Below are positions 1-64,000 of a DNA stretch of 64,000 nt, one piece after another. Both the position numbers and the translations under genes were made by a program. Below the pieces are notes generated by a model that was given only the letters and a program-made list of their open reading frames with translations, did no database searches and was not told the origin of the DNA. Each line of letters opens with the position of its first letter. Positions within the stretch are counted from its first letter, which is position 1. The DNA is from Psococerastis gibbosa (lineage: Eukaryota > Arthropoda > Insecta > Psocodea > Psocidae): contig OZ020485.1 in the NCBI GenBank assembly GCA_963971405.1, positions 48,915,469 to 48,979,468 of the forward strand, written 5' to 3'.

Positions 1-812
1 CTGACAAGTGCCTCTCCCTTTTATGTGGTCTGGGACCGCCTCTGCTGATTGCAGCTGAAAGAGATGATTGGCATTTCCTTCACTTTGGAAGAAGAGGGGG
101 CATTGATTTAAGAGACTGCGAAGAATCAAACCTGTTAGAATGCGCAAACACTTGCAGGTCTAACGGAAAGTTGACAATTTTTTCAGGTGATAGTTGATTG
201 GCGAATGATACGTGTATGCCCGGACTATATGCAGCGAAGCAAAAACATCTGACTTAGTTCAAAGGTTGACATACGTAGCTGACTGAGCTATACGGAATGG
301 GGTAACCAAAGGTTACAAAAATTAGGGGAATCATGCGGTTACAAATGTTGCCCAAAGGGCCACCAAATCCAACCAGTTTCGACAAAAGACCATGTAAGTA
401 TAATAAATAAATAAAAATTACCCCAACCTCATTGAGGAACTTCATAATTTTAGAAAATAAAATGTGTCTAAATAACAGTTTGCAGTGTTGCATAACCATA
501 ATATTGTAGAGGCGAAACATGTAAAATCTAACTGTATATATTTCTAGAACCATTGAAGGGTCAATCTTTTGTTGTGTGATTATGGTCAATAGCCCGGTGA
601 CCTCCGTCGCAACACGTACTACGCCAATTTCAACGTTTAAACAAACTACCGCATTGCTCGCGCCATTGACTATCCTGATACCGTAGTCTATATTAATTTA
701 TGTGTCTGTATGTAGTCAATCACCAATGACAGGGAATAGAAATGTTAACCGCTTCTGCTGGTTCTTGGCCCGCTCCTGCGCATGCACAGCGCAGCGCGGG
801 GTAGCATAAGTA
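1..812. other. No gene recognised
   Basis: AT-rich sequence with only short, unsupported reading frames, none of which resembles a known protein. No RNA gene or complete repeat was recognised. Confidence 0.5.
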
Positions 813-815
813 TAA

Positions 816-1199
816 GGTGCCCATTCCATTGACCGGCTAGGGCTATTTCCAACAACGGTGACGTGGTAGCAGAGATTCAAGACTTAGGTGACGTTTCCAC
901 CGACCTCGCATTGGAGAATTGACAGAAATGTTTATTTTCCTCTATGCCATAGTTAAAATTGATCAATGATCATACAGTAAAATCACGAACAAACAAATTA
1001 AAATTAAAAAATGGCTTCATGGGATATGTTAATTACAAACATTTTAATAGATTTCTATAAAAAGAAAAATTCAAATTTCTGTCAATGTCATTTGCAATCT
1101 GCAATGCGAGGTCGGTGGAAACGCCACCTAAGTCTTGAATGTCTGCTACCACGTCACCGTTGTTGGAAATAGCCCTAGCCGGTCAATGGAATGGGCGCC
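816..1199. mobile_element. Harbinger-like compound foldback MITE (copy M1)
   Basis: A 384-bp palindromic element flanked by the 3-bp duplication TAA (813-815 and 1200-1202). The ends read GGTGCCCATTCC and GGAATGGGCGCC. Inside each arm is the motif GACGTGGTAGCAGA, and further in a second pair of MITE-type ends. There is no coding capacity. A TWA target duplication with GG-starting ends is typical of PIF/Harbinger elements; the assignment is inference because no transposase is present. Confidence 0.8.
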
Positions 1200-1230
1200 T
1201 AAGTAGTGTGATCGAGGCTCATAATAAAAA

Positions 1231-1481
1231 TCGCTCCTTGATTTGCTGCCAACTTTTTTAACAGCTTCAAAAACCATTTTTTTATTACATCAAATACTTT
1301 CATTTAAATAAATAATGTATTTATAGGCCTATATAATCTTTTTGCCTGTAAAATATTGAAAATTTTGTTGGCTGAAGTGTAGGAGATAATACATTAAAAC
1401 CACCGGAAAAAACTTTGGAACGCTCTCCTGAAAAGTTAGCATTTGAAACATTTTTAGAACAGTTGGCAAATCAAGGAGCGA
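1231..1481. mobile_element. Short inverted-repeat element (MITE)
   Basis: About 250 bp bounded by inverted repeats: TCGCTCCTTGATTTGC at the left, and on the right GCAAATCAAGGAGCGA ending at 1481, with the match continuing inward through CCAACT/AGTTGG. The interior is AT-rich and non-coding. No convincing target duplication was seen, so the superfamily is unassigned. Confidence 0.6.
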
Positions 1482-1489
1482 GATATACG

Positions 1490-2884
1490 AGTACTCTCTA
1501 AGACTATATAGCTTGTAACGGCTATCACCCGTTCTTCTCGCGGTCAGTCGTTAAGGACTAAAAGCTATATAGGCTGCCCTATAAAAGGCTGAGTTGAATA
1601 ATTTTTAAAACACTCAGTTGCGCTGGAACATATATCTATTGGGTATGTGTCATTCATTTGTTTTGGTCAAGCTTTGTTTGGTTTTATCACCATTTTTCAG
1701 GATGGCTGAGAGAATAGGGCATTAGAACACAATCATCTACTGTATAACAGGAACGCCTAGGCCCTCTAGTCACAGATTTTAATTAGTCACATTGATTAAT
1801 TGTTTCATTCACCTTGATCAGACTTCTAGAGTGACAATAACTCAATAGTTGAACACTGAAGATTACTGATGATCAAAATTGTTAATACTATACATACTAC
1901 TAGGTAAATTTCGCTGCTAACACCTATACTACCGCGTATCTCCGATTTCCACCGTATACCCTGCTCACAAAGACAAGCTGCTAGCCTTCAACAATGTAGG
2001 ATCCATCCGATGTTAGCATCTCGTTTCCCCCCTTTACAACTTCCTATATCTATATAGGAGAGATGGAACATTCCAACCGATGCTGAGCTGACGCAGCATG
2101 GTGCCCGATTTTTCGAAAACTACATTGCTCCAATATGTAGGGTTATAACATATATAACAGGGATATAATCAGGGATTCAGACTACCGTCAGGAATATCAG
2201 GAATTGCCGGATGAATGTCAGGAATTTTACGAAAAACATGCAAAAATTTAAAAGATGGATTTCTCAACGTTAAAAATGAGAAATAAATGTTTTTACTGAA
2301 ATTAAAAACTTATTCGCGCTTTAATTTTCATTCAAAATTTGGTGGGAACTTAAATTATTGTAACATAACATTGCAACTTTATTTATTTTAAGTTTAGCAT
2401 TGCAGTTTCTAACAGTGAAATGCACAAGTAACTTTACACCAGACATTATGTGACACTTCAGAAGAAAATTTTCACTAGGCTATATATGATGACACTATAT
2501 GAGTTGCCTATATATTAGCAAAAGCAATCCTCTCCATTTTTTTCAGTTTTGAGATATTCGCGCCATTTTTTTTATTTTTCAATACTCTATCCGATGAAGC
2601 AGATATTGAGACGCAAAAGCAATTCTAATACTGTTAAAATTAGCTTTAAAAACTGTAATGTTATACCTCATGGCGTTGCGGCACAGCAGTTTTTTGCGGT
2701 TTCTGAAAAATCGACCTGGGTGGACAGGATTGCTTTTGCTAATAGGCAACTCAATGGTTCAGGCGTCAGGAATTGAGCTTTCAGAATTCTGGTAGCCCTA
2801 TCAATATGACGGTTCTCCCAGCGTGTCTACAGCAGCGGTGCAGCGTTGAAATCGGCTTTACGCACCGTACCCAGTGGCGGGTCC
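1490..2884. other. No gene recognised
   Basis: AT-rich sequence. The only longer frame (2549-2776, 75 codons) has no recognisable motif and no sign of splicing. The last bases (from 2873) look like the CAGTGGCGGG start of another hAT-type element, into which the next element is inserted. Confidence 0.4.
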
Positions 2885-2892
2885 AGAGGGGG

Positions 2893-3606
2893 CAGGGCTG
2901 GCCCGTGGTTTTCGGCGCCCTTGGCGAAACATTTTCCTAGCGCCCCCCTTCCCCCCTTGATAAAACCAATTTAACACATTGAGTTACAGTGCATTACTTG
3001 AAAAGCCCATGCGCCTGATGCAGATAGGTATAGCAATGGACCCACCACTTCTCCTTTCGCCTGAGGCCACAGAAACAGGCAGCGTCAGCAGAATGCGGAG
3101 AGCCACAAACAAATTAGGGACACTTTCCTTTAAGTCAGATTTTAGAAGGAAGTCAAGTACTTGTTTGTGTGTTGATTCTTCTGAGACATGCCTTGATATT
3201 GCTTGTAGTTCCCCGCAAAGCTCCACAGCATCAATGTCTTTAAGTCCATTGTGGGTTAACAATTCTTCTTAGGTTTTGCATTTTTTCAATATAAACTCTC
3301 TACTGCGAGTGGCAACTGGCAAGTGCGCGAATGATTGTTGGCGCTAGCGGGACCAGAACAACTACTCGTATATGCGCGTCCCTGTCTCTACAGACGACGG
3401 ACAACCGCCACGTCTCTGACAAAATATCTCACTGTTAAAAGAATTATTATTATTATTTTTTCTTCATTCTTCATTTTAAGCCTTTTAAGCTGTTCAAAAA
3501 AACTTCTCCTTCAAACATTGTGTTTTTATTTCCGGTGAAGTTTTCTATAGTTTATTTTTTTTCCGAAGAGCGCCTAGTTCGCCTATATAGGCACGGGCCG
3601 GCCCTG
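2893..3606 (-). mobile_element. hAT element with transposase relic
   Basis: A 714-bp element with ends CAGGGCTGGCCCGTG and CACGGGCCGGCCCTG. It is flanked by a perfect 8-bp duplication AGAGGGGG (2885-2892 and 3607-3614), the length expected of hAT. On the minus strand 2984-3262 encodes a fragment with the motif LFVALRILLTLPVSVASGER, which matches the C-terminal dimerisation segment of the DUF4371-type hAT transposases. Reading continuity with that family is lost directly after SGER, and the DDE core is absent, so the element is non-autonomous. Confidence 0.8.
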
Positions 3607-3647
3607 AGAGGGGGCCCCCGGACCCCCCATCGGTACCTATCTGCATC

Positions 3648-3906
3648 TGCATAGTAGTCAGAATGGCGTAGAGGTAACTACTCGGACTATCATCCAGAAG
3701 GTGACTGGTTCGAGTCCCACCCGAATGCCAAAATTTTCTAGTGGTACAATTATTTATCTTCTGACTACCATGCTTCGGAGGGCATGTAAAGCCGGCGGTC
3801 CCGGCAGTCTTCCCTGACTGTCGATAGGTTAAACAGGAGGCTGTTGATGCAACCTGAAAACTCCTGTACCACGGGTAGTACCACCCCGACACGAATTTAC
3901 TTTTTT
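3648..3906 (+). mobile_element. tRNA-derived SINE (family S, copy 1)
   Basis: A 259-bp insertion flanked by the 14-bp direct repeat TACCTATCTGCATC (3634-3647 and 3907-3920), the hallmark of target-primed retroposition. The head has an A-box-like stretch (TGGCGTAGAGGTAA) and a B box GGTTCGAGTCCC. The body CATGCTTCGGAGGGCATG is shared with six other copies in the window. The right part of this copy differs from the others. Confidence 0.75.
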
Positions 3907-4079
3907 TACCTATCTGCATCAGGCACATGGGCTTTTCAAACAATGCACTGTAAATTAATGTGCCTCGTTTCGCTAACAAACACACCAATTATTGAACGAT
4001 CAAGCCGACTCCGGCCGTGATTGCACAATAGCTAAAAATTAATTTGGCTTCCCAAAAGTATCATTGTCTCCGTGGTTTA

Positions 4080-4300
4080 AAGGTTATACGACCATTACAA
4101 GACTGAGAAGTGGCGACGGGGTGACGAAGACGTCGAAGAGGTCCTTGTGGAAGACAGGTAGGGGGACCCCAGTGGCATGTGTGACACTTGTCCGGGGTCG
4201 ACTGAAACCCTACAGCATATCATATTAGAATGCCCATCGCACTCACCGCAGCGTATACAGTCTTCCTAAATTGCCTCCCAAATTCCATAGTCAGACCTTT
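4080..4300 (+). mobile_element. LINE 3'-region relic
   Basis: Reading through 4153-4260 gives MCDTCPGSTETLQHIILECP, the cysteine/histidine segment found downstream of reverse transcriptase in Jockey/R1/I-type non-LTR retrotransposons. The preceding ITRLRSG-like stretch also fits that region. It is short and out of frame with its surroundings, so it is a dead fragment. Confidence 0.6.
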
Positions 4301-4384
4301 CAATCTACTTTCTATTCTAGAATCATCCAGCCCAACAATATATTTTGCTCTAGGCCTACATACTTTTTTAAGAAGCAGTAAAAA

Positions 4385-5208
4385 AAACCGGTCCAAGTTT
4401 ACTCGAAAATGCTTTCCAATTTATTAATTAGTAGATTGAGAAAATGAGTAATTTCATGGTAAATAATTTAAAATAAATTTCGGATATCTCGGGGGGGGGG
4501 GGGGGTATCCACCTGATGTCACTGGAGGTGAGGTAAATTCTAGATCGGTCAGACCAACACATTACCACACAGTAACAATGACAGGGCACGCAATGCATTT
4601 GACTGTGAATTTTCTATCATTTTTTCAAAAAAAACTTTTTTTCCACAAAACTAAATAGTTTTTTGCGAAAGCAACCTGTCCCGTTTCGTTACTCAATTTA
4701 ACACTTAAAACATGCCTGACGGTAGAAATCATCGATCGAAAGGTTTTGCAGAAAAATTATTTTTTTGCCATTTTTCATAAAAATTTAGTTATTTTTATTT
4801 TTTTTACCCCCAGAAGCAAACTATCAAGGGGCAAGCGACCCCCCGCATTTTATTAACATTAATAACAGCTACAATATTTGTGAATTTAAAAGAAATCATT
4901 GAAGCCGTTTTTGAGAAATCATTTTTTTAGAAGTTTTTTTGGAGTTTTTTGAGTATAAAACCCCCCAAAATTGAGTTAGCCCAAAATAATAAAAATTTTC
5001 TTGAGGTATGATTTTTGTGAAACTACATGCAAAATTTCATCAAAATCCACCTAGTAGTTTGTCTGGAAATCAATGAACAGACAGACATTTCTTAAAAACC
5101 ACTTTTTTGGGTTCCTGGGACCTTAAAACGTGTAAATCCGTTGAAATCTCGGAACCGAAAATTTCGACCATCACAAAGCTTTCCTTAAAGCTAGGCTTAA
5201 TTATGTAC
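4385..5208 (+). mobile_element. Family B repeat, copy B1 (left part)
   Basis: This is a high-copy, non-coding repeat of roughly 800-900 bp. It starts with ACCGGTCC..GTTTACTCG and the terminal motif GCTTTCCAATTTAT, which is inverted as ATAAATTGGAAAGC at the far end. A G-homopolymer lies near 4491-4505, followed by TGATGTCA, then a GACAGACA-rich tract and the segment AAATCCGTTGAAATCTCGG. The end of this copy is displaced to about 8118-8141 by the foldback element at 5210-8117. Confidence 0.7.
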
Positions 5209-5339
5209 TACTGTTCGCCCAGAAAAGTTTGCAAATGCACAATAGAATATCCCGTAATGCCTTCCCAAGTCCCGCATCTCCATGTAAATTCCCTATACAG
5301 CATTTTCAAATCAGATAGAACTACTTTGCATGTGTTTGT

Positions 5340-6037
5340 CATTGGCGTAAATTCCCAAAATTGATGAATAGGCTCAAATTAGGGAGGTTTTATGCATTTT
5401 GCAAGTATCAGTACAGTTGAGATTTTACAGACGAATAAACGTAGCCTACCAATGAGGGGGTTCCCCCCCGAAGAAAAATTTTGAAAAAATAGGTCTGAAG
5501 TATTGGGGTTTTAAGCATTTTGAGTATTAAATTTTTGAAAATACTTGGACAATATGTTGATTTCTTTTCATGTGAAAAGAATTAATTTCCCTTTCGTTAC
5601 TGTGGATTGTATTGGCCTTTCGCCTACATAACGTCTTTGTCACCAGAAATCCTGGGGAGGGGGGCTACGGGTGCTCCTGGGCCCAGGACCCCCCTATTTA
5701 CGCCAATGTTTGCAAGCAGTACAATTGAGATATTACAACGACGAATATACCTAGCATTGAGGGGGGCCCGGAATTTGGAAAAAAAACAGCTCTGAAGTGT
5801 TGAGGTTTTATGCATTTTGAGTAGGTAATACATTTTTTTGAAAGTACTTTGTCAATATGTTGATTTTTTTCATGTAAAAAAAGCATACCAAAGATTAATT
5901 TCCCTTTCATTATTATGGATACCGGTACCATTCCTTTTACCTCCACAACGTCTTTATCACCAGAAATCCTGGGGGGGGCTTGGGGTGGACCTGGGGGGGC
6001 TTAGCCCCCCCCCAGGACCCCCCTATTTACGCCAATG
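5340..6037. mobile_element. hAT-type element with internal duplication (family G)
   Basis: A 698-bp element with 13-bp ends CATTGGCGTAAAT / ATTTACGCCAATG, flanked by a perfect 8-bp duplication GTGTTTGT (5332-5339 and 6038-6045). The interior is a roughly 310-bp unit present twice (starting near 5398 and 5708), each ending in a C/G-rich tract with AGGACCCCCCTATTTACGCC. Related sequence appears near 62440-62760. It is non-coding. Confidence 0.85.
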
Positions 6038-7343
6038 GTGTTTGTATACACAAAACATTATGGGGGTTCCATTCCAAATATAATGCATTAGGGTCACAAG
6101 TGGACATTGCTTATTTTTTTAGCTAAAATTGTCGATCTGTTGCACTTTTTACGAATTCACGACTCCAATGTCAAAATTAAAATTAAAATTTTCTGAATGT
6201 TAGTTAATTGTCTTCAACTATACTGTAGCACCGTTAGTGGAACGGTCTTAGGGTCATCATAGAACAAAATCAAAGCAATATTTCTTGTTATAAATATTAT
6301 AAGTGCGTTTCTTGAATTTGAGAAATTTATAAAATTTTCTTCTTACCATACTGTATTATAAAATGGATCAATTTGAAAGTAGGCAGTTAATTTGGAAGTT
6401 AAGGGCATTCAGACCACAGAAAAGAGTGGTAAGTCTTATACCAAAGGAAGCAGGCCTAGTATAAGAGGAAGATGGAAGGCCAAAGCAGTGAAACTGAAGC
6501 AACATTTCCGCATTTTGGTAAGGCAAGCAAATTCACTAGCAGGCATGAATGATGATCTTAAACCTTTGCGAACTATTTAAGGAAGTTGAAAGTTATATCA
6601 GTGATTTATTGTCAGATATGCGTCAATTCTGATATAACAGAGTCCATAGGAGTCCGTCGAGGCATAAAATCAACAAAAATATAAAGGAAAAAAGACGTCA
6701 ATAATACAACGCGATCGACGAATGTGATGAAAATATGATAAGGAACCCCATAATTATGTATATTCGTTCTAGAATGATTGCTGACTGTTAAGCTTGGACA
6801 CCCTGCGACAAGAAATATTAGAGCTTGATGGTCGTTACCAAATGCCCAAGGAGAGCCTCCGCGTATTTAAAACTAGGCGTCTTCACTTCAGGTAAATTAA
6901 CAATCTAGCTGTGCTCTGTAGTTACCATATATATGAAAAGTAGTTCTGAGAGAAATGAATTTCAATTTGCTAGTATTAGTCTTTTGGTCTGATAGATACA
7001 ATATTTCTAAAGACTTCTCCATAATATAAAGAAATCAATGTAATCAATTAGTACTCGCATCAGAACTCATTGTGAAAATGTTTTTCTTGGTTAAGTTTTA
7101 CGCAATAAAATAAAAAACACAACCAGTCGGTTGAGGAGACTATTATGTATACACGCATCAGAAGTGCAGCAGAAACAAAGAAGTGACAATTTCAATGCTG
7201 TGCAGATTTAAGATGTTTGACAAAATGCAACGTCTTGGTCGAGTCGCCACGCACGCTTTCCTGACGTTATAGGTATTTACAAGGAATCCGGAACGCCAGG
7301 TCTGAAAGGAAAGCGCATTGTATATACCTTGACGAGACCCTTA

Positions 7344-7704
7344 GGCGGGGTTTCCACCAACCGGCTAGGGCTAAAAACAAATACGGTGACGTGGTAGCAG
7401 ACAGTCAAGACTTAGGCGGGGTTTCCACCTACCTCGCATTGCAGAATGCAAATGACATTGACGGAAATGTTTGTTTTCCTCTATGCCATAGTTAAAATTG
7501 ATCAATAAACATACAGTAAAATCACAAACAAACTATAATTAAAAAATGGCGTCATGGGATATGTTAAGTACAAACATTTTAATAGATTTCTATAAAAAGA
7601 AAAATTCTAATTTCCGTCAATGTCATTTGCACTCTGCAATGCGAGGTCGGTGGAAGCCCCGCCTAAGTCTTGAATGTCACGTCACCGTATTTGTATTTAG
7701 CCCT
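7344..7704. mobile_element. Harbinger-like compound foldback MITE (copy M2, right end lost)
   Basis: It starts after TTA (7341-7343) with GGCGGGGTTTCCACC and contains GACGTGGTAGCAGACA and the nested inner MITE (GGCGGGG...CCCCGCC). On the right it stops at TATTTAGCCCT, about 20 bp short of the usual terminus, where foldback family C sequence resumes. Deletion at the junction is inferred. Confidence 0.7.
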
Positions 7705-8141
7705 CAAATTCATTTTTCTCAAATTCAAGAAACACATTAATAATATTTATAACAATAAATATTGCTTTCATTTTGTTCTAGGATGATCCTAAAACCGTTC
7801 CACTAACGTTGCTACAGTAGTTGAAGACAATTAACTAACATTCAGAAAATTTTAATTTTACTTTTGACATTGGAGTCGTGAATTCGTAAAAAGTGCAACA
7901 GATCGACAATTTTAGCTAAAAAAAATAAGCAATGTCTACTTGTGACCTTAATGCATTATACCTAGGTACTTGGAATGGAACCCCCATAAGTTTTGTGTAT
8001 ACAAACACATGCAAAGTAGTTCTATCTGATTTGAAAATGCAGCATAGGGAATTAACATGAAGGGGAAGGCATTACGGGCTATTCTATTGTGCATTTGCAA
8101 ACTTTTCTGGGTGAACTAGTACGTATAAATTGGAAAGCAAA

Positions 8142-8660
8142 AACTATTTAATAATGAACCGGATTATTGGCGCACATTAGTGGCTGAATGGCTCCCCATC
8201 GCCGATGCCAAAAATTAGAAGAAAAAAAAAATTGGCTGGGTAGGCTACACTCACTTTTCCCGTAATGGCCCCCTCTGAAAATCTATCCTGAACACGCCCT
8301 TGGCCGGACCTACGGATACGCGAAATGATCCTACCTGACTGGCTCTATTTTCAATGCGTGGTATGTGCATGTTGCAAGTTTCAGCGGACAGTTGCAGCAG
8401 GTGCATCATGACCAAGGCCCACTACATGCTGCTGTATATGCCTATATAAGTCCATTCTACATGATTGTCATCTACAAGGAATTTTATTCATGCTGGAATT
8501 AAATATCATCATCTGTTGAGATATTTTGCCTATAAGTTACTAGATTTTGCTCACTTCATGAACAATGAACATGGGTTCATACAAACCTCTTGGTTTTTGA
8601 ACTGTAGGTAGCTTATAACTTACTGATTGTATTTTCCATCGAATACAAAATTATAATAAA
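8142..8660. other. No gene recognised
   Basis: Between two family B copies. No coding, RNA or complete repeat feature was identified. Confidence 0.4.
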
Positions 8661-8955
8661 GAACCGGTCCGAGTTTACTCGAACATGCTTTCCAATTTAT
8701 CGATTAGTAGAGTGAGAAAATTATTAATTTCATGGTAAATAATTTTCCTATGGTTAAATTTCGGATATCACGGGGGGGGGGGGCGTCGTCCACTTGACGT
8801 CACTGAAGGTCCCGTAAATTCTAAATAGGTCAGACCAACACATTACCACACAGCAATAATGGCAGGGCACGCAATGAATTTGAGCGTGAATTTGCTTTCA
8901 TTTTTTTAAAAAATAACTTTTTGTGAAAAACCAAATACTTTTCAGGGAAAGCAAC

Positions 8956-9698
8956 TAGTGTTCGCCCGGTACCGGGACTCAGTACCGGGACCAAGTTTAA
9001 GTCCCGAATAATAACTTTTAAATTTTTAATCAATAGGGTTGATGCACTGATTGCAAGCTTAACATATCTTGTCTTGGTGCTCAGGGCTTAGAAACGTCCT
9101 CGTGTAGTCTTATGCTTCCTGATTCTCTCTATGATGCATCGGTCTCGGGCCTCGGTCACGGTCCCGCAACGAGACTTTTTCCGAGACCGAGACTCGAGAC
9201 CAATAAAACACGAGCGAGACCGAGACCTACTAGTCTCGGACTCGTCTCGAAATTGTCTCGGATTGGGTTTGAAGAATCTGTAACAGTAATAAATTCTGTG
9301 CAAGAACTCAGTTGTCAGTTTGTCACTCGTATAATGACGCCCCTGCTAACGAATGAATGATCTCTATCTATGGCCTAAGCACTATGTGTTTACACCAGGT
9401 TCGGAGTTTTGCTTAGCTATTGGCGATAATCTTGCTTATCTTCTATACAGGTATAGCCGGTATAGGTATAGTTGAGTATGCGAAATATGAGGACCGCATT
9501 CTGTAAATAGTTTTCAACTCAGAAAAGGATGCAGATTATTTTTCTCGATGCCAGGGGGATTGTTGGTCCAATTTTTTTTTTCGCCCCTAGTAAAAGGACT
9601 AAATAAATGTTTTAAACCCATTTTAATGATTTTTTTTGTTAATTGTAAGAATCGGCCAAAAGACCCAAAATTCGCCGAGATGGAAAATAAAGACAATT

Positions 9699-9762
<64 letters not shown>

Positions 9763-10896
9763 TCAATATCCGATTGTCTCTTATGATTAATGATCCTTAT
9801 AGCTTTTCAATTAAAAAGCTTTTTAAAAACAAAAACAACAAATTATTGTTGATTTATATTTAATAGCATACGAAAAATCAAATTATGACATAGCCTAATT
9901 CATTGAAAAAACAATATCATTTTTTATATTTTGATCGTCAATATTATTACATTTGCATCACAGCATCAGCATTTATCCATAAACAGTACATATTTGTGCC
10001 AGTGAGGGCCTCACGGGTGAAGACTATAGATAAACTTGCCACGTAAAACAATTCAAAAAGTTACTATGGCATGAAACCGCCCCCCCCCCCCCTCTCGAGA
10101 AATATTTCTGGGTCCCCCTTGGCGTGAGCTGAAGGCTGAAGCTCTGTCACAATAATAGGGTAAATGTGGAGCATCCGATGTGTCAGTAGCGCCATTTGGG
10201 GGGGGGGGCGGTCGCCTATGAAAAATAAGCACTGTTTACCTATTTTAACCCTTCTTGTGCCACAAAGCCACCCTTAAGGAAAATCAGCAATGGCGCCTCT
10301 GTTTGAGGTCCACCTACTTGTAATTAGAAGTGATGGGACAGCAGACTTGTAGGGGCTGTCCTCGAAATGTTAGCAAATGTTAGCCAACGTCATGACAACC
10401 CCCCCTATTATTTATTCTTTTGTACATACATTTTGTAGTTAATTTGAACAATTATAATAAAATTTGCTCTTGACGTTTTTCATTTAAGCGCGGGTCCCTG
10501 TCTGGAATTTGCGCTATGAAATTGGGGATGTTTACCTATTATTTTGTGGGAGAGGGTTATCCTTTCTTTTCGGTTTTTAGGTAGGGTCTACTGTGTGAAA
10601 ATGATATTTTTACGATAAATAACAGGTACCTACAGTATTTTATTCCACGCGAAATAGTTTTCTGTTTTCCAGTGTTTCCTTGCAGTTTTCAGTAGAATAC
10701 AGTACTTAAAAAAAATTGATAATGATTCGTTAACAATATTTTTCGGGACTTTCGGTACTTTCGGGACCGGGACCGGGATCGAGACCGGGACCGAGGCATT
10801 TTTTCGGGACCGGTACCGGTACCAATCTGCTCGGGACCGGTACCGGGACCGGTACTACCCCAGTACCGTACCGGTCCCGGTCCCGGGTGAACACTA
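8956..10896. mobile_element. Non-autonomous hAT element, 1.94 kb
   Basis: The ends TAGTGTTCGCCCGG and CCGGGTGAACACTA are flanked by a perfect 8-bp duplication AAAGCAAC (8948-8955 and 10897-10904). It is inserted in family B copy B2. The right subterminal region (10741-10890) is packed with GGGACCGG and GGTACC units, and the left has fewer. A GAGACCGAGAC-rich tract lies at 9145-9260. Reading frames across these tracts are repeat artefacts and no transposase was found. Confidence 0.9.
9697..9764 (+). repeat. (CTTT)n microsatellite
   Basis: About 17 uninterrupted CTTT units inside the hAT element at 8956-10896. Confidence 0.97.
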
Positions 10897-11559
10897 AAAG
10901 CAACCTGTCCCGTTTCGTTAATCAATGTAACACCTAAAACATGCCTGACGGTAGAAATCATCGATCGAAAGGCTTCGCAGAAAAATTATTTTTTAGTCAT
11001 TTTTCATTAAAATTTAGTTATTTTAATTTTTTTACCCCCAGAAGCAAACTATCAAGGGGCAAGCGACCCCCCGCATTTTTTCATCATTAATAACGACTGC
11101 AATATAGCCTATGTGAATTTAAAAGAAATCGTAGGAGCCGTTTTTGAGAAATATTTTTTTTAGACTTTTTTTGGAGTTTTTTGAGAATAAAACCCCCCAA
11201 ATTGAGTTAGCCCAAAATAAAAAAAGGTCCTGAGGCATGATTTTTATAAATCTACATGCCAAATTTCATTCAAATCCACCTAGTAGTTTGTCTGGAAATC
11301 GATGAACAGACAGACAGAGCGACAGACAGACATTTCGTAAAAACCACTTTTTTGGGTTCCTAGGACCTCAAAACATGTAAATCCGTTGAAATCTCGGAAT
11401 CGAAAATTTCGACCATCACAAAGCTTTCCTTATAGGCCTACTACGTATAAATTGGAAAGCAAAAATCCTTTTCGGTTCTGACCGATAAGGTGCAGGGAGA
11501 TTCCACAGACACTGCTTTTCATCTACGCTACGTAGCTACGCTATGCATGTAATAAAAAA

Positions 11560-12175
11560 TAAAAGATGCTTCATTATTTTCCCGACGACCGCAGGAACAA
11601 CACACAGAAAACTCTTGTGTTCCAAATTTCGAAACTTTTTTATGGCTTAATGTTATACAGCCATTTCCAACTGCATCAAATTTCGAACCTCAATGCCGAC
11701 TATGAACTTTTATTTATCAAATTATTTTCAATTTGACTGGACGCCATCTTAAAATCTTGATTTGTCCTAAAAAGTGTTGATAACCATTATCTTAATAATA
11801 ATACGGACATTCAGTCAGATTTTAATTCATTCCTCTGCAACCAATATTACATAACTGAGATATATGAATTATATAAGGTTTCAATCGGCCGCCATCTTGT
11901 AACTAAATAGTGGATCTAGCTGGTTAACGACCTCGATCAAGAAATTTGTATGATCAATTTTTGTGCCAAGTTTTATCAAAATTGAATAATATTTACGGAA
12001 GTTAGAGTCTTTCCTAAAATCGATATACAGTATTGTATACATACTGTATACTGTATATTTAACATTTTGAACGGAGGGTGGTTTTGGGCTCAGGGGGCCA
12101 TGAAATGAAAAGTTGTGAAGAAATTTTCCGAAAGACGAACATTGGTCGTTATCTCAATATGTAGATGAATCTCCC
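11560..12175 (+). repeat. Family F dispersed repeat, copy 1
   Basis: About 600 bp matched in reverse orientation by 34195-34790. Shared landmarks are the GGCCGCCATCTTG/GATGGCGGCC segment, GTTAACGACCTCGA/TCGAGTTCGTTAAC, and the TTCCGAAAGACGAACATTGG region. It is non-coding. The two copies are clearly diverged. Confidence 0.6.
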
Positions 12176-12230
12176 TAAAAGAACAATCTATTGTCTATAT
12201 ATAGTTTGCGTAAGTGCTCGATTAATCTTT

Positions 12231-12372
12231 GGCGCTTATTCCACCTACGTCAATACTCAATAGTAAATGTGGTATTGACGTGGGAGCGGACATTTTTAGA
12301 CTGTCTTTAATGTCTGCTACCATGTCAATACCACATTTACTATTGACTATTGACGTAGGTAGAATAAGCGCC
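12231..12372. mobile_element. Harbinger-like short foldback MITE (copy M3)
   Basis: A 142-bp near-palindrome with ends GGCGCTTATTCCACC / GGTAGAATAAGCGCC and flanking TTT (12228-12230, 12373-12375). The centre carries a diverged form of the GACGTGGTAGCAGACATT motif in both orientations. Its arms match the outer shells of the compound copies. Confidence 0.8.
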
Positions 12373-12375
12373 TTT

Positions 12376-13345
12376 GTTACACAACTTTTTTTTTTTTAAA
12401 TAAATTGAAATACCACAGGAGATTGTAGAACCAATAATGAGATGTCAATATGTCGGTGCAAGGAACAATCCTTAACATTTTGATACCGTACGTTATTGTG
12501 CACGATATTAAACTTGATTTATAAAAAAATAAACAGATATCGAGGATGTCAACATTGGAGGAATATCTCAAAAAGTCTGGGGAGGGGGGGGGGGCTAGGT
12601 CCCGGACTCTTACGCAGGGCCAACATTTCTTGTAGATGGGGTCTAGGTACTATATAGAGTCTAGTAGTGTAGAAACTAGACTACTACCCGCAACTTAGGT
12701 GCGTAGGGGAGGGGGGCGGCGGTGAGAATAATTTTGGGGGCTCTCCCCTTTTCCATAAAATTGTAAAAAAGGGGAAAACCGTTCTCATGGACGTACGCTG
12801 CCTTTAAATTAGGGAACATGACCTTAGTGTCGTCCTTTGCGCAGGGGCTCTCCCTGGGAGGAAATGTTTTGCGGGGTTTTACGTAGTTTGATAGCAGTAA
12901 TGCTTAGATTTTACAAGCGAACAAGGGGGCCCGAGGTAAATTTGACTAAACTTGACATCATGTCTGGCGGAAAAGGTTCTAAAACTGTGGCTAATTGGTG
13001 TTAGTGCCACAAAATTTATATAAAAATGCAGAGGTATAGGCTACATTTATTCTAATCTATTTAATGGCACCTACGATCGATATTTCCTGTGAAATTTGAC
13101 GCCCCCCCCCCCCCCCCCCGCAACAGCCAACATTGACTATCATTGCATAAAACACATGATAATTATAGCTGCCATGACGCGACATGATAGATAGTGGAGC
13201 TCCGCACAAAACCGACACTATTGAAGGAGGGTCGTTGAGCAGACCAAAGCTCTTCAAGGGCTGTACAGCCAGAAGAATAAGAAAGCCTTTAATCCAGTTA
13301 ACACTTGCATCTTAACATCTTAACACTTCATCGTAGTAACTTCGA
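12376..13345. other. No gene recognised; homopolymer-rich
   Basis: It contains G runs (12582-12593, 12711-12717) and a C run at 13104-13119, plus fragments resembling family G (near 12850-12930). A CTACGATCGATATTTCC motif near 13069 recurs near 27540 and, inverted, near 57770. No coding feature. Confidence 0.4.
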
Positions 13346-13770
13346 ACGCACCCTTAGTCTTTGCATAATTCACCCGTGTAGCCTAGTACGTCTGAGTCTC
13401 AGAACATCTTTGTAAAGTCTATGCAATCGCATGAACTGAAGACAGCTGTTACTATAAAATAATACTATAAAATAGCCATATATTAGTAATTAACAATGGG
13501 TGTACAGTAACTCATTAACTACTATATCAGTGATATAATATCACTGTGCATAATCATTAACAATAACACTTATCCTTCCGTACACTTTATCGCACTAACT
13601 TCAAACGCACCCATAGTCTTTGTATGATTCACCAGTATAGCCTAGCTAGTACGTCTGAGTCTCAGAACATCTTTGTAAAGCCTCTGCAATCGCGTGAACT
13701 GAAGACAGCTGTTACTATAGCCTAAGTGATTAACAATGGGTGTACAGTAACTATATCCTTGCACATAGGC
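13345..13770 (+). repeat. Tandem direct duplication, about 263-bp offset
   Basis: The segment around 13350-13530 recurs at about 13606-13760. Shared anchors are TCTGAGTCTCAGAACATCTT (13391 and 13654), GAACTGAAGACAGCTGTTAC and AACAATGGGTGTACAGTAAC. It is non-coding. Confidence 0.8.
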
Positions 13771-14346
13771 TAGTTCACCAGTCTGCCATAAATCTGCCGC
13801 GAGGTAAGTCAGTTGCACAAACAAAGACATATTGTACACAGCGCTTGTACACATACCGTATTTCCTTATAGCAATGAACTCTTTATGTTTAGGTTAAGTT
13901 CATGTTCTTTGTACTGTATCTACAGTTTGTTTTAGCATGGGTCAATGACATGGGCGTGATGTCTGCTGTTTTCAAAATCAAATCAAATATATATTTATTC
14001 CAATTTTTTCCAACAAGAGAAGTATACATAAAATGACAAAATTAATATTAACTTTATATACGCTAAAATACTTAAGTTATAGGCCTATTACATTCAATAC
14101 TTTACAAGGAATTATAACCAGCCCAACTGTGTTTCCACGTGCTAGGGCCGGTATTGGTTGGCCGGTTTTGGGTGGCAACACAGGGAGACAGCAGTTTTAT
14201 ACACCTAGGGGATGGGGTAATAGGCTATACTCACAACGCCTCAACAATTTCTTTGGTTATTTTTAAATTTTGGGGATGACACCTTCAGAAACAATTGACA
14301 CCTTGTTTATGCTTAAATATAGTAAATACAAAGCGCTACTTCGTGT

Positions 14347-15270
14347 ACTGTTCGCCCAGCAAAGTTTGCAAATGCACAATAGATATTCCCGTAATGCCTT
14401 CCCAAGTCCCGCCTCCCCATGCAAATTTCCTTTGCTGCATTTTCAAATCAGATAGAAATACTTTGCACGTGTTTGTACCTTACACACAAAACTTATGGGG
14501 GTTCCATTCCAAATATAATGCATTAAGGTCACAAGTGGACATTGCTTATTTATTTAGCTAAAATTGTCGATCAGTTGCACTTTTTACGAATTTACTGTTC
14601 CAGTGTCAAAATTAAAATTAAAATTTTCTGAATGTTAGTTAATTGTCTTTAACTACTGTAGCACCGTTAGTGGAACGGTTTTAGAGTCATCATAGAACAA
14701 AATCAAAGCAATATTTATTGTTATAAATATTAAGACAATTTATATTTTATTTATTTATTTATAATTTTAATTTTGACATTGGAGCAGTAAATTCTTAAAA
14801 AGTGCAACAGATCGACAATTTTAGCTAAATAAATAAGCAATGTCCACTTGTGACCTTAATGCATTAAATTTGGAATGGAACCCCCATACAGTGGCGGATT
14901 TACCAATTAGCAACTGAGGCAAATGCCTATATCTGCGCGCGCGGAGCGTCTCAAGAAATAAATTTACCCAGATAGGAACACTGTCGCCATGGTAGCCACC
15001 CCCGAAAAAAATCCTGTCTACGGGTTTACCCCCCCCCCCCCCCCACTATACATTCAATAATAATTAATGTCCGCGACAAAGGCATTGCCTATATCCGCGC
15101 AAAAGCCAAATCCGCCCCTGCCTCCATAAGTTTTGTTTATACAAATACACGCAAAGTAGTTTTATCTGATTTGAAAATGCAGCATAGGAAATTTGCATGG
15201 AGAGGCAGGACATGGGAAGGCATTACGGGAATATCTATTGTGCATTTGCAAACTTTTCTGGGCGAACAGT
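14347..15270. mobile_element. Foldback element family C, copy C2
   Basis: A shorter relative of the element at 5210-8117. The ends ACTGTTCGCCCAG / CTGGGCGAACAGT are perfect inverted repeats, and the arms pair over about 390 bp around a short AT-rich centre (near 14735-14765). The right arm is split by a 232-bp hAT MITE (14889-15120). Frames in the arms are not genes. Confidence 0.8.
14889..15120. mobile_element. hAT MITE in foldback arm
   Basis: A 232-bp insertion with ends CAGTGGCGGATTT / AAATCCGCCCCTG (one-base mismatch). The flanks CCCCCATA (14881-14888) and CCTCCATA (15121-15128) are an 8-bp duplication with one difference. The opposite arm of the foldback shows the uninterrupted site. 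Confidence 0.85.
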
Positions 15271-16345
15271 TCATACCTAGTCGCCTGAATCATCAAGACG
15301 TACCGTTTATAGGCCAACAGGCAGTTTTTGTGATGGACAGGTATGTAGGCAACCTTATCTTTAATAATAATAATTGTGTACGTATAAGACCTTACAAAAA
15401 AATAGTTAGGTATATATACCTACCTAGGCCTACTTTTTTGTGAGGTCGAAACCATGGCATAATAATTAAGTACACCTACTTATGCCAAGGAAAGCTTATT
15501 AAATATTATCAATAAATGTCAACCCCCCCCCCCCTTCTTAAAATATCCTCGGTAGTGTTATACAAGCTAGTCCTCATATTTGTATAGACTGTAATTTGTT
15601 TGCTCCTGATTGAAATGTGCCTATAATGGACAACTTGCATAAAGAAATACCTGCTGCGATTGGGTGGAAGGGGGTCTATTTCCAATTAAACAATTAAAGC
15701 GCCCACGATTAACTAATAGTGATTCCTCGCTCTTATATTGTTGATTGGTTGGCTGGGGTTACTTATCTACTACTATATATCTTCTAATTTTTGAATTTAC
15801 AGCAGCTCTTTACGTACGGTACTCTAGTTGACAATCTTTGGCTATATTGCCAATATTGGCTAAAATAATAATAATAGGCCTACCTCATTTTAAAGATTAG
15901 GCTACTTTCTTATAATTCAAATAGTGAAGAAATTCAACTGCTATTTCGTCGTAGAATTTTCGGGAATCAACAACTCAATCAGAGGAGAGCATTTCGAATG
16001 TAGCTTAAATGTAGGTCGTTGAGTAATATTTTTCACGTTTCAGTTTATTAGCGCTCTTGCGGTGTCCGCCGGTGCCCCTGCCGCTTTGCAGCAGGTGCGC
16101 ACCTCATGCCCCTGCCTCGGGCTCCCACAAGAAGCCATGTCTTCTGCAAGCCAGCCTACACGCATATCATTATTCAAGTTCGAATAAAGTGCAATGTTCT
16201 CTAACTGTTTTATATTGCAGTTATACCTTGTACCTATAGGACCTAGTCCAAACATGCTCATTTAGACCTATATATATACCAAAAATCAACAAATAACGTA
16301 GGCAGCCGAGCTTACAATAACTATGCGTTATTTTTAATATAATTT
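15271..16345. other. No gene recognised; region upstream of the ABCG gene
   Basis: No coding or repeat structure was identified. It may hold the promoter and non-coding exons of the downstream gene, but no promoter element can be supported by eye. Confidence 0.4.
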
Positions 16346-16369
16346 CAGGGGGCTATACGTTGTTGCCAA

Positions 16370-16610
16370 ATGGACGAAGAGTGGACCATCAGCGCTGACG
16401 AAAACAGTCAGTCGATTCTTGTAGAAACTCCGTCCAAAACCGACAGATGTCGCCCCAGTCGCCAACAACAGTACAACAGCAGCAATGGGCCAAACAATTT
16501 GAACAGACTGAGTCTCCACGCGGACAATGGATTGGATAGGACGAAAAATGTGGGCGTGTCGCTTTCCTTTCGAAATCTGTCGTTTTCTGTCAGATATGGA
16601 CTCCGACGAG
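16370..16610 (+). CDS. ABCG gene, coding exon 1
   Basis: Codes residues 1-80: a polar N-terminal tail, then [17 protein letters not shown], the first strand of the nucleotide-binding domain. Donor GTAGGC at 16611. A CAG at 16346-16348 could be an acceptor, which would make this a partly untranslated second exon. Confidence 0.85.
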
Positions 16611-19600
16611 GTAGGCTCGTGTTCGGTGCCGGATGAACCCATGGCCACTTGGGGCACAGGCCCACGGCCTCTACAAAAATGCCTAAAATTCCGGCCCCAA
16701 CAAATGAAAATTTTTTTTTCTTAATAAAAAAAATTAAAAGTTGAAATCAATTTTCAAACAAAGTTTTGAAATTGGCCGGAAATGAAACGTTTGTATACCC
16801 ACGGCCTCCGCACGTCTTGTGCCCACGGCCCCCATAGGGGTTAATCAGCCCCTGCTAGTGTTTGATTTAGGGGCACCATTTGGGCAATTTCCCCCACCCT
16901 TTCCCGCGTACTGAGTCTGATTATAGCTCAATTTCGCAATAAAAAAGTGGATACGCCCTTCTAACTTTAAATTGACTAATAACATTTTTTGAGGGAGGTA
17001 GGCAAGACCAGAACCCCCATAGCTATTAACTTATTCCCGCGCAGGCAGAAAACGGAGACGACGTTGAATTCTACCAGCCAACTCGCTTACCTCTCACTGT
17101 TTACCCCAACATCTATTATAGATTTGGCAAATTATGCATTACAACAACTCACATTTATGTTAATTTTCTCATTTTTTCCATTTAGGAGGGGATGGGCTGT
17201 AATGTCCCATTCGCATCTAAGTATGTTAATGTTACACGAGACCACTAATTGTATTAATGAGGTCGATGTGCAGCTAGGGCTTTGACTTTCTATGGTATGG
17301 ATAAACAAAGCTATGATTAGGCACGGAAAGCTAGTATAAGAGTCATATCTGAGTACTAAATGGCGTAGAGTGTGGACTATGCACTCCAATTACGGAAAAC
17401 GACGTCTACTGATGACGTCTGTGCAGGAAGAACCGTTTGAGTCATAAATTTAGCTGAGGGTAACTTTTTGATGGATGCAGGCCTACCTTAGTGACCCATT
17501 GAACTTTACTCTGCTGCCCCAGTAGACTCAAAACCGTAACCAGATTTTATTTAGGGGGGGGGGGGGGCTGGGGGGGCTGCGATGTTATAGTATAGTGAAA
17601 TGTCGCACATCTGGAAATTTCAATTCTATATCAAGACGTGTAAAGCCAAAAAAATTTAGGGGGTGGGGTTGCAGCTCCTGCTCAGAAATTTGCGTTCACG
17701 AATATCGATGACATTGGCATCTCCTTGATCTACTCTACTATCTATGGACGTCTCACATGTCGATAATGCCCTTGGTCTTCTACTCAATGCGGGTCTTCAA
17801 TTAAACTGGGCCAAGTACTCATTTCTACAAAGCCCCAGAAATGTAAAATGTATATGTGCCATTGCATAACCATATAAATGCAGAAATAATCCAAAAAAAT
17901 TATTTTAAAAGTTACTTGTTTCAGTAAAGAAAGAAATTCTTCGGGGTCTTCACGGAGACTTCCAGTCAGGTGAGCTCACAGCCATAATGGGACCTTCGGG
18001 GGCCGGTAAGAGCTCGTTGTTGAATGTGTTGTCCGGGTACATGTTACACGGCGTCACTGGCAACATTCTTGTCAACGGGAAGGAGAGAGACATGCGGACT
18101 TTTTGCAGACAGTCTTGCTACATCCTGCAAGAGGACGTTCTGTCCCCCATGCTGACGGTGCATGAGCTTATGACTGTGGCTGCTAAGTTGAAGTTGGGAC
18201 TGAATGAGAAACATTTAGAGGATAGAGTAAGTATTATTATATTAACACCTGACCGGTGAAGTCACACATGAATGCTGCACATAGGCTATATCGTCACCCT
18301 AAAGTCTCAAGGGCGTATACCATTAAAAAATAAAATAAAAAAAACGGGGAGCACTCTGGGTGTGCCGGCAGAAGTGAAAACATGAACATTGACCTGTGAA
18401 TTTTTAACATTTTGGAATGGTTAGCAATTATTTTGCTCGAATTGCTTTATTTTTTATCAGTATAGAAGTACTATCATTTATGTGGTTAAATACAATACAC
18501 CTGGCTAGTCAAAGCCCAGTGTACATGCGATGCGTTTAGATGGTACAATTCGCTAGCCCTATGCGTACATGCGTAGTCTTCTAACAAATTGCAATTATAT
18601 TGTTTTCATCTCAGAGGCGGCTTTTCGTTTATCATTCAACACACCTTAGATGCGTTGTCTTCTTACATTACAATCATCTCAAGGCGGTTTTGAATTCTCC
18701 TTTTTATCCCTCATCTAAAGTGATCAGCGCCCCATAAGAAGTTTTCACTTGAAAAACATTTCGATACACCGTAATTGCGTTTCTATATCTGTGTGGTTTG
18801 CTATATAAACAGTCAGATACGCCCTCCTAATCGAAAATTTCAGCCTAATTGTTCAAAATTGAATGTTTTCGGTGTATGCAAAGGACAAGGTCACTAAATC
18901 TGATCATCATAACTCAATTTCGTCATAATGTTGGTTACGTACTTCTGACTTTATAAGGCGCCCATTCCACCGACCGGCTAGGGCTATTTACAAAAACGGT
19001 GACGTGGTAGCAGACATTCAAGACTTAGGCGGCGTTTCCACCGACCTCGCATTGCAGAATGCAAATGACATTGACGGAAATTAGAATTTTTCTTTTTATA
19101 GAAATCTATTAAAATGTTTGTACTTAACATATCCCATGACGCCATTTTTTAATTTTAGTTTGTTTGTTTGTGATTTTACTGTATGATCATTGATCAATTT
19201 TAACTATGGCATAGAGGAAAATAAACATTTCCGTCAATTCTGCAATGCGAGGTCGGTGGAAACCCCGCCTAAGTCTTGAATGTCTGCTACCACGTCACTG
19301 TTTTTGTAAATAGCCCTAGCCGGTCGGTGGAATGGGCGCCTAAGGTGATGATAACCTGGAATGAACGTGTTCCTAATGCTGTGGTAATGAGGCGAATGGA
19401 TAGTGAACCTGGGTTGCTGCTGGCGGTTAAGAAACATACTTGTGATGCGGGACGAAATTAAGTGTCGCCTTTTGCATGTCTTATTCCAAGGGAAGATAGA
19501 AGGGCTCCCGGCAAAAGAACATCCTGAGGTAGTGGTTTGGCAAGACCAAGACTTCCCTTTTCAGAGCAGCAGTCATCAAGGTCCAAATTGCCATAATGAT

Positions 19601-22600
19601 CGCCAATCTTCGACAGAAGAGACATTTAAATAAGAAGGTGCAGTCATGCTTCCGCATGTTACATTGTGATATCAATGAGAATTTGTCTCGGCATGTGTAG
19701 CCGCGGTGATGGTTGACATTGAGGACGAGTGTCAGTTTGTCAATCCCCAAAAATGCATATAGGCCTAGTAACAGCATTTATTATTAAACTCATTGTTAAA
19801 ATTTACTTAGTATAGTCTTACAATAAAATTAAAATAAAAAACACAACCGGTTTCGGCTCACGCCATCGTCAAGTGCGATTGAAAAAAGGTAAACAAGGGG
19901 TATGCAAGCTAAAACAAAACAAAATAAAACTCATTGTCAGGATAACACACAGCATCGCATAAAGCAAACAATTTAAATTGAACAATTAAACATTAACCAA
20001 TGGAAGCGCCAACAAGGGGGAACTACTTAAAATAAAGGTTATGTCATTAAGTAACGTTTTGTTTTTAACCATAGCTTCCCTAATCTCAATGGTTTCTAAA
20101 TTATCAAGAAGTTTCCCCTTGTTGGCTACATGTAAGATCTTAAAATTATCGAAATCACAGGCATGGTTGTGGGTGTTGGTGCTATCACCATACTTCTCAC
20201 AGACCGAAATTATATGTTGGGCTAAGGCGGACTGAGTGTCGGGTTTTCCTGCCCCCCGTCTATGCTCCGCTATTCTTTCTTTAACCCCTCTCCCAGTTTG
20301 TCCAATATATAAACTACCACAATCATTACAGTCTAGTTGATAAACCCCTGACTTCCTCCCTTTCTCCAATTTAGGTTTACAATTAATCAATTGCTTACCC
20401 AACGAGTCCACAGAATAAAATGACACATTCTTAACGACCCTATCTCCAATCCAAGAGGCCAACTCCAAACTAATCCTACCAAGATATGGTAACTTAACGT
20501 ACCCTTTATCTGGTTCAGAAGTCTGGCTTGCTCCATAGACTAAAGAGATACATAGACTCTTACATGTACCGTTGACGGTTGTACATTTTAACAAAGAACT
20601 TTCAACAATTATGGAAATTGCTAATAATAATGGATATCCTGTGAGTCTAGTAAAAAATATTTTAAGGAAACACAGGAATAAGTTAACTCTCTCTTTAGTC
20701 TATGGAGCAAGCCAGACTTCTGAACCAGATACCGACACTCAGTCCGCCTTAGCCCAACATATAAACACCCACAACCATGCCTGTGATTTCGATAATTTTA
20801 AGATCTTACATGTAGCCAACAAGGGGAAACTTCTTGATAATTTAGAAACCATTGAGATTAGGGAAGCTATGGTTAAAAACAAAACGTTACTTAATGACAT
20901 AACCTTTTTAAGTAGTTCCCCCTTGTTGGCGCTTCCATTGGTTAATGTTTAATTGTTCAATTTAAATTGCTTACTTTATGCGATGCTGTGTATTATCCTG
21001 ACAATGAGTTTTATTTTATTTTGTTTTAGCTTGCATACCTTTTGTTTACCTTTTTTCAATCGCACTTGACGATGGCGTGAGCCGAAACCGGTTGAGTTTT
21101 TAATTTAATTTTATTGTAAGACTATACGAAGTAAATTTTAACAATGAGTGACAGCAAGTTTTACAAAGTTACTAAGGAGACTATTATGTTTATTTATTAT
21201 TAAAGTCATTATTTATTTATTTATTTATCAAAAATGCCTAAAATTCAGTACGTGGGGTCGTTTGCATCGGGCAGGACCACTTACTGTAGGTGCATACAAT
21301 TAATGTTCTAATCTATTATACCCTTCTGAATATCTCCGTAACGAGTAGGCCTACTGGACAGCACAATGCAAAAGAACCGGTCCGAGTTTACTCGAACATG
21401 CTTTCCAATTTATCAAGTAGTAGCTAGAGAAAATGAGTAATTTCATGGTAAACAAAGCTTTCTATCTATAAATTGGAAAGCAACAATTTTCCTATATTTA
21501 AATTTCGGGCCTCTCGGGGGGGGGGGGGGGGGGGTTGTCCACCTGACATCACTGGAGGTGAGGTAAATTATAGATAGGTCAAACCAACACATTACCACAC
21601 AGTAATTATGACAGGGCATGCAATGCATTTGAGCGTGAATTTTCTATAATTTTTTCAAAAAATAATATTTGTGCGATACCAAATAGTTTTTTGGGAAAGC
21701 AACCTGTCCAGTTTCGTTACTCAACTTAACACCTAAAACATGCCTGAAGGTAGAAATCATCGATAGAAAGGTTTCGCAGAAAAATTATTTTTTAGTCATT
21801 TCTCATTAAAATTGAGTTATTATTATTTTTTACCCCCAGAAGCAAACTATCAAGGGGCAAGCGCCCCCCCCCCCCGCATTTTGTTAACATTAATAACGAC
21901 TACAATATATGTGAATTTAAAAGAAATCGTTGGAGCCGTTTTCGAGAAATAATTTTTTTTAGACGTTTTTTATGAGTTTTTTGAAAATAACCCCCCAAAT
22001 TGAGTTAGCCCAAAATAAAAATAAAACGTCCCGAGGTAAGATTTTTGTGAACCTAGATGCCGAATTTCATCAAAATTGACCGAGTAGTTTGCCCGGAAAT
22101 CGACGCACAGACCGATAGACTGAGCGACAGACAGAGCGATAGACAGACATTTCGTAAAAACCACTTTTTTTTTGGTTCCTGGGACCTCAAAACGTGTAAA
22201 TCCGTTGAAATCTCGGAATCGAAAATTTCGACCATCACAAAGCTTTCCTTATACTTATACCAAAAGCAAAGAAAATTTAAAAATCTGCCCAAGGCCTCTT
22301 GCCACTTAAAATCTCAAGATATTTTGAGAAAATGGGCCGTATGAAACATTGCTCCGATGATGAAAGAAGAATTATCTGCGGCTTGCGGAAGAAAGGGTTT
22401 AGCATCAGAAAAATTGCTGATTTAGTCGATCGATCAAAAACAATGGTGGCCAACGCGTTAAAGGAACAAACTGCGGTCGAAAAAAGAGGTCGGCCTAGGA
22501 AGACATCCGAAAATTTTGACTGTTTCCTTGTCCGCGAATCCAAACTCGACCCATTCGCCTCCTCAAGAACGCTAAATGAAGGTGTTGGTGCGTCAATCAG

Positions 22601-25600
22601 CCCCGGTACAATGCGACGACGTCTTTTTGAAGCTGGACTGCCATCCAGGATTCCCAGGAAGGTGCCATTGTTGTCCAAAAAGAACATAAAGGATCGCTTG
22701 AGGTTTGCTCATATACACCGCCATCGGGTCAATTGGAGGAACGTCCTATGGAGCGATGAAACCAAGATAAATCTCTTTGGGTCTGATGGCCAGCAGTTCG
22801 TGAGACGGCCAACTAACGCCGCATTCAATCCTAAGTACACCAGGAAGACTTTTAAGTTCGGTGGAGGTATGGGGTTGTTTCTCGTTCAACGGAGTTGGTC
22901 CTATTCACCTCATCAGGGACATTATGACTAAGGAAATCTATCGGGACATATTAGAAAATGAAATGCTTCCTTATGCAGAAGAAAACATGCCACTGCTGTG
23001 GCAATTCCAACAAGATAATGACCCAAAACATTCATCGAAGTTGGTGAAGAACTGGTTCGCGGGGAAAAAAATATCTGTTATGGAGTGGCCAGCACAATCA
23101 CCAGACTTGAATCCGATAGAAAACTTATGGAATGAACTTAAGAGGAGTATTGCTAAAGATACAATCAAGAACAAAGACCACCTTTGGCAAGAAGTTCAAA
23201 AAGCGTGGTACATCATCCTTGTGTCTGTTTGGCAGAATTTGGACACTTCAATGAACTCAAGATGCAATGCTGTTCTTCATTACAAGGGACAATCTACCAA
23301 GTATTGATGATTAAATTGTAATTTGTTAATTTATCTGCATTTTATTAAAGAAGTAAAGGTAATGTACCTATTATTATGACCGACGTATTTTTGAAAATCT
23401 TCATTAGATTCTCACGTTCTTGGGCAATTGGGATGAAATTTACACAACATATCAAACTTCTTACCATGTTACTTACTGCTAGCAATCAAGGCCAAAACTC
23501 TTGCCATTTTGGAGATTTTAGGAAAAATCACTGTGTCCCTATTATTATGAGCAACACTGTATGTTAAGTACTTGCGTAGTGTCAAAACCGTAGGCTACCT
23601 TAAAGCCGAGATAAAAAATTACAATGCCCAAAAATCTATTTTGTTCAGGTATCAACTGTGATAAATTCCCTTGGTCTTCAAAATTGCCGAAATACTTTTA
23701 CGAGCCGTTTGTCCGGAGGGCAGAAAAAAAGGCTGGCTATTGCATTGGAGCTAGTAAGTGATCCGCCTGTAATGTTTTTCGACGAACCAACAAGGTACGA
23801 ATTACATTATTATTATTGCTTGGAGACATAATACTCACACCTACCTAACGGAACGCTCGAAAAAATGCGTGAGACACCGCCAATTATGCTAACTGAAAGA
23901 TTTTAAAGGCTGCAGCATCCATATCATAAAATATTTTGAATTCCCACTATTTTCTCTTGTATTATATAGTATACCTTAGTGAATACCCCAAAAATGATTT
24001 TAAATTACGGAAAATTTAGTTTTTACAACTGAATAACTTTTTCCCGCCAAAACTATTTGCTAAAAATCATCGTGGCAATATAAAATGTTAAAATATAAAT
24101 GTTAGGTCGTCTGCCTGCCAGTTCCGGCACAGGGCACAGTGCCGGTTACCCCGTTGCCATTTGTAAAGTAAACAAAAACAAACTTGAACTTGAAACTACT
24201 CAAACTAGTGAAATTTTCATTTTCATTGAGAAAATTAGTATTTTGCGGCAGATTCTTTAATCTTTTCGATAGCGCTTGAACTAGTGAAAAGGTATCTTTA
24301 AGAGAATTAATTTCACAAAAAATTCTCTGTTTTTATGTAGGTCTACACATTAAAGAAATATAGGCTGTCATTTCGTTTTCAACCGGTGAGCCGCTTGTTG
24401 ATTGTATGGTAAAATTTCGTGTATCATATTTCCAATTTGAATTGTATGCGTTATGATGAGAAAACCATTCTTCAATTTTGAACAAAGTCAACAAACTAAC
24501 TCCTACACAGCACATATGACATTGTGGTCCAATTCCTTCAGTTTTTATTGTTTCTAGAATTGTTATTTTCAGTCACTTTTGCAGCTAAACCAATCTATAG
24601 TCTCTACTGAGCCACACCTGAAAGATATTTATAGGCAGACTCATTAGTAGTGAACTGTCATAACCAACACAGCCAAGGATACTACTAGGATATAAAACGC
24701 CCTAAAAGGAGTTAGATAAAGATACAGGGTAATATTAGCAGGTCTTTTTAATTCTACCCAAACCTTAATGCAATAATAGACATATTTAACGAGCTCATTT
24801 TCCCTTTTATAGTGGTCTAGATAGTTCTACTTCAAAGCAATGCCTGGACCTGTTGAAACGATTGGCAGAAAGTGGTCGAACCGTCATATGTACCATCCAC
24901 CAGCCTTCGGCCACGCTTTTCTCCCTATTCGACCACGTCTACACAGTAAACAACGGACGCTGTTTATACACGGGAAGTCCTGGTTCTTTGGTTGAATTCC
25001 TAGCCCAACAAAATGTACACTGCCCTCAGTATCACAATCCGGCCGATTTCAGTAAGTTTTGGGAGTGTTTTCTATTTGCTCTACTTCGAACAGCTGTAAC
25101 GCAATATTTGCCGAAATGTCAAAAAGGCGACTAATGTGCAAATGAAACTAAGTTCGATGTAAAATCAATCAATGAATAAACACTTTTTTGTTCTATTACT
25201 AAACCAAAATAGCGGAGCTAGGGCCATAAAGCCCTCTCTTACACCCAACTAGGGAGGCCTGGGACCGCCTGCTTTACATGCCCTCCGAAGCATGGCCAGA
25301 AAATGTAGCAAGTGTAGGTTTCGAACCAACAACCTATTGTGTGAAAACCACTATTCTACATGTTCTGACAATCGCGTCATTTCTTTTCTCAGTCAAAGCG
25401 ATTCATGGTAAATTCTAGTGAGCATATATTCCATTCGAAACGTCAACGCCTGGAGTAGGGAAATTTTTGCAGCCAATAGCACTGGGTCAAAGAAAATCAG
25501 TCTCTGTCTTTGACCTAACAATATGGGATAGACGGCATCCAGAACAATTAAAGACACCACGGGAAAAACGATCAGGGTCCTCCAAAGTTAGTTTCGAGAA

Positions 25601-28600
25601 AAATGAATTTTAAGATTTGAAGACTCTGCTAAATTTACCAAATTATAACTCTCAGCGATTTGATACATTCAGCGAATACTAATGGACTTATGGTCTCTTG
25701 TTATTGAATGACTTACTGACTTATTAGGCGCGATCAGCCCAGGGGGACTTTTGGCTGCTCTGACAATTTCCCTCCATCTTTGTCGATCCTCAGCAGCCGC
25801 TGTCCAAATTGTTATTGAATATCATATAATTTTTAGGTGCAGAGGTTTAAGAGAAAAAAAATTGTTTCCCAAAGGTATGTATTACCAAAAGGCAACAGCG
25901 ACCAGGGTACCATACATAAACTGAATAAAATGTTCATAAAAAAGGAGAAAAACTATCAATGTCACTCAGCCTCTTCATACGTAAGCCCATCATAAAACTC
26001 GTGGGTTTCAACTGAACAGAACTGTTTTAGATGCTGTAAGTCACCGAATGTTGGTTTCTTTATGCGAATTTTCCCCGGCAAAAGAGGAGATGTGGTCCTT
26101 GACCGATTGCATCACTTGAACGTCCGCTTTGAAGGATCTATTCCTGTGCTTACCACGTTTTTCTTTAGGGGGGGGGGGGGCGGGGGAACTCCAGAGGAAG
26201 TTAGGGCCTTTTGCACAGTTTGTACACGCCTATGTGTAATCCCAAAGAGGGAAATAAAAGCCTTGGAACAGACAGGAACCTCTTCACTATTCTTTACTAT
26301 TCCTACTTTATAACTAGGAAAATTTATGAAATTTCGCATCCTCTTCTGGTTTCCTGTTCCTCTGGCGATTGACACGTTCAAACATAATCAATGAAGATAG
26401 GTAACTCATCTGCCCATCGTAGGAAGACATGTTAGGCGCGGTTTCCACCGACCGGCTAGGGCTAAATACAAATACGGTGACGTGGTAACAGACATTCAAG
26501 ACTTAGACGGAGTTTCCACCGACCTCGCATTGCAGAATGCAAATGGCATTGACGGAAATGTTTGTTTTTCTTTTTATAGAAATCTATTAAAATGTTGGTA
26601 ATTAACATATCCCATGACGCCATTTTTTAATTTTAGTTTGTTTGTGATTTTACTGTATGATCATTGATCAATTTTCACTATGGCATAGAGTAAAACAAAC
26701 ATTTCCGTCTATGTCATTTGCATTCTGCAATGCGAGGTCGGTGGAAACCCCGCCTAAGTCTTGAATGTCTGCTACCACGTCACCGTATTTGTATTTAGCC
26801 CTAGCCGGTCGGTGGAAACCCCGCCTTATTGTAACTTTCAATTAAGGCACGTCTTGATGCAGCGTCTACGGAGTTGATAACATTTTATCTTAATGCTGCC
26901 AATACAAAAATAATGGACCCTGTTTGTTCTTCCCAGAACTCACTGGCACCCTGATCGTTTTTCCCGTGTATAGCCAAATTTAAAACCACTAAAACTCGGT
27001 ACTCTGACCGTTTATGGCCAATCCTACTGCTCCGGCAGATTCCTCATGAAAAAGCGCATCGAATGGCAGTATCAGTAGCGAAAGTATGAATTTTGGACCC
27101 TGATCGTTTTTCCCATGGAGTCTTCAATTCAAATCGAAAATAATAAATAAAAGCACAATTGGTATCCTTTGCTAATCCTTATTTCTGGAGTGAGTACACC
27201 TGGGTACCTTAAGAAACAAGCGGACGAGAAAAACCTTATAAGTTTAACCATAAAATATCTATATAAAATCTTTAAATTTTAATATCCGAAATATCAATCG
27301 TAGAGTTGTCAAAAATATCCGGACAAACAAGAAAATTTTCTTAGTATTTTAATATGACATATCTTTCTAACACAGATTGGCCACAATAATTGAATTCGAT
27401 TTGTACAAAAAACTATTTTGTGACCGTAGTCCCAAAGAGGGAGTTAGAGAACTGTGACCAATCGGTGTTATTGGAGGCCACATGTCATATATCGAAATGT
27501 AGATGTGCATTTCTGATAATTCAACGGTTATTTTTGACGGTTCTATTGTCAATATTTCCTGTGGAAATCGCCTTAGTACAAGAAGCGCGTAGTGGGGGTA
27601 CTCCTATTTGCTCTTAATGATATCGTCATTGTTAATTTAATGTTGCAGTGTTGGAGGTTACTTCTATGGAAATGTATGCGTCAGTAATAGGTAATCTCTC
27701 TGTGGCTGTGCAAGATGGGCTAAGTAATCAATGGCGGAAATCGAAAGATCGGATTAGTGGTAAGTATAGTTACGTAATTAATATCTTGGATCATGAGTGA
27801 GGAAATCAGGCGCCGAACAGCTAACGCAACGTTCAATAGCTGTATGTACCTCCTCGTTTTTGAGCAGAACGCGACTTTTGTATTTTGTTAGACTGTTACC
27901 ATCACCTTGCCCTGTGTTCATATTTTAACTCTAAGTTGCGTCATCCATTTTCTGTAAACGGTAAAAAACAATTGGACCCCACATTCTGTATTTTAAATAA
28001 AAGTCAATTTCCCATGAAATAGGTAGTGATCGTAGAGCCACAAGTGAGATATATCACAAAATAAATGTTGTATGTAAAATTTTATGTTGTAAATGGCCGC
28101 GATAGTTGTTAGTAACGACATAATACTAGTAATATGCATTAAACAAACTGTAGATAAACATTTCTTCTGCTTTATGTGCCCGCTGCTTCTCCAGCAGCCA
28201 TAGCATATTTGGGAAATAAATAAAAATAAAAAACCAATTGAACATTTTGAACTTTTTTCTTTTAGGAGAAACAAACGGGTTTGTAAATGGTTTAGAAGAA
28301 ACTGTTGGAACTGATAGCGAATTGAGTAGTGATAACGTAGCTACGAGATGTAGGTTCAGAACAGTTAACCAAGCTTCCCGCCTGTTCTGGAGACAATTCT
28401 CTACTATAATTGTCAGAAACTTCCGCAATATTTCACGTAATTTGGTGAGTACTTCGAGTCTTTTTCACTCTACTTGGTCTCTCCTCAGATTGCACTTAAT
28501 CTTGTTTACAAACACGTCTACAGTATTTTGTTACTGAATTATGCATTACATTGCTAATGCAAGCAATGTCACATTGTCACATTCACTGCCTTCTTTATTG

Positions 28601-31600
28601 TTGTAAGAACTTTTACTTGCTTTGTTGCAGTTTTTCACGCATCTCCGCTTGCTGATACATGTGTCTGTGGGACTGGTGATCGGTGGGCTGTTCTACAACA
28701 CGGGTAACAATGCAGCCAACATTCGACACACGTTTGGACTCATATTCTTCTCCATTATGTTTATTACATTCACTTCCTACTCTGCAGCGTCTATGTACTG
28801 TAAGTGACTGGTGTGTATTGACACAATATGCAACATCCCTCAGACTCAGAGGTCAGAGTGAGTCTGTGATGCAGTATAACACTTAACCATAACTTAACTC
28901 TAATCCCTTTAATATAGTGGCAAAGGGCACTTACCCTAAATGAAGGCGAATTGCTTTGATTACACAAGAATGAATTGAACAATGACTGGACCTGGTGTTG
29001 CCCTCCAGGTGGCAGCCTCCTTGTCTCCCTCGACCGCCAGCCCTTACGGCCTGCCGCCGTACTCGGTTTCTAGCTTAGACATACCTCTAACTCCTACTGC
29101 CTGAGCTGTTACCCTCCGCGACCCGACCACCGGCGTGGGCTTAGCTCACGACGCTCTAAGCCCGGCACACCAACCAGAGGCGTACACTGCATACGATTAT
29201 ATACCTGTTTATATATAATATAATATAATAATTTTACAGCATTAGATCAGGGCATGTAACATTAATTGGTGGTAGGGGGGAAACCAAAGGATTAACCCGT
29301 GCTGGGGCCCCCTATTAATTTAAAACAGTTCAGAATTTTAGGACTACATAATGCATTTAAAAAAAAATGCTGTTAATATTTAGAAAGAAAAGAGAAAAAA
29401 AATTGAGTTAGGCTTTCTACATCAGTCCAAAAAGTTGCTTTAAACCCGCCCATGCAATTTAAATGGGGTGTTCAGTTCACCTGTGTCGCGTGTCGAACCA
29501 GCCCAACTTACTGCCCTGCTAAGATCTGTATGTGGTGCGCCTAAAGAATTTTTCACTTCAAAAAACACAATAATTTAAAACCCGCCCATGCAATTTAAAT
29601 GGGGTGTTCAGTTCACCTGTGTCGCGTGTCGAACCAGCCCAACTTACTGCCCTGCTAAAATCTGTGTGTGGTGCGCCTGAAGAAGTGTTCAGTTCACTCT
29701 ATCTTCTTTATTATCTATTTCTTTCTTTCTTCTTTCTAGCGAGCGTGTCGCGTGACGCGTGTCGAACCAGCCCAACTTTTTATTTTTTTATTAAATTGGG
29801 GTACAGGTGTTACCTGTGTGTACTTAAGCCTATTAGCCTATTGTGCCCCCTACAACAGAGTATCTACATCACTTTTACATCACTTTCTCGAGGCCTATCT
29901 CCCTCAGGAGAGCCAGGATCTTGAGGGGATTCAGAAGTGGTAGGTCTTTTACATGTAACTGCAAGCTTCCCGAGCATGCTGCTCATCTTCGTGCGATTGC
30001 ATCGCATCGCAGCCCAACTTACTACCCTGCTAAAATCTGTATGTGGTGCGCCTAAAGAAGTTTTCATTTCAAAAAAACACAATAATTTAAAAATTATAAT
30101 TTTAAAAAACACAAAAAGTCGAATGTAAAGTTGGTAACATAATATCCAAATTCCTTTATGCAATTTTACGAAGTGTAGGATGACGGGTTGTCGTATGATT
30201 CCTCAAACTCAGAGGTCAGGGTAAATCTGAGGTACCATATAACATTTGCGATATATTGTGAAAGGAACTTACTCTACAAATGAGAAGAAAGGGTTGATCT
30301 ATTCTCAGGAAATATATTTGGAACAACAGGTGCAGGACTGCAGGCCAGGGTTTCCGCCCTCCGGATTGGCATGACCCTCCGGGCCTGATGTTTTCCTTCC
30401 TTGCCTGACTCCCCACTGTACAATACTCGCCAACTAGGCTCTCATTGTCAGCGGTCGTCAGCAGGTTCGACACACCAGGGCCGAGGAAGGTCATGCCAAT
30501 ATGAGTATCACATGATTTTTATTTATATTAATTCATACTACAGGGTAGCCCTCACTTTTATCTGAAATCATCATCAATAAACAGCTCCTGTTGCCCTTCT
30601 GTGATACGTGAGGCTCCCCCACTTCCTTCTGTCTCTCCTCCCGCCTGCTTTACATGCCCTCCGAAGCATGACCAGGAAACGTAACAAGTATGGGACTCGA
30701 ATCAATAACCTTTCGGGTGAAGGTCGTGTCATGTCCATTAGCTATCCAAACCTTTGTGCTATCTTCTTCTGTCCTTCCTTCCTTCTTCCTTCCTGAACTC
30801 TCTGTTTTCATCACTTCATTTCTAATTATATTTCTTCTTGTCCTATGATGGACTGTTGAACTTGATATCATACCTGAATTATCAAATGTTTTCGAAAATT
30901 AGAAATTTGAATTCTATCCCAAAATTCATACTTTTGTTACCACGTTCTAACAAAAATAAGAAAGTTGGTGGTAAAACTGACAGCTTAAGATTTTTCTGTT
31001 GATTAACAAGTTAACGGTTTCCGTCCTGTTTGCCATATACAGTAGATATGCATATATTGACTTAAGTAACCTGAACCCCCCCCCCCCTTCCTAGTCAATT
31101 AAGGTAGAAAAACGGCATATAATATTTAGTTTGCATGTTTTATTTCAGATCCTCTTGAATTACCAGTACTGAAAAGGGAGCATTTCAATAAATGGTATTC
31201 ATTAAAAAGTTACTACCTCGCCTCCAATCTCTCGGAAGCGCCAATTCAGGTTTGTAAGTTTTAAAATGTATGTGAACATGAGAATACCCGATTTTTGTAC
31301 AAAATCAAATTTCATTAGATCTCAGTAAATAAGACCATGACAATAAAATACTAGCGGTTGTGATATAATTCTTCAGATCAACCCGTCGGAGAACAAGAAG
31401 AGATAGGATGATACATATGTATCATGGTAGTGTGCACAGCGTTGGCAGGGGAACCTGGTGGGACATGATAACTCGCTCAGGCAGTTTAAGTCGAGTCCTG
31501 GTCACCTCCGATTTAATCGTGTGACTTTACCATGTTCCCCAAGTGGTTCGGAATCCACTATAATCAGGAGGTCCACCCTGTTAGTCAACTCCCCTTTCCC

Positions 31601-34152
31601 CGAGGTGAAAGAGTCTGCCCTTAGGGTGCCTCAAGTTAACAAACAGACTCACTCCCCCCGCCAGGCTGACAGGGTTGCTTAAAGCAGAAATGCTGAAAGC
31701 AGGCGTTAGAAACAACACATATGTATCATCCTATCTCATTCATATTATGAACTGTTGAGAAGAGAGTTCGGGGTGGAAGAACCATTATATAGCTAGATGG
31801 ACACTGTAATGTTTCGGACACGTCAAGTGAACGTATAACAACAGATGCGCGTGGACATGACAAGAAGGGGAAATACAGGGACATTCATTAAAAAGAGGAA
31901 GACCAAAGAAGAAATACAGAAGCCAGTTTGAGGAGAGGGGAACTGGTACCGATAGAAGTGTTGAATAATCAGAAATTTAGTGACAGAAGGGAAAGAGGAG
32001 AATCTGACCCAGGCAACTACAGGCTATAGCTAATTATTGATGACGATGATAATCAGCAGATCAGATTATCTGATTTCAGTACAAAATAAAAGTACAACGT
32101 TGCTCATTATCATCCAGTTGCTTGCTTCCTTATCGACCACAGCCCGGATTTTCCAGTTCCATTAGTGCTCGGGGACATGCACGTCACCAGCACCCGAGAC
32201 TGGAAGCTAGCGGTGGAAGATCGTCCGAGATGGCGTGGTGTAGTGGCAGTGGCAGTCCCCCCGGGCACGACGCTCCTACCTAAGTCAAGTTAAGTCATTA
32301 GTATTAGCTACTTTTACATCATTGATAATTGCTAATTAAATTATTTTTTTCAGATTGTCTGTACAATTCTATATTCTTCATTGGTATATTTCATGACGTC
32401 TCAACCCATGGAAGCCCAGAGGTATCTGATCAGCACAGGAACTCTAATAATGGTCTCACTGCTGGGCCAAAGCTACGGCTATTTAATTGGATGCAGCATG
32501 ACTGTTACTGTAAGTTACTACTATTTAGGCTGGTTCCCATCTTCGCTTGATAAGTCTCATTGGGAGTGCTGTAGTCCACGCTTTGGAAAATGATGGTGCC
32601 GTCCAGTGTTCATTACTTATTATTATTTTTAGATCACTTCATTTCTAAACTCAGATCTTGAAAATAACAGGAAGTCAAAATTGTCAAGAGCTAATGAACC
32701 CTTTAATTTTCCGTTTTTTTTTTTTTTTTTTCTTGGCTCATAATGTCAAATTTCTCATTAAATTTCAATCGTTGAGTCTTAAATAATAAATAAATCATGT
32801 TTTTTTGTTTTATTACTAAGCCAACAACCATTCCTTCGCAGTGAACACCTTAAGGCTTTGGAATTCCTTGCCAGAAGAATTAAGAAATAATAATTTGGGG
32901 AGATTTAGGATAGCGTAGGCCTACCATCAGTTTCTGGGGAGTGATGTGTGAGAGTGAATGAATGAGTGCCTGTTGCATTATTATTTTTGCTCTTTTTCGT
33001 TGTTGTTTTTTTCAGGAAAAAATGTAGGCTATATCAATTTGTAAAATAATTTGTAACCCAAAAGAGATTAGCTGGTAGAGTAGCCTTGCGCCTAATATAA
33101 AGACGTTTTTTCATTTAATTTCCAACTTAGCGGAATTAGGGCTATAAAGTTCTCTCTTGCACTAAACTAGGAAGGCCCGGAACCGCCTGCTTTACATGCC
33201 CTCCGAAGCATGGCCAGCAAGTGTAGCGTGTGTGGAATCAAAAACCTTGCAGGTGAAGTCAGAGTCCGTACAACTCCTTTAGAAGTCCAAAAATGAAATG
33301 TCATAAAGTTGAAGAAATGTGTCTCTTCATTTTGATGTATAACTGACACCAACTTGAGCTAGCCACAGTTATGGAACTCCATAGACCTAATATCCTCAGT
33401 GAGCGCTATTTTAAACAAATAAATTTCCATAACATTGCACAATGGCCGATCAGTGTAAGTGACAGCAGGGTAATGTAAATCAAAGCGTAGAGATGTATTT
33501 CTTCCGGTTTATGATACCTTAGTTATGGCTCTATGATCGACATTGCATGAGAAATTTGACTTTGCGCCAAAATAATGAAATTGAGGGCTCAAAATAATCA
33601 GTGGAACCAAAGTAGAGACCGCAGTTTTGTAGAATATCATTCGGGAACTTTTTACATCATTGTTACGTATCAGCTATAGAAAGTACTGATTTTATACGAT
33701 ATGGCAAAAATATATTATTTTTGAACTACAATAGCTCCACTAAGCATGTAATGAGAAATGATCAAGCCCCTTCTACTTTGTGAATCATGTTTTCTCGGTT
33801 CCAGAACGCTTCAATTTTCGGGCCATTTTGTCTCGCCCCGTTCATCCTCTTCTCCGGGTTCTTCGTCATAGTAAAAGACTCCCCGGTATATTTGCGTTGG
33901 ATCTTCGACATGAGCTACTTCAAGTACGCGCTCCACGCCTGCATGCTTGCCATCTTTGGATTGGATCGCCCCAAATTGGACTGCGAGGAGGACTGGTGCT
34001 ACTACTGTAGCCCGTCTGCTTTTCTGATCGATACAGGAATGGATGACAAGGAGTATATTTGGGACTGGGGCATACTTATGGCTGAGATTTTAATTTTGCG
34101 GATTTGTGCCTATGTTTCGTTGTTGGTTCAAATTCGTTTTTTGAGGAAGTAA
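16370..34152 (+). CDS. ABCG-family half-transporter (ABCG1/ABCG4 type), 10 coding exons
   Basis: Joined exons 16370-16610, 17925-18226, 23649-23794, 24813-25051, 27649-27759, 28266-28444, 28631-28799, 31149-31249, 32354-32509 and 33805-34152 give 663 codons plus a stop, the usual size for a half-transporter. Order is NBD then TMD: Walker [10 protein letters not shown] (103-111), Q-loop Q149, signature LSGGQ (202-206), Walker B VMFFDE (222-227), switch His259, NPADF (305-309). The membrane domain (about 390-663) carries the family motifs [19 protein letters not shown] and a C-terminal LLVQIRF. All motifs are intact. Known relatives work as dimers that export sterols or other lipids; the substrate here is unknown. 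The start is the first ATG after an in-frame TAA at 16340. A possible AATAAA lies at 34301. The specific orthologue was not determined. Confidence 0.93.
16611..17924 (+). other. ABCG intron 1
   Basis: GT...AG intron with no recognised repeat except G-runs near 17557-17575. Short frames on both strands have no support. Confidence 0.7.
17925..18226 (+). CDS. ABCG gene, coding exon 2 (Walker A)
   Basis: Residues 81-181, starting with a split codon. It carries Walker [10 protein letters not shown] and the Q-loop in [11 protein letters not shown]. Acceptor TTTCAG ends at 17924; donor GTAAGT at 18227. Confidence 0.95.
18957..19340. mobile_element. Harbinger-like compound foldback MITE (copy M4)
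   Basis: 384 bp in ABCG intron 2, with duplication TAA (18954-18956, 19341-19343). Outer ends GGCGCCCATTCCACC / GGTGGAATGGGCGCC are perfect inverted repeats. GACGTGGTAGCAGACATT lies in both arms. A complete inner element with its own GGCGGCGTTTCCACC end sits at the centre. It is the same length as copy M1. Confidence 0.88.
19788..20590 (-). mobile_element. Penelope-like element fragment, left copy
   Basis: The minus-strand frame 19986-20594 encodes a GIY-YIG endonuclease-type segment: [20 protein letters not shown] followed by RIAEHRRG, then a His/Cys-containing tail. This fits the C-terminal endonuclease of Penelope-like retroelements. The reverse transcriptase is almost entirely missing. 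Its 3' flank (19830-19880) contains the inverse of TTGACGATGGCGTGAGCCG followed by AAACCGG. It lies head-to-head with the next copy inside ABCG intron 2. Confidence 0.85.
20591..21150 (+). mobile_element. Penelope-like element fragment, right copy (GIY-YIG core deleted)
   Basis: The plus-strand frame 20572-20952 starts slightly further upstream, with an RT C-terminal segment ([20 protein letters not shown]). It then jumps from the sequence [13 protein letters not shown] straight to TQSALAQHI, so the GIY-YIG core seen in the left copy is deleted. A second small gap removes the segment between HI and NTHNHACDF. The 3' flanks of the two copies are inverted repeats reaching about 21148. Confidence 0.85.
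21371..22262 (+). mobile_element. Family B repeat, copy B3
   Basis: A nearly complete copy in ABCG intron 2. It has the GCTTTCCAATTTAT terminus, a long G-run (about 21518-21534), TGACATCA at 21544-21551, a GACAGA-rich tract and AAATCCGTTGAAATCTCGG. The usual right terminus ATAAATTGGAAAGC is replaced by sequence leading straight into the Tc1 element. Confidence 0.75.
22263..23570 (+). mobile_element. Tc1/mariner transposon, left inverted repeat missing
   Basis: It encloses the frameshifted transposase. The right terminal region (23361-23568) has the IR-DR layout: CCTATTATTATGA occurs at its inner end (23367-23379) and outer end (23536-23548), finishing in GAGCAACACTG before TA. No matching left repeat is present; family B copy B3 abuts the transposase 5' flank instead, so the left end was deleted or replaced. 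Confidence 0.8.
22332..23307 (+). pseudogene. Tc1/mariner transposase with one frameshift
   Basis: It starts [13 protein letters not shown] at 22332 with N-terminal paired-type DNA-binding helices, then a GRPRK hook near 22485. The catalytic triad is visible: D in [10 protein letters not shown] in [10 protein letters not shown], and E in [11 protein letters not shown] with 34 residues between the second D and E (DD34E). The frame breaks near 22865: frame 1 runs 22332 to about 22865 and the second frame runs on to a stop at 23305-23307. The rest is uninterrupted, so inactivation looks recent. It is described only as a dead copy. Confidence 0.9.
23649..23794 (+). CDS. ABCG gene, coding exon 3 (signature and Walker B)
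   Basis: Residues 182-229 plus two bases of the next codon. It contains [15 protein letters not shown] and VMFFDEPT. Acceptor CAG ends at 23648; donor GTACGA at 23795. Ser230 of SGLD is made across the junction. Confidence 0.95.
23795..24812 (+). other. ABCG intron 3
   Basis: AT-rich GT...AG intron with no recognised element. Confidence 0.75.
24813..25051 (+). CDS. ABCG gene, coding exon 4 (switch histidine)
   Basis: Residues 230-309: GLD of the D-loop, switch His259 in ICTIHQPS and the ABCG motif NPADF at the end. Acceptor TATAG ends at 24812; donor GTAAGT at 25052. Confidence 0.95.
25203..25372 (-). mobile_element. tRNA-derived SINE (family S, copy 2)
   Basis: Reverse orientation in ABCG intron 4. 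It carries the shared CATGCTTCGGAGGGCATG body and a B-box-like GGTTCGAAACC. The 3' side ends in the family tail TTAGTAATAGAACAAAAAAG. Confidence 0.75.
26000..26381 (-). pseudogene. Unidentified protein relic, possibly of transposon origin
   Basis: Minus-strand frame 26112-26381 reads [20 protein letters not shown], then [23 protein letters not shown]. Beyond a stop, another stretch reads [20 protein letters not shown]. The pattern looks protein-like and resembles a segment seen in uncharacterised arthropod transposon proteins, but the family cannot be named from sequence alone. A C/G homopolymer (26168-26180) interrupts it. Confidence 0.35.
26435..26825. mobile_element. Harbinger-like compound foldback MITE (copy M5)
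   Basis: 391 bp with the perfect duplication TTA (26432-26434, 26826-26828). Ends GGCGCGGTTTCCACC / GGTGGAAACCCCGCC. The arms carry GACGTGGTA(G/A)CAGACATT, followed by an inner element with its own GGCGG/CCGCC ends. It is inserted in the TIR element at 25558-26968. Confidence 0.88.
27649..27759 (+). CDS. ABCG gene, coding exon 5
   Basis: Residues 310-346 ([18 protein letters not shown]...), the linker after the nucleotide-binding domain. Split codons at both ends join in phase. Acceptor TTGCAG, donor GTAAGT. Confidence 0.9.
27760..28265 (+). other. ABCG intron 5
   Basis: GT...AG intron of about 500 bp. No repeat was identified, apart from a GATCGTAGAGCC motif near 28029 shared with 57780. 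Confidence 0.7.
28266..28444 (+). CDS. ABCG gene, coding exon 6
   Basis: Residues 347-406. A polar linker leads into [20 protein letters not shown], the helix preceding the first membrane span. Acceptor TTTTAG, donor GTGAGT. Confidence 0.9.
28631..28799 (+). CDS. ABCG gene, coding exon 7 (TM1-TM2)
   Basis: Residues 407-462. It contains [19 protein letters not shown] (first span) and [17 protein letters not shown] (second span). Acceptor TTGCAG, donor GTAAGT. Confidence 0.92.
28835..29175 (-). repeat. Dispersed repeat sharing CTCAGAGGTCAG with 30200-30500
   Basis: The segment beginning CTCAGACTCAGAGGTCAG recurs as CTCAAACTCAGAGGTCAG near 30204. Both copies then pass through an AGTGGCAAAGGGCACTTACC / GTGAAAGGAACTTACTC stretch into GC-rich sequence. 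Strand and class are uncertain; a SINE is possible. Confidence 0.45.
29442..29690 (+). repeat. Direct repeat, 136-bp period
   Basis: A unit beginning AACCCGCCCATGCAATTTAA at 29443 repeats at 29579 with a period of 136 bp and few differences (GATCTGTATG versus AATCTGTGTG). A partial third relative with CCCAACTTACTACCCTGC lies near 30011-30060. Confidence 0.85.
30200..30500 (-). repeat. Second copy of the CTCAGAGGTCAG dispersed repeat
   Basis: A diverged relative of 28835-29175, in the same intron (ABCG intron 7). It is non-coding. Confidence 0.4.
30644..30765 (-). mobile_element. tRNA-derived SINE (family S, copy 3, partial)
   Basis: Reverse orientation: GCCTGCTTTACATGCCCTCC, then the inverted B box GACTCGAATCAATAACC. 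The 3' tail half is missing. Confidence 0.65.
31149..31249 (+). CDS. ABCG gene, coding exon 8
   Basis: Residues 463-496: [20 protein letters not shown], the conserved EL..E..NKWYS segment before the next membrane spans. Acceptor TTTCAG, donor GTTTGT. Confidence 0.93.
31426..31716 (+). mobile_element. SINE-like repeat family D, copy 1
   Basis: A 291-bp insertion flanked by a 13-bp direct repeat ACATATGTATCAT (31413-31425, 31717-31729). The sequence is shared almost unchanged with 36326-36615 and inverted at 55431-55790. It contains TCGAGTCCTGG, a possible B-box remnant. The frames inside are not genes. Confidence 0.75.
31740..32290 (+). mobile_element. LINE 3'-region fragments
   Basis: Two decayed stretches look like the end of a non-LTR reverse transcriptase. 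Near 31880-31920 there is [14 protein letters not shown], and at 32173-32245 there is [20 protein letters not shown]. Frames are broken by stops. They lie in ABCG intron 8. Confidence 0.55.
32354..32509 (+). CDS. ABCG gene, coding exon 9
   Basis: Residues 497-548 ([18 protein letters not shown]... [15 protein letters not shown]), covering two membrane spans. Acceptor TTTCAG, donor GTAAGT. Confidence 0.93.
33120..33290 (-). mobile_element. tRNA-derived SINE (family S, copy 4)
   Basis: Reverse orientation in ABCG intron 9. It carries GCCTGCTTTACATGCCCTCC and a decayed B box, followed by GCAGGTGAAG. Confidence 0.65.
33805..34152 (+). CDS. ABCG gene, coding exon 10 (terminal)
   Basis: Residues 549-663 and stop TAA. 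It contains the FSGFF motif, a cysteine-rich extracellular loop ([13 protein letters not shown]) typical of the family's last loop, the final span and the C-terminal LVQIRFLRK. Acceptor TTCCAG ends at 33804. Confidence 0.95.
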   Translation, partial: NASIFGPFCLAPFILFSGFFVIVKDSPVYLRWIFDMSYFKYALHACMLAIFGLDRPKLDCEEDWCYYCSPSAFLIDTGMDDKEYIWDWGILMAEILILRICAYVSLLVQIRFLRK

Positions 34153-34194
34153 ATTGTGTTTTAACCTGAGTCTTGTGAAATTTTTGAAGTGCTG

Positions 34195-34790
34195 TGCTTC
34201 AAAGATCAGTGATAGCTAGGACGTCTTTTGCATATTGAGACGGTGACCAATGTTCGACTTCCGGAAAATTTTTTCAAAACTTATAATTTCATGAACCCCA
34301 AATAAATTAATCTTGTTCGAGTTCGTTAACCAGCTAGACCAGCCATTCAAGATGGCGGCCGATCAAAACCGTGGATAATTAATATCAATTACCTATAGTT
34401 AATATTGGTCGCAGAGGAATGAAATAGCATGTGACTGAAACCCCGTAATATTATCTACGATAATTGTAATTAGAAATTAACGATAAATGAACCATATCAC
34501 GATGGCGTCCATTCAAAGTGAAAATAATGTGGTACCTAGTTACGATAAAGTTCATAGTCGTCACTGTGGTTCGTATTTTAAGCCTAGTATAGCCTAGTCT
34601 AATTCGCTTAAGTCTAGTTTCTTCGACTCTATGCTATCACTGAAGCAATGACAGGAGTAGACCGTTCAAAATGTTATATGTTATGGTTCGAAATATGGAA
34701 CACCGAAGTGTTTTGGGTGTTTACGTTGTGGCCGGGAATATAATGAAGTATTTTTTTTATTTTTAATTACATGCATAGGTTAGAGAACTA
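34195..34790 (-). repeat. Family F dispersed repeat, copy 2
   Basis: The inverse of 11560-12175, starting about 40 bp after the ABCG stop codon. The gene's 3' untranslated region probably runs into it, and the candidate AATAAA at 34301-34306 lies within it. Confidence 0.6.
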
Positions 34791-34799
34791 AAGGAAAAG

Positions 34800-35338
34800 C
34801 GGAGTCAGAGCTTGCATGGAATCTCTCTACACCTGATCGGCCAGAGCCGATTCTGCTGAAATGAATTTTTTTCTTAAGATACAATACTGTAGGCCTATTT
34901 CAATACCGGTACTGACTTGGAAAAAGCAAGGGATTTTAACAACAAAAAAATTTCAATATGTCAGAAGGGCAACGGTACTCAATCAGTCAATACACAATAC
35001 AATACAAAAATTAGAGTCCCTGACCAGCCAGAGCCCGATCGACCTTGTCAAACAAAAATAGCCACCCGAGAGGATTTTGTTTTGCAAGGAGCAAAATGGG
35101 AATGAGCTCGAGACCCCTCGTCAAAATAAGGGGTCACGATGACACGGCCCAGCCTAAGTACAGTCAGTAAACAGTACCTATAGTAAACTCAGTTTTTGTT
35201 TAAAAACATGAACTCTGATAATTAATATCAATAATAAATGAGTTACCCCTATAATATAATTTAAATAATGTTGATAACTCGAGTATAGCATTTCGGTTTT
35301 TCACTTTCTCGTATCTGGCAACACTGACCATTTTGAAT
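34800..35338. other. No gene recognised
   Basis: Intergenic AT-rich sequence with two overlapping 60-codon frames that lack any motif. Confidence 0.45.
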
Positions 35339-35341
35339 TTA

Positions 35342-35838
35342 GGCGGGTGTTCCACCGGCAAATTTGCTACACTAATTCACTTGTGTTTTGAGATTTTTGG
35401 TTTGTTTTGTTTTAAGGAGACTATTATGTAGCTACTTAACTCATCTATTATAAATTAATTAAGTTATATTATGGTAGTAGACATCATTAATAATAAGTCT
35501 CTACCATATTATAACTTCATTTATAATAGATAAGTTAAGTATCTACATAATAGCCACCTTAAAAAATTTGAACTCATTGAAGTAAAATTGCCCAGTGGAA
35601 TTTACTTCATTTGTGATTTGAGATTTTTGCTTGTTTTGTTTTAAGGAGACTATTCTTATCTATTATAAATTAAGTTATAATATGTTAGAGACTTATTAAT
35701 GATGTCTGCTAGGCCTACCATATTATAACTTAATTTATAATAAATCATTTAAGTATCTGCATAATAGTCTCCTTAAAACAAAACAAACGAAAAATCTCAA
35801 ATCACAAATGAAATAAATTCGCCGGTGGAATTGCCGCC
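35342..35838. mobile_element. Harbinger-like foldback MITE (copy M7) with internal palindromes
   Basis: 497 bp with ends GGCGGGTGTTCCACCGG / CCGGTGGAATTGCCGCC and flanking TTA/TAA. Inside are two related palindromes beginning TTAAGGAGACTATT and ending in the complement, each carrying a GTAGACATCATTAATAA-type centre. The inner palindromes may themselves be elements inserted at TTAA. Confidence 0.75.
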
Positions 35839-35841
35839 TAA

Positions 35842-36240
35842 ACGGTTTTTCAAATTTCTATTTTCTATTACCACGTTGAAACTTGAAACACAAAGTCACA
35901 AACAAGATGGTTGACACTTGATAGTTGATTAGTTGAGGTGCCATTCATATTTCATTCAGATTTCAGCCCATCAATTTTCCGACTTATTATTGCAGGATTT
36001 ATTATAAATATGAACGTACTAATTAAGGAAGAATTAAGTGAGTAGTAACTAGTAATTAGTAATTTGTCTATGGTAGTAACCACAGTATGTTGTATTCTTG
36101 TAGGCCTAACTATAAAAACATTAAATTATAGTAGAATGAAACTCATTAGAAATGGAAGATAATAAAACTGACATTAAAGGAAAAATAAATTACGGGTGAT
36201 CTGAGTTCGGGAGGCAGGTAGGGGTGATGGTAGGGTGAGA
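35842..36240. other. No gene recognised
   Basis: Intergenic, AT-rich; nothing identified. Confidence 0.45.
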
Positions 36241-36620
36241 TACGGTACATCTTCATTTCCGATAGCCAACGGCCTTACCATGTTGATTCCATTAGAGCAG
36301 AGCATGTTTCAAACTGCGGCAACTTGGTAGTGTGCACAGCGTTGGCAGGGGAACATGGTGGGACATGATAACGCGCTTAGGCACTATAAATCGAGTCCTG
36401 GTCACCTCCGATTTAATCGTGTGACTTTACCATGTTCCCCAAGTGGTTCGGAATCCACTATAATCAGGAGGTCCACCCTGTTAGTCAACTCCCCTTTCCC
36501 CGAGGTGAAAGAGTCTGCCCTTAGGGTGCCTCAAGTTAACAAACAGACTCACTCCCCCCGCCAGGCTAACAGGGTTGCTTAAAGCAGAAATGCTGAATGC
36601 AGGCGTTAGAAACTAACTAA
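36240..36620 (+). mobile_element. SINE-like repeat family D, copy 2 (longest)
   Basis: Near-identical to copy 1 from 36326 on. It extends further upstream through AACTGCGGCAACTTGG, which is shared with the inverted copy at 55431-55790. It ends GCAGGCGTTAGAAAC followed by TAAC repeats. Confidence 0.7.
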
Positions 36621-36639
36621 CTAACTCATTTCCGACAAA

Positions 36640-37510
36640 ACTACAAGTCCTATGGAAAAATGTCAAATCGCAAAAAGGTAGATAATAAGAATATGTACAC
36701 CTTTAGTGATATCAATTTTTTCATATAACCTCAAATTTTATGGAAAAAAAATGCTAAAAACCAGGGTTTTGGTTTTTTAATTTTTACTTGCACAAAAAAA
36801 AAAAAAAACTTGAAAATTGGGGAAAATTTACTTTTTATGTTCTAAATGCACTAATTTTTTTGATTTAAAATATTAATTTTTTCCAACTAATTTTGACTAT
36901 ATATGGAAAAAGCACCCTAATTTTCAATCGAGAAATCTCACGTCAAAATGTCGATTTTAAAAAAAAAAAAGAGGCAGGCTTTTTGTTTGTTGAAATCTCT
37001 ACTTTCCGATGATATAAAGAACAATATACGCTACTGTGCAAAAAACGAAATCGAAAAATGATATCTTTAATATTTAAAATATAGTCTGTTCATCAACTAC
37101 TCTGTCGATTTTGATGAAATAACAAAAATCATACCTGGGGACTTTTTTCATTTGGGGCTAACTCATTTTTGGGCGGTTTTATTTTCAAAAATGGTCTAAA
37201 AAAATTATTTATCCAAAACGGCTCCAACGATTTCCTTTAAATTCACATATATTGTAGTCGATATTAATGTTCACTGGGTCGCTTGCCCCTTGATTGTTTG
37301 CTTCTGAAGAAATAGAAATAATCAAATTTTAATGAAAAAAAGACATACTAATTTTTTCTGCGGGGCCTTTCTATCGATGATTTCTAGCTTCAGGAATGTT
37401 TTAGGTGTTAAGAGGAAAAAACCGAAGAGGTTGCTATCCCTAAAAGATTTGGTTTTGTCCAAAAAAATCTTTTTAGAAGAAATTATGGAAAATTCACGCT
37501 CCAATACATT
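36640..37510 (-). mobile_element. Family B repeat, inverted diverged copy
   Basis: It reads as the reverse of family B: TTTGGGGCTAACTCATTTTT, GGGTCGCTTGCCCCTTGAT and TTTCTATCGATGATTTCTA all match the complement of other copies. Its remaining end appears at 38040-38135, so one element was probably split by about 520 bp containing a SINE. Confidence 0.65.
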
Positions 37511-37814
37511 ATAACTATGATCTAATGTAGCCTATTGCTTTGCCCGTTCTAGAATATGCAATCCCATCGATCAATTCCGTTCTTTGGGATAGAGGCGATA
37601 TCCAATGCCGTAGCCAGAGGGGGTCCACCCCCCCCCCCCCCAACCCCCCACCGAAATGTTTGCAGCGTACACTAGATAGAATGAAGTTTTAGGAGTTTTA
37701 CATATAGATATTTACGTTACCTCACATCCGGTGACTTCAGTTGGACTCCCCTCCCTGAAAAACGTCTGGTTGCTGCCATGGGGATATAGAGGGATCCGAA
37801 ATTTAACCATAAGA

Positions 37815-38015
37815 GAATTACAGTAATTGTCAGGACATGTAGAGTAGTGGAACGGACTCCAACTTCCACCCGAAAGGTTGTTGGTTCGAGTCCCACACTT
37901 GCTATATTTTCTGGCCATGCTTCGGAGGGCTTGTAAAGCAGGCGGTCCCGAGCTTTCCTAGTTGAGTGTAAGAGAGGGCTTATAGCCCTAACCCCGCTAG
38001 GTTGGCTTAGTAATA
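37815..38015 (+). mobile_element. tRNA-derived SINE (family S, copy 5, best preserved)
   Basis: It begins GTCAGGACATGTAGAGTAGT (A-box region). The B box GGTTCGAGTCCC is about 50 bp downstream. Then follow the body CATGCTTCGGAGGGCTTG and a tail ending TTAGTAATAGAACAAAAAAG. Confidence 0.8.
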
Positions 38016-38039
38016 GAACAAAAAAGTCGATATATATTT

Positions 38040-38135
38040 ATTTACCATGAAATTTAATAAGAAATTACTCATTATTATCTATCTACCAATTGAAAATTGG
38101 AAAGCATTTTCGGGTAAACTCGTACCAATTCTAAA
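38040..38135 (-). mobile_element. Family B terminal fragment, inverted
   Basis: The reverse complement of the family B start (AAATTGGAAAGC, then TTCGGGTAAACTCG), directly upstream of the zinc-finger exon. Confidence 0.65.
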
Positions 38136-38159
38136 TAAATAAATGTATTGTTCTTACAG

Positions 38160-40095
<1,936 letters not shown>

Positions 40096-40230
40096 AGCCC
40101 CCCCCCCCAAGGGGGGGGGCGAAAAGTTAAGTTCGTGCCCAGGGGAGTGGTCCAAGGGGTCCAGACCCCCTCCGAAATAGATGGGCTGTACACTGAATTG
40201 AAAGGACCTTCGTTAATAAAATACGTATAA

Positions 40231-40625
40231 AAGAACCGGTCCGAGTTTACTCAAACATGCTTTCCAATTTATTAGCATTAGTAGATAGAGAAAATGAGTA
40301 ATTTCATGGTAAATAAATTTCCTATGGTTAGATTTCCGATAGCTCGGGGGGGGGGGGGGTGTCCACCTGACGTCACTGGAGGTGAGATAAATTCTAGGTA
40401 GGTCAGACCAACACATTACCACACAGCAATAATGGCAGGACACGCAATGCATTTGAGCGCGAATTTTCTATAATTTTTTCAAAAAATAATTTTTTTTGCA
40501 AAATTTCATCAATATTGACCGAGTAGTTTGCCCGGAAGTCGATTTACAAACAGACATTTCGTAAAAACCACTTTTTTGGGTTCCTGGGACCTCAAAACGT
40601 GTAAATCCGTTGAAATCTCGGAATC
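40231..40625 (+). mobile_element. Family B repeat, copy B4 (internally deleted)
   Basis: The left half has a G-run and TGACGTCA at 40368-40375. It then jumps from the TTTTTTCAAAAAATAATTTTT region directly to the CATCAATATTGACCGAGTAG region, ending at AAATCTCGGAATCG. The middle and the right terminus are missing. Confidence 0.7.
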
Positions 40626-40859
40626 GTTGTTGGGCTTTGGTCTCACATCTCAGTTACAGTTACACTCCTCCAGTCATCTCGGTTTGATACAACACTCCAC
40701 CATCTGCAGGCCTGTATGGACTCATACCTGGCCTTGGGGTAGTTGCTTGGAAGCATGTGATATTGTGGTTATTATTATTATTTTTTTTTTTTTTTAAGGT
40801 TAACCTGCTTTTGTTTTGATACCCAGAAATTCCTACTTGGTGGGGCCAATCTTCATACT

Positions 40860-40954
40860 TATCTTATGGAGAGAGGTGCAGTTCAGTTTTTAGTTTTCGC
40901 AAATAGCTGCCCTGTTGTAGCCTGTAGGAAAACTGCACCTCTTTCCATAAGATA
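40860..40954. repeat. Short palindrome
   Basis: Arms of 24 bp: TATCTTATGGAGAGAGGTGC.. (40860-40883) pairs with ..GCACCTCTTTCCATAAGATA (40931-40954) with one mismatch. The spacer is 47 bp. Confidence 0.8.
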
Positions 40955-41055
40955 ATCAAGTTTGGAAATGCACCGTGCCAACTGCTAGGTAGAGGGCCCT
41001 TCTTTTGGGTCGGATTAGTAGGCTCACCCAGAACAGATAAATCAGTATTTTAATT

Positions 41056-41251
41056 GACGAAGCAGTAGAATCCGGCATGCTACTAGGCCGTGGTCATGCT
41101 GAGAGCGTAATGTAAATAGGCTTCTTCCAAATATTTCGCCAGTATCTGCGGCCGAACTCTTCAGTGGAACTGCGTAGACTTCTAAGATTGTACTTATATC
41201 TCGGAGGTTCATCTCCCACTGTCTATCATCCCGGATTCTATTGCTTCGTCA
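41056..41251. mobile_element. Palindrome-ended element P, copy 1 (Penelope-related motif)
   Basis: Ends TGACGAAGCAGTAGAATCCG / CGGATTCTATTGCTTCGTCA. On the minus strand, 41127-41164 reads CTGAAGAGTTC..., then ..GGCGAAATATTTGG, a CTGANGA...GAAA arrangement like that near Penelope-like element ends. Two related copies are at 43131-43307 and 48425-48695. Confidence 0.6.
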
Positions 41252-41510
41252 CTTAACTCCGGCCGTGAAAGTCTGTAATAATATATTCACTATTTTATAT
41301 TTGGCGGTATTTCTATTGCCACGACAAAACGTGTCAGGTAATGTATTCATATTTCATTTTAAAAATAAACTCTGTGGTGGCAGTACATTAGAGTTCAGAC
41401 ATCTTTGTTTACATCAAAAACGTCAAATTTATTATTTTAATCAGTACATGTTTCTTTCAGCGAAATGAGTGATGTCTAACAAATCATACATCAGGTAGCC
41501 AATACCCAAT

Positions 41511-42255
41511 ATGTCTTTCGCCAACATCACATGGAGCTGGGTAGAAATGTGTGGTCCCGGGGGCCTTGTCGTTTGGTCCCCCACAAAACACGATATTGGT
41601 GCCTGTTTTCAACAAATCTTTCTACAAATACCTGTTTTGTGCATTTTCGCTATAGTCTCTGCATACTACTATGGTGCCCGATCTTCCAATAGAAATTCCC
41701 AACCGCATCGCAAGTGGGTTTTACGTGCAAGAGTGCTATTGAGCTCCTTAATTGCATTAACGCCTTTATGTAGAACAATAGTGGGGCTATCAGGTCCAAA
41801 TTCCATGTTTCGCGACGTCGATTATTTTACTTCTGCAGTGGAAATTGTAGCCTGGATTGTACACACTGGATATGTTCATTCTTTAACCAACAGACGAAAT
41901 ATCCACGGACCTGTGTTAGTTCGTGTGCTATGGACGCTAACCGCTGTGCTTTCAATTTTAAACTTACGGTCCCTTGTAATCATTCAGCGGGATCTGCCTA
42001 ATACAATTTTGCTGGGATTTGCAATTGTTGTAGTTCTTTTACAAGTGTTTTACGGATTAACGTTTTTTACATTTTGCTGTCGGGCGAGACAAAATGATCG
42101 TCATGCACAGTTTACTGAAAGGTCGTCCTTATTGGGCTCATATTATCATGGGTTCCGGGAAGATTTGGACTCGGAGTATCTTGGAGTCGGACTGAATTGG
42201 GATAATGTCCCGTCGTGGTTGCTGTTCTATTGGGTCAAGCCGCTAATTAAAAAGG
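41511..42255 (+). CDS. ABCC10: ABCC10 exon 1 (TMD0)
   Basis: Residues 1-248. It has several hydrophobic spans, then a polar linker and VPSWLLFYWVKPLIKKG, which leads into the first core membrane domain. Donor GTTTGT at 42256; the following in-frame read-through is intronic. Confidence 0.92.
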
Positions 42256-45200
42256 GTTTGTATATGATTTATTACATTAAAGAGCAAAATGGAGTATGGC
42301 ACTACCGGTTAGTTGTACTTTGTCGATTTTCACAGGACATATCGGTAGTATAAATTAAATTAAATAGAAGTTGCATTAGCAGAAATGCTCGGCTACGCTT
42401 CGATATATGCATGCCATGTTTATTTTAATGTGGCTTTCACATTAAAATAAAAATGTTTACACTCCTCCCTCACATTGTCTCTTAAAAATAATCTTGACTT
42501 GTAAGGCTGGTGACACACTATCCCTTCTCACCGTCCCGCTAAATGGGACAGGTTTGAAGGGATGGCATGAATGAATGGAGCCTAATAATGAGCGCGGTCA
42601 CACTGTTCCAGTGGCACCGTGCCGGCGATTATCGACCGGATAGTGCTGCGGCAGGGAATGTAACCGGACACGGAGCAAATAAATAAACATTCAGTTGAGT
42701 GAGGCAAGATAGCATTTCAACACATGTGACACTATAACTTGAGTAAGATTGATCGGATCAAGTCTATATACTACTAAAATCAGCAATTTTTAATCGGTCG
42801 TACCGGACAGTGTGTCCGCGTCGTGTCATCCCGCCAGAATGGATCCCTCTCAGCCGCATACGGAAAAAAGGGATAGTGTGTCGCCGACCTAAGTAACATT
42901 TTCATGACTTAATTATTTCCTTCGGTATTATAAGGTTGTATTGACCTCTATCTAATCCCCGGATTAGAGAGAGAGAGAGCGAAAGAAAATATGACATATG
43001 TGTGTATTTGTGGAGTTGTTATCAGCACAATAGCCAGATGTTCAATATTTGATATTTTAATTGTTGTCACACATGCGCTACAAGCGTGACCTAACATGGT
43101 CAATTCATCTGGCACGGTGACGGATTCAAATAACGAAGCAGTAGAATCCGGGTTGATAGGCCGTGGTCGTTCTGAAAACGTACTTGCAAAAGTTTCGTCA
43201 ACATCTGCGGTCGACATCTTTAGTAGAACTGCGTAGACTTCTAAGATTGTATCTCTGAGGCTCAGTTGCTGCTGAGCCTATCATCCCGCATTCTACTGCT
43301 TCGTCACATAACTTTGCCCGTGAAAGCCTTTGTAATTAGGCGCAGTTTCCACCGGCCTCTAAGTGCAAAATACACATACGGTGACGTGGTAGCAGACATT
43401 CAAGACTTAGGCGGGGTTTCCGACGACCTCTCGTTGCAGAATGCACATGACAATTTAAATGTGGTATCAAAGACCGGAACTATAAATTAATTTCTTTTGT
43501 AGAAATACAAGATATCAGAGTAAAGACTGAAAAGTCGACGCCTGAAAACACCTCAAGACAACAACAACAGCACATGACATTGACCGAAATTTGAATTTTT
43601 CTTTTTATAGAAATCTATTAAAATGTTTGTACTTATCATATCCCATGACGCCATTTTTTAATTTTAGTTTGTTTGTTTGTGATTATACTCATGTGATCAT
43701 GATCATTGATCAAATTTAACTATGGCATAGAGTAAAACAAAAATTTCCGTCAATGTCATTTGCATTCTGCAATGAGAGGTCGGTAGAAACCCCGCCTTTA
43801 TTAATGATATCTGCTAAAACGTCACCGTATGTGTATTTTGCACTTAGAGGTCGGTGGAAACCGCGCCTTAGATTGATCCAATGCACAATAACGAATTAAC
43901 CATGCCAGACTGAACTATAGCTGACAACATTAATCCTGGTATGTTACTTCTTCTTCTTATGGTGCACAACCACTAGGGGTTGGTTTGCAGCAGCATGCTC
44001 CGGATCCTCCATTCCGTTCTGTCCTCGGCCAGCCTCTTTAGGTCCCTGTACGTCGTGCAGTTGAAATCTCTGAGCAGCTGGTCCAAGTACTCAGCACGCG
44101 GGCGGCCTATCGCGACATAACCATACATATGCCCTTCCAAGATTGTGTGAAGTAATCCATCGTGGCGTAACGTGTGACCGATCCAATTGGCTCTCCGCTT
44201 AGCAATAGATGCCCCAATTTTTCTCTCTTCCCCTATGCGTTGCAGTACTTCCTCATTGGTTACCCGGTCCATCCACGTAATGTTTAACATTTTCCTATAG
44301 CACCACACTTCGAAGGCTTCAATTTGGCTCCGCATAGTTTCCGCTATGGTCCATGTTTCGCACCCATACATCATTATACTCCACACAAGAGACTTGAGGA
44401 GAGATTTTCTTGTGTCAAGGGTTATATTTCCAGACTGAAATATCTTCATCTTCTTATTCAATGCCAATCTCCCCAGGAATATCCGATTCTTTATTTCCTT
44501 GTTGCTTCGCCCATCTTCTGTTACTATTTTACGTTACTTTTACGTTACTATTACGAAAGCAGGTTAAATAAACACGGCCACTTAATAGAGCCGGTCAGGA
44601 CATGTAGAGTGATGATTCGATCTCCTACATTTACCCGAAAGGTTGTTGATTGTGGCTACATTTTCTGGCCATGCTTCGGAGGGCATGTATAGCAGGCGGT
44701 CCTGTGGCTTTCTAGTTGAGTGTAAGAGTGGGCTTTATAGACCTAACTGCGCTAGATTGGCATTTTAATGAGTCATTATTTATTTTATGTTATCTACGTA
44801 GTACGTGCAATTTGATAATTGGTTTCTATTTTTGCAGGGGAAGACAACAAAATAAGAACCTGTGATGACATATACGATCTGCCCAATGGCTGGGACTCCT
44901 CCAACCTGTGCACGTCTCTTCAGCAGGTCCTTCACAACAAGGAAGCCACCAACCGTCCGATCACTCTTTTCCGCGGTCTCCACAACTGCTTCGGCCTCGC
45001 CTTCTACTCTCTGGGCTTCCTCAAACTCTTCGCCGATTTGACTAATTTCGCGGGGCCGATTTTACTCAAAGAACTGGTCAATTTTATGGAAACAACCGAC
45101 GATGACTATTCCAAGGGCTATGTTTTAGCGTTTCTGCTGTTTCTCTCTACGCTTTTGGGGTCGCTTAGTAACGTGATTTTTACATTTCTAGTCTCTATGG

Positions 45201-48200
45201 TCGGTCTGCGCATGCGCGGAGCTGTGATTTCTGTTGTCTACCGCAAAGCCTTGCATCTGTCCTATTGGGCGATCAATAGTTTTACTGTGGGTGAAATTTT
45301 AAATTTTATGAGCACTGACACGGATCGGATTGTTAATTCGTGTCCGAGTTTCCATACTTTTTGGAGCATTCCTTTACAGGTAGGTGGAACATTAATTAAT
45401 TAATAAAAATAAACAACAAATTATAGATTATATACATTGTAGTATTGAATAAAGCATTGCCTTTATGCAATTAAGTAAGCTCACAGACCTGTTCGGTTAG
45501 ATAGTTGTGTAGTAGTGCTAACCTGTCTAGCAACACGAATCATGTCAATTTGAGCATAAGTAGAGGATTTGGCGATTACTGGACTTGTCGGAGCGGTTAA
45601 GACGACGCCCTGGTTAGGCGTAGATCGTGGCTTCGAATCCCGCCAAGCCCAGTTTTTTCTATATCCTCTAATTTCGGTTATAACAAATTATAGATACTCT
45701 AATACGATATTCCTTGTTATTAAAAGTGTCCGACGGTATCTCTGTAATTTGCAATGTCTTAGAGCTATTAATTTCATTGCATGTAGCTGTGCCATTTTAC
45801 CTTTTTCACAAATACGTTGGCCATGGCCGGGGTGGCGTCTATAGCAGTTTTGATACCCATAAAAAAAGAACCGGTCCGAGTTTACTCGAACATGCTTTCC
45901 AATTTATCAAAATTAGTAGATAGAGAAAATGAGTAATTTCATGGTAAATAATTTTCCTATGGTTAAATTTCCGATATCTCGGGGGGGTGTCCACCTGACG
46001 TCACTCGTCACTGGTGGTGAGGTAAATTCTAGATAGGTCAGACCAACACATTACCACACAGCAATACTGGCAGGGCACGCAATGCATTTCAGCGTGAATT
46101 TTCTATCATTTTTTCAAAAACATTTTTTTGTACAAAACCAAATACTTTTTTGGGAAAGCAACCTGTCCGGTTTCGTTACTAAATTTAACACCTAAAACAT
46201 ACCTGAAGGTAGAAATCATCGATAGAAAGGTGTTGCAGAAAAATTATTTTTTAGTCATTTTTCATTAAAATTTAGTCATTTTTATTTTTTTACCCCCAGA
46301 AGCAAACTATCAAGGGGCAAGCGACCCCCCGCATTTTATCAACATTAACAACAACTACAATATATGTGAATTTAAAAGAAATCGTTGGAACCGTTTTTGG
46401 GAAATAATTTTTTTAGACGTTTTTTTGAAGTTTTTTGAAAATAAAACCCCCCCAAATTGAGTTAGCCCAAAATAAAAAAAATGGTCCCGAGGTATGATTT
46501 TTGTGAACCTACATGCCGAATTTCATCAAAATCGACCGAGTAGTTTGCCCGGAAATCGACGCACAGACAGACAGACAGACATTTCGTAAAAACCACTTTT
46601 TTGGGTTCCTGGGACCTTAAAACACATAAATCCGTTGAAATCTCGGAATCGAAAATTTCGACCGTCACAAAGCTTTCCTTATACTACGTATAAATTGGAA
46701 AGCAATAATAACAATAATGCCTGGAGAATTTTTATGAGCCTAGGCATCCTTACAGTGGCCCATTGGTCCAATGTAAACGACTATGGATTTCGGACATTAT
46801 TTATATTGTTTCCACTTTGAATATTTGTTCATTGGTTAACTGGCATACGGCTGGTATGTGTACTCGATGTCAGTCTACACAGGCTACAAGCGATAATGGA
46901 CAAGCTGACACAAACTCACAATTGACGCTATGTAACAGGTTACAACATGACTTAAGAGTGTACAGCCTCTAGGAAATTGACAGCCCGAAATTTAATACTT
47001 TTTGTTTTTTATTTAATTAACTGAGCAAGTTATTAAAGATTTGGCTCATTTAAGTTATAGAAAACTACTTCATGCATCATATAATGAGGTATTTTTAATT
47101 TTCGAAATTGTAGTTTTTTCATAAACACGATAATAATTTATAAACAATACCTTTTCGCATAAAATCGTGTTTATGAAAAAACTACTAATTCGAAAATTAA
47201 AAAATACCTTATTATTATGATGCATGAAGTAGTCTTCTGCAACTTTCATGAGCCAAATCTTTACTAACTAGCTTAGTTAATGAAATAAAAAATAAAAGTA
47301 CTACATTTCGTGCTGCCAATTTCCTACGGGCTGTACACTTTTAACCTAGTACAGATTTGAGTCCCGTACATTGAAAACTATGCAGCGATATAGCTCTATA
47401 ATTTAAGATGTCTTAGAGCTCTTTAATTTCATTGCAGATAGCTGTGTCATTTTACCTTTTGTACAAACAAGTTGGCATCTCATTCCTAGCTGGGGTGGCG
47501 TTTACAGTAGTTTTGATACCCATTAACAAAATGATTGCCAACAAAATCGGCTCACTTAGCACCCGCATGATGGCAGCCAAAGACGAACGAGTGTCGGCCG
47601 TGTCAGAGGTTCTGCGGGGGGTTCGCGTGCTCAAATTACACGTCTGGGAGGAACATTTTCTCGACAAGGTACGTTTTTAAAAAAGTAGTACCAAGTATCA
47701 CGCTATGGACTGCATACGGCTCAGAACTCCACAAACTACTGAGCAAACTACAAGTTTTGGGAAAGGATTGACAATATGGAGAATCTATGAACCGCTGTAC
47801 TAAAACGGAGAATAGCGTATAGCATACAGCACCGAAATAGACGTAATACTCAATAGAGAAGAAATAGTCCGTTCTACGAAAGCGCAGCGTCTAAGATGGC
47901 TGGGTTCAAAAATGTCAGAGAACCGCATTTCGAACAAATTGGACAAAGCATGTAAGACGACTGCAGTGCAGTACTGGATGAATTAGAAACTCGAGTTGGA
48001 AATTCTTAGATAAGGGACCGTTGTTCTAGACCAGGGGTTCCCAAACTGTAGTCCATGGACCACCGGTGGTCCACAGTCATATATCAGGTGGACCAAGGGC
48101 TGAAGTAAAAAATAAGAAAATAAAACAGGTGAGTTATTGCAATTTGAAATAAAATACAGCAAGTCTTGGCACTGATCTACAAAATCCGCCCGAAACCAGT

Positions 48201-51200
48201 TCTAAACATTTAATCAAATATTAGCACGTAATCATAGGCGCAAGCTACTTAATATTGGTCCTAGAATTAACGATTTTCCTATCACAGCCATAGGGGTCAA
48301 CGGAAAATCATAAAATAATCTAGTGGTCCACGGACAAAATAGTTTGGGAACCCCTGTTCTGGACAACTATTAAAGTGTTGCCCATTGAGGCATAATTAAA
48401 AACACTATCAAGACCAGAGTTACGTGATAAAGTAGTAGCATCTGGGATGATTGGCCGTGGTCAATATGAAGGCGGACTTCCAAACGTTTCGGCAATAGCT
48501 GCGGTCAGCATCTTCAGTGGCACTGCATGGAGTAGATTCTAAGATTCAGCAGTTGCTGCTGGGCCTCCGAGATTCAATCTTAGAAGTCTACGCAGTGCAC
48601 TGTAGATGTTGAGCGCAGGGGTATACGAAACGTTTCAAAGTACGCTTTCAGATTGACTGGGGCGCGGATCGCCCGCGGATTCTACTGCTTCATTAGCCCA
48701 TTAAGGGTTGTAAAACTAGGAGGAGAAGAAGAATCCGGCTTTGGACCCATTAAATTATCCAATGCAGGAGGTAGGCATCCCCCAATTTCGCTCTGATCTT
48801 GGTCAATAGTGATGAATCCTAAAAAGTGGAAGGGCAGAAAAGAGTGGAGGAGGGCTACATGTTGCACCTGGGCGACTAAAGCTTATTGCTGATAATTATG
48901 ATGGCCCATCCTAGTGTCCATCCTAACACTAGCTATCTACTCACCTCTCGGCAATCCGTTAGATGGCGCTACCATAGCAGTGCTGATGCATGTTAAAGAA
49001 CTAATATAGCTGGACATAAAACGTATGAATTTGTTGAGATAGTATGTATAAGCCACCTACTCACTTTTCTTGGCTGTCCGTTCATGCATGGCAAAGAACT
49101 ACAATAGCTGGACATTAAACATGTGAAATTTATGCATCAAATAGTAGGTGTAAGCCACCTACTCGCTTCTCGGCTATCGGCTCATGCATGTCAAACATCA
49201 ACATCATTTCTAAACTTCCATTTCAGATATTAGGCGTAAGAACGAGGGAACTGAAATTCCTAGCCCAGCGAAAATACCTTGACGCCCTTTGTGTCTACTT
49301 CTGGGCCTCGACGCCCATCCTAGTGTCTGTCCTAACACTAGCCACCTACTCACTTCTCGGCAACCCGCTAGATGCCGCCACGGTATTCACCACTGTTGCT
49401 CTGCTCAACATGCTCATTGGCCCGTTGAACGCGTTTCCATGGGTGCTGAATGGCCTGGTGGAAGCGTGGGTGTCCTTGAAGAGACTGCAGGGACTAATGG
49501 ACGCCCCTAATATGGAGTTAAGGGACTATTACCTACCTGGTAACGAAGCTTTGGCAATGGAAGAGTGTTTTACTGATTGGAACGTTGTGCAGGTGAGTTT
49601 TTTCTGGTGAAGATGAGGAAGAGTATTGGAAATACCCACGGACGATTTTCCCAGTCTCGATTTGTCGACGTCTTTTCCATTGTGGCCATGGAGCTTGCAG
49701 GAGATTTCTTGTAGATTTCTTGACGATATCGGAAGCTAGCGTGCAGCCGACTGCAAGAATATGCACGTTTTTTCCCTAGACACGCTAGATCATAGAAATC
49801 TTCTGAATCAGACTCAGTGGTTTTGCACTGACTATTCACGAAGATCTATCGGCTACATTGGAAAAGACTTCGAAAAATCGCGATCGTCCGTGTGTAGTAT
49901 GATGCAGCAATTAAGAGGATGTGGAACGGAGATAGGGCGCCAAACTCAGCCAAACCCCTACATTCTATGGTGCGATCTGTAATGTCCGATTTGTAAAGTT
50001 CAAAGGGGCTATGTTTTCTTTAACAACAAATATATTTTGATTTGATTTGAGTCTCGGACCTCGACCCCCTGATTCATAGAGAAGGCCTATTCCTGACCCG
50101 ATGAACTGCAAACAGTGCTGATAAATTACCTTTCTGGTTTCAGGACAACTATAGGGGAGGGTTCTCTGCACCTGGCGGACTGCAAAATGTCTCACTCTCG
50201 ATCGAAAGTGGGCAGTTGGTGGGAGTCATTGGGAATGTGGGTAGCGGCAAGTCGGCACTTCTGATGTCCCTACTGGGGGAAATGTACAAAACGTCCGGGT
50301 CTGTGTCTGTGGTCAACTGGGAAGGAGGTATGAGCCTACAGAGAAACATTTTGGTAATGCTTGTTATACTTATTATAATAAAATATTCCGCGTTTGCTCT
50401 CGATCGAGATTCGAGAGTTGGACGAAGTTATGGGTAATATTGGTATTAGCAAGTCAGCACTTCTCATCTCCCTGCTGGGAGAATTATACAAAACTATATG
50501 GTTTGTGGTCAACTTGGAATCCTTGGCCTCCTGCTACATCTTATCAATGGCTGGCCATAGGAGACGTGGCGGGTGGCCCCAGAAATTCAAAAATATATTT
50601 TTGGCGGGATCCTATATGAAACTCTACTGATCACCATCATGAATATACAGCCCCAGTGTGTAATTCCTGTGTGACTCCCTCCTGACTCTTCACTTCTGAG
50701 TATTCAACTTACTCTGGTACCAGTCCCACTCTTCTAAGATAGTCCCCAATCTGCTTTCTGATATATATTCCTTGGTCTTCCTCTTCTTTGTGTTCCCTCT
50801 ATTTCTTCCTCCAGCCATTTCCGCGCGTACCTACTGTTATTCATACAAATACGTGTATATGTAATTACAAAAATAATATATTTGTTTAGGATTTGGACTG
50901 GTGGCGCAAACGCCTTGGCTACAGCATGCTTCGCTAAGGGACAATGTTCTCTTCGGGAAGAGCTACATGGCTTCGCGGTACAAGACAGTTCTCGACGCAT
51001 GTGCCCTCTCGGAAGACATCGCAGCGATGCATGGCGGGGATATGGCGCAAGTTGGGGAGGGCGGAGTTACACTGAGTGGCGGCCAGAGGGCGCGGCTGGC
51101 GCTTGCTCGGGCCGTTTACCAGGTAGGGTTATTACTTGTAATGGACTACTTTGCTGTCGAAATAAAATAAAAATTATCTGGCAAAATGCCCTCCTCTGAT

Positions 51201-54200
51201 AGGGTTGTCAATTCCCATGTATGACGCCAATGATCAACTTATAGGGAGAGACATATCGAATCACTTTTTATTTAATTTCATTACTTACTTTGCGTGTCTG
51301 TGGAAACACGCATTTAAATGGGTTGTCCTTTATTAATTTACAACTTTGTTGATCTGAATTATAATTATAAACTTAAAAATTAATAGCTGTAGTTTTATTA
51401 GTTGTTAGTTTTATGTGTAGATTTTCAACTAAATAGTAAAGTTGCTGTAAATTCAAAAAATATTTATGGCGGGAAGGATGCTCTACCCAAGTAAACCAAC
51501 CAGAATTCAGAATTAACAATCAGAGGGAGGATTCTCCATAAGTTAATCATGGATCCTATAATTGGGAATTGACAAGTGACAACCCAATCACAGCAGGTAA
51601 TTAATTCTATAGGAAAGTACTTACTTATTTACGTTATCCATCGCCCACTCTTGGCGTTACCGCCATCTGGTGTTGCGCCTGCCAGTATAGTGATGATGTC
51701 TTTGTTAGGGCTCTGGATTGATTGACACGTTTTCTCTTTGCAGGACAAAGATGTATACCTGATAGACGATGTTCTGTCTGCACTGGACCCCCCTGTGGCT
51801 CGTCACGTTTATAGTAAAGTCATCTGTGGCCTGCTCAAGGAGAAAACTCGTGTCTTCTGCACCAACAACGTACAGTTTCTCACCAACGCTGATGTAGTCG
51901 TGCAAATGGAGGATGGTACTGCCGTTCAAACAGGTGAGCACATTAAGAAATTGTTTTCGTTTCTGTTTCAAGCATTTCGTTCATAAGCTAAGCGCTAGGG
52001 TACTTTCTTTTGTTGAACAAAAAATCAGAAGTTAAGAGAATATATCGAGTGTAGATGTTTGCCACCCCTGCATCATCGCAAAATCAGTCAGTTTTCAGTT
52101 TTTTATTTAATTTACTAAGTATTTTATTAGAATAAGGGCTAATTCTCATTTGCTCCTTATAACGTATTGTTTGTTTTTTGTACCCAATCGCCAACTGTTT
52201 TCGCTATAACAAATGCCGACGACTTTTTTTTTAAATTTAAATTATACAATACAGGTAAAGTATAAAATAAAATCGTCGACTTGCCCCGGAAACTCCCAGC
52301 GCGCCCCACAGCTTATATCGAGGTCAAAACAGTGATATACAGTGAGCTATAGCGGCCTTGTAATTTCATTTTTCATTAGTTCCTTTGAATTTATGCCATT
52401 TTTCTTACTCAAAACTCTTATTTTTCAATTTTTGACTATATTAAATAGAATATTAAAGCTTATTTTGGTCATTTTCAATTTCGAATTAATACACAGGCTT
52501 TGTTCACGTTTGTTCACGGTTATAGTGACCAGTTCGCGGTGGAGAGAGATGTCGCTTTAGTTTTCTCCGACCTCAATGCTCCTGGGCAGCCCTTAGTAGA
52601 GCTTTAATACCGGGCCAAAAACCCAACCCCCCTCAGTTATGTCTACAAGCAACAACATAATAAAATGCTTATTTCATTTTTCAGGCAAGCCATCGGAAGT
52701 TCTACCCAACTTTGACGCGCTCGCCTGTTGCGACACCGAGTCCATGACGTCTTACAAGGAATCCCGTGACGAGTCCGACCCCGTACGGCCCGAGGACGAA
52801 GAAATAAGCGAAACCGGCGCCGTGAAGGCTGCCATCTACCGGCGCTACGCCGCAGCTGTAGGCCCCGCCCTCACTTTCTCCATCCTCGTATCTCTCCTCC
52901 TCATGCAATCTTCCCGCAACATCTCCGACTACTGGCTCTCCATCTGGGTGTCGGCCGGCAACATTACCGAGGCCCCGTCCCATACACGCTTCTATCTCAC
53001 CGTTTACACCGTACTAGCCTTGTCAAACACGTTTTTCACGCTCTCACGCGCGTTTTTGTTCGCCTACGGTGGTGTAAACGCGGCCAGAGTAATCCATCAG
53101 AAACTTTTAAAACGCGTCGTGTATGCAAGATCCGAATACTTTGATATCTCACCGCTAGGGCGCATCTTGAATCGGTTCTCGAGTGATACATACACTGTGG
53201 ATGACTCGCTGCCGTTTATTACTAATATTCTGTTGGCGCAAGTGTTTGGTCTTACGGGTTCGCTGTGTATTACTATGTACGGTATGCCTTGGCTGTGTTT
53301 ACTGATTGCTCCATTGATTCCGATTTACCATTCGTTGCAACGGTCGTACCGGTTTTGTTCGCGAGACTTGAAAAGGCTGGCCAGTGTGACGCTAAGTCCG
53401 CTTTATGGTCACATCAATGAGACGCTGCAAGGACTGGTTACTATTCGTGCTTTTAGGTAAGTAGTTTCCAATAAGCTTACTGTCGCTTTTGGCGTCACAT
53501 AAACTTAAATGAAGACTCAGTCACCCGTGATGCATATCAAAAATAATAACAATGCAATGGCACATATTTAACGAATGGACATGGTCAATTTCAAGAATAT
53601 ATGTACCAAATAGTAATTGCTGCTTTTAGGGTTGGTCATGTGCCCTTAAAGCAGCAGCTATGAGCTAATAATATCTAGGTACTTTGCCTGCTTTATCCTG
53701 ATTGCGGTGATCCCGCAGTTCTGGCTGGTAAAGCTTTGATTGGTCAGCAAAACCTGCGAAACGAAACAAAAAGTCTAATCAACATACTTTAGTAACGAGT
53801 GGTAATGAGACAAGAAGGGGAAAATCCGTATGAGTGGAGAAGTCAAATTTTACATGAAATATAGATCATCATGATCTGACAGCAAAATACAGACTAAACG
53901 AAATAATTGGACTACCTCAATCTTTGCTCTGCTTTGAGTTCTATGGGTGGGGTGGGGCATTCGCTTCCCGCCTAAAATATTATTTTTTAATTTCTGGAGC
54001 CACTCGCCACGTTTTCTGTGGCCAGCCACTAAAAAAACGTAGCAGGTGGCCCGAGGATTTAAAAAAATATTTTTGGCGCGCTGGAATTTTCCATCTCTCC
54101 TATATATTGTAGAACTCTCGCACTACTGTGAAACAGTACTTATAGTAGTTTTATTTTTTTAGATCTCTTTCACATTTCCAACAACGCAACGAAGAGCATC

Positions 54201-57200
54201 TGGACAACTACCAGCGTGCGTTATACGCGAGCTATGCAGTGACGGGGTGGCTGAGCGTGCGGCTGCAGCTGATGGGCGTTGCCATAGTGACGGGCGTGGC
54301 ACTAGTGGCCGTATTGCAACATCAATTCGACGTCGTGGAACCAGCGCTGGTCGGGCTAACCGTCGCCTACGCGCTCACCATCAACAGTCTGCTGTCTGGT
54401 GTCATATCAGCGTTTGCAGAGACTGAGAGGGAGTTTGTGGCCTTGGAGCGAGTGTCGCAATACATCGATGAGTTCGAACCTGAGGTTTGTTCTTATCTTT
54501 ACATGTATTGGCAATTGTTGATAGCAATGGTATAATATTATTTAAGATAGGGTTAGTTGGGCTTACATTGACTGTTGCGTTAGTGGTCATTAGAGGCAGG
54601 GACTGTGGACAATTGATTAGAGAGCTTGCATTTCAAGCGGGAGAACGGTAGTTTTACTTTTACCGCTCCTTATCCTCTTGGAGGGTCGGCGGCATGACAG
54701 CAGCGTTTCCACACAGTCCTGTTCTGTGCGTCCTCGGTTGAGAGCCCCAATCTTCTAATATCTCCGACAATCTTTCTACTCAGTGTAACTTTCAGCCCCC
54801 CTGGTGGTCTTCGTCCTTGTATCTCTCGGCTAATTACTCGTTTGACTAGGTGGTTTTCATCTCTACCTAGTACCTCGCCAGCTCTTTTCCCTTAGTTTCT
54901 CTTGTACGTCACGGGTTTCCATCTCATGCCTTATATCTTGGTTTCTACGTTGGTCTCCCAGCGTTACACCACCGGATCTTCTTAGCATTCGCATTTCTGC
55001 TGCGTGAATATTACATTATTAAAATTATATTTTTTTAGGAAGAAACAGGCACGCACCCACCGTACGCGTGGCCCAGCCAAGGCGTCGTCGTCTTTCATGC
55101 GGTCTACATGAAGTACCGCGACCATTTGGCGCCTAGTCTAAACGGAATCAGTTTCGAGACGAGGCCGGCTGAGAAAATCGGCGTGGTTGGCAGGACTGGA
55201 GCGGGGAAGAGCAGTCTGATTGCGGCACTGCTTCGGTTGGTTAAACTGTCCGGTGGACATATACTCATAGACAACGTCAATGTTAATCAAGTGCTTCTCT
55301 CGGGACTCAGGTGAGATAATTGTATTATGAGAAAATCGGAAACAGTAAATCCTTTTCGATTAAAATCCAATATCACGAGAAATATTGATCGCAGAGCCAT
55401 AAATGAGATGTCATAAAGTTTGTTTTCCAACGCCTGCTTTCAGCATTTTTGCGCAACCCCGTCAGCCTGGCGGGGGGCGTGAGGCTATTTCTTAACTTGA
55501 GGCACCCTAAGGGCAGACGTCACCTCAGGGTGAAGGAGAGTTGACTGACAGGGTAGATCTCGTGATTATTGTGGGTACCACTTGGGGAATATAGAAAAGT
55601 CCCACGATGACCACGACTCGACACGCATAAAGACTGACTGCCAGTCTCAGCACGATATCATGTCCCGCCATGTTCCCCTGTCAACTACCAAGTTTGCTGC
55701 AGTTTGAACAGGCTCTGTTCTGGTAGATTCCTATTGGTATGGCTATTGGCTATGTAGCAGCGTTGAAAATGGCAAAAATAGAGGCATGTTCATGTTCATC
55801 ATTGTCATCATAAATAGTCATCTCCAGTTGCCCGGGTGTGATACGTGAGCCGAGCCTCCTCCCCTCCCTCCTGTTTCTCCATTTTTTTTTTATTATTCGG
55901 CAGTATTATTTTTATTATTCCAGTAACAGTCCCGCTTGTCCCCAGTCTGGTTCCTGTATCTTTCCCTTGGTCTTCCTCTTCTTCGTGTCCTCTCTCTTTC
56001 TTCTTCCAGCCATTTCTTTCCGCACCTTCTGTTGTCCATTCACTTTACGTGTCCGAACCATTGCAGTCTCCTTCTCGCTATCTTCTCCGCCAGTGGTCCT
56101 TCGACTCCGATCTCTCCCTCTCTTCTTGTCCCGTGCTGGGCTGTTCTGTTGAACTTCATTTCATCCAAAGCCAAGTAGGAATAGATATTAACCCCAAACT
56201 GAACACTGGGTGTGATAATATACCTTAGTAGTGATGTGAAATAAAAACCCAGTATTCATTTAAATTACAGGTCAAGAATAGCAGTGATTCCACAAGACCC
56301 GTACTTGTTTAAAGGCACTATTCGTGAAAACCTGGATCCGCTGTTAGAGTATTCTGACGTAGAGGTTTGGCGGGCTGTTGAAAAGTGTCACTGCAGAAGA
56401 CTGATTGAAGATTTGGGCGGCTTTGCTCATGCTGTCGAGGCCAGTGGCAGGAATTTTTCGTCAGGGCAGCGACAGCTTCTGTGTCTGGCGCGTGCTGTGC
56501 TAAAAAATGCCAAGGTAAATGGTTTAAGTCTCCTAGCGGTCCCACAGTCACTCAGTTGATAAGAGTGAATCCTTATTATACAATCTCCTATTACACACTC
56601 GAATATTGTTCCAATATTCGATCCAATAAATAAGGGTCCAAGACTTGGTGCAAAAACTACGAGGGAAGAGGCTCAGCGGGTGGGGAGACGTGCAGAGGAG
56701 AGAGGCATCAGCGCTTATACGCAGAGTGGGAGAGGCGATGGTACCTGGACGTCGAGCACGTGGGCGCCCAAAGCTCACCCTGGAGAGGAAAATTATAAGC
56801 GACCTGCAAGAAACCGGGTTCACATGGGAGGACGCGCAAGACAGAACCGTCTGGAAACGCCACAGCTCTGCCGCCGACCCTCCACGAAGAAATGGCGCGG
56901 AAAAAGAAAGAAAGAAGAAGAAAAATTCGAAAGTGTAATTACCTAACTTCAGATAGTATACTTCAACAGTAACATTAAAAATATTTCTTCGATCGAATAA
57001 AGTATTGGAGTGTGTGATCAGGGCCAATAATTAAGGAAAATTGCCAGCACAACAGATTGTTAAAATACATTCTGTAGAGTAAGGGGCTGTCTGTTAATCA
57101 CGTGAGGTTCGAAAGGGCATACAGGGTTACAAAGGGTGCCGGATCACCGGGGTTCCGCTGTATCGGGTAGGTCCGCTTCACTACTAGTATTTTCTGTTAA

Positions 57201-57491
57201 CGTCAATGAGGGTATTTATTAATTTATGTATATATTCGTTTTTAGATTGTTTGCATCGACGAAGCCACAGCTTCTGTGGACCAAGAGACTGACAGGCTGA
57301 TTCAGCTGGCAATCCGGTCGTGTTTCCGACAGAGCACAGTGCTGACTATAGCTCATCGGATGACGACTGTGATGGACAGCGACCGACTGCTGGTGCTGAG
57401 GGACGGAGAGGTGGTCGAATTTGATACCCCGGACAATCTAGTCTCGGACACTTCCTCCTATTTCTACAGGTTGTCTCAGAGAACGAAGTAA
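41511..57491 (+). CDS. ABCC10: ABC transporter subfamily C member 10 (MRP7-like), 12 coding exons
   Basis: Joined exons 41511-42255, 44838-45379, 47438-47668, 49227-49592, 50144-50327, 50890-51122, 51744-51933, 52685-53456, 54163-54484, 55039-55310, 56271-56514 and 57246-57491 give 1448 codons plus stop, close to vertebrate ABCC10. Order: TMD0 (1-248), TMD1, NBD1, TMD2, NBD2. NBD1: Walker A GNVGSGKS (658-665), signature LSGGQ (751-755), Walker B YLIDD (772-776), but Asn808 where the switch His is expected. NBD2: Walker A GRTGAGKS (1246-1253), signature FSSGQ (1348-1352), Walker B with catalytic Glu1373, switch His1404. The family exports amphipathic anions and conjugates across plasma or internal membranes; the substrate here is unknown. 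The start ATG follows an in-frame TAG at 41496-41498. A possible AATAAA lies at 58142. Confidence 0.94.
42501..42893. mobile_element. TIR element (about 390 bp) in ABCC10 intron 1
   Basis: Inverted ends share GGCGACACACTATCCCTT: left TAAGGCTGGTGACACACTAT, right GGGATAGTGTGTCGCCGACC. The interior is non-coding. The duplication at the ends is ambiguous, so the superfamily is left open. Confidence 0.7.
43131..43307. mobile_element. Palindrome-ended element P, copy 2
   Basis: Ends AACGAAGCAGTAGAATCCGG / ..GCATTCTACTGCTTCGTCAC. On the minus strand, 43186-43223 holds CTAAAGATG..., then ..GACGAAACTTTTGC, with the spacing seen in the other copies. Confidence 0.6.
43339..43867. mobile_element. Harbinger-like compound foldback MITE (copy M6)
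   Basis: 529 bp with perfect TTA duplication (43336-43338, 43868-43870). Ends GGCGCAGTTTCCACCGG and CGGTGGAAACCGCGCC. GACGTGGTAGCAGACATT is intact in the left arm and decayed in the right. About 100 bp of extra sequence (near 43460-43570) sits in the left half of the inner element. Confidence 0.85.
43942..44525 (-). mobile_element. LINE 3' end with reverse-transcriptase C-terminal segment
   Basis: The minus-strand frame 43973-44467 (164 codons) reads SLVWSIMMYGCETWTIAE..., then KRRANWIGHTLRHDGLL and GRPRAEYLDQLLRD. This is the C-terminal region following the RT domain in many arthropod non-LTR retrotransposons. It ends at a stop followed by a (AAG)n-like tail (43945-43962 in reverse). It is 5'-truncated, with no catalytic RT motif, and lies in ABCC10 intron 1. 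Confidence 0.85.
44593..44772 (+). mobile_element. tRNA-derived SINE (family S, copy 6)
   Basis: GTCAGGACATGTAGAGTGAT, a decayed B-box region (GGTTGTTGATTG), the body CATGCTTCGGAGGGCATG and the GGTTTTCTAG-like tail, close to ABCC10 exon 2. Confidence 0.7.
44838..45379 (+). CDS. ABCC10: ABCC10 exon 2 (TMD1, first part)
   Basis: Residues 249-429, from GEDNKIRTCDDIYDLPNGWD through membrane spans to VGEILNFMSTDTDRIVNSCP, the conserved intracellular loop. Acceptor TTGCAG, donor GTAGGT. Confidence 0.94.
45580..45652 (+). tRNA. tRNA-like sequence (probable pseudogene or SINE head)
   Basis: 73 nt fold roughly as a tRNA. The acceptor TGGACTT pairs with AAGCCCA with one mismatch. A perfect 5-bp anticodon stem ACGCC/GGCGT encloses the loop CTGGTTA (anticodon GGT, nominally Thr). 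The T-loop is TTCGAAT and T6 follows. D and T stems are imperfect. Eukaryotes normally read these Thr codons with AGT, so a working tRNA is unlikely. Confidence 0.35.
45739..45861 (+). pseudogene. Decayed partial copy of ABCC10 exon 3 with its acceptor region
   Basis: 45739-45861 matches 47395-47525: the intron end (ATGTCTTAGAGCT..TTAATTTCATTGCA) and the first 28 codons of exon 3 (TAGCTGTG.CATTTTACCTTTT, then GGGGTGGCGT and TTTTGATACCCAT). The acceptor CAG has become CATG, and a small deletion removes codons, so it cannot splice or code. Family B copy B5 begins where the match stops. Confidence 0.85.
45866..46706 (+). mobile_element. Family B repeat, copy B5 (full length)
   Basis: The clearest complete copy. 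It has GCTTTCCAATTTAT (45894-45907), a G-run, TGACGTCA (45996-46003), a (GACA)n tract near 46567, AAATCCGTTGAAATCTCGG and ATAAATTGGAAAGC (46690-46703). It is non-coding and lies in ABCC10 intron 2. Confidence 0.85.
46956..47340. mobile_element. Long-palindrome MITE with TTAA flanks
   Basis: 385 bp in two arms of roughly 165-190 bp (AGTGTACAGCC / GGCTGTACACT at the ends, ATCGTGTTTATGAAAAAACT at the turn). TTAA lies at 46952-46955 and 47341-47344, which suggests a piggyBac-type target; the outermost two bases do not pair. It lies just upstream of ABCC10 exon 3. Confidence 0.7.
47438..47668 (+). CDS. ABCC10: ABCC10 exon 3 (TMD1)
   Basis: Residues 430-506: IAVSFYLLYKQVGISFLAGV, then IPINKMIANKI and the coupling segment KDERVSAVSEVLRGVRVLKL. 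Acceptor TTGCAG, donor GTACGT. Confidence 0.95.
47700..47975 (+). mobile_element. LINE reverse-transcriptase C-terminal relic
   Basis: 47850-47935 reads EEIVRSTKAQRLRWLGSKMS after LRRENSV-like sequence, the ARRLRWLGHV-type segment after the RT domain. Stops interrupt both sides. It lies in ABCC10 intron 3. Confidence 0.65.
48032..48356. mobile_element. hAT MITE with CAGGGGTTCCCAAACT ends
   Basis: 325 bp with ends CAGGGGTTCCCAAACT / AGTTTGGGAACCCCTG, perfect for 16 bp. The flanks TTCTAGAC (48024-48031) and TTCTGGAC (48357-48364) are an 8-bp duplication with one change. This end sequence is widespread among animal hAT MITEs. Confidence 0.92.
48425..48695. mobile_element. Palindrome-ended element P, copy 3
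   Basis: Ends GATAAAGTAGTAGCATCTGG / GCGGATTCTACTGCTTCATT. On the minus strand, 48480-48517 has CTGAAGATGCTGACC..., then ..TTGCCGAAACGTTTGG, the best-preserved CTGANGA...GAAAC arrangement of the three copies. A second GAAACGTTTC lies near 48629. Confidence 0.65.
48897..49190 (+). pseudogene. Decayed tandem copies of part of ABCC10 exon 4
   Basis: 48905-48975 matches exon 4 (CCCATCCTAGTGTC.., CTAACACTAGC.., CTCTCGGCAA.CCG.TAGATG). The segment AGCCACCTACTCACTTCTCGG recurs at 48931, 49051 and 49153 with spacing 120 and 102 bp, each time followed by a TTCATGCATG..AAAGAAC tail. Frames are broken and there are no splice borders. Confidence 0.85.
49227..49592 (+). CDS. ABCC10: ABCC10 exon 4 (end of TMD1)
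   Basis: Residues 507-628: KYLDALCVYFWASTPILVSV, LNMLIGPLNAFPWVLNGLVE and the linker to NBD1. Acceptor TTTCAG, donor GTGAGT. Confidence 0.95.
49593..50143 (+). other. ABCC10 intron 4
   Basis: No recognised element. Antisense frames across 49533-49839 are open by chance or from unidentified sequence; they have no motif. Confidence 0.6.
50144..50327 (+). CDS. ABCC10: ABCC10 exon 5 (NBD1 Walker A)
   Basis: Residues 629-689. Walker A is GNVGSGKSALL. Acceptor TTTCAG; donor GTATGA at 50328 leaves one base for Gly690. Confidence 0.94.
50390..50520 (+). pseudogene. Decayed copy of ABCC10 exon 5 core
   Basis: It matches 50190-50322 across CTCTCGATCGA, GGGTAATATTGGTATTAGCA (versus GGGAATGTGGGTAGCGGCA), AAGTCAGCACTTCTCATCTCC and GTGGTCAACTTGGAA. 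The translation would read GNIGISKSALLISLLGELYK, so the Walker A glycine is lost. A small deletion lies after YKT and no acceptor is present. Confidence 0.88.
50640..50870 (-). mobile_element. LINE-like 3' fragment
   Basis: On the minus strand it reads ARKWLEEEIEGTQRRGRPRN and YQKADWGLS, the GRPR-containing end of a non-LTR element. A relative is near 55920-56070. It lies in ABCC10 intron 5. Confidence 0.5.
50890..51122 (+). CDS. ABCC10: ABCC10 exon 6 (NBD1 Q-loop and signature)
   Basis: Residues 690-767. Q696 in FGLVAQTPW; signature LSGGQRARLALARAVYQ. Acceptor GTTTAG, donor GTAGGG. Confidence 0.95.
51123..51743 (+). other. ABCC10 intron 6
   Basis: AT-rich; no element recognised. Confidence 0.6.
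51744..51933 (+). CDS. ABCC10: ABCC10 exon 7 (NBD1 Walker B; switch residue is Asn)
   Basis: Residues 768-830. Walker B/D-loop is VYLIDDVLSALD. The stretch RVFCTNNVQFLTNADVVVQM has Asn808 at the position of the switch histidine. Acceptor TTGCAG, donor GTGAGC. Confidence 0.95.
51934..52684 (+). other. ABCC10 intron 7
   Basis: AT-rich; no element recognised. Confidence 0.6.
52685..53456 (+). CDS. ABCC10: ABCC10 exon 8 (linker and TMD2, first part)
   Basis: Residues 831-1087: acidic linker (DESDPVRPEDEEISETGAVK), then spans and SPLGRILNRFSSDTYTVDDS, the conserved intracellular loop, to ETLQGLVTIRAF. Unusually GC-rich for this window. Acceptor TTTCAG, donor GTAAGT inside an apparent TAA. Confidence 0.95.
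53457..54162 (+). other. ABCC10 intron 8
   Basis: It holds a fragment near 53985-54090 (GTGGCCAGCC.., GGTGGCCCGAGG, AAAAATATTTTTGGCGCGC) that resembles 50545-50610. No complete element. Confidence 0.5.
54163..54484 (+). CDS. ABCC10: ABCC10 exon 9 (end of TMD2)
   Basis: Residues 1088-1195. SLSHFQQRNEEHLDNYQRAL leads into the last spans, then TEREFVALERVSQYIDEFEP. Acceptor TTTTAG, donor GTTTGT. Confidence 0.95.
54655..54995 (-). mobile_element. LINE C-terminal relic
   Basis: Minus-strand fragments read IRWCNAG and WGSQPRTHRTGLCGNAAVMP, then a PPTLQE end, like the terminal part of a non-LTR element with its CCGCCGACCCTCC 3' signature (also in 56638-56930). It is broken by many stops and lies in ABCC10 intron 9. 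Confidence 0.6.
55039..55310 (+). CDS. ABCC10: ABCC10 exon 10 (NBD2 Walker A)
   Basis: Residues 1196-1285. A-loop region VFHAVYMKYRDHL; Walker A GRTGAGKSSL. Acceptor TTTTAG, donor GTGAGA. Confidence 0.95.
55431..55790 (-). mobile_element. SINE-like repeat family D, copy 3 (inverted)
   Basis: The reverse complement of 36240-36620, through CGTCAGCCTGGCGGGG and CATGTTCCCCTG to TTTGCTGCAGTTTGAAC. It lies in ABCC10 intron 10. Confidence 0.75.
55830..56160 (-). repeat. Low-complexity pyrimidine-rich tract with LINE-like fragment
   Basis: CT-rich sequence yields long overlapping frames on the plus strand that are compositional only. The region TGTGATACGTGAG..CTCC matches 30600-30640. The CTTCTTCCAGCCATTTC part resembles 50790-50820. 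Confidence 0.45.
56271..56514 (+). CDS. ABCC10: ABCC10 exon 11 (NBD2 Q-loop and signature)
   Basis: Residues 1286-1367. Q1294 in AVIPQDPYLF; signature NFSSGQRQLLCLARAVL. Acceptor TTACAG, donor GTAAAT. Confidence 0.94.
56638..56930 (+). mobile_element. LINE C-terminal fragment
   Basis: The plus frame reads LRGKRLSGWGDVQRREASAL, VPGRRARGRPKLTLERKI and DAQDRTVWKRHSSAADPPRR, the typical end of arthropod non-LTR elements. It is flanked by an imperfect inverted repeat (TTACACACTCGAATA near 56590; TATTGGAGTGTGTGATC near 57004). It lies in ABCC10 intron 11. Confidence 0.8.
57246..57491 (+). CDS. ABCC10: ABCC10 exon 12 (NBD2 Walker B, switch His, stop)
   Basis: Residues 1368-1448: IVCIDEATASVD with catalytic Glu, LTIAHRMTT with the switch His, then a short C-terminus ending in RLSQRTK and TAA. 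Acceptor TTTTAG. Confidence 0.95.
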   Translation: MVCIDEATASVDQETDRLIQLAIRSCFRQSTVLTIAHRMTTVMDSDRLLVLRDGEVVEFDTPDNLVSDTSSYFYRLSQRTK

Positions 57492-57766
57492 CATCGGAAG
57501 GTGGAGCAGTGATATTGCTAGTTGCTCGTAGTGACCCATTGCTGGTGCTTAGAGACAGAGAGGTAGTCGAATTTGACACCCCGGACAATCTAGTCTCGGA
57601 CACTTCATCGTATTTCTACAGGTTGTCTCAGAGAACGAAGTGACATCGGAAAGTGGAGCAGTGATGTTCATAGTTGGTTATAGTGACCCATCGCTGATGC
57701 TTAGGAACGGAGAGGTGGTCGAATTTGATACCCCGGACAATCTCGTCTCATAAATTCCTCAATTTT
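57381..57766 (+). repeat. 152-bp tandem duplication of the ABCC10 gene end
   Basis: The last 111 bp of coding sequence plus 41 bp of 3' flank repeat with an exact period of 152 bp, starting at 57381, 57533 and 57685. The third copy fades near 57766. Copy 2 keeps 35 of the last codons almost unchanged and ends AAG TGA at 57641. Copies 2 and 3 lie after the real stop, so they should be in the 3' untranslated region. Confidence 0.93.
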
Positions 57767-57769
57767 GAC

Positions 57770-58190
57770 AGGAAATATCGATCGTAGAGCCTTCATAAAT
57801 AGCCGTTAAATTAGCAGAAATGTTTCTCTAAATTTATATGTGACATGTGACCTTCACTAACACCATTTGGCCACAGTTCATTAATTCCTTCGCGACTACC
57901 GCGCCAAACGTTTTTTGTACAAATCAAATGTAATAATTGTGGCCAATCTGTGGTAGAAAGAGGTTGGCTATGTATCATATATCAAAATTCTCGGAAAAAT
58001 TTCTTCTGCTTTGATATTTCTGACATCTCTAAGAATGAAATATTTTATTTTTACACTTACACACATATTCCAAATTGACATAGACATGGTATACAGTTTA
58101 TGTATTACGTCTAAGGGACCTTGTCTTGTAATATTTTTCCAAATAAATTAATAAGTCTTTTCCCCACCGGAACCCACTAAAATCATGCGG
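57770..58190. repeat. Fragment of a GATCGTAGAGCC-type dispersed repeat
   Basis: GGAAATATCGATCGTAGAGC starts a region that also contains GGCCACAGTT, TTTTTTGTACAAATC and ATTGTGGCCAATCTG. These recur, inverted, around 27360-27560. A candidate AATAAA is at 58142-58147. Confidence 0.45.
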
Positions 58191-58300
58191 TCCCGTGGTG
58201 AAGGAAGGAGTCTTCCCCTAGGGTGCCTGAAGTTAATAAAGAGACTCACTCCCCTCGCCAGGCTGACAGGGTTGCTTACTGCAGGCATTGGAAAACAACA
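58190..58300 (+). mobile_element. SINE-like repeat family D, copy 4 (3' part)
   Basis: It matches the last 100 bp of the family: CCCTAGGGTGCCTGAAGTTA, GAGACTCACTCCCC and CAGGCTGACAGGGTTGCTTA. Confidence 0.7.
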
Positions 58301-58604
58301 AACAGTTATTATTAAGGGCAATACTATTTTCTTCTCGAAATCCTTCGGTCAGTTTGGGCAATATAGGCTAGGCACTAGTTATAATGAGCATTTTTCGTAC
58401 GGTATTATTTAAAACTGAAATAGTCGAGTCTGTAGCGAACTAGAGTATAAAATGGAAGTTTGAGGTTTGAGACTCGGCAAAAAAGGAAAACTTTTCCGCC
58501 TGGGTCCACCCAACCCTACTGGATACCTTACCTTCATTGGCATGGGAAAACGCAGCTATTTTAGTTACATATGTATATCTTCCACATTTACCTTATAATA
58601 CTTC

Positions 58605-58980
58605 GTCAATGGTAAATAAAATAAAATAACTTTGCCACGTATCTAACAGGTACAGGAAATCCGTTACAATTCCGCCATAAAAAAATTAATAGGCGCAATT
58701 CTCTTTAGTCTTATTGTTCGCCTTTTGTTTTTTTCAATAAAGTCGTATTCAATTCAATTCATTAAATATGTAAAGAAATGTGGATCACATGCTCACATTT
58801 TTTATGGTTATTTAGTGTAAACCTGGGGCCGCTTGGTTGTCTCTTCTCCAGATTTTCACCCTATAAGTAGTGCTGCATGTCGGTAGCCTGACGATGGTCT
58901 AGCGTTGAAACCGGTCGCTTTTAATATTTTTCAGTAATAGGCCTACTTGACAAAGTTATTTTATTTACGGAAACGCAGCT
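58605..58980 (+). repeat. Region with Penelope-type end motif
   Basis: 58888-58911 reads CTGACGATGGTCTAGCGTTG followed by AAAC, the CTGANGA...GAAAC pattern seen near Penelope-like ends. Short inverted repeats (AAATAAAATAACTTTG near 58618 and its complement near 58957) flank it. Confidence 0.45.
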
Positions 58981-58984
58981 GCTG

Positions 58985-59330
58985 GGCATTTTGCTGAGCG
59001 TAACATCCCAAATAGGAAAGGCGGTCAAGGCAGAGGATCCTCTACCAGTCCTCGGACGTTGATCCTCATTTGGTTGTCGTACCACAACGTTTTTTAAAAT
59101 TATAATTTACAATTTTCCATGGCATTCCAAATTAGCAGGTACAAGCCTAAAGTAAAATTATTGTTTGAAATATTGTTTTAAAAATGCGTTCGTTATTTTG
59201 TAATTATTTAAATCGAATTTATTGTAATACGTCATTACACTAGTCAATTTATTAATTTATATGGTATATTGTTTTGCTATTATCAAATGAAAATAAACTT
59301 GGTGGTTGTAATGTAATTGTAAATGTAAAA
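58985..59330. other. No gene recognised
   Basis: AT-rich; nothing identified. Confidence 0.4.
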
Positions 59331-59698
59331 AAAAAATGGTCCCGAGGTATGATTTTTTGGGAACCCATATGCCAAATTTAATCCAAATCCACCGCGTATA
59401 AGTTTCTCACAAATTGATGTACAGACAGACAGGGATTTCATTAAAACCACTTTTTTGGGTTCCTGTGTATATCCACTGAAATCACGAAATCGAAAATTTT
59501 GACCTTCACGAAGCTTTCCTCAGACGGGGATTCCACCAACGTCAATAGTGATATTAAATGTAGTTTTGACGTGGTAGCAGACATTTTTAGTATGTCTTTA
59601 ATGTCTGCTACCACGTCAAAACTACATTTAATATCACTATTGACGTTGGTGGAATCCACGCCTTATACTAACGTATAAATAGGAAAGCACAAACAACC
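59330..59698 (+). mobile_element. Family B right part (copy B6), split by a MITE
   Basis: TGGTCCCGAGGTATGATTTT, a GACAGACAG tract and the CGAAGCTTTCCT region come before the MITE at 59523-59662. TACTAACGTATAAATAGGAAAGC follows it. The left half of family B is absent. Confidence 0.75.
59523..59662. mobile_element. Harbinger-like short foldback MITE (copy M8), near-perfect palindrome
   Basis: 140 bp. Ends GACGGGGATTCCACC / GGTGGAATCCACGCC, with GACGTGGTAGCAGACATT in both orientations around a few central bases. It is inserted in family B where TTA is expected (TCA left, TTA right). It is the simplest member of the group. Confidence 0.9.
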
Positions 59699-59699
59699 T

Positions 59700-60360
59700 A
59701 ACCTGTGGTTAAAAATGTAAACAAAATATGTTTAAAATGAAAAATCCTAGCATCCATAGAAATATCGTATAACAACTGAAATATTAGAAGGTATAATATC
59801 CGTTATGGGGCTCCCGTTAACCATAAGCCTACTATCAGAAACAAGTACCAATTTCAAAAATATCTTTTATCTAAAAGTCTTAAACATTGCAGCATGTAAG
59901 TTACTAATATACTAATCTATAATTGTGTTGTTTTCATTTTTAACCCCGTTACCCCGGTAATAAGTTGAATTGGTACCCCCGTTCTAAAGCTGCAGAAGTG
60001 GACTAACAACCCATCGATTTTCCGGACGTATAGGCTAATAATTATTGGTATTGATTCCATATAAATATTTGACTGTTGGCAAACTGGGACATTAACATTG
60101 CAACAGTCAGTATCATGTGCAGGGGCGCAATTACAGATATTTAAAACCATAAAAGCCTATATAGAAAGAAAGAAAATTGTTTTCATTTTCAATATGGTCA
60201 CATTTTTGGCCTCTTCTTAGATCCTTAACAATTATATAGGTTATACGTTACATTATGAATCAGTACAAACGAAAAAGAGTAAAAAAAAAATCAATGTGGA
60301 GGGACACTGCTTGCCAGAGCGTTTTGCGACGTCTGAACCGAAACTTGGAAATTGATATGG
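59700..60360. other. No gene recognised
   Basis: Intergenic; short frames only. Confidence 0.4.
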
Positions 60361-60364
60361 CTGC

Positions 60365-60562
60365 ATGTCAGGACTTGCAGAGCAGTGGTACATACTCCAA
60401 CTTTTACCCGATAGGTTGTTGGTTCGAGTCCCACACTTGCTACAGTTTCTGGCCATGTTTCGGAGGGCATGTAAAGCAGGTGGTCCCGAGTCTTCCTAGT
60501 TGAGTGTAAGAGAGGGCTAGAGAGGGCTTTTTAGCCCTAACTCCGCTTGGCTTAGTAATAGT
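60365..60562 (+). mobile_element. tRNA-derived SINE (family S, copy 7)
   Basis: GTCAGGACTTGCAGAGCAGT, B box GGTTCGAGTCCC, body CATGTTTCGGAGGGCATG, and a tail ending GGCTTAGTAATAG. Confidence 0.8.
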
Positions 60563-60679
60563 AGAAAGAAAGTCTCCCCCGAGGCCCGGGGGCATATTTT
60601 AAAAATACATGCCAGAAATAGTGGGTGCACGCAATGACGCATGTAGACAGCAGGAAATGTAATGTATATATGCATCATG

Positions 60680-60824
60680 CATGGGTGTAGCCGGAGAGGC
60701 GCAAGGGGAATAGGATTTTAATATTTATATTCCAAGAAGTTTCAAATAAACCCGCGAAATCCCATCGATTTAATCGAACTTCTTCACCTGCCCCCCTCTG
60801 GATCCAATCCTAGCTACGCCCATG
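60680..60824. mobile_element. Small TIR element, hAT-like ends
   Basis: 145 bp with ends CATGGGTGTAGC / GCTACGCCCATG (one mismatch). The flanking 8 bases do not match, so the assignment is tentative. Confidence 0.5.
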
Positions 60825-60829
60825 GAAAT

Positions 60830-61575
60830 ATGCTTAATCCTACTAAATCTATTATAATACCTAGGTACCTAATAATTATATTAAATTCTATGCGAATAAC
60901 CGTTGGAGTCGCGCCACCAAATCTACCATTGCGTACCTGCGCCTTTATTATTCTCAGACGTCGCTTTAAATACCATTTTGAATTGTAATATGCTCAGTGC
61001 ACCAATGGACTTACCAACCGAAATATTAAAATATTTGTTGGCTTGGAGAATCAGTGGCGGATGGCTATTTTAATATTTTATTTTATTTTCATTACCGGTA
61101 ACCGACTGATGGCTTCCTATCTACCTAAATTTAAACTTATTCGCAACTAAAGTCATTGTTCTAGGTTTAGCTTTTTAAAAGGGTCATAGCGACCATCCAT
61201 ATTTTTTTTACTGATACTGTAATTCCGCGTAACCCAGACAAACCCCTCAGGGGGTTTTGGTACCTACTCTATGAAATATTGTATGCCTTGTATAGTGTCT
61301 GTTGAATATATGCCCTTGGTCCGTGGAGTAACGGACAAAGGAAAAAAATACCCATTGCCAGGCTTTAGCAGAAAAAATAGGCCTAATAGCAGAGGAAATT
61401 AAAAGTCAAGGAAATTATATGAATCATCGGTACGGCGACTGTAGCCTATAAGTACATAATTATGTAACCATAGAAACTTAACAGTCTCGCGCGACGGCGC
61501 GAGCTGCCACCTACGGCAGGAGGCGCAAGAGGGAGTGGCTTGTAATATAGCCTACAACTATTATCCACTACACGA
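60830..61575. other. No gene recognised
   Basis: Intergenic AT-rich sequence; nothing identified. Confidence 0.4.
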
Positions 61576-61581
61576 CCCTTA

Positions 61582-61742
61582 GGGGGTATTCCATATACGT
61601 CAATCGTCAATGAAAAATTGAAAAATGACGTTTTAGCAGACATTAAAGACATACTAAAAATTCTGCTACCACGTCAATTTACGTCATTTTGACGTCATTT
61701 TTCAATTTTTCATTGACGTTGTACGTATGTGGAATGGGCACC
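61582..61742. mobile_element. Harbinger-like short foldback MITE (copy M9)
   Basis: 161 bp between TTA (61579-61581) and TAA (61743-61745). Ends GGGGGTATTCCATATACGTC / ACGTATGTGGAATGGGCACC. The arms contain TTTTAGCAGACATT and TTCTGCTACCACGTCA, so the shared internal motif is retained although the ends have diverged. Confidence 0.8.
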
Positions 61743-61745
61743 TAA

Positions 61746-62290
61746 GCAAATGATCTGTCTGATGCAAAGTTGTTGCGGTATAGGTATAGCCTACGCCCTA
61801 CATCATCGTCGCTTAGCTTACCTACAAGTATATAGGCTATGCCGAGATTGCCGCAGGATATGGATGACGATAATTTAGATAAAATGATTCATCGCATTGG
61901 AAGGTCGATAAAACTCAGGTGATAAGATAACTGACTGATAACAAAATTTCTTCTGCTTTTACATTTAGTTTCTCGTCGGTTTCCGGTAACAATGTTGTGA
62001 AAAGTCGATGATAAACTTTTAAACCTGGTGGAAACAGTTTAGGCCAATATCACGGTTGATAGTTGAGGATACATCATTACATCAGTAGGTCTATTCCTAT
62101 AGATACCGCAATTCTAGGTCTGTATACTAATAGCCTACGGCTGTATGGGCCTACTTGCCTACATGACATTTTCATACGCCTCAGAGATAGGGGTACACCT
62201 GGTTTTCTAACAAATCAGTCTAAGGGTGCCTATACGAAGGCCGTGTGATAAATAAGTGTACACACAGCTAGTATATACCATACTATCGTG
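61746..62290. other. No gene recognised
   Basis: Intergenic; nothing identified. Confidence 0.4.
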
Positions 62291-62299
62291 ACTACTGCC

Positions 62300-62958
62300 C
62301 AGTGCCGGATTAACCCCTGGGGGGGGGCACAAGATATGGGGGGGGGGCGTGGGTGTAAACCAGAGGCGGACGAGGCGGTCCCAGACCCCAGGGGGAGGCA
62401 CTTGTCAGTGGCGTAACGATAGGTTTTCGAAGGTGTGGTATAATTTGGTGCCTCTGCACCCATTTTCATAAACGTTGCTCAGGAGACAGAGGGCTGAAAT
62501 ATTAAGGTTTTCCACAATTTGAGAGCAAGAAAGTTTACCTACGTATTACAAAGAATCAATACAATTATGGGCAAGGGGGGCCCGGGGGTCTCCCCCGGGA
62601 GAAAAGTTTGAAAAAACAGGGCTGAAATAGTGAGGTTTTGCGCATTTTGAGTGCTGTAACACTTAGATTTTAGAGGCAAAGAATATAACTGCCTTCCAAA
62701 GGGGGGGAGGGGGGCGATAGCAGGTCGCTCTGCTGGTGCAAGTTGCAACCTAGCTCCTCTAAAATTCATAAATCTACCTACCAGTATTGCAGGAAAAAAA
62801 AAAAAATAACACTATTCCCCGCCAATTTCTAAACTTTTAATTTCTAATTTTTTTATATTTTAATCTAAAAATATCTCATTCTGGGGGGCCCGGAATTTTA
62901 GGCATTTCTGGGGGGCGGGGACCTGTGCCCCTAGTGCCCATGGGTTAATCCGGCACTG
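62300..62958. mobile_element. hAT-type element with nested fragments
   Basis: 659 bp with ends CAGTGCCGGATTAACCC / GGGTTAATCCGGCACTG. The flanks CTACTGCC (62292-62299) and CTACTGAC (62959-62966) are an 8-bp duplication with one change. Inside, CAGTGGCGTAACGATAGG (62407) looks like the start of a second hAT element, and 62480-62700 resembles family G. It is non-coding. Confidence 0.85.
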
Positions 62959-62966
62959 CTACTGAC

Positions 62967-63515
62967 GTGGCAATAACAAAATTTGGTAACGTAGGAATCA
63001 GGGTACCACCATCAGCTATCCAAATATTGAGGAATGATATAAAGCAGAAAAGTTTTCTATCCTGGGGCTTGGGAGTTAAACGTGAAAACACTATGCTGTT
63101 GTATACCATCATGCACCCTTTTGGTATCTATCTATACTTATTGTTGATACCGCGGTAGAACGAAAAATCATATGTTCTGCCTGCAGTTGCGATTTCTTTT
63201 TCTACCAACATAGTTAGCATAAGGTACACTTTTGTAGGCATTCTGAGTTGGCGATTTTTTTCATATAATTTTTCATTTTTCATGTCTATTATTTATACCA
63301 GTGAGGTCAATGCATTAGATTACCAGACTTGCAGATTAAAAAAAAGTCACCGGAGTGCTTTAGCTTCGTAGCTAACGGCGTTCTTTACCTTTTATATTAT
63401 ACTAGTATAGTAGTTACCAAAATTACTTAGGTTGCATAACCGTAATTTTGCAGGCTTTTTGCTGCTTTATAGTGATTGGTTTCTTTATGTGGAAAATTAT
63501 GGGTCTATAGGCGTT
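62967..63515. other. No gene recognised
   Basis: A 63-codon frame (62967-63158) has no motif. Otherwise AT-rich. Confidence 0.4.
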
Positions 63516-64000
63516 CAGTAGCGTAACGAGGGGGAAGGGAGGTCCGCCATGTCGCCTAGGGGCGCCAAATTGGATAAAAAATAGTCATCGTGCACAACAG
63601 CCTATTACAAAAATAAATGTATTACAACATAAAACTAATTAATCATTTAAAAATAAAAATAGCAAAATATACTATAATTACTGGCATTTCTTTGTGAATT
63701 AGGGGTATTTTCGAAATAATCCCAAATAACCTAAAAAATCAACCTAGGCTAGATAAATAATACCATCCATTTCTGAGACCATATATATCATAATGAACCC
63801 CCAGCACATTTGCCTTAGGCTATCCATTTAAGTGCGACCCACTGGGCAGGGAGTCCAACCAGGCCCGTACCCAAAGGGGGGGGGGCAAGGGGGCCATGCC
63901 TGAATTTATAAAAAAAATAATAAATAATGAAAGAGTTTTAGCTATGATTACTAAAATCACTACGGATGTACCTATCATTTATAAAAATGTTCTTGCCCCC
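63516..64000. mobile_element. hAT-like element starts running off the window
   Basis: CAGTAGCGTAACGAGGGG at 63516 and CAGGCCCGTACCCAAAGG at 63860 both look like hAT left ends followed by G-rich sequence. No matching right ends are seen before the window stops. Confidence 0.4.

Follow-up and report, generated by a model that had tools for sequence, protein, structure and literature searches.

The window analyzed here, a stretch of 64,000 nucleotides, is part of chromosome 2 of the barkfly (barklouse) Psococerastis gibbosa. It contains the gene ABCC10 (MRP7) and a neighbouring ABCG gene. In the gene model of ABCC10, GT/AG borders were found at 11 of 11 exon junctions, exon 11 ends in phase 0, and the stop codon is located at 57489-57491. 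The best relative among 120 listed proteins was a protein of Polyplax serrata (54% identity over 99%), and many of these 120 bear the names ABCC10 or MRP7. A tblastn search with the Polyplax protein as query yielded matches in all 12 exons. Upstream of exon 3, a single Rfam match to a tRNA was obtained at 45581-45651, where ARAGORN finds no tRNA.

Copies of the ABCC10 exons were sought by self-BLAST and then by Smith-Waterman alignment against region 40500-59000, with the exons masked and 40 shuffled sequences as controls. For exons 3, 4, 5, and 12, scores of 82, 93, 84, and 174 were obtained, whereas the highest scores of the shuffles were 29, 30, 28, and 30, respectively; the similarity of all four copies to their sources thus exceeds chance. 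The remaining eight of the 12 exons yielded scores of 24-27 on either strand of this target, which is within the range of their own shuffles and indicates that no copy is present there. The sequence-only reading had proposed partial copies of these four exons near the originals, and both methods confirmed all of them. The copies are fragments of 69-220 bp that have diverged by 12-26% from their source exons. All four have the orientation of the source exon, lie close to it, and are not dispersed, as is typical of local exon-fragment duplication; the start-to-start offsets are 1654, 409, 202, and 152 bp for exons 3, 4, 5, and 12, respectively.

Table 1. Features of the ABCC10 locus (positions in the window)
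Feature	Position	Strand	Description	Basis or remark
ABCC10 (MRP7)	41511..57491	+	12 coding exons, intact 1448-aa frame	gene model
Exon 3 copy	45737..45867	+	decayed; end of intron 2 and start of exon 3	self-BLAST, Smith-Waterman
Dispersed repeat	45863..46709	.	adjoins 3' end of exon 3 copy	self-BLAST
Exon 3	47438..47668	+	source exon	gene model
Exon 4 copy	48904..48972	+	69 bp from exon interior, no splice sites	self-BLAST, Smith-Waterman
Tandem array	48986..49203	+	~100-bp array between exon 4 copy and exon 4	self-BLAST
Exon 4	49227..49592	+	source exon	gene model
Exon 5	50144..50327	+	source exon, 184 bases	gene model
Exon 5 copy	50397..50519	+	decayed; bases 52-180 of 184, no splice sites	self-BLAST, Smith-Waterman
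Repeat fragment, MITE-like by our reading	50518..50609	.	adjoins exon 5 copy	self-BLAST
Exon 12	57246..57491	+	source exon, last coding exon	gene model
Exon 12, unit 2	57530..57681	+	152-bp tandem repeat unit: exon 12 end and 38 bp of 3'UTR	after stop codon
Exon 12, unit 3	57682..57749	+	truncated unit of the 152-bp repeat	ends near dispersed repeat at ~57759

The exon 3 copy aligned with 47391-47530 at 79% identity. It comprises about 47 bp of the end of intron 2, followed by about 90 bp from the start of exon 3. The acceptor AG is lost, the 3' part of the exon is absent, and the frame is shifted by an 8-bp deletion. Past the adjoining dispersed repeat, no further exon 3 sequence follows; four more copies of this repeat, at 4380, 8656, 21370, and 40229, all start at the same point. 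The exon 4 copy is 87% identical to 49313-49381 and has no premature in-frame stop, but a complete exon is not present. It had been described as extending over 48905-49190; the copy is real, but the proper copy is limited to its 69 bp, and the remainder is the tandem array, in which exon-4-like sequence is confined to cores of 19-30 bp. The exon 5 copy (74% identity with 50195-50323) likewise has no premature in-frame stop and is not a complete exon. Its source is the Walker A region, the glycine of which is changed (G>S) in the copy. The adjoining repeat fragment appears MITE-like, judging from its inverted ends, and a related element is found on the opposite strand at 53966-54059.

The exon 12 copies (57530-57749) align with 57378-57597 at 88% identity and represent two further units of a tandem repeat of 2.4 units in all. 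The sequence-only reading was right about their existence, but they lie 3' of the stop codon and are not intronic. Unit 2 contains no premature in-frame stop and is not a complete exon; in unit 3, a stop follows just after the 68-bp match. Nine of the changes in unit 2 are synonymous and two are not, a skew that is more coding-like than expected of a neutral copy and counts against neutrality (about 0.008 by our own arithmetic if taken alone, as an uncorrected single comparison among several). A hidden role of unit 2 in encoding an alternative C terminus was considered and rejected, as in the 38-bp spacer, inspected by eye, no acceptor was found through which exon 11 could be joined in frame. 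Splicing from a donor within exon 12 would eliminate the H-loop.

Genome-wide DNA searches with the copies of exons 3 and 4 returned only the copy itself and the respective source exon, the search with the exon 12 copies returned only the tandem repeat and exon 12, and the exon 5 copy matched itself alone. A local origin is therefore indicated for all four copies, which do not match unrelated loci equally well. The restriction of the matches to copies and source exons also makes two alternatives unlikely, transposon capture and duplicated haplotypes. In favour of capture of exon pieces by transposable elements that then released them close by, dispersed repeats adjoin the copies of exons 3 and 5, and the last exon 12 unit ends near one. 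However, the exon pieces have not spread with the repeats, and no fragment was found to travel with its element to other loci. Within the window, the repeat next to the exon 3 copy occurs four more times, in each case starting at its own boundary without exon sequence. We consider this origin very improbable. An assembly artefact, caused by duplicated haplotypes or collapsed repeats, is hardly credible: no evidence in its favour was found, the pieces are partial and have differing offsets and private indels, and their divergence of 12-26% compares with a heterozygosity of 0.64% in the published genome report (PMC12559846). The HiFi coverage of about 55x and the QV of 60.4 given there, in a genome with 17,010 annotated genes, were also counted against an artefact.

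The copies probably represent the debris of at least four separate small local duplications rather than spare exons. Copying at the DNA level is indicated because intron sequence is present in the exon 3 copy and 3'UTR in the exon 12 unit. Separate events are indicated because the identities differ (79, 87, 74, and 88%) and the breakpoints do not run on into one another. The Jukes-Cantor distances for exons 3, 4, 5, and 12 are 0.24, 0.14, 0.33, and 0.13, and in seven of seven comparisons, similarity beyond the copy ends did not exceed what 95% of shuffles reach. The proposal of repeated local duplication is supported by differing breakpoints and divergence, direct orientation, proximity to the source, and the lack of any other close match in the genome. 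Summed over exons 3, 4, 5, and unit 2 of exon 12, 28 of 58 coding changes are synonymous. By our calculation, 41% would be expected if the original is constrained and its copy neutral, and 27-34% if both are neutral; the observed share fits the former case.

We infer the following course of events. In at least four separate local DNA duplications of about 70-220 bp, parts of exons 3, 4, 5, and 12 would have been placed close by, either inside the gene or immediately beyond its stop codon. Errors in the copying of DNA may have been the cause, for example replication slippage, template switching, or break repair; exon 12 would have been copied as a clean tandem repeat, whereas the short pieces of exons 3, 4, and 5 came to lie 0.07-1.5 kb away from their source. 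The copies would have been neutral because ABCC10 stayed intact, and they would have decayed since. Dispersed repeats probably landed later at three of the four copies or trimmed them. ABCC10 would lie at the high end of a duplication rate that varies across the genome.

It had also been suggested that the copies are perhaps failed alternative tandem exons. They might be read as remnants of mutually exclusive exons like those of insect MRP genes, or as abortive steps in that direction. The direct orientation and the position beside the source exons would agree with this, and Drosophila MRP is listed with one cluster of eight mutually exclusive exons in PMC6071210. Moreover, a second ABCC gene on the same chromosome, at a distance of about 1.2 Mb (about chr2:50.20-50.24 Mb), contains, in addition to decayed exon copies, an MRP-type array of 12 exons with a common length of 221 nt, which by its sequence looks like a set of genuine alternative exons: acceptors are present in 11 of 12, and donors and open frames in 12 of 12. 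In contrast, none of the four ABCC10 copies is a full-length duplicate with acceptor and donor, and none offers an open frame that would fit the exons on either side. The exon 3 copy is the only one to extend into a splice-site region, and its AG is lost; those of exons 4 and 5 are interior to exons, and those of exon 12 follow the stop codon. In addition, the array corresponds to exon 8 of ABCC10, of which there is no copy. The suggestion is thus not upheld, and we regard it as improbable.

Local copies were found for 4 of 12 exons in ABCC10 and for 1 of 58 exons in ten comparison loci (Fisher 0.0024). Local duplication in direct orientation also occurs elsewhere, with nine events in 265.9 kb from which ABCC10 and the second ABCC gene were excluded. 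What counts against ordinary debris is the high rate in ABCC10, which has four in 16.5 kb, compared with about 0.56 expected (Poisson ~0.003, by our own arithmetic). A rule-based count, in which the array at 48986-49203 was treated as part of the exon 4 event and any event at least half covered by repeats was dropped, gave six in 150 kb. Exons make up about one quarter of ABCC10, yet all four events involve exons. A constrained source should keep a copy detectable for an estimated twofold longer, which would account for only part of this bias.

The copies had been thought to be specific to ABCC10. This held with respect to the neighbouring ABCG gene, in which none of seven exons has a copy (exon limits approximated from open frames), but not in general, as copies were also found for two of seven single exons of the second ABCC gene, besides its array, and for one of seven exons of an ABCC-type gene on C1. 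No copies were found among 42 exons of one ABCG, four myosin, and two TCP1 loci. The second ABCC gene has six local duplications in 28 kb, whereas five other groups have 0-4.5 per 100 kb. The ABCC genes of P. gibbosa, or these two, could thus be hotspots of local exon duplication, of which one kept a 12-member array and ABCC10 was left with neutral debris. This would refine the explanation by separate local duplications and does not compete with it, but we think it rather unlikely. An ABCC-type gene on C14 has copies of none of its nine exons, exons that belong to the same gene cannot be treated as independent, and ABCC10 was picked for its copies; if it is left out, 3 of 23 exons compare with 0 of 42. 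The six events of the second gene stem largely from the array, whose copies were probably kept by selection, and four 10-kb stretches flanking the window contain only one event, which gives no hint that the region as a whole is affected. The excess in the two ABCC genes is suggestive, but the sample is small and post hoc.

Alternative exons would be expected to be built from decayed exon pieces of local origin, and most such pieces fail; ABCC10 shows this debris inside an intact gene. Taken alone, this is a modest finding. In contrast with the array gene, ABCC10 can serve to test whether genes with arrays are supplied with more duplicates or simply retain them better; if the hotspot reading were true, the pair would show the supply and the selection of tandem exons side by side.

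Among the matches listed, the titles and abstract beginnings contained nothing on such copies in insect ABCC10 or on a psocid MRP array. Decayed local exon copies are already known as a class. With the insect MRP exon arrays (PMC6071210), the ABCC10 copies share the ABCC family, the local duplication of exons, and the direct orientation. However, these arrays resemble the second ABCC gene of P. gibbosa and not ABCC10, in which the copies lack both usable splice sites and full exon length and occur at exons 3, 4, 5, and 12 instead of 8. Unannotated tandem exon duplications, described by Ivanov and Pervouchine 2022 (PMC9013439) as exon-homologous sequences in introns or UTRs of the same gene, are a further relative; compared with that class, the ABCC10 copies are all partial and decayed and involve four exons of one gene. 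The 152-bp repeat across the coding end of exon 12 and the 3'UTR resembles an ordinary minisatellite-like duplication, from which it differs only in its location and in the 9:2 ratio of unit 2.

The ABCC10 gene is intact: its model comprises 12 exons with GT/AG borders at all 11 junctions and a single open frame of 1448 amino acids. Among 120 listed relatives, the closest was a protein of the louse Polyplax serrata (54% identity over 99%), as suits a member of Psocodea; this protein matched each of the 12 exons independently. In a whole-genome search with this protein, in which 31 of 108 first-look candidates were scored, at least 32 matches were found, 12 being the ABCC10 exons and 20 lying in other ABC genes; on this sequence evidence, ABCC10 appears to be a single-copy gene. 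At C19:27866907-27870371 (minus strand), ABCC-type matches lie in an uninterrupted frame of 1275 amino acids, perhaps a candidate retrocopy. The window lies at C2:48915469-48979468 of the assembly used, which comprises 409,210,807 bases in 68 contigs, with 53,621,875, 52,571,483 and 50,329,800 bases for chromosomes 1 to 3 (C1-C3). The description of iuPsoGibb1.1 lists 53.62, 52.57 and 50.33 Mb and a total of 409.21 Mb, 69 scaffolds, HiFi coverage of about 55x, QV 60.4, heterozygosity of 0.64% and 30.10% repeats (PMC12559846).

The sequence-only reading had described partial copies of four exons beside the originals, and these were confirmed. Each exon was compared by Smith-Waterman alignment with the non-exonic DNA of ABCC10 (40500-59000, both strands), using 40 shuffles each. 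The copies of exons 3, 4, 5 and 12 scored 82, 93, 84 and 174, versus shuffle maxima of 29, 30, 28 and 30, and all four were in direct orientation. For the remaining 8 of 12 exons no copy was found in this search, the best scores (24-27) being within the shuffles. The start of the exon 3 copy falls within intron 2 and its end at a dispersed repeat; in between, the acceptor AG is gone and 8 bp have been deleted. A tRNA-like sequence lies just upstream of it (45581-45651; 32.9 bits with Rfam, not called by ARAGORN). The exon 4 copy consists of 69 bp from the exon interior, followed by a ~100-bp tandem array (48986-49203) with small exon 4-like cores. The exon 5 copy spans bases 52-180 of 184 and ends at a MITE-like fragment; the glycine of its Walker A region is altered. 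For exon 12, the copies make up units 2 and 3 of a tandem repeat (152-bp unit) that begins within the last exon and extends beyond the stop codon. The copies of exons 3, 5 and 12 did not resume past the adjoining repeat, and that of exon 4 was not extended on either side (in all seven comparisons, the score stayed under the 95th percentile of 60 shuffles).

Whole-genome DNA searches matched the exon 3 and exon 4 copies only to themselves and their source exons, and the exon 12 copies to the tandem repeat and exon 12. The exon 5 copy matched only itself, its source exon, at 74%, being below the reach of the search. Very common words are passed over in this search and only the top candidates are scored; it therefore excludes close dispersed copies, not every distant one.

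Changes between source and copy were counted codon by codon, omitting gapped codons. We found 3 synonymous and 9 other changes for exon 3, 5 and 4 for exon 4, 11 and 15 for exon 5, and 9 and 2 for unit 2 of exon 12 (57530-57643; one of the 9 being TAA to TGA), though this unit lies after the stop codon. Unit 3 showed 4 and 4 versus the original and likewise versus unit 2. Without unit 3, 28 of 58 changes were synonymous. The same script gave a neutral expectation of 27-34%, and we estimate about 41% if the original was constrained and the copy neutral, and about 80% if both sequences were constrained. The summed changes fit a pair in which one copy is living and the other dead. Unit 2 alone leans towards constraint; this skew is unexplained and could be due to chance, and no route to translation of the unit was found. 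In simulations of neutral decay, the pieces from exon 4, from exon 5 and from unit 2 stayed free of stops in 87, 46 and 72% of runs, respectively, and therefore their freedom from stop codons is weak evidence.

Repeated local duplication within ABCC10 was borne out, but the proposal that it was specific to this gene was not, as exon copies also occur in a second ABCC gene on C2 and in the ABCC-type gene on C1 (table). Under one rule for all loci (given with the table), a local copy was present for 4 of 12 ABCC10 exons versus 1 of 58 across ten comparison loci, from which the second ABCC gene was kept apart because of its exon array. Counted by rule, ABCC10 had 4 non-repeat local direct duplications in 16.5 kb and the second ABCC gene had 6 in 28 kb, versus a total of 9 in the 265.9 kb of other sequence. 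Both comparisons are rough, because control exons were derived from matches to proteins or profiles, the ends of loci truncated the flanks, and repeats could be recognised only inside the roughly 330 kb analysed. The P values (Poisson, about 0.003; Fisher, 0.0024) overstate the case, because ABCC10 was picked for its copies. That both ABCC10 and the second ABCC gene show an excess is a point worth surveying.

Exon copies and local direct duplications outside ABCC10 (local copy: 2.5-kb flank, score of at least 45)
Locus or stretch	Exons with local copy	Local direct duplications	Remark
ABCG gene in the window	0/7		exon limits approximated from open frames
ABCC-type gene on C14	0/9		
ABCC-type gene on C1 (two stretches)	1/7		
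Four myosin loci	0/23		
Two TCP1 loci	0/12		
Second ABCC gene	2/7 single exons		
Rest of the window		2 in 47.5 kb	
Flanking stretches		1 in 40 kb	
Fixed-step stretches		5 in 110 kb	C1-C3 only
Myosin and TCP1 loci		0 in 43.4 kb	
C14 and C1 ABCC-type genes		1 in 25 kb	

Several other repeated structures were also seen. In the ABCC-type gene on C1, an exon end, donor and intron start are tandemly duplicated (stretch L019, 1549-1716; 86-bp offset, 92% identical). At C19:32574405-32578062, seven adjacent matches to the myosin head fall in one and the same part of the profile (about 374-455), as alternative exons of muscle myosin are expected to do. Within the window, we read open frames at 22281-23307 as resembling a mariner/Tc1-type transposase, and a tandem array with an 84-bp period at 38135-39109 as zinc finger-like.

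In the second ABCC gene (C2:50199001-50227000, minus strand), an exon of the second membrane domain is present in 12 tandem copies, at about C2:50205.7-50218.1 kb, between single exons for NBD1 and NBD2. The gene is called MRP-like after this array, not by orthology, the query set being ABCC10-type proteins. With all 12 exons set to 221 nt and offsets taken from the observed pattern, a GT donor was present in 12, an AG acceptor in 11 and an open frame in 12 of the 12 exons. Since 221 is not divisible by three, the frame would be shifted if all array exons were skipped or if two or three of them were used. The same 12 places were picked up with Pfam, one of them below the curated cut-off. In ABCC10, the counterpart of this segment is exon 8. 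Several decayed partial copies of the two NBD2 exons of the gene lie near those exons (reverse complement of stretch L020, about 6858-6960 and 7040-7394).

This array looks like a real MRP-type array of predicted alternative exons. The ABCC10 copies bear no likeness to it, and the suggestion that they are failed alternative exons did not hold. They would have arisen by slippage, template switching or break repair; in our judgement, their divergence is too great for microhomology at the breakpoints to be recognised. Drosophila MRP is listed with a cluster of 8 exons (PMC6071210), smaller than the 12-exon array of P. gibbosa. The ABCC10 copies are a fresh example of the unannotated tandem exon duplications treated in PMC9013439.
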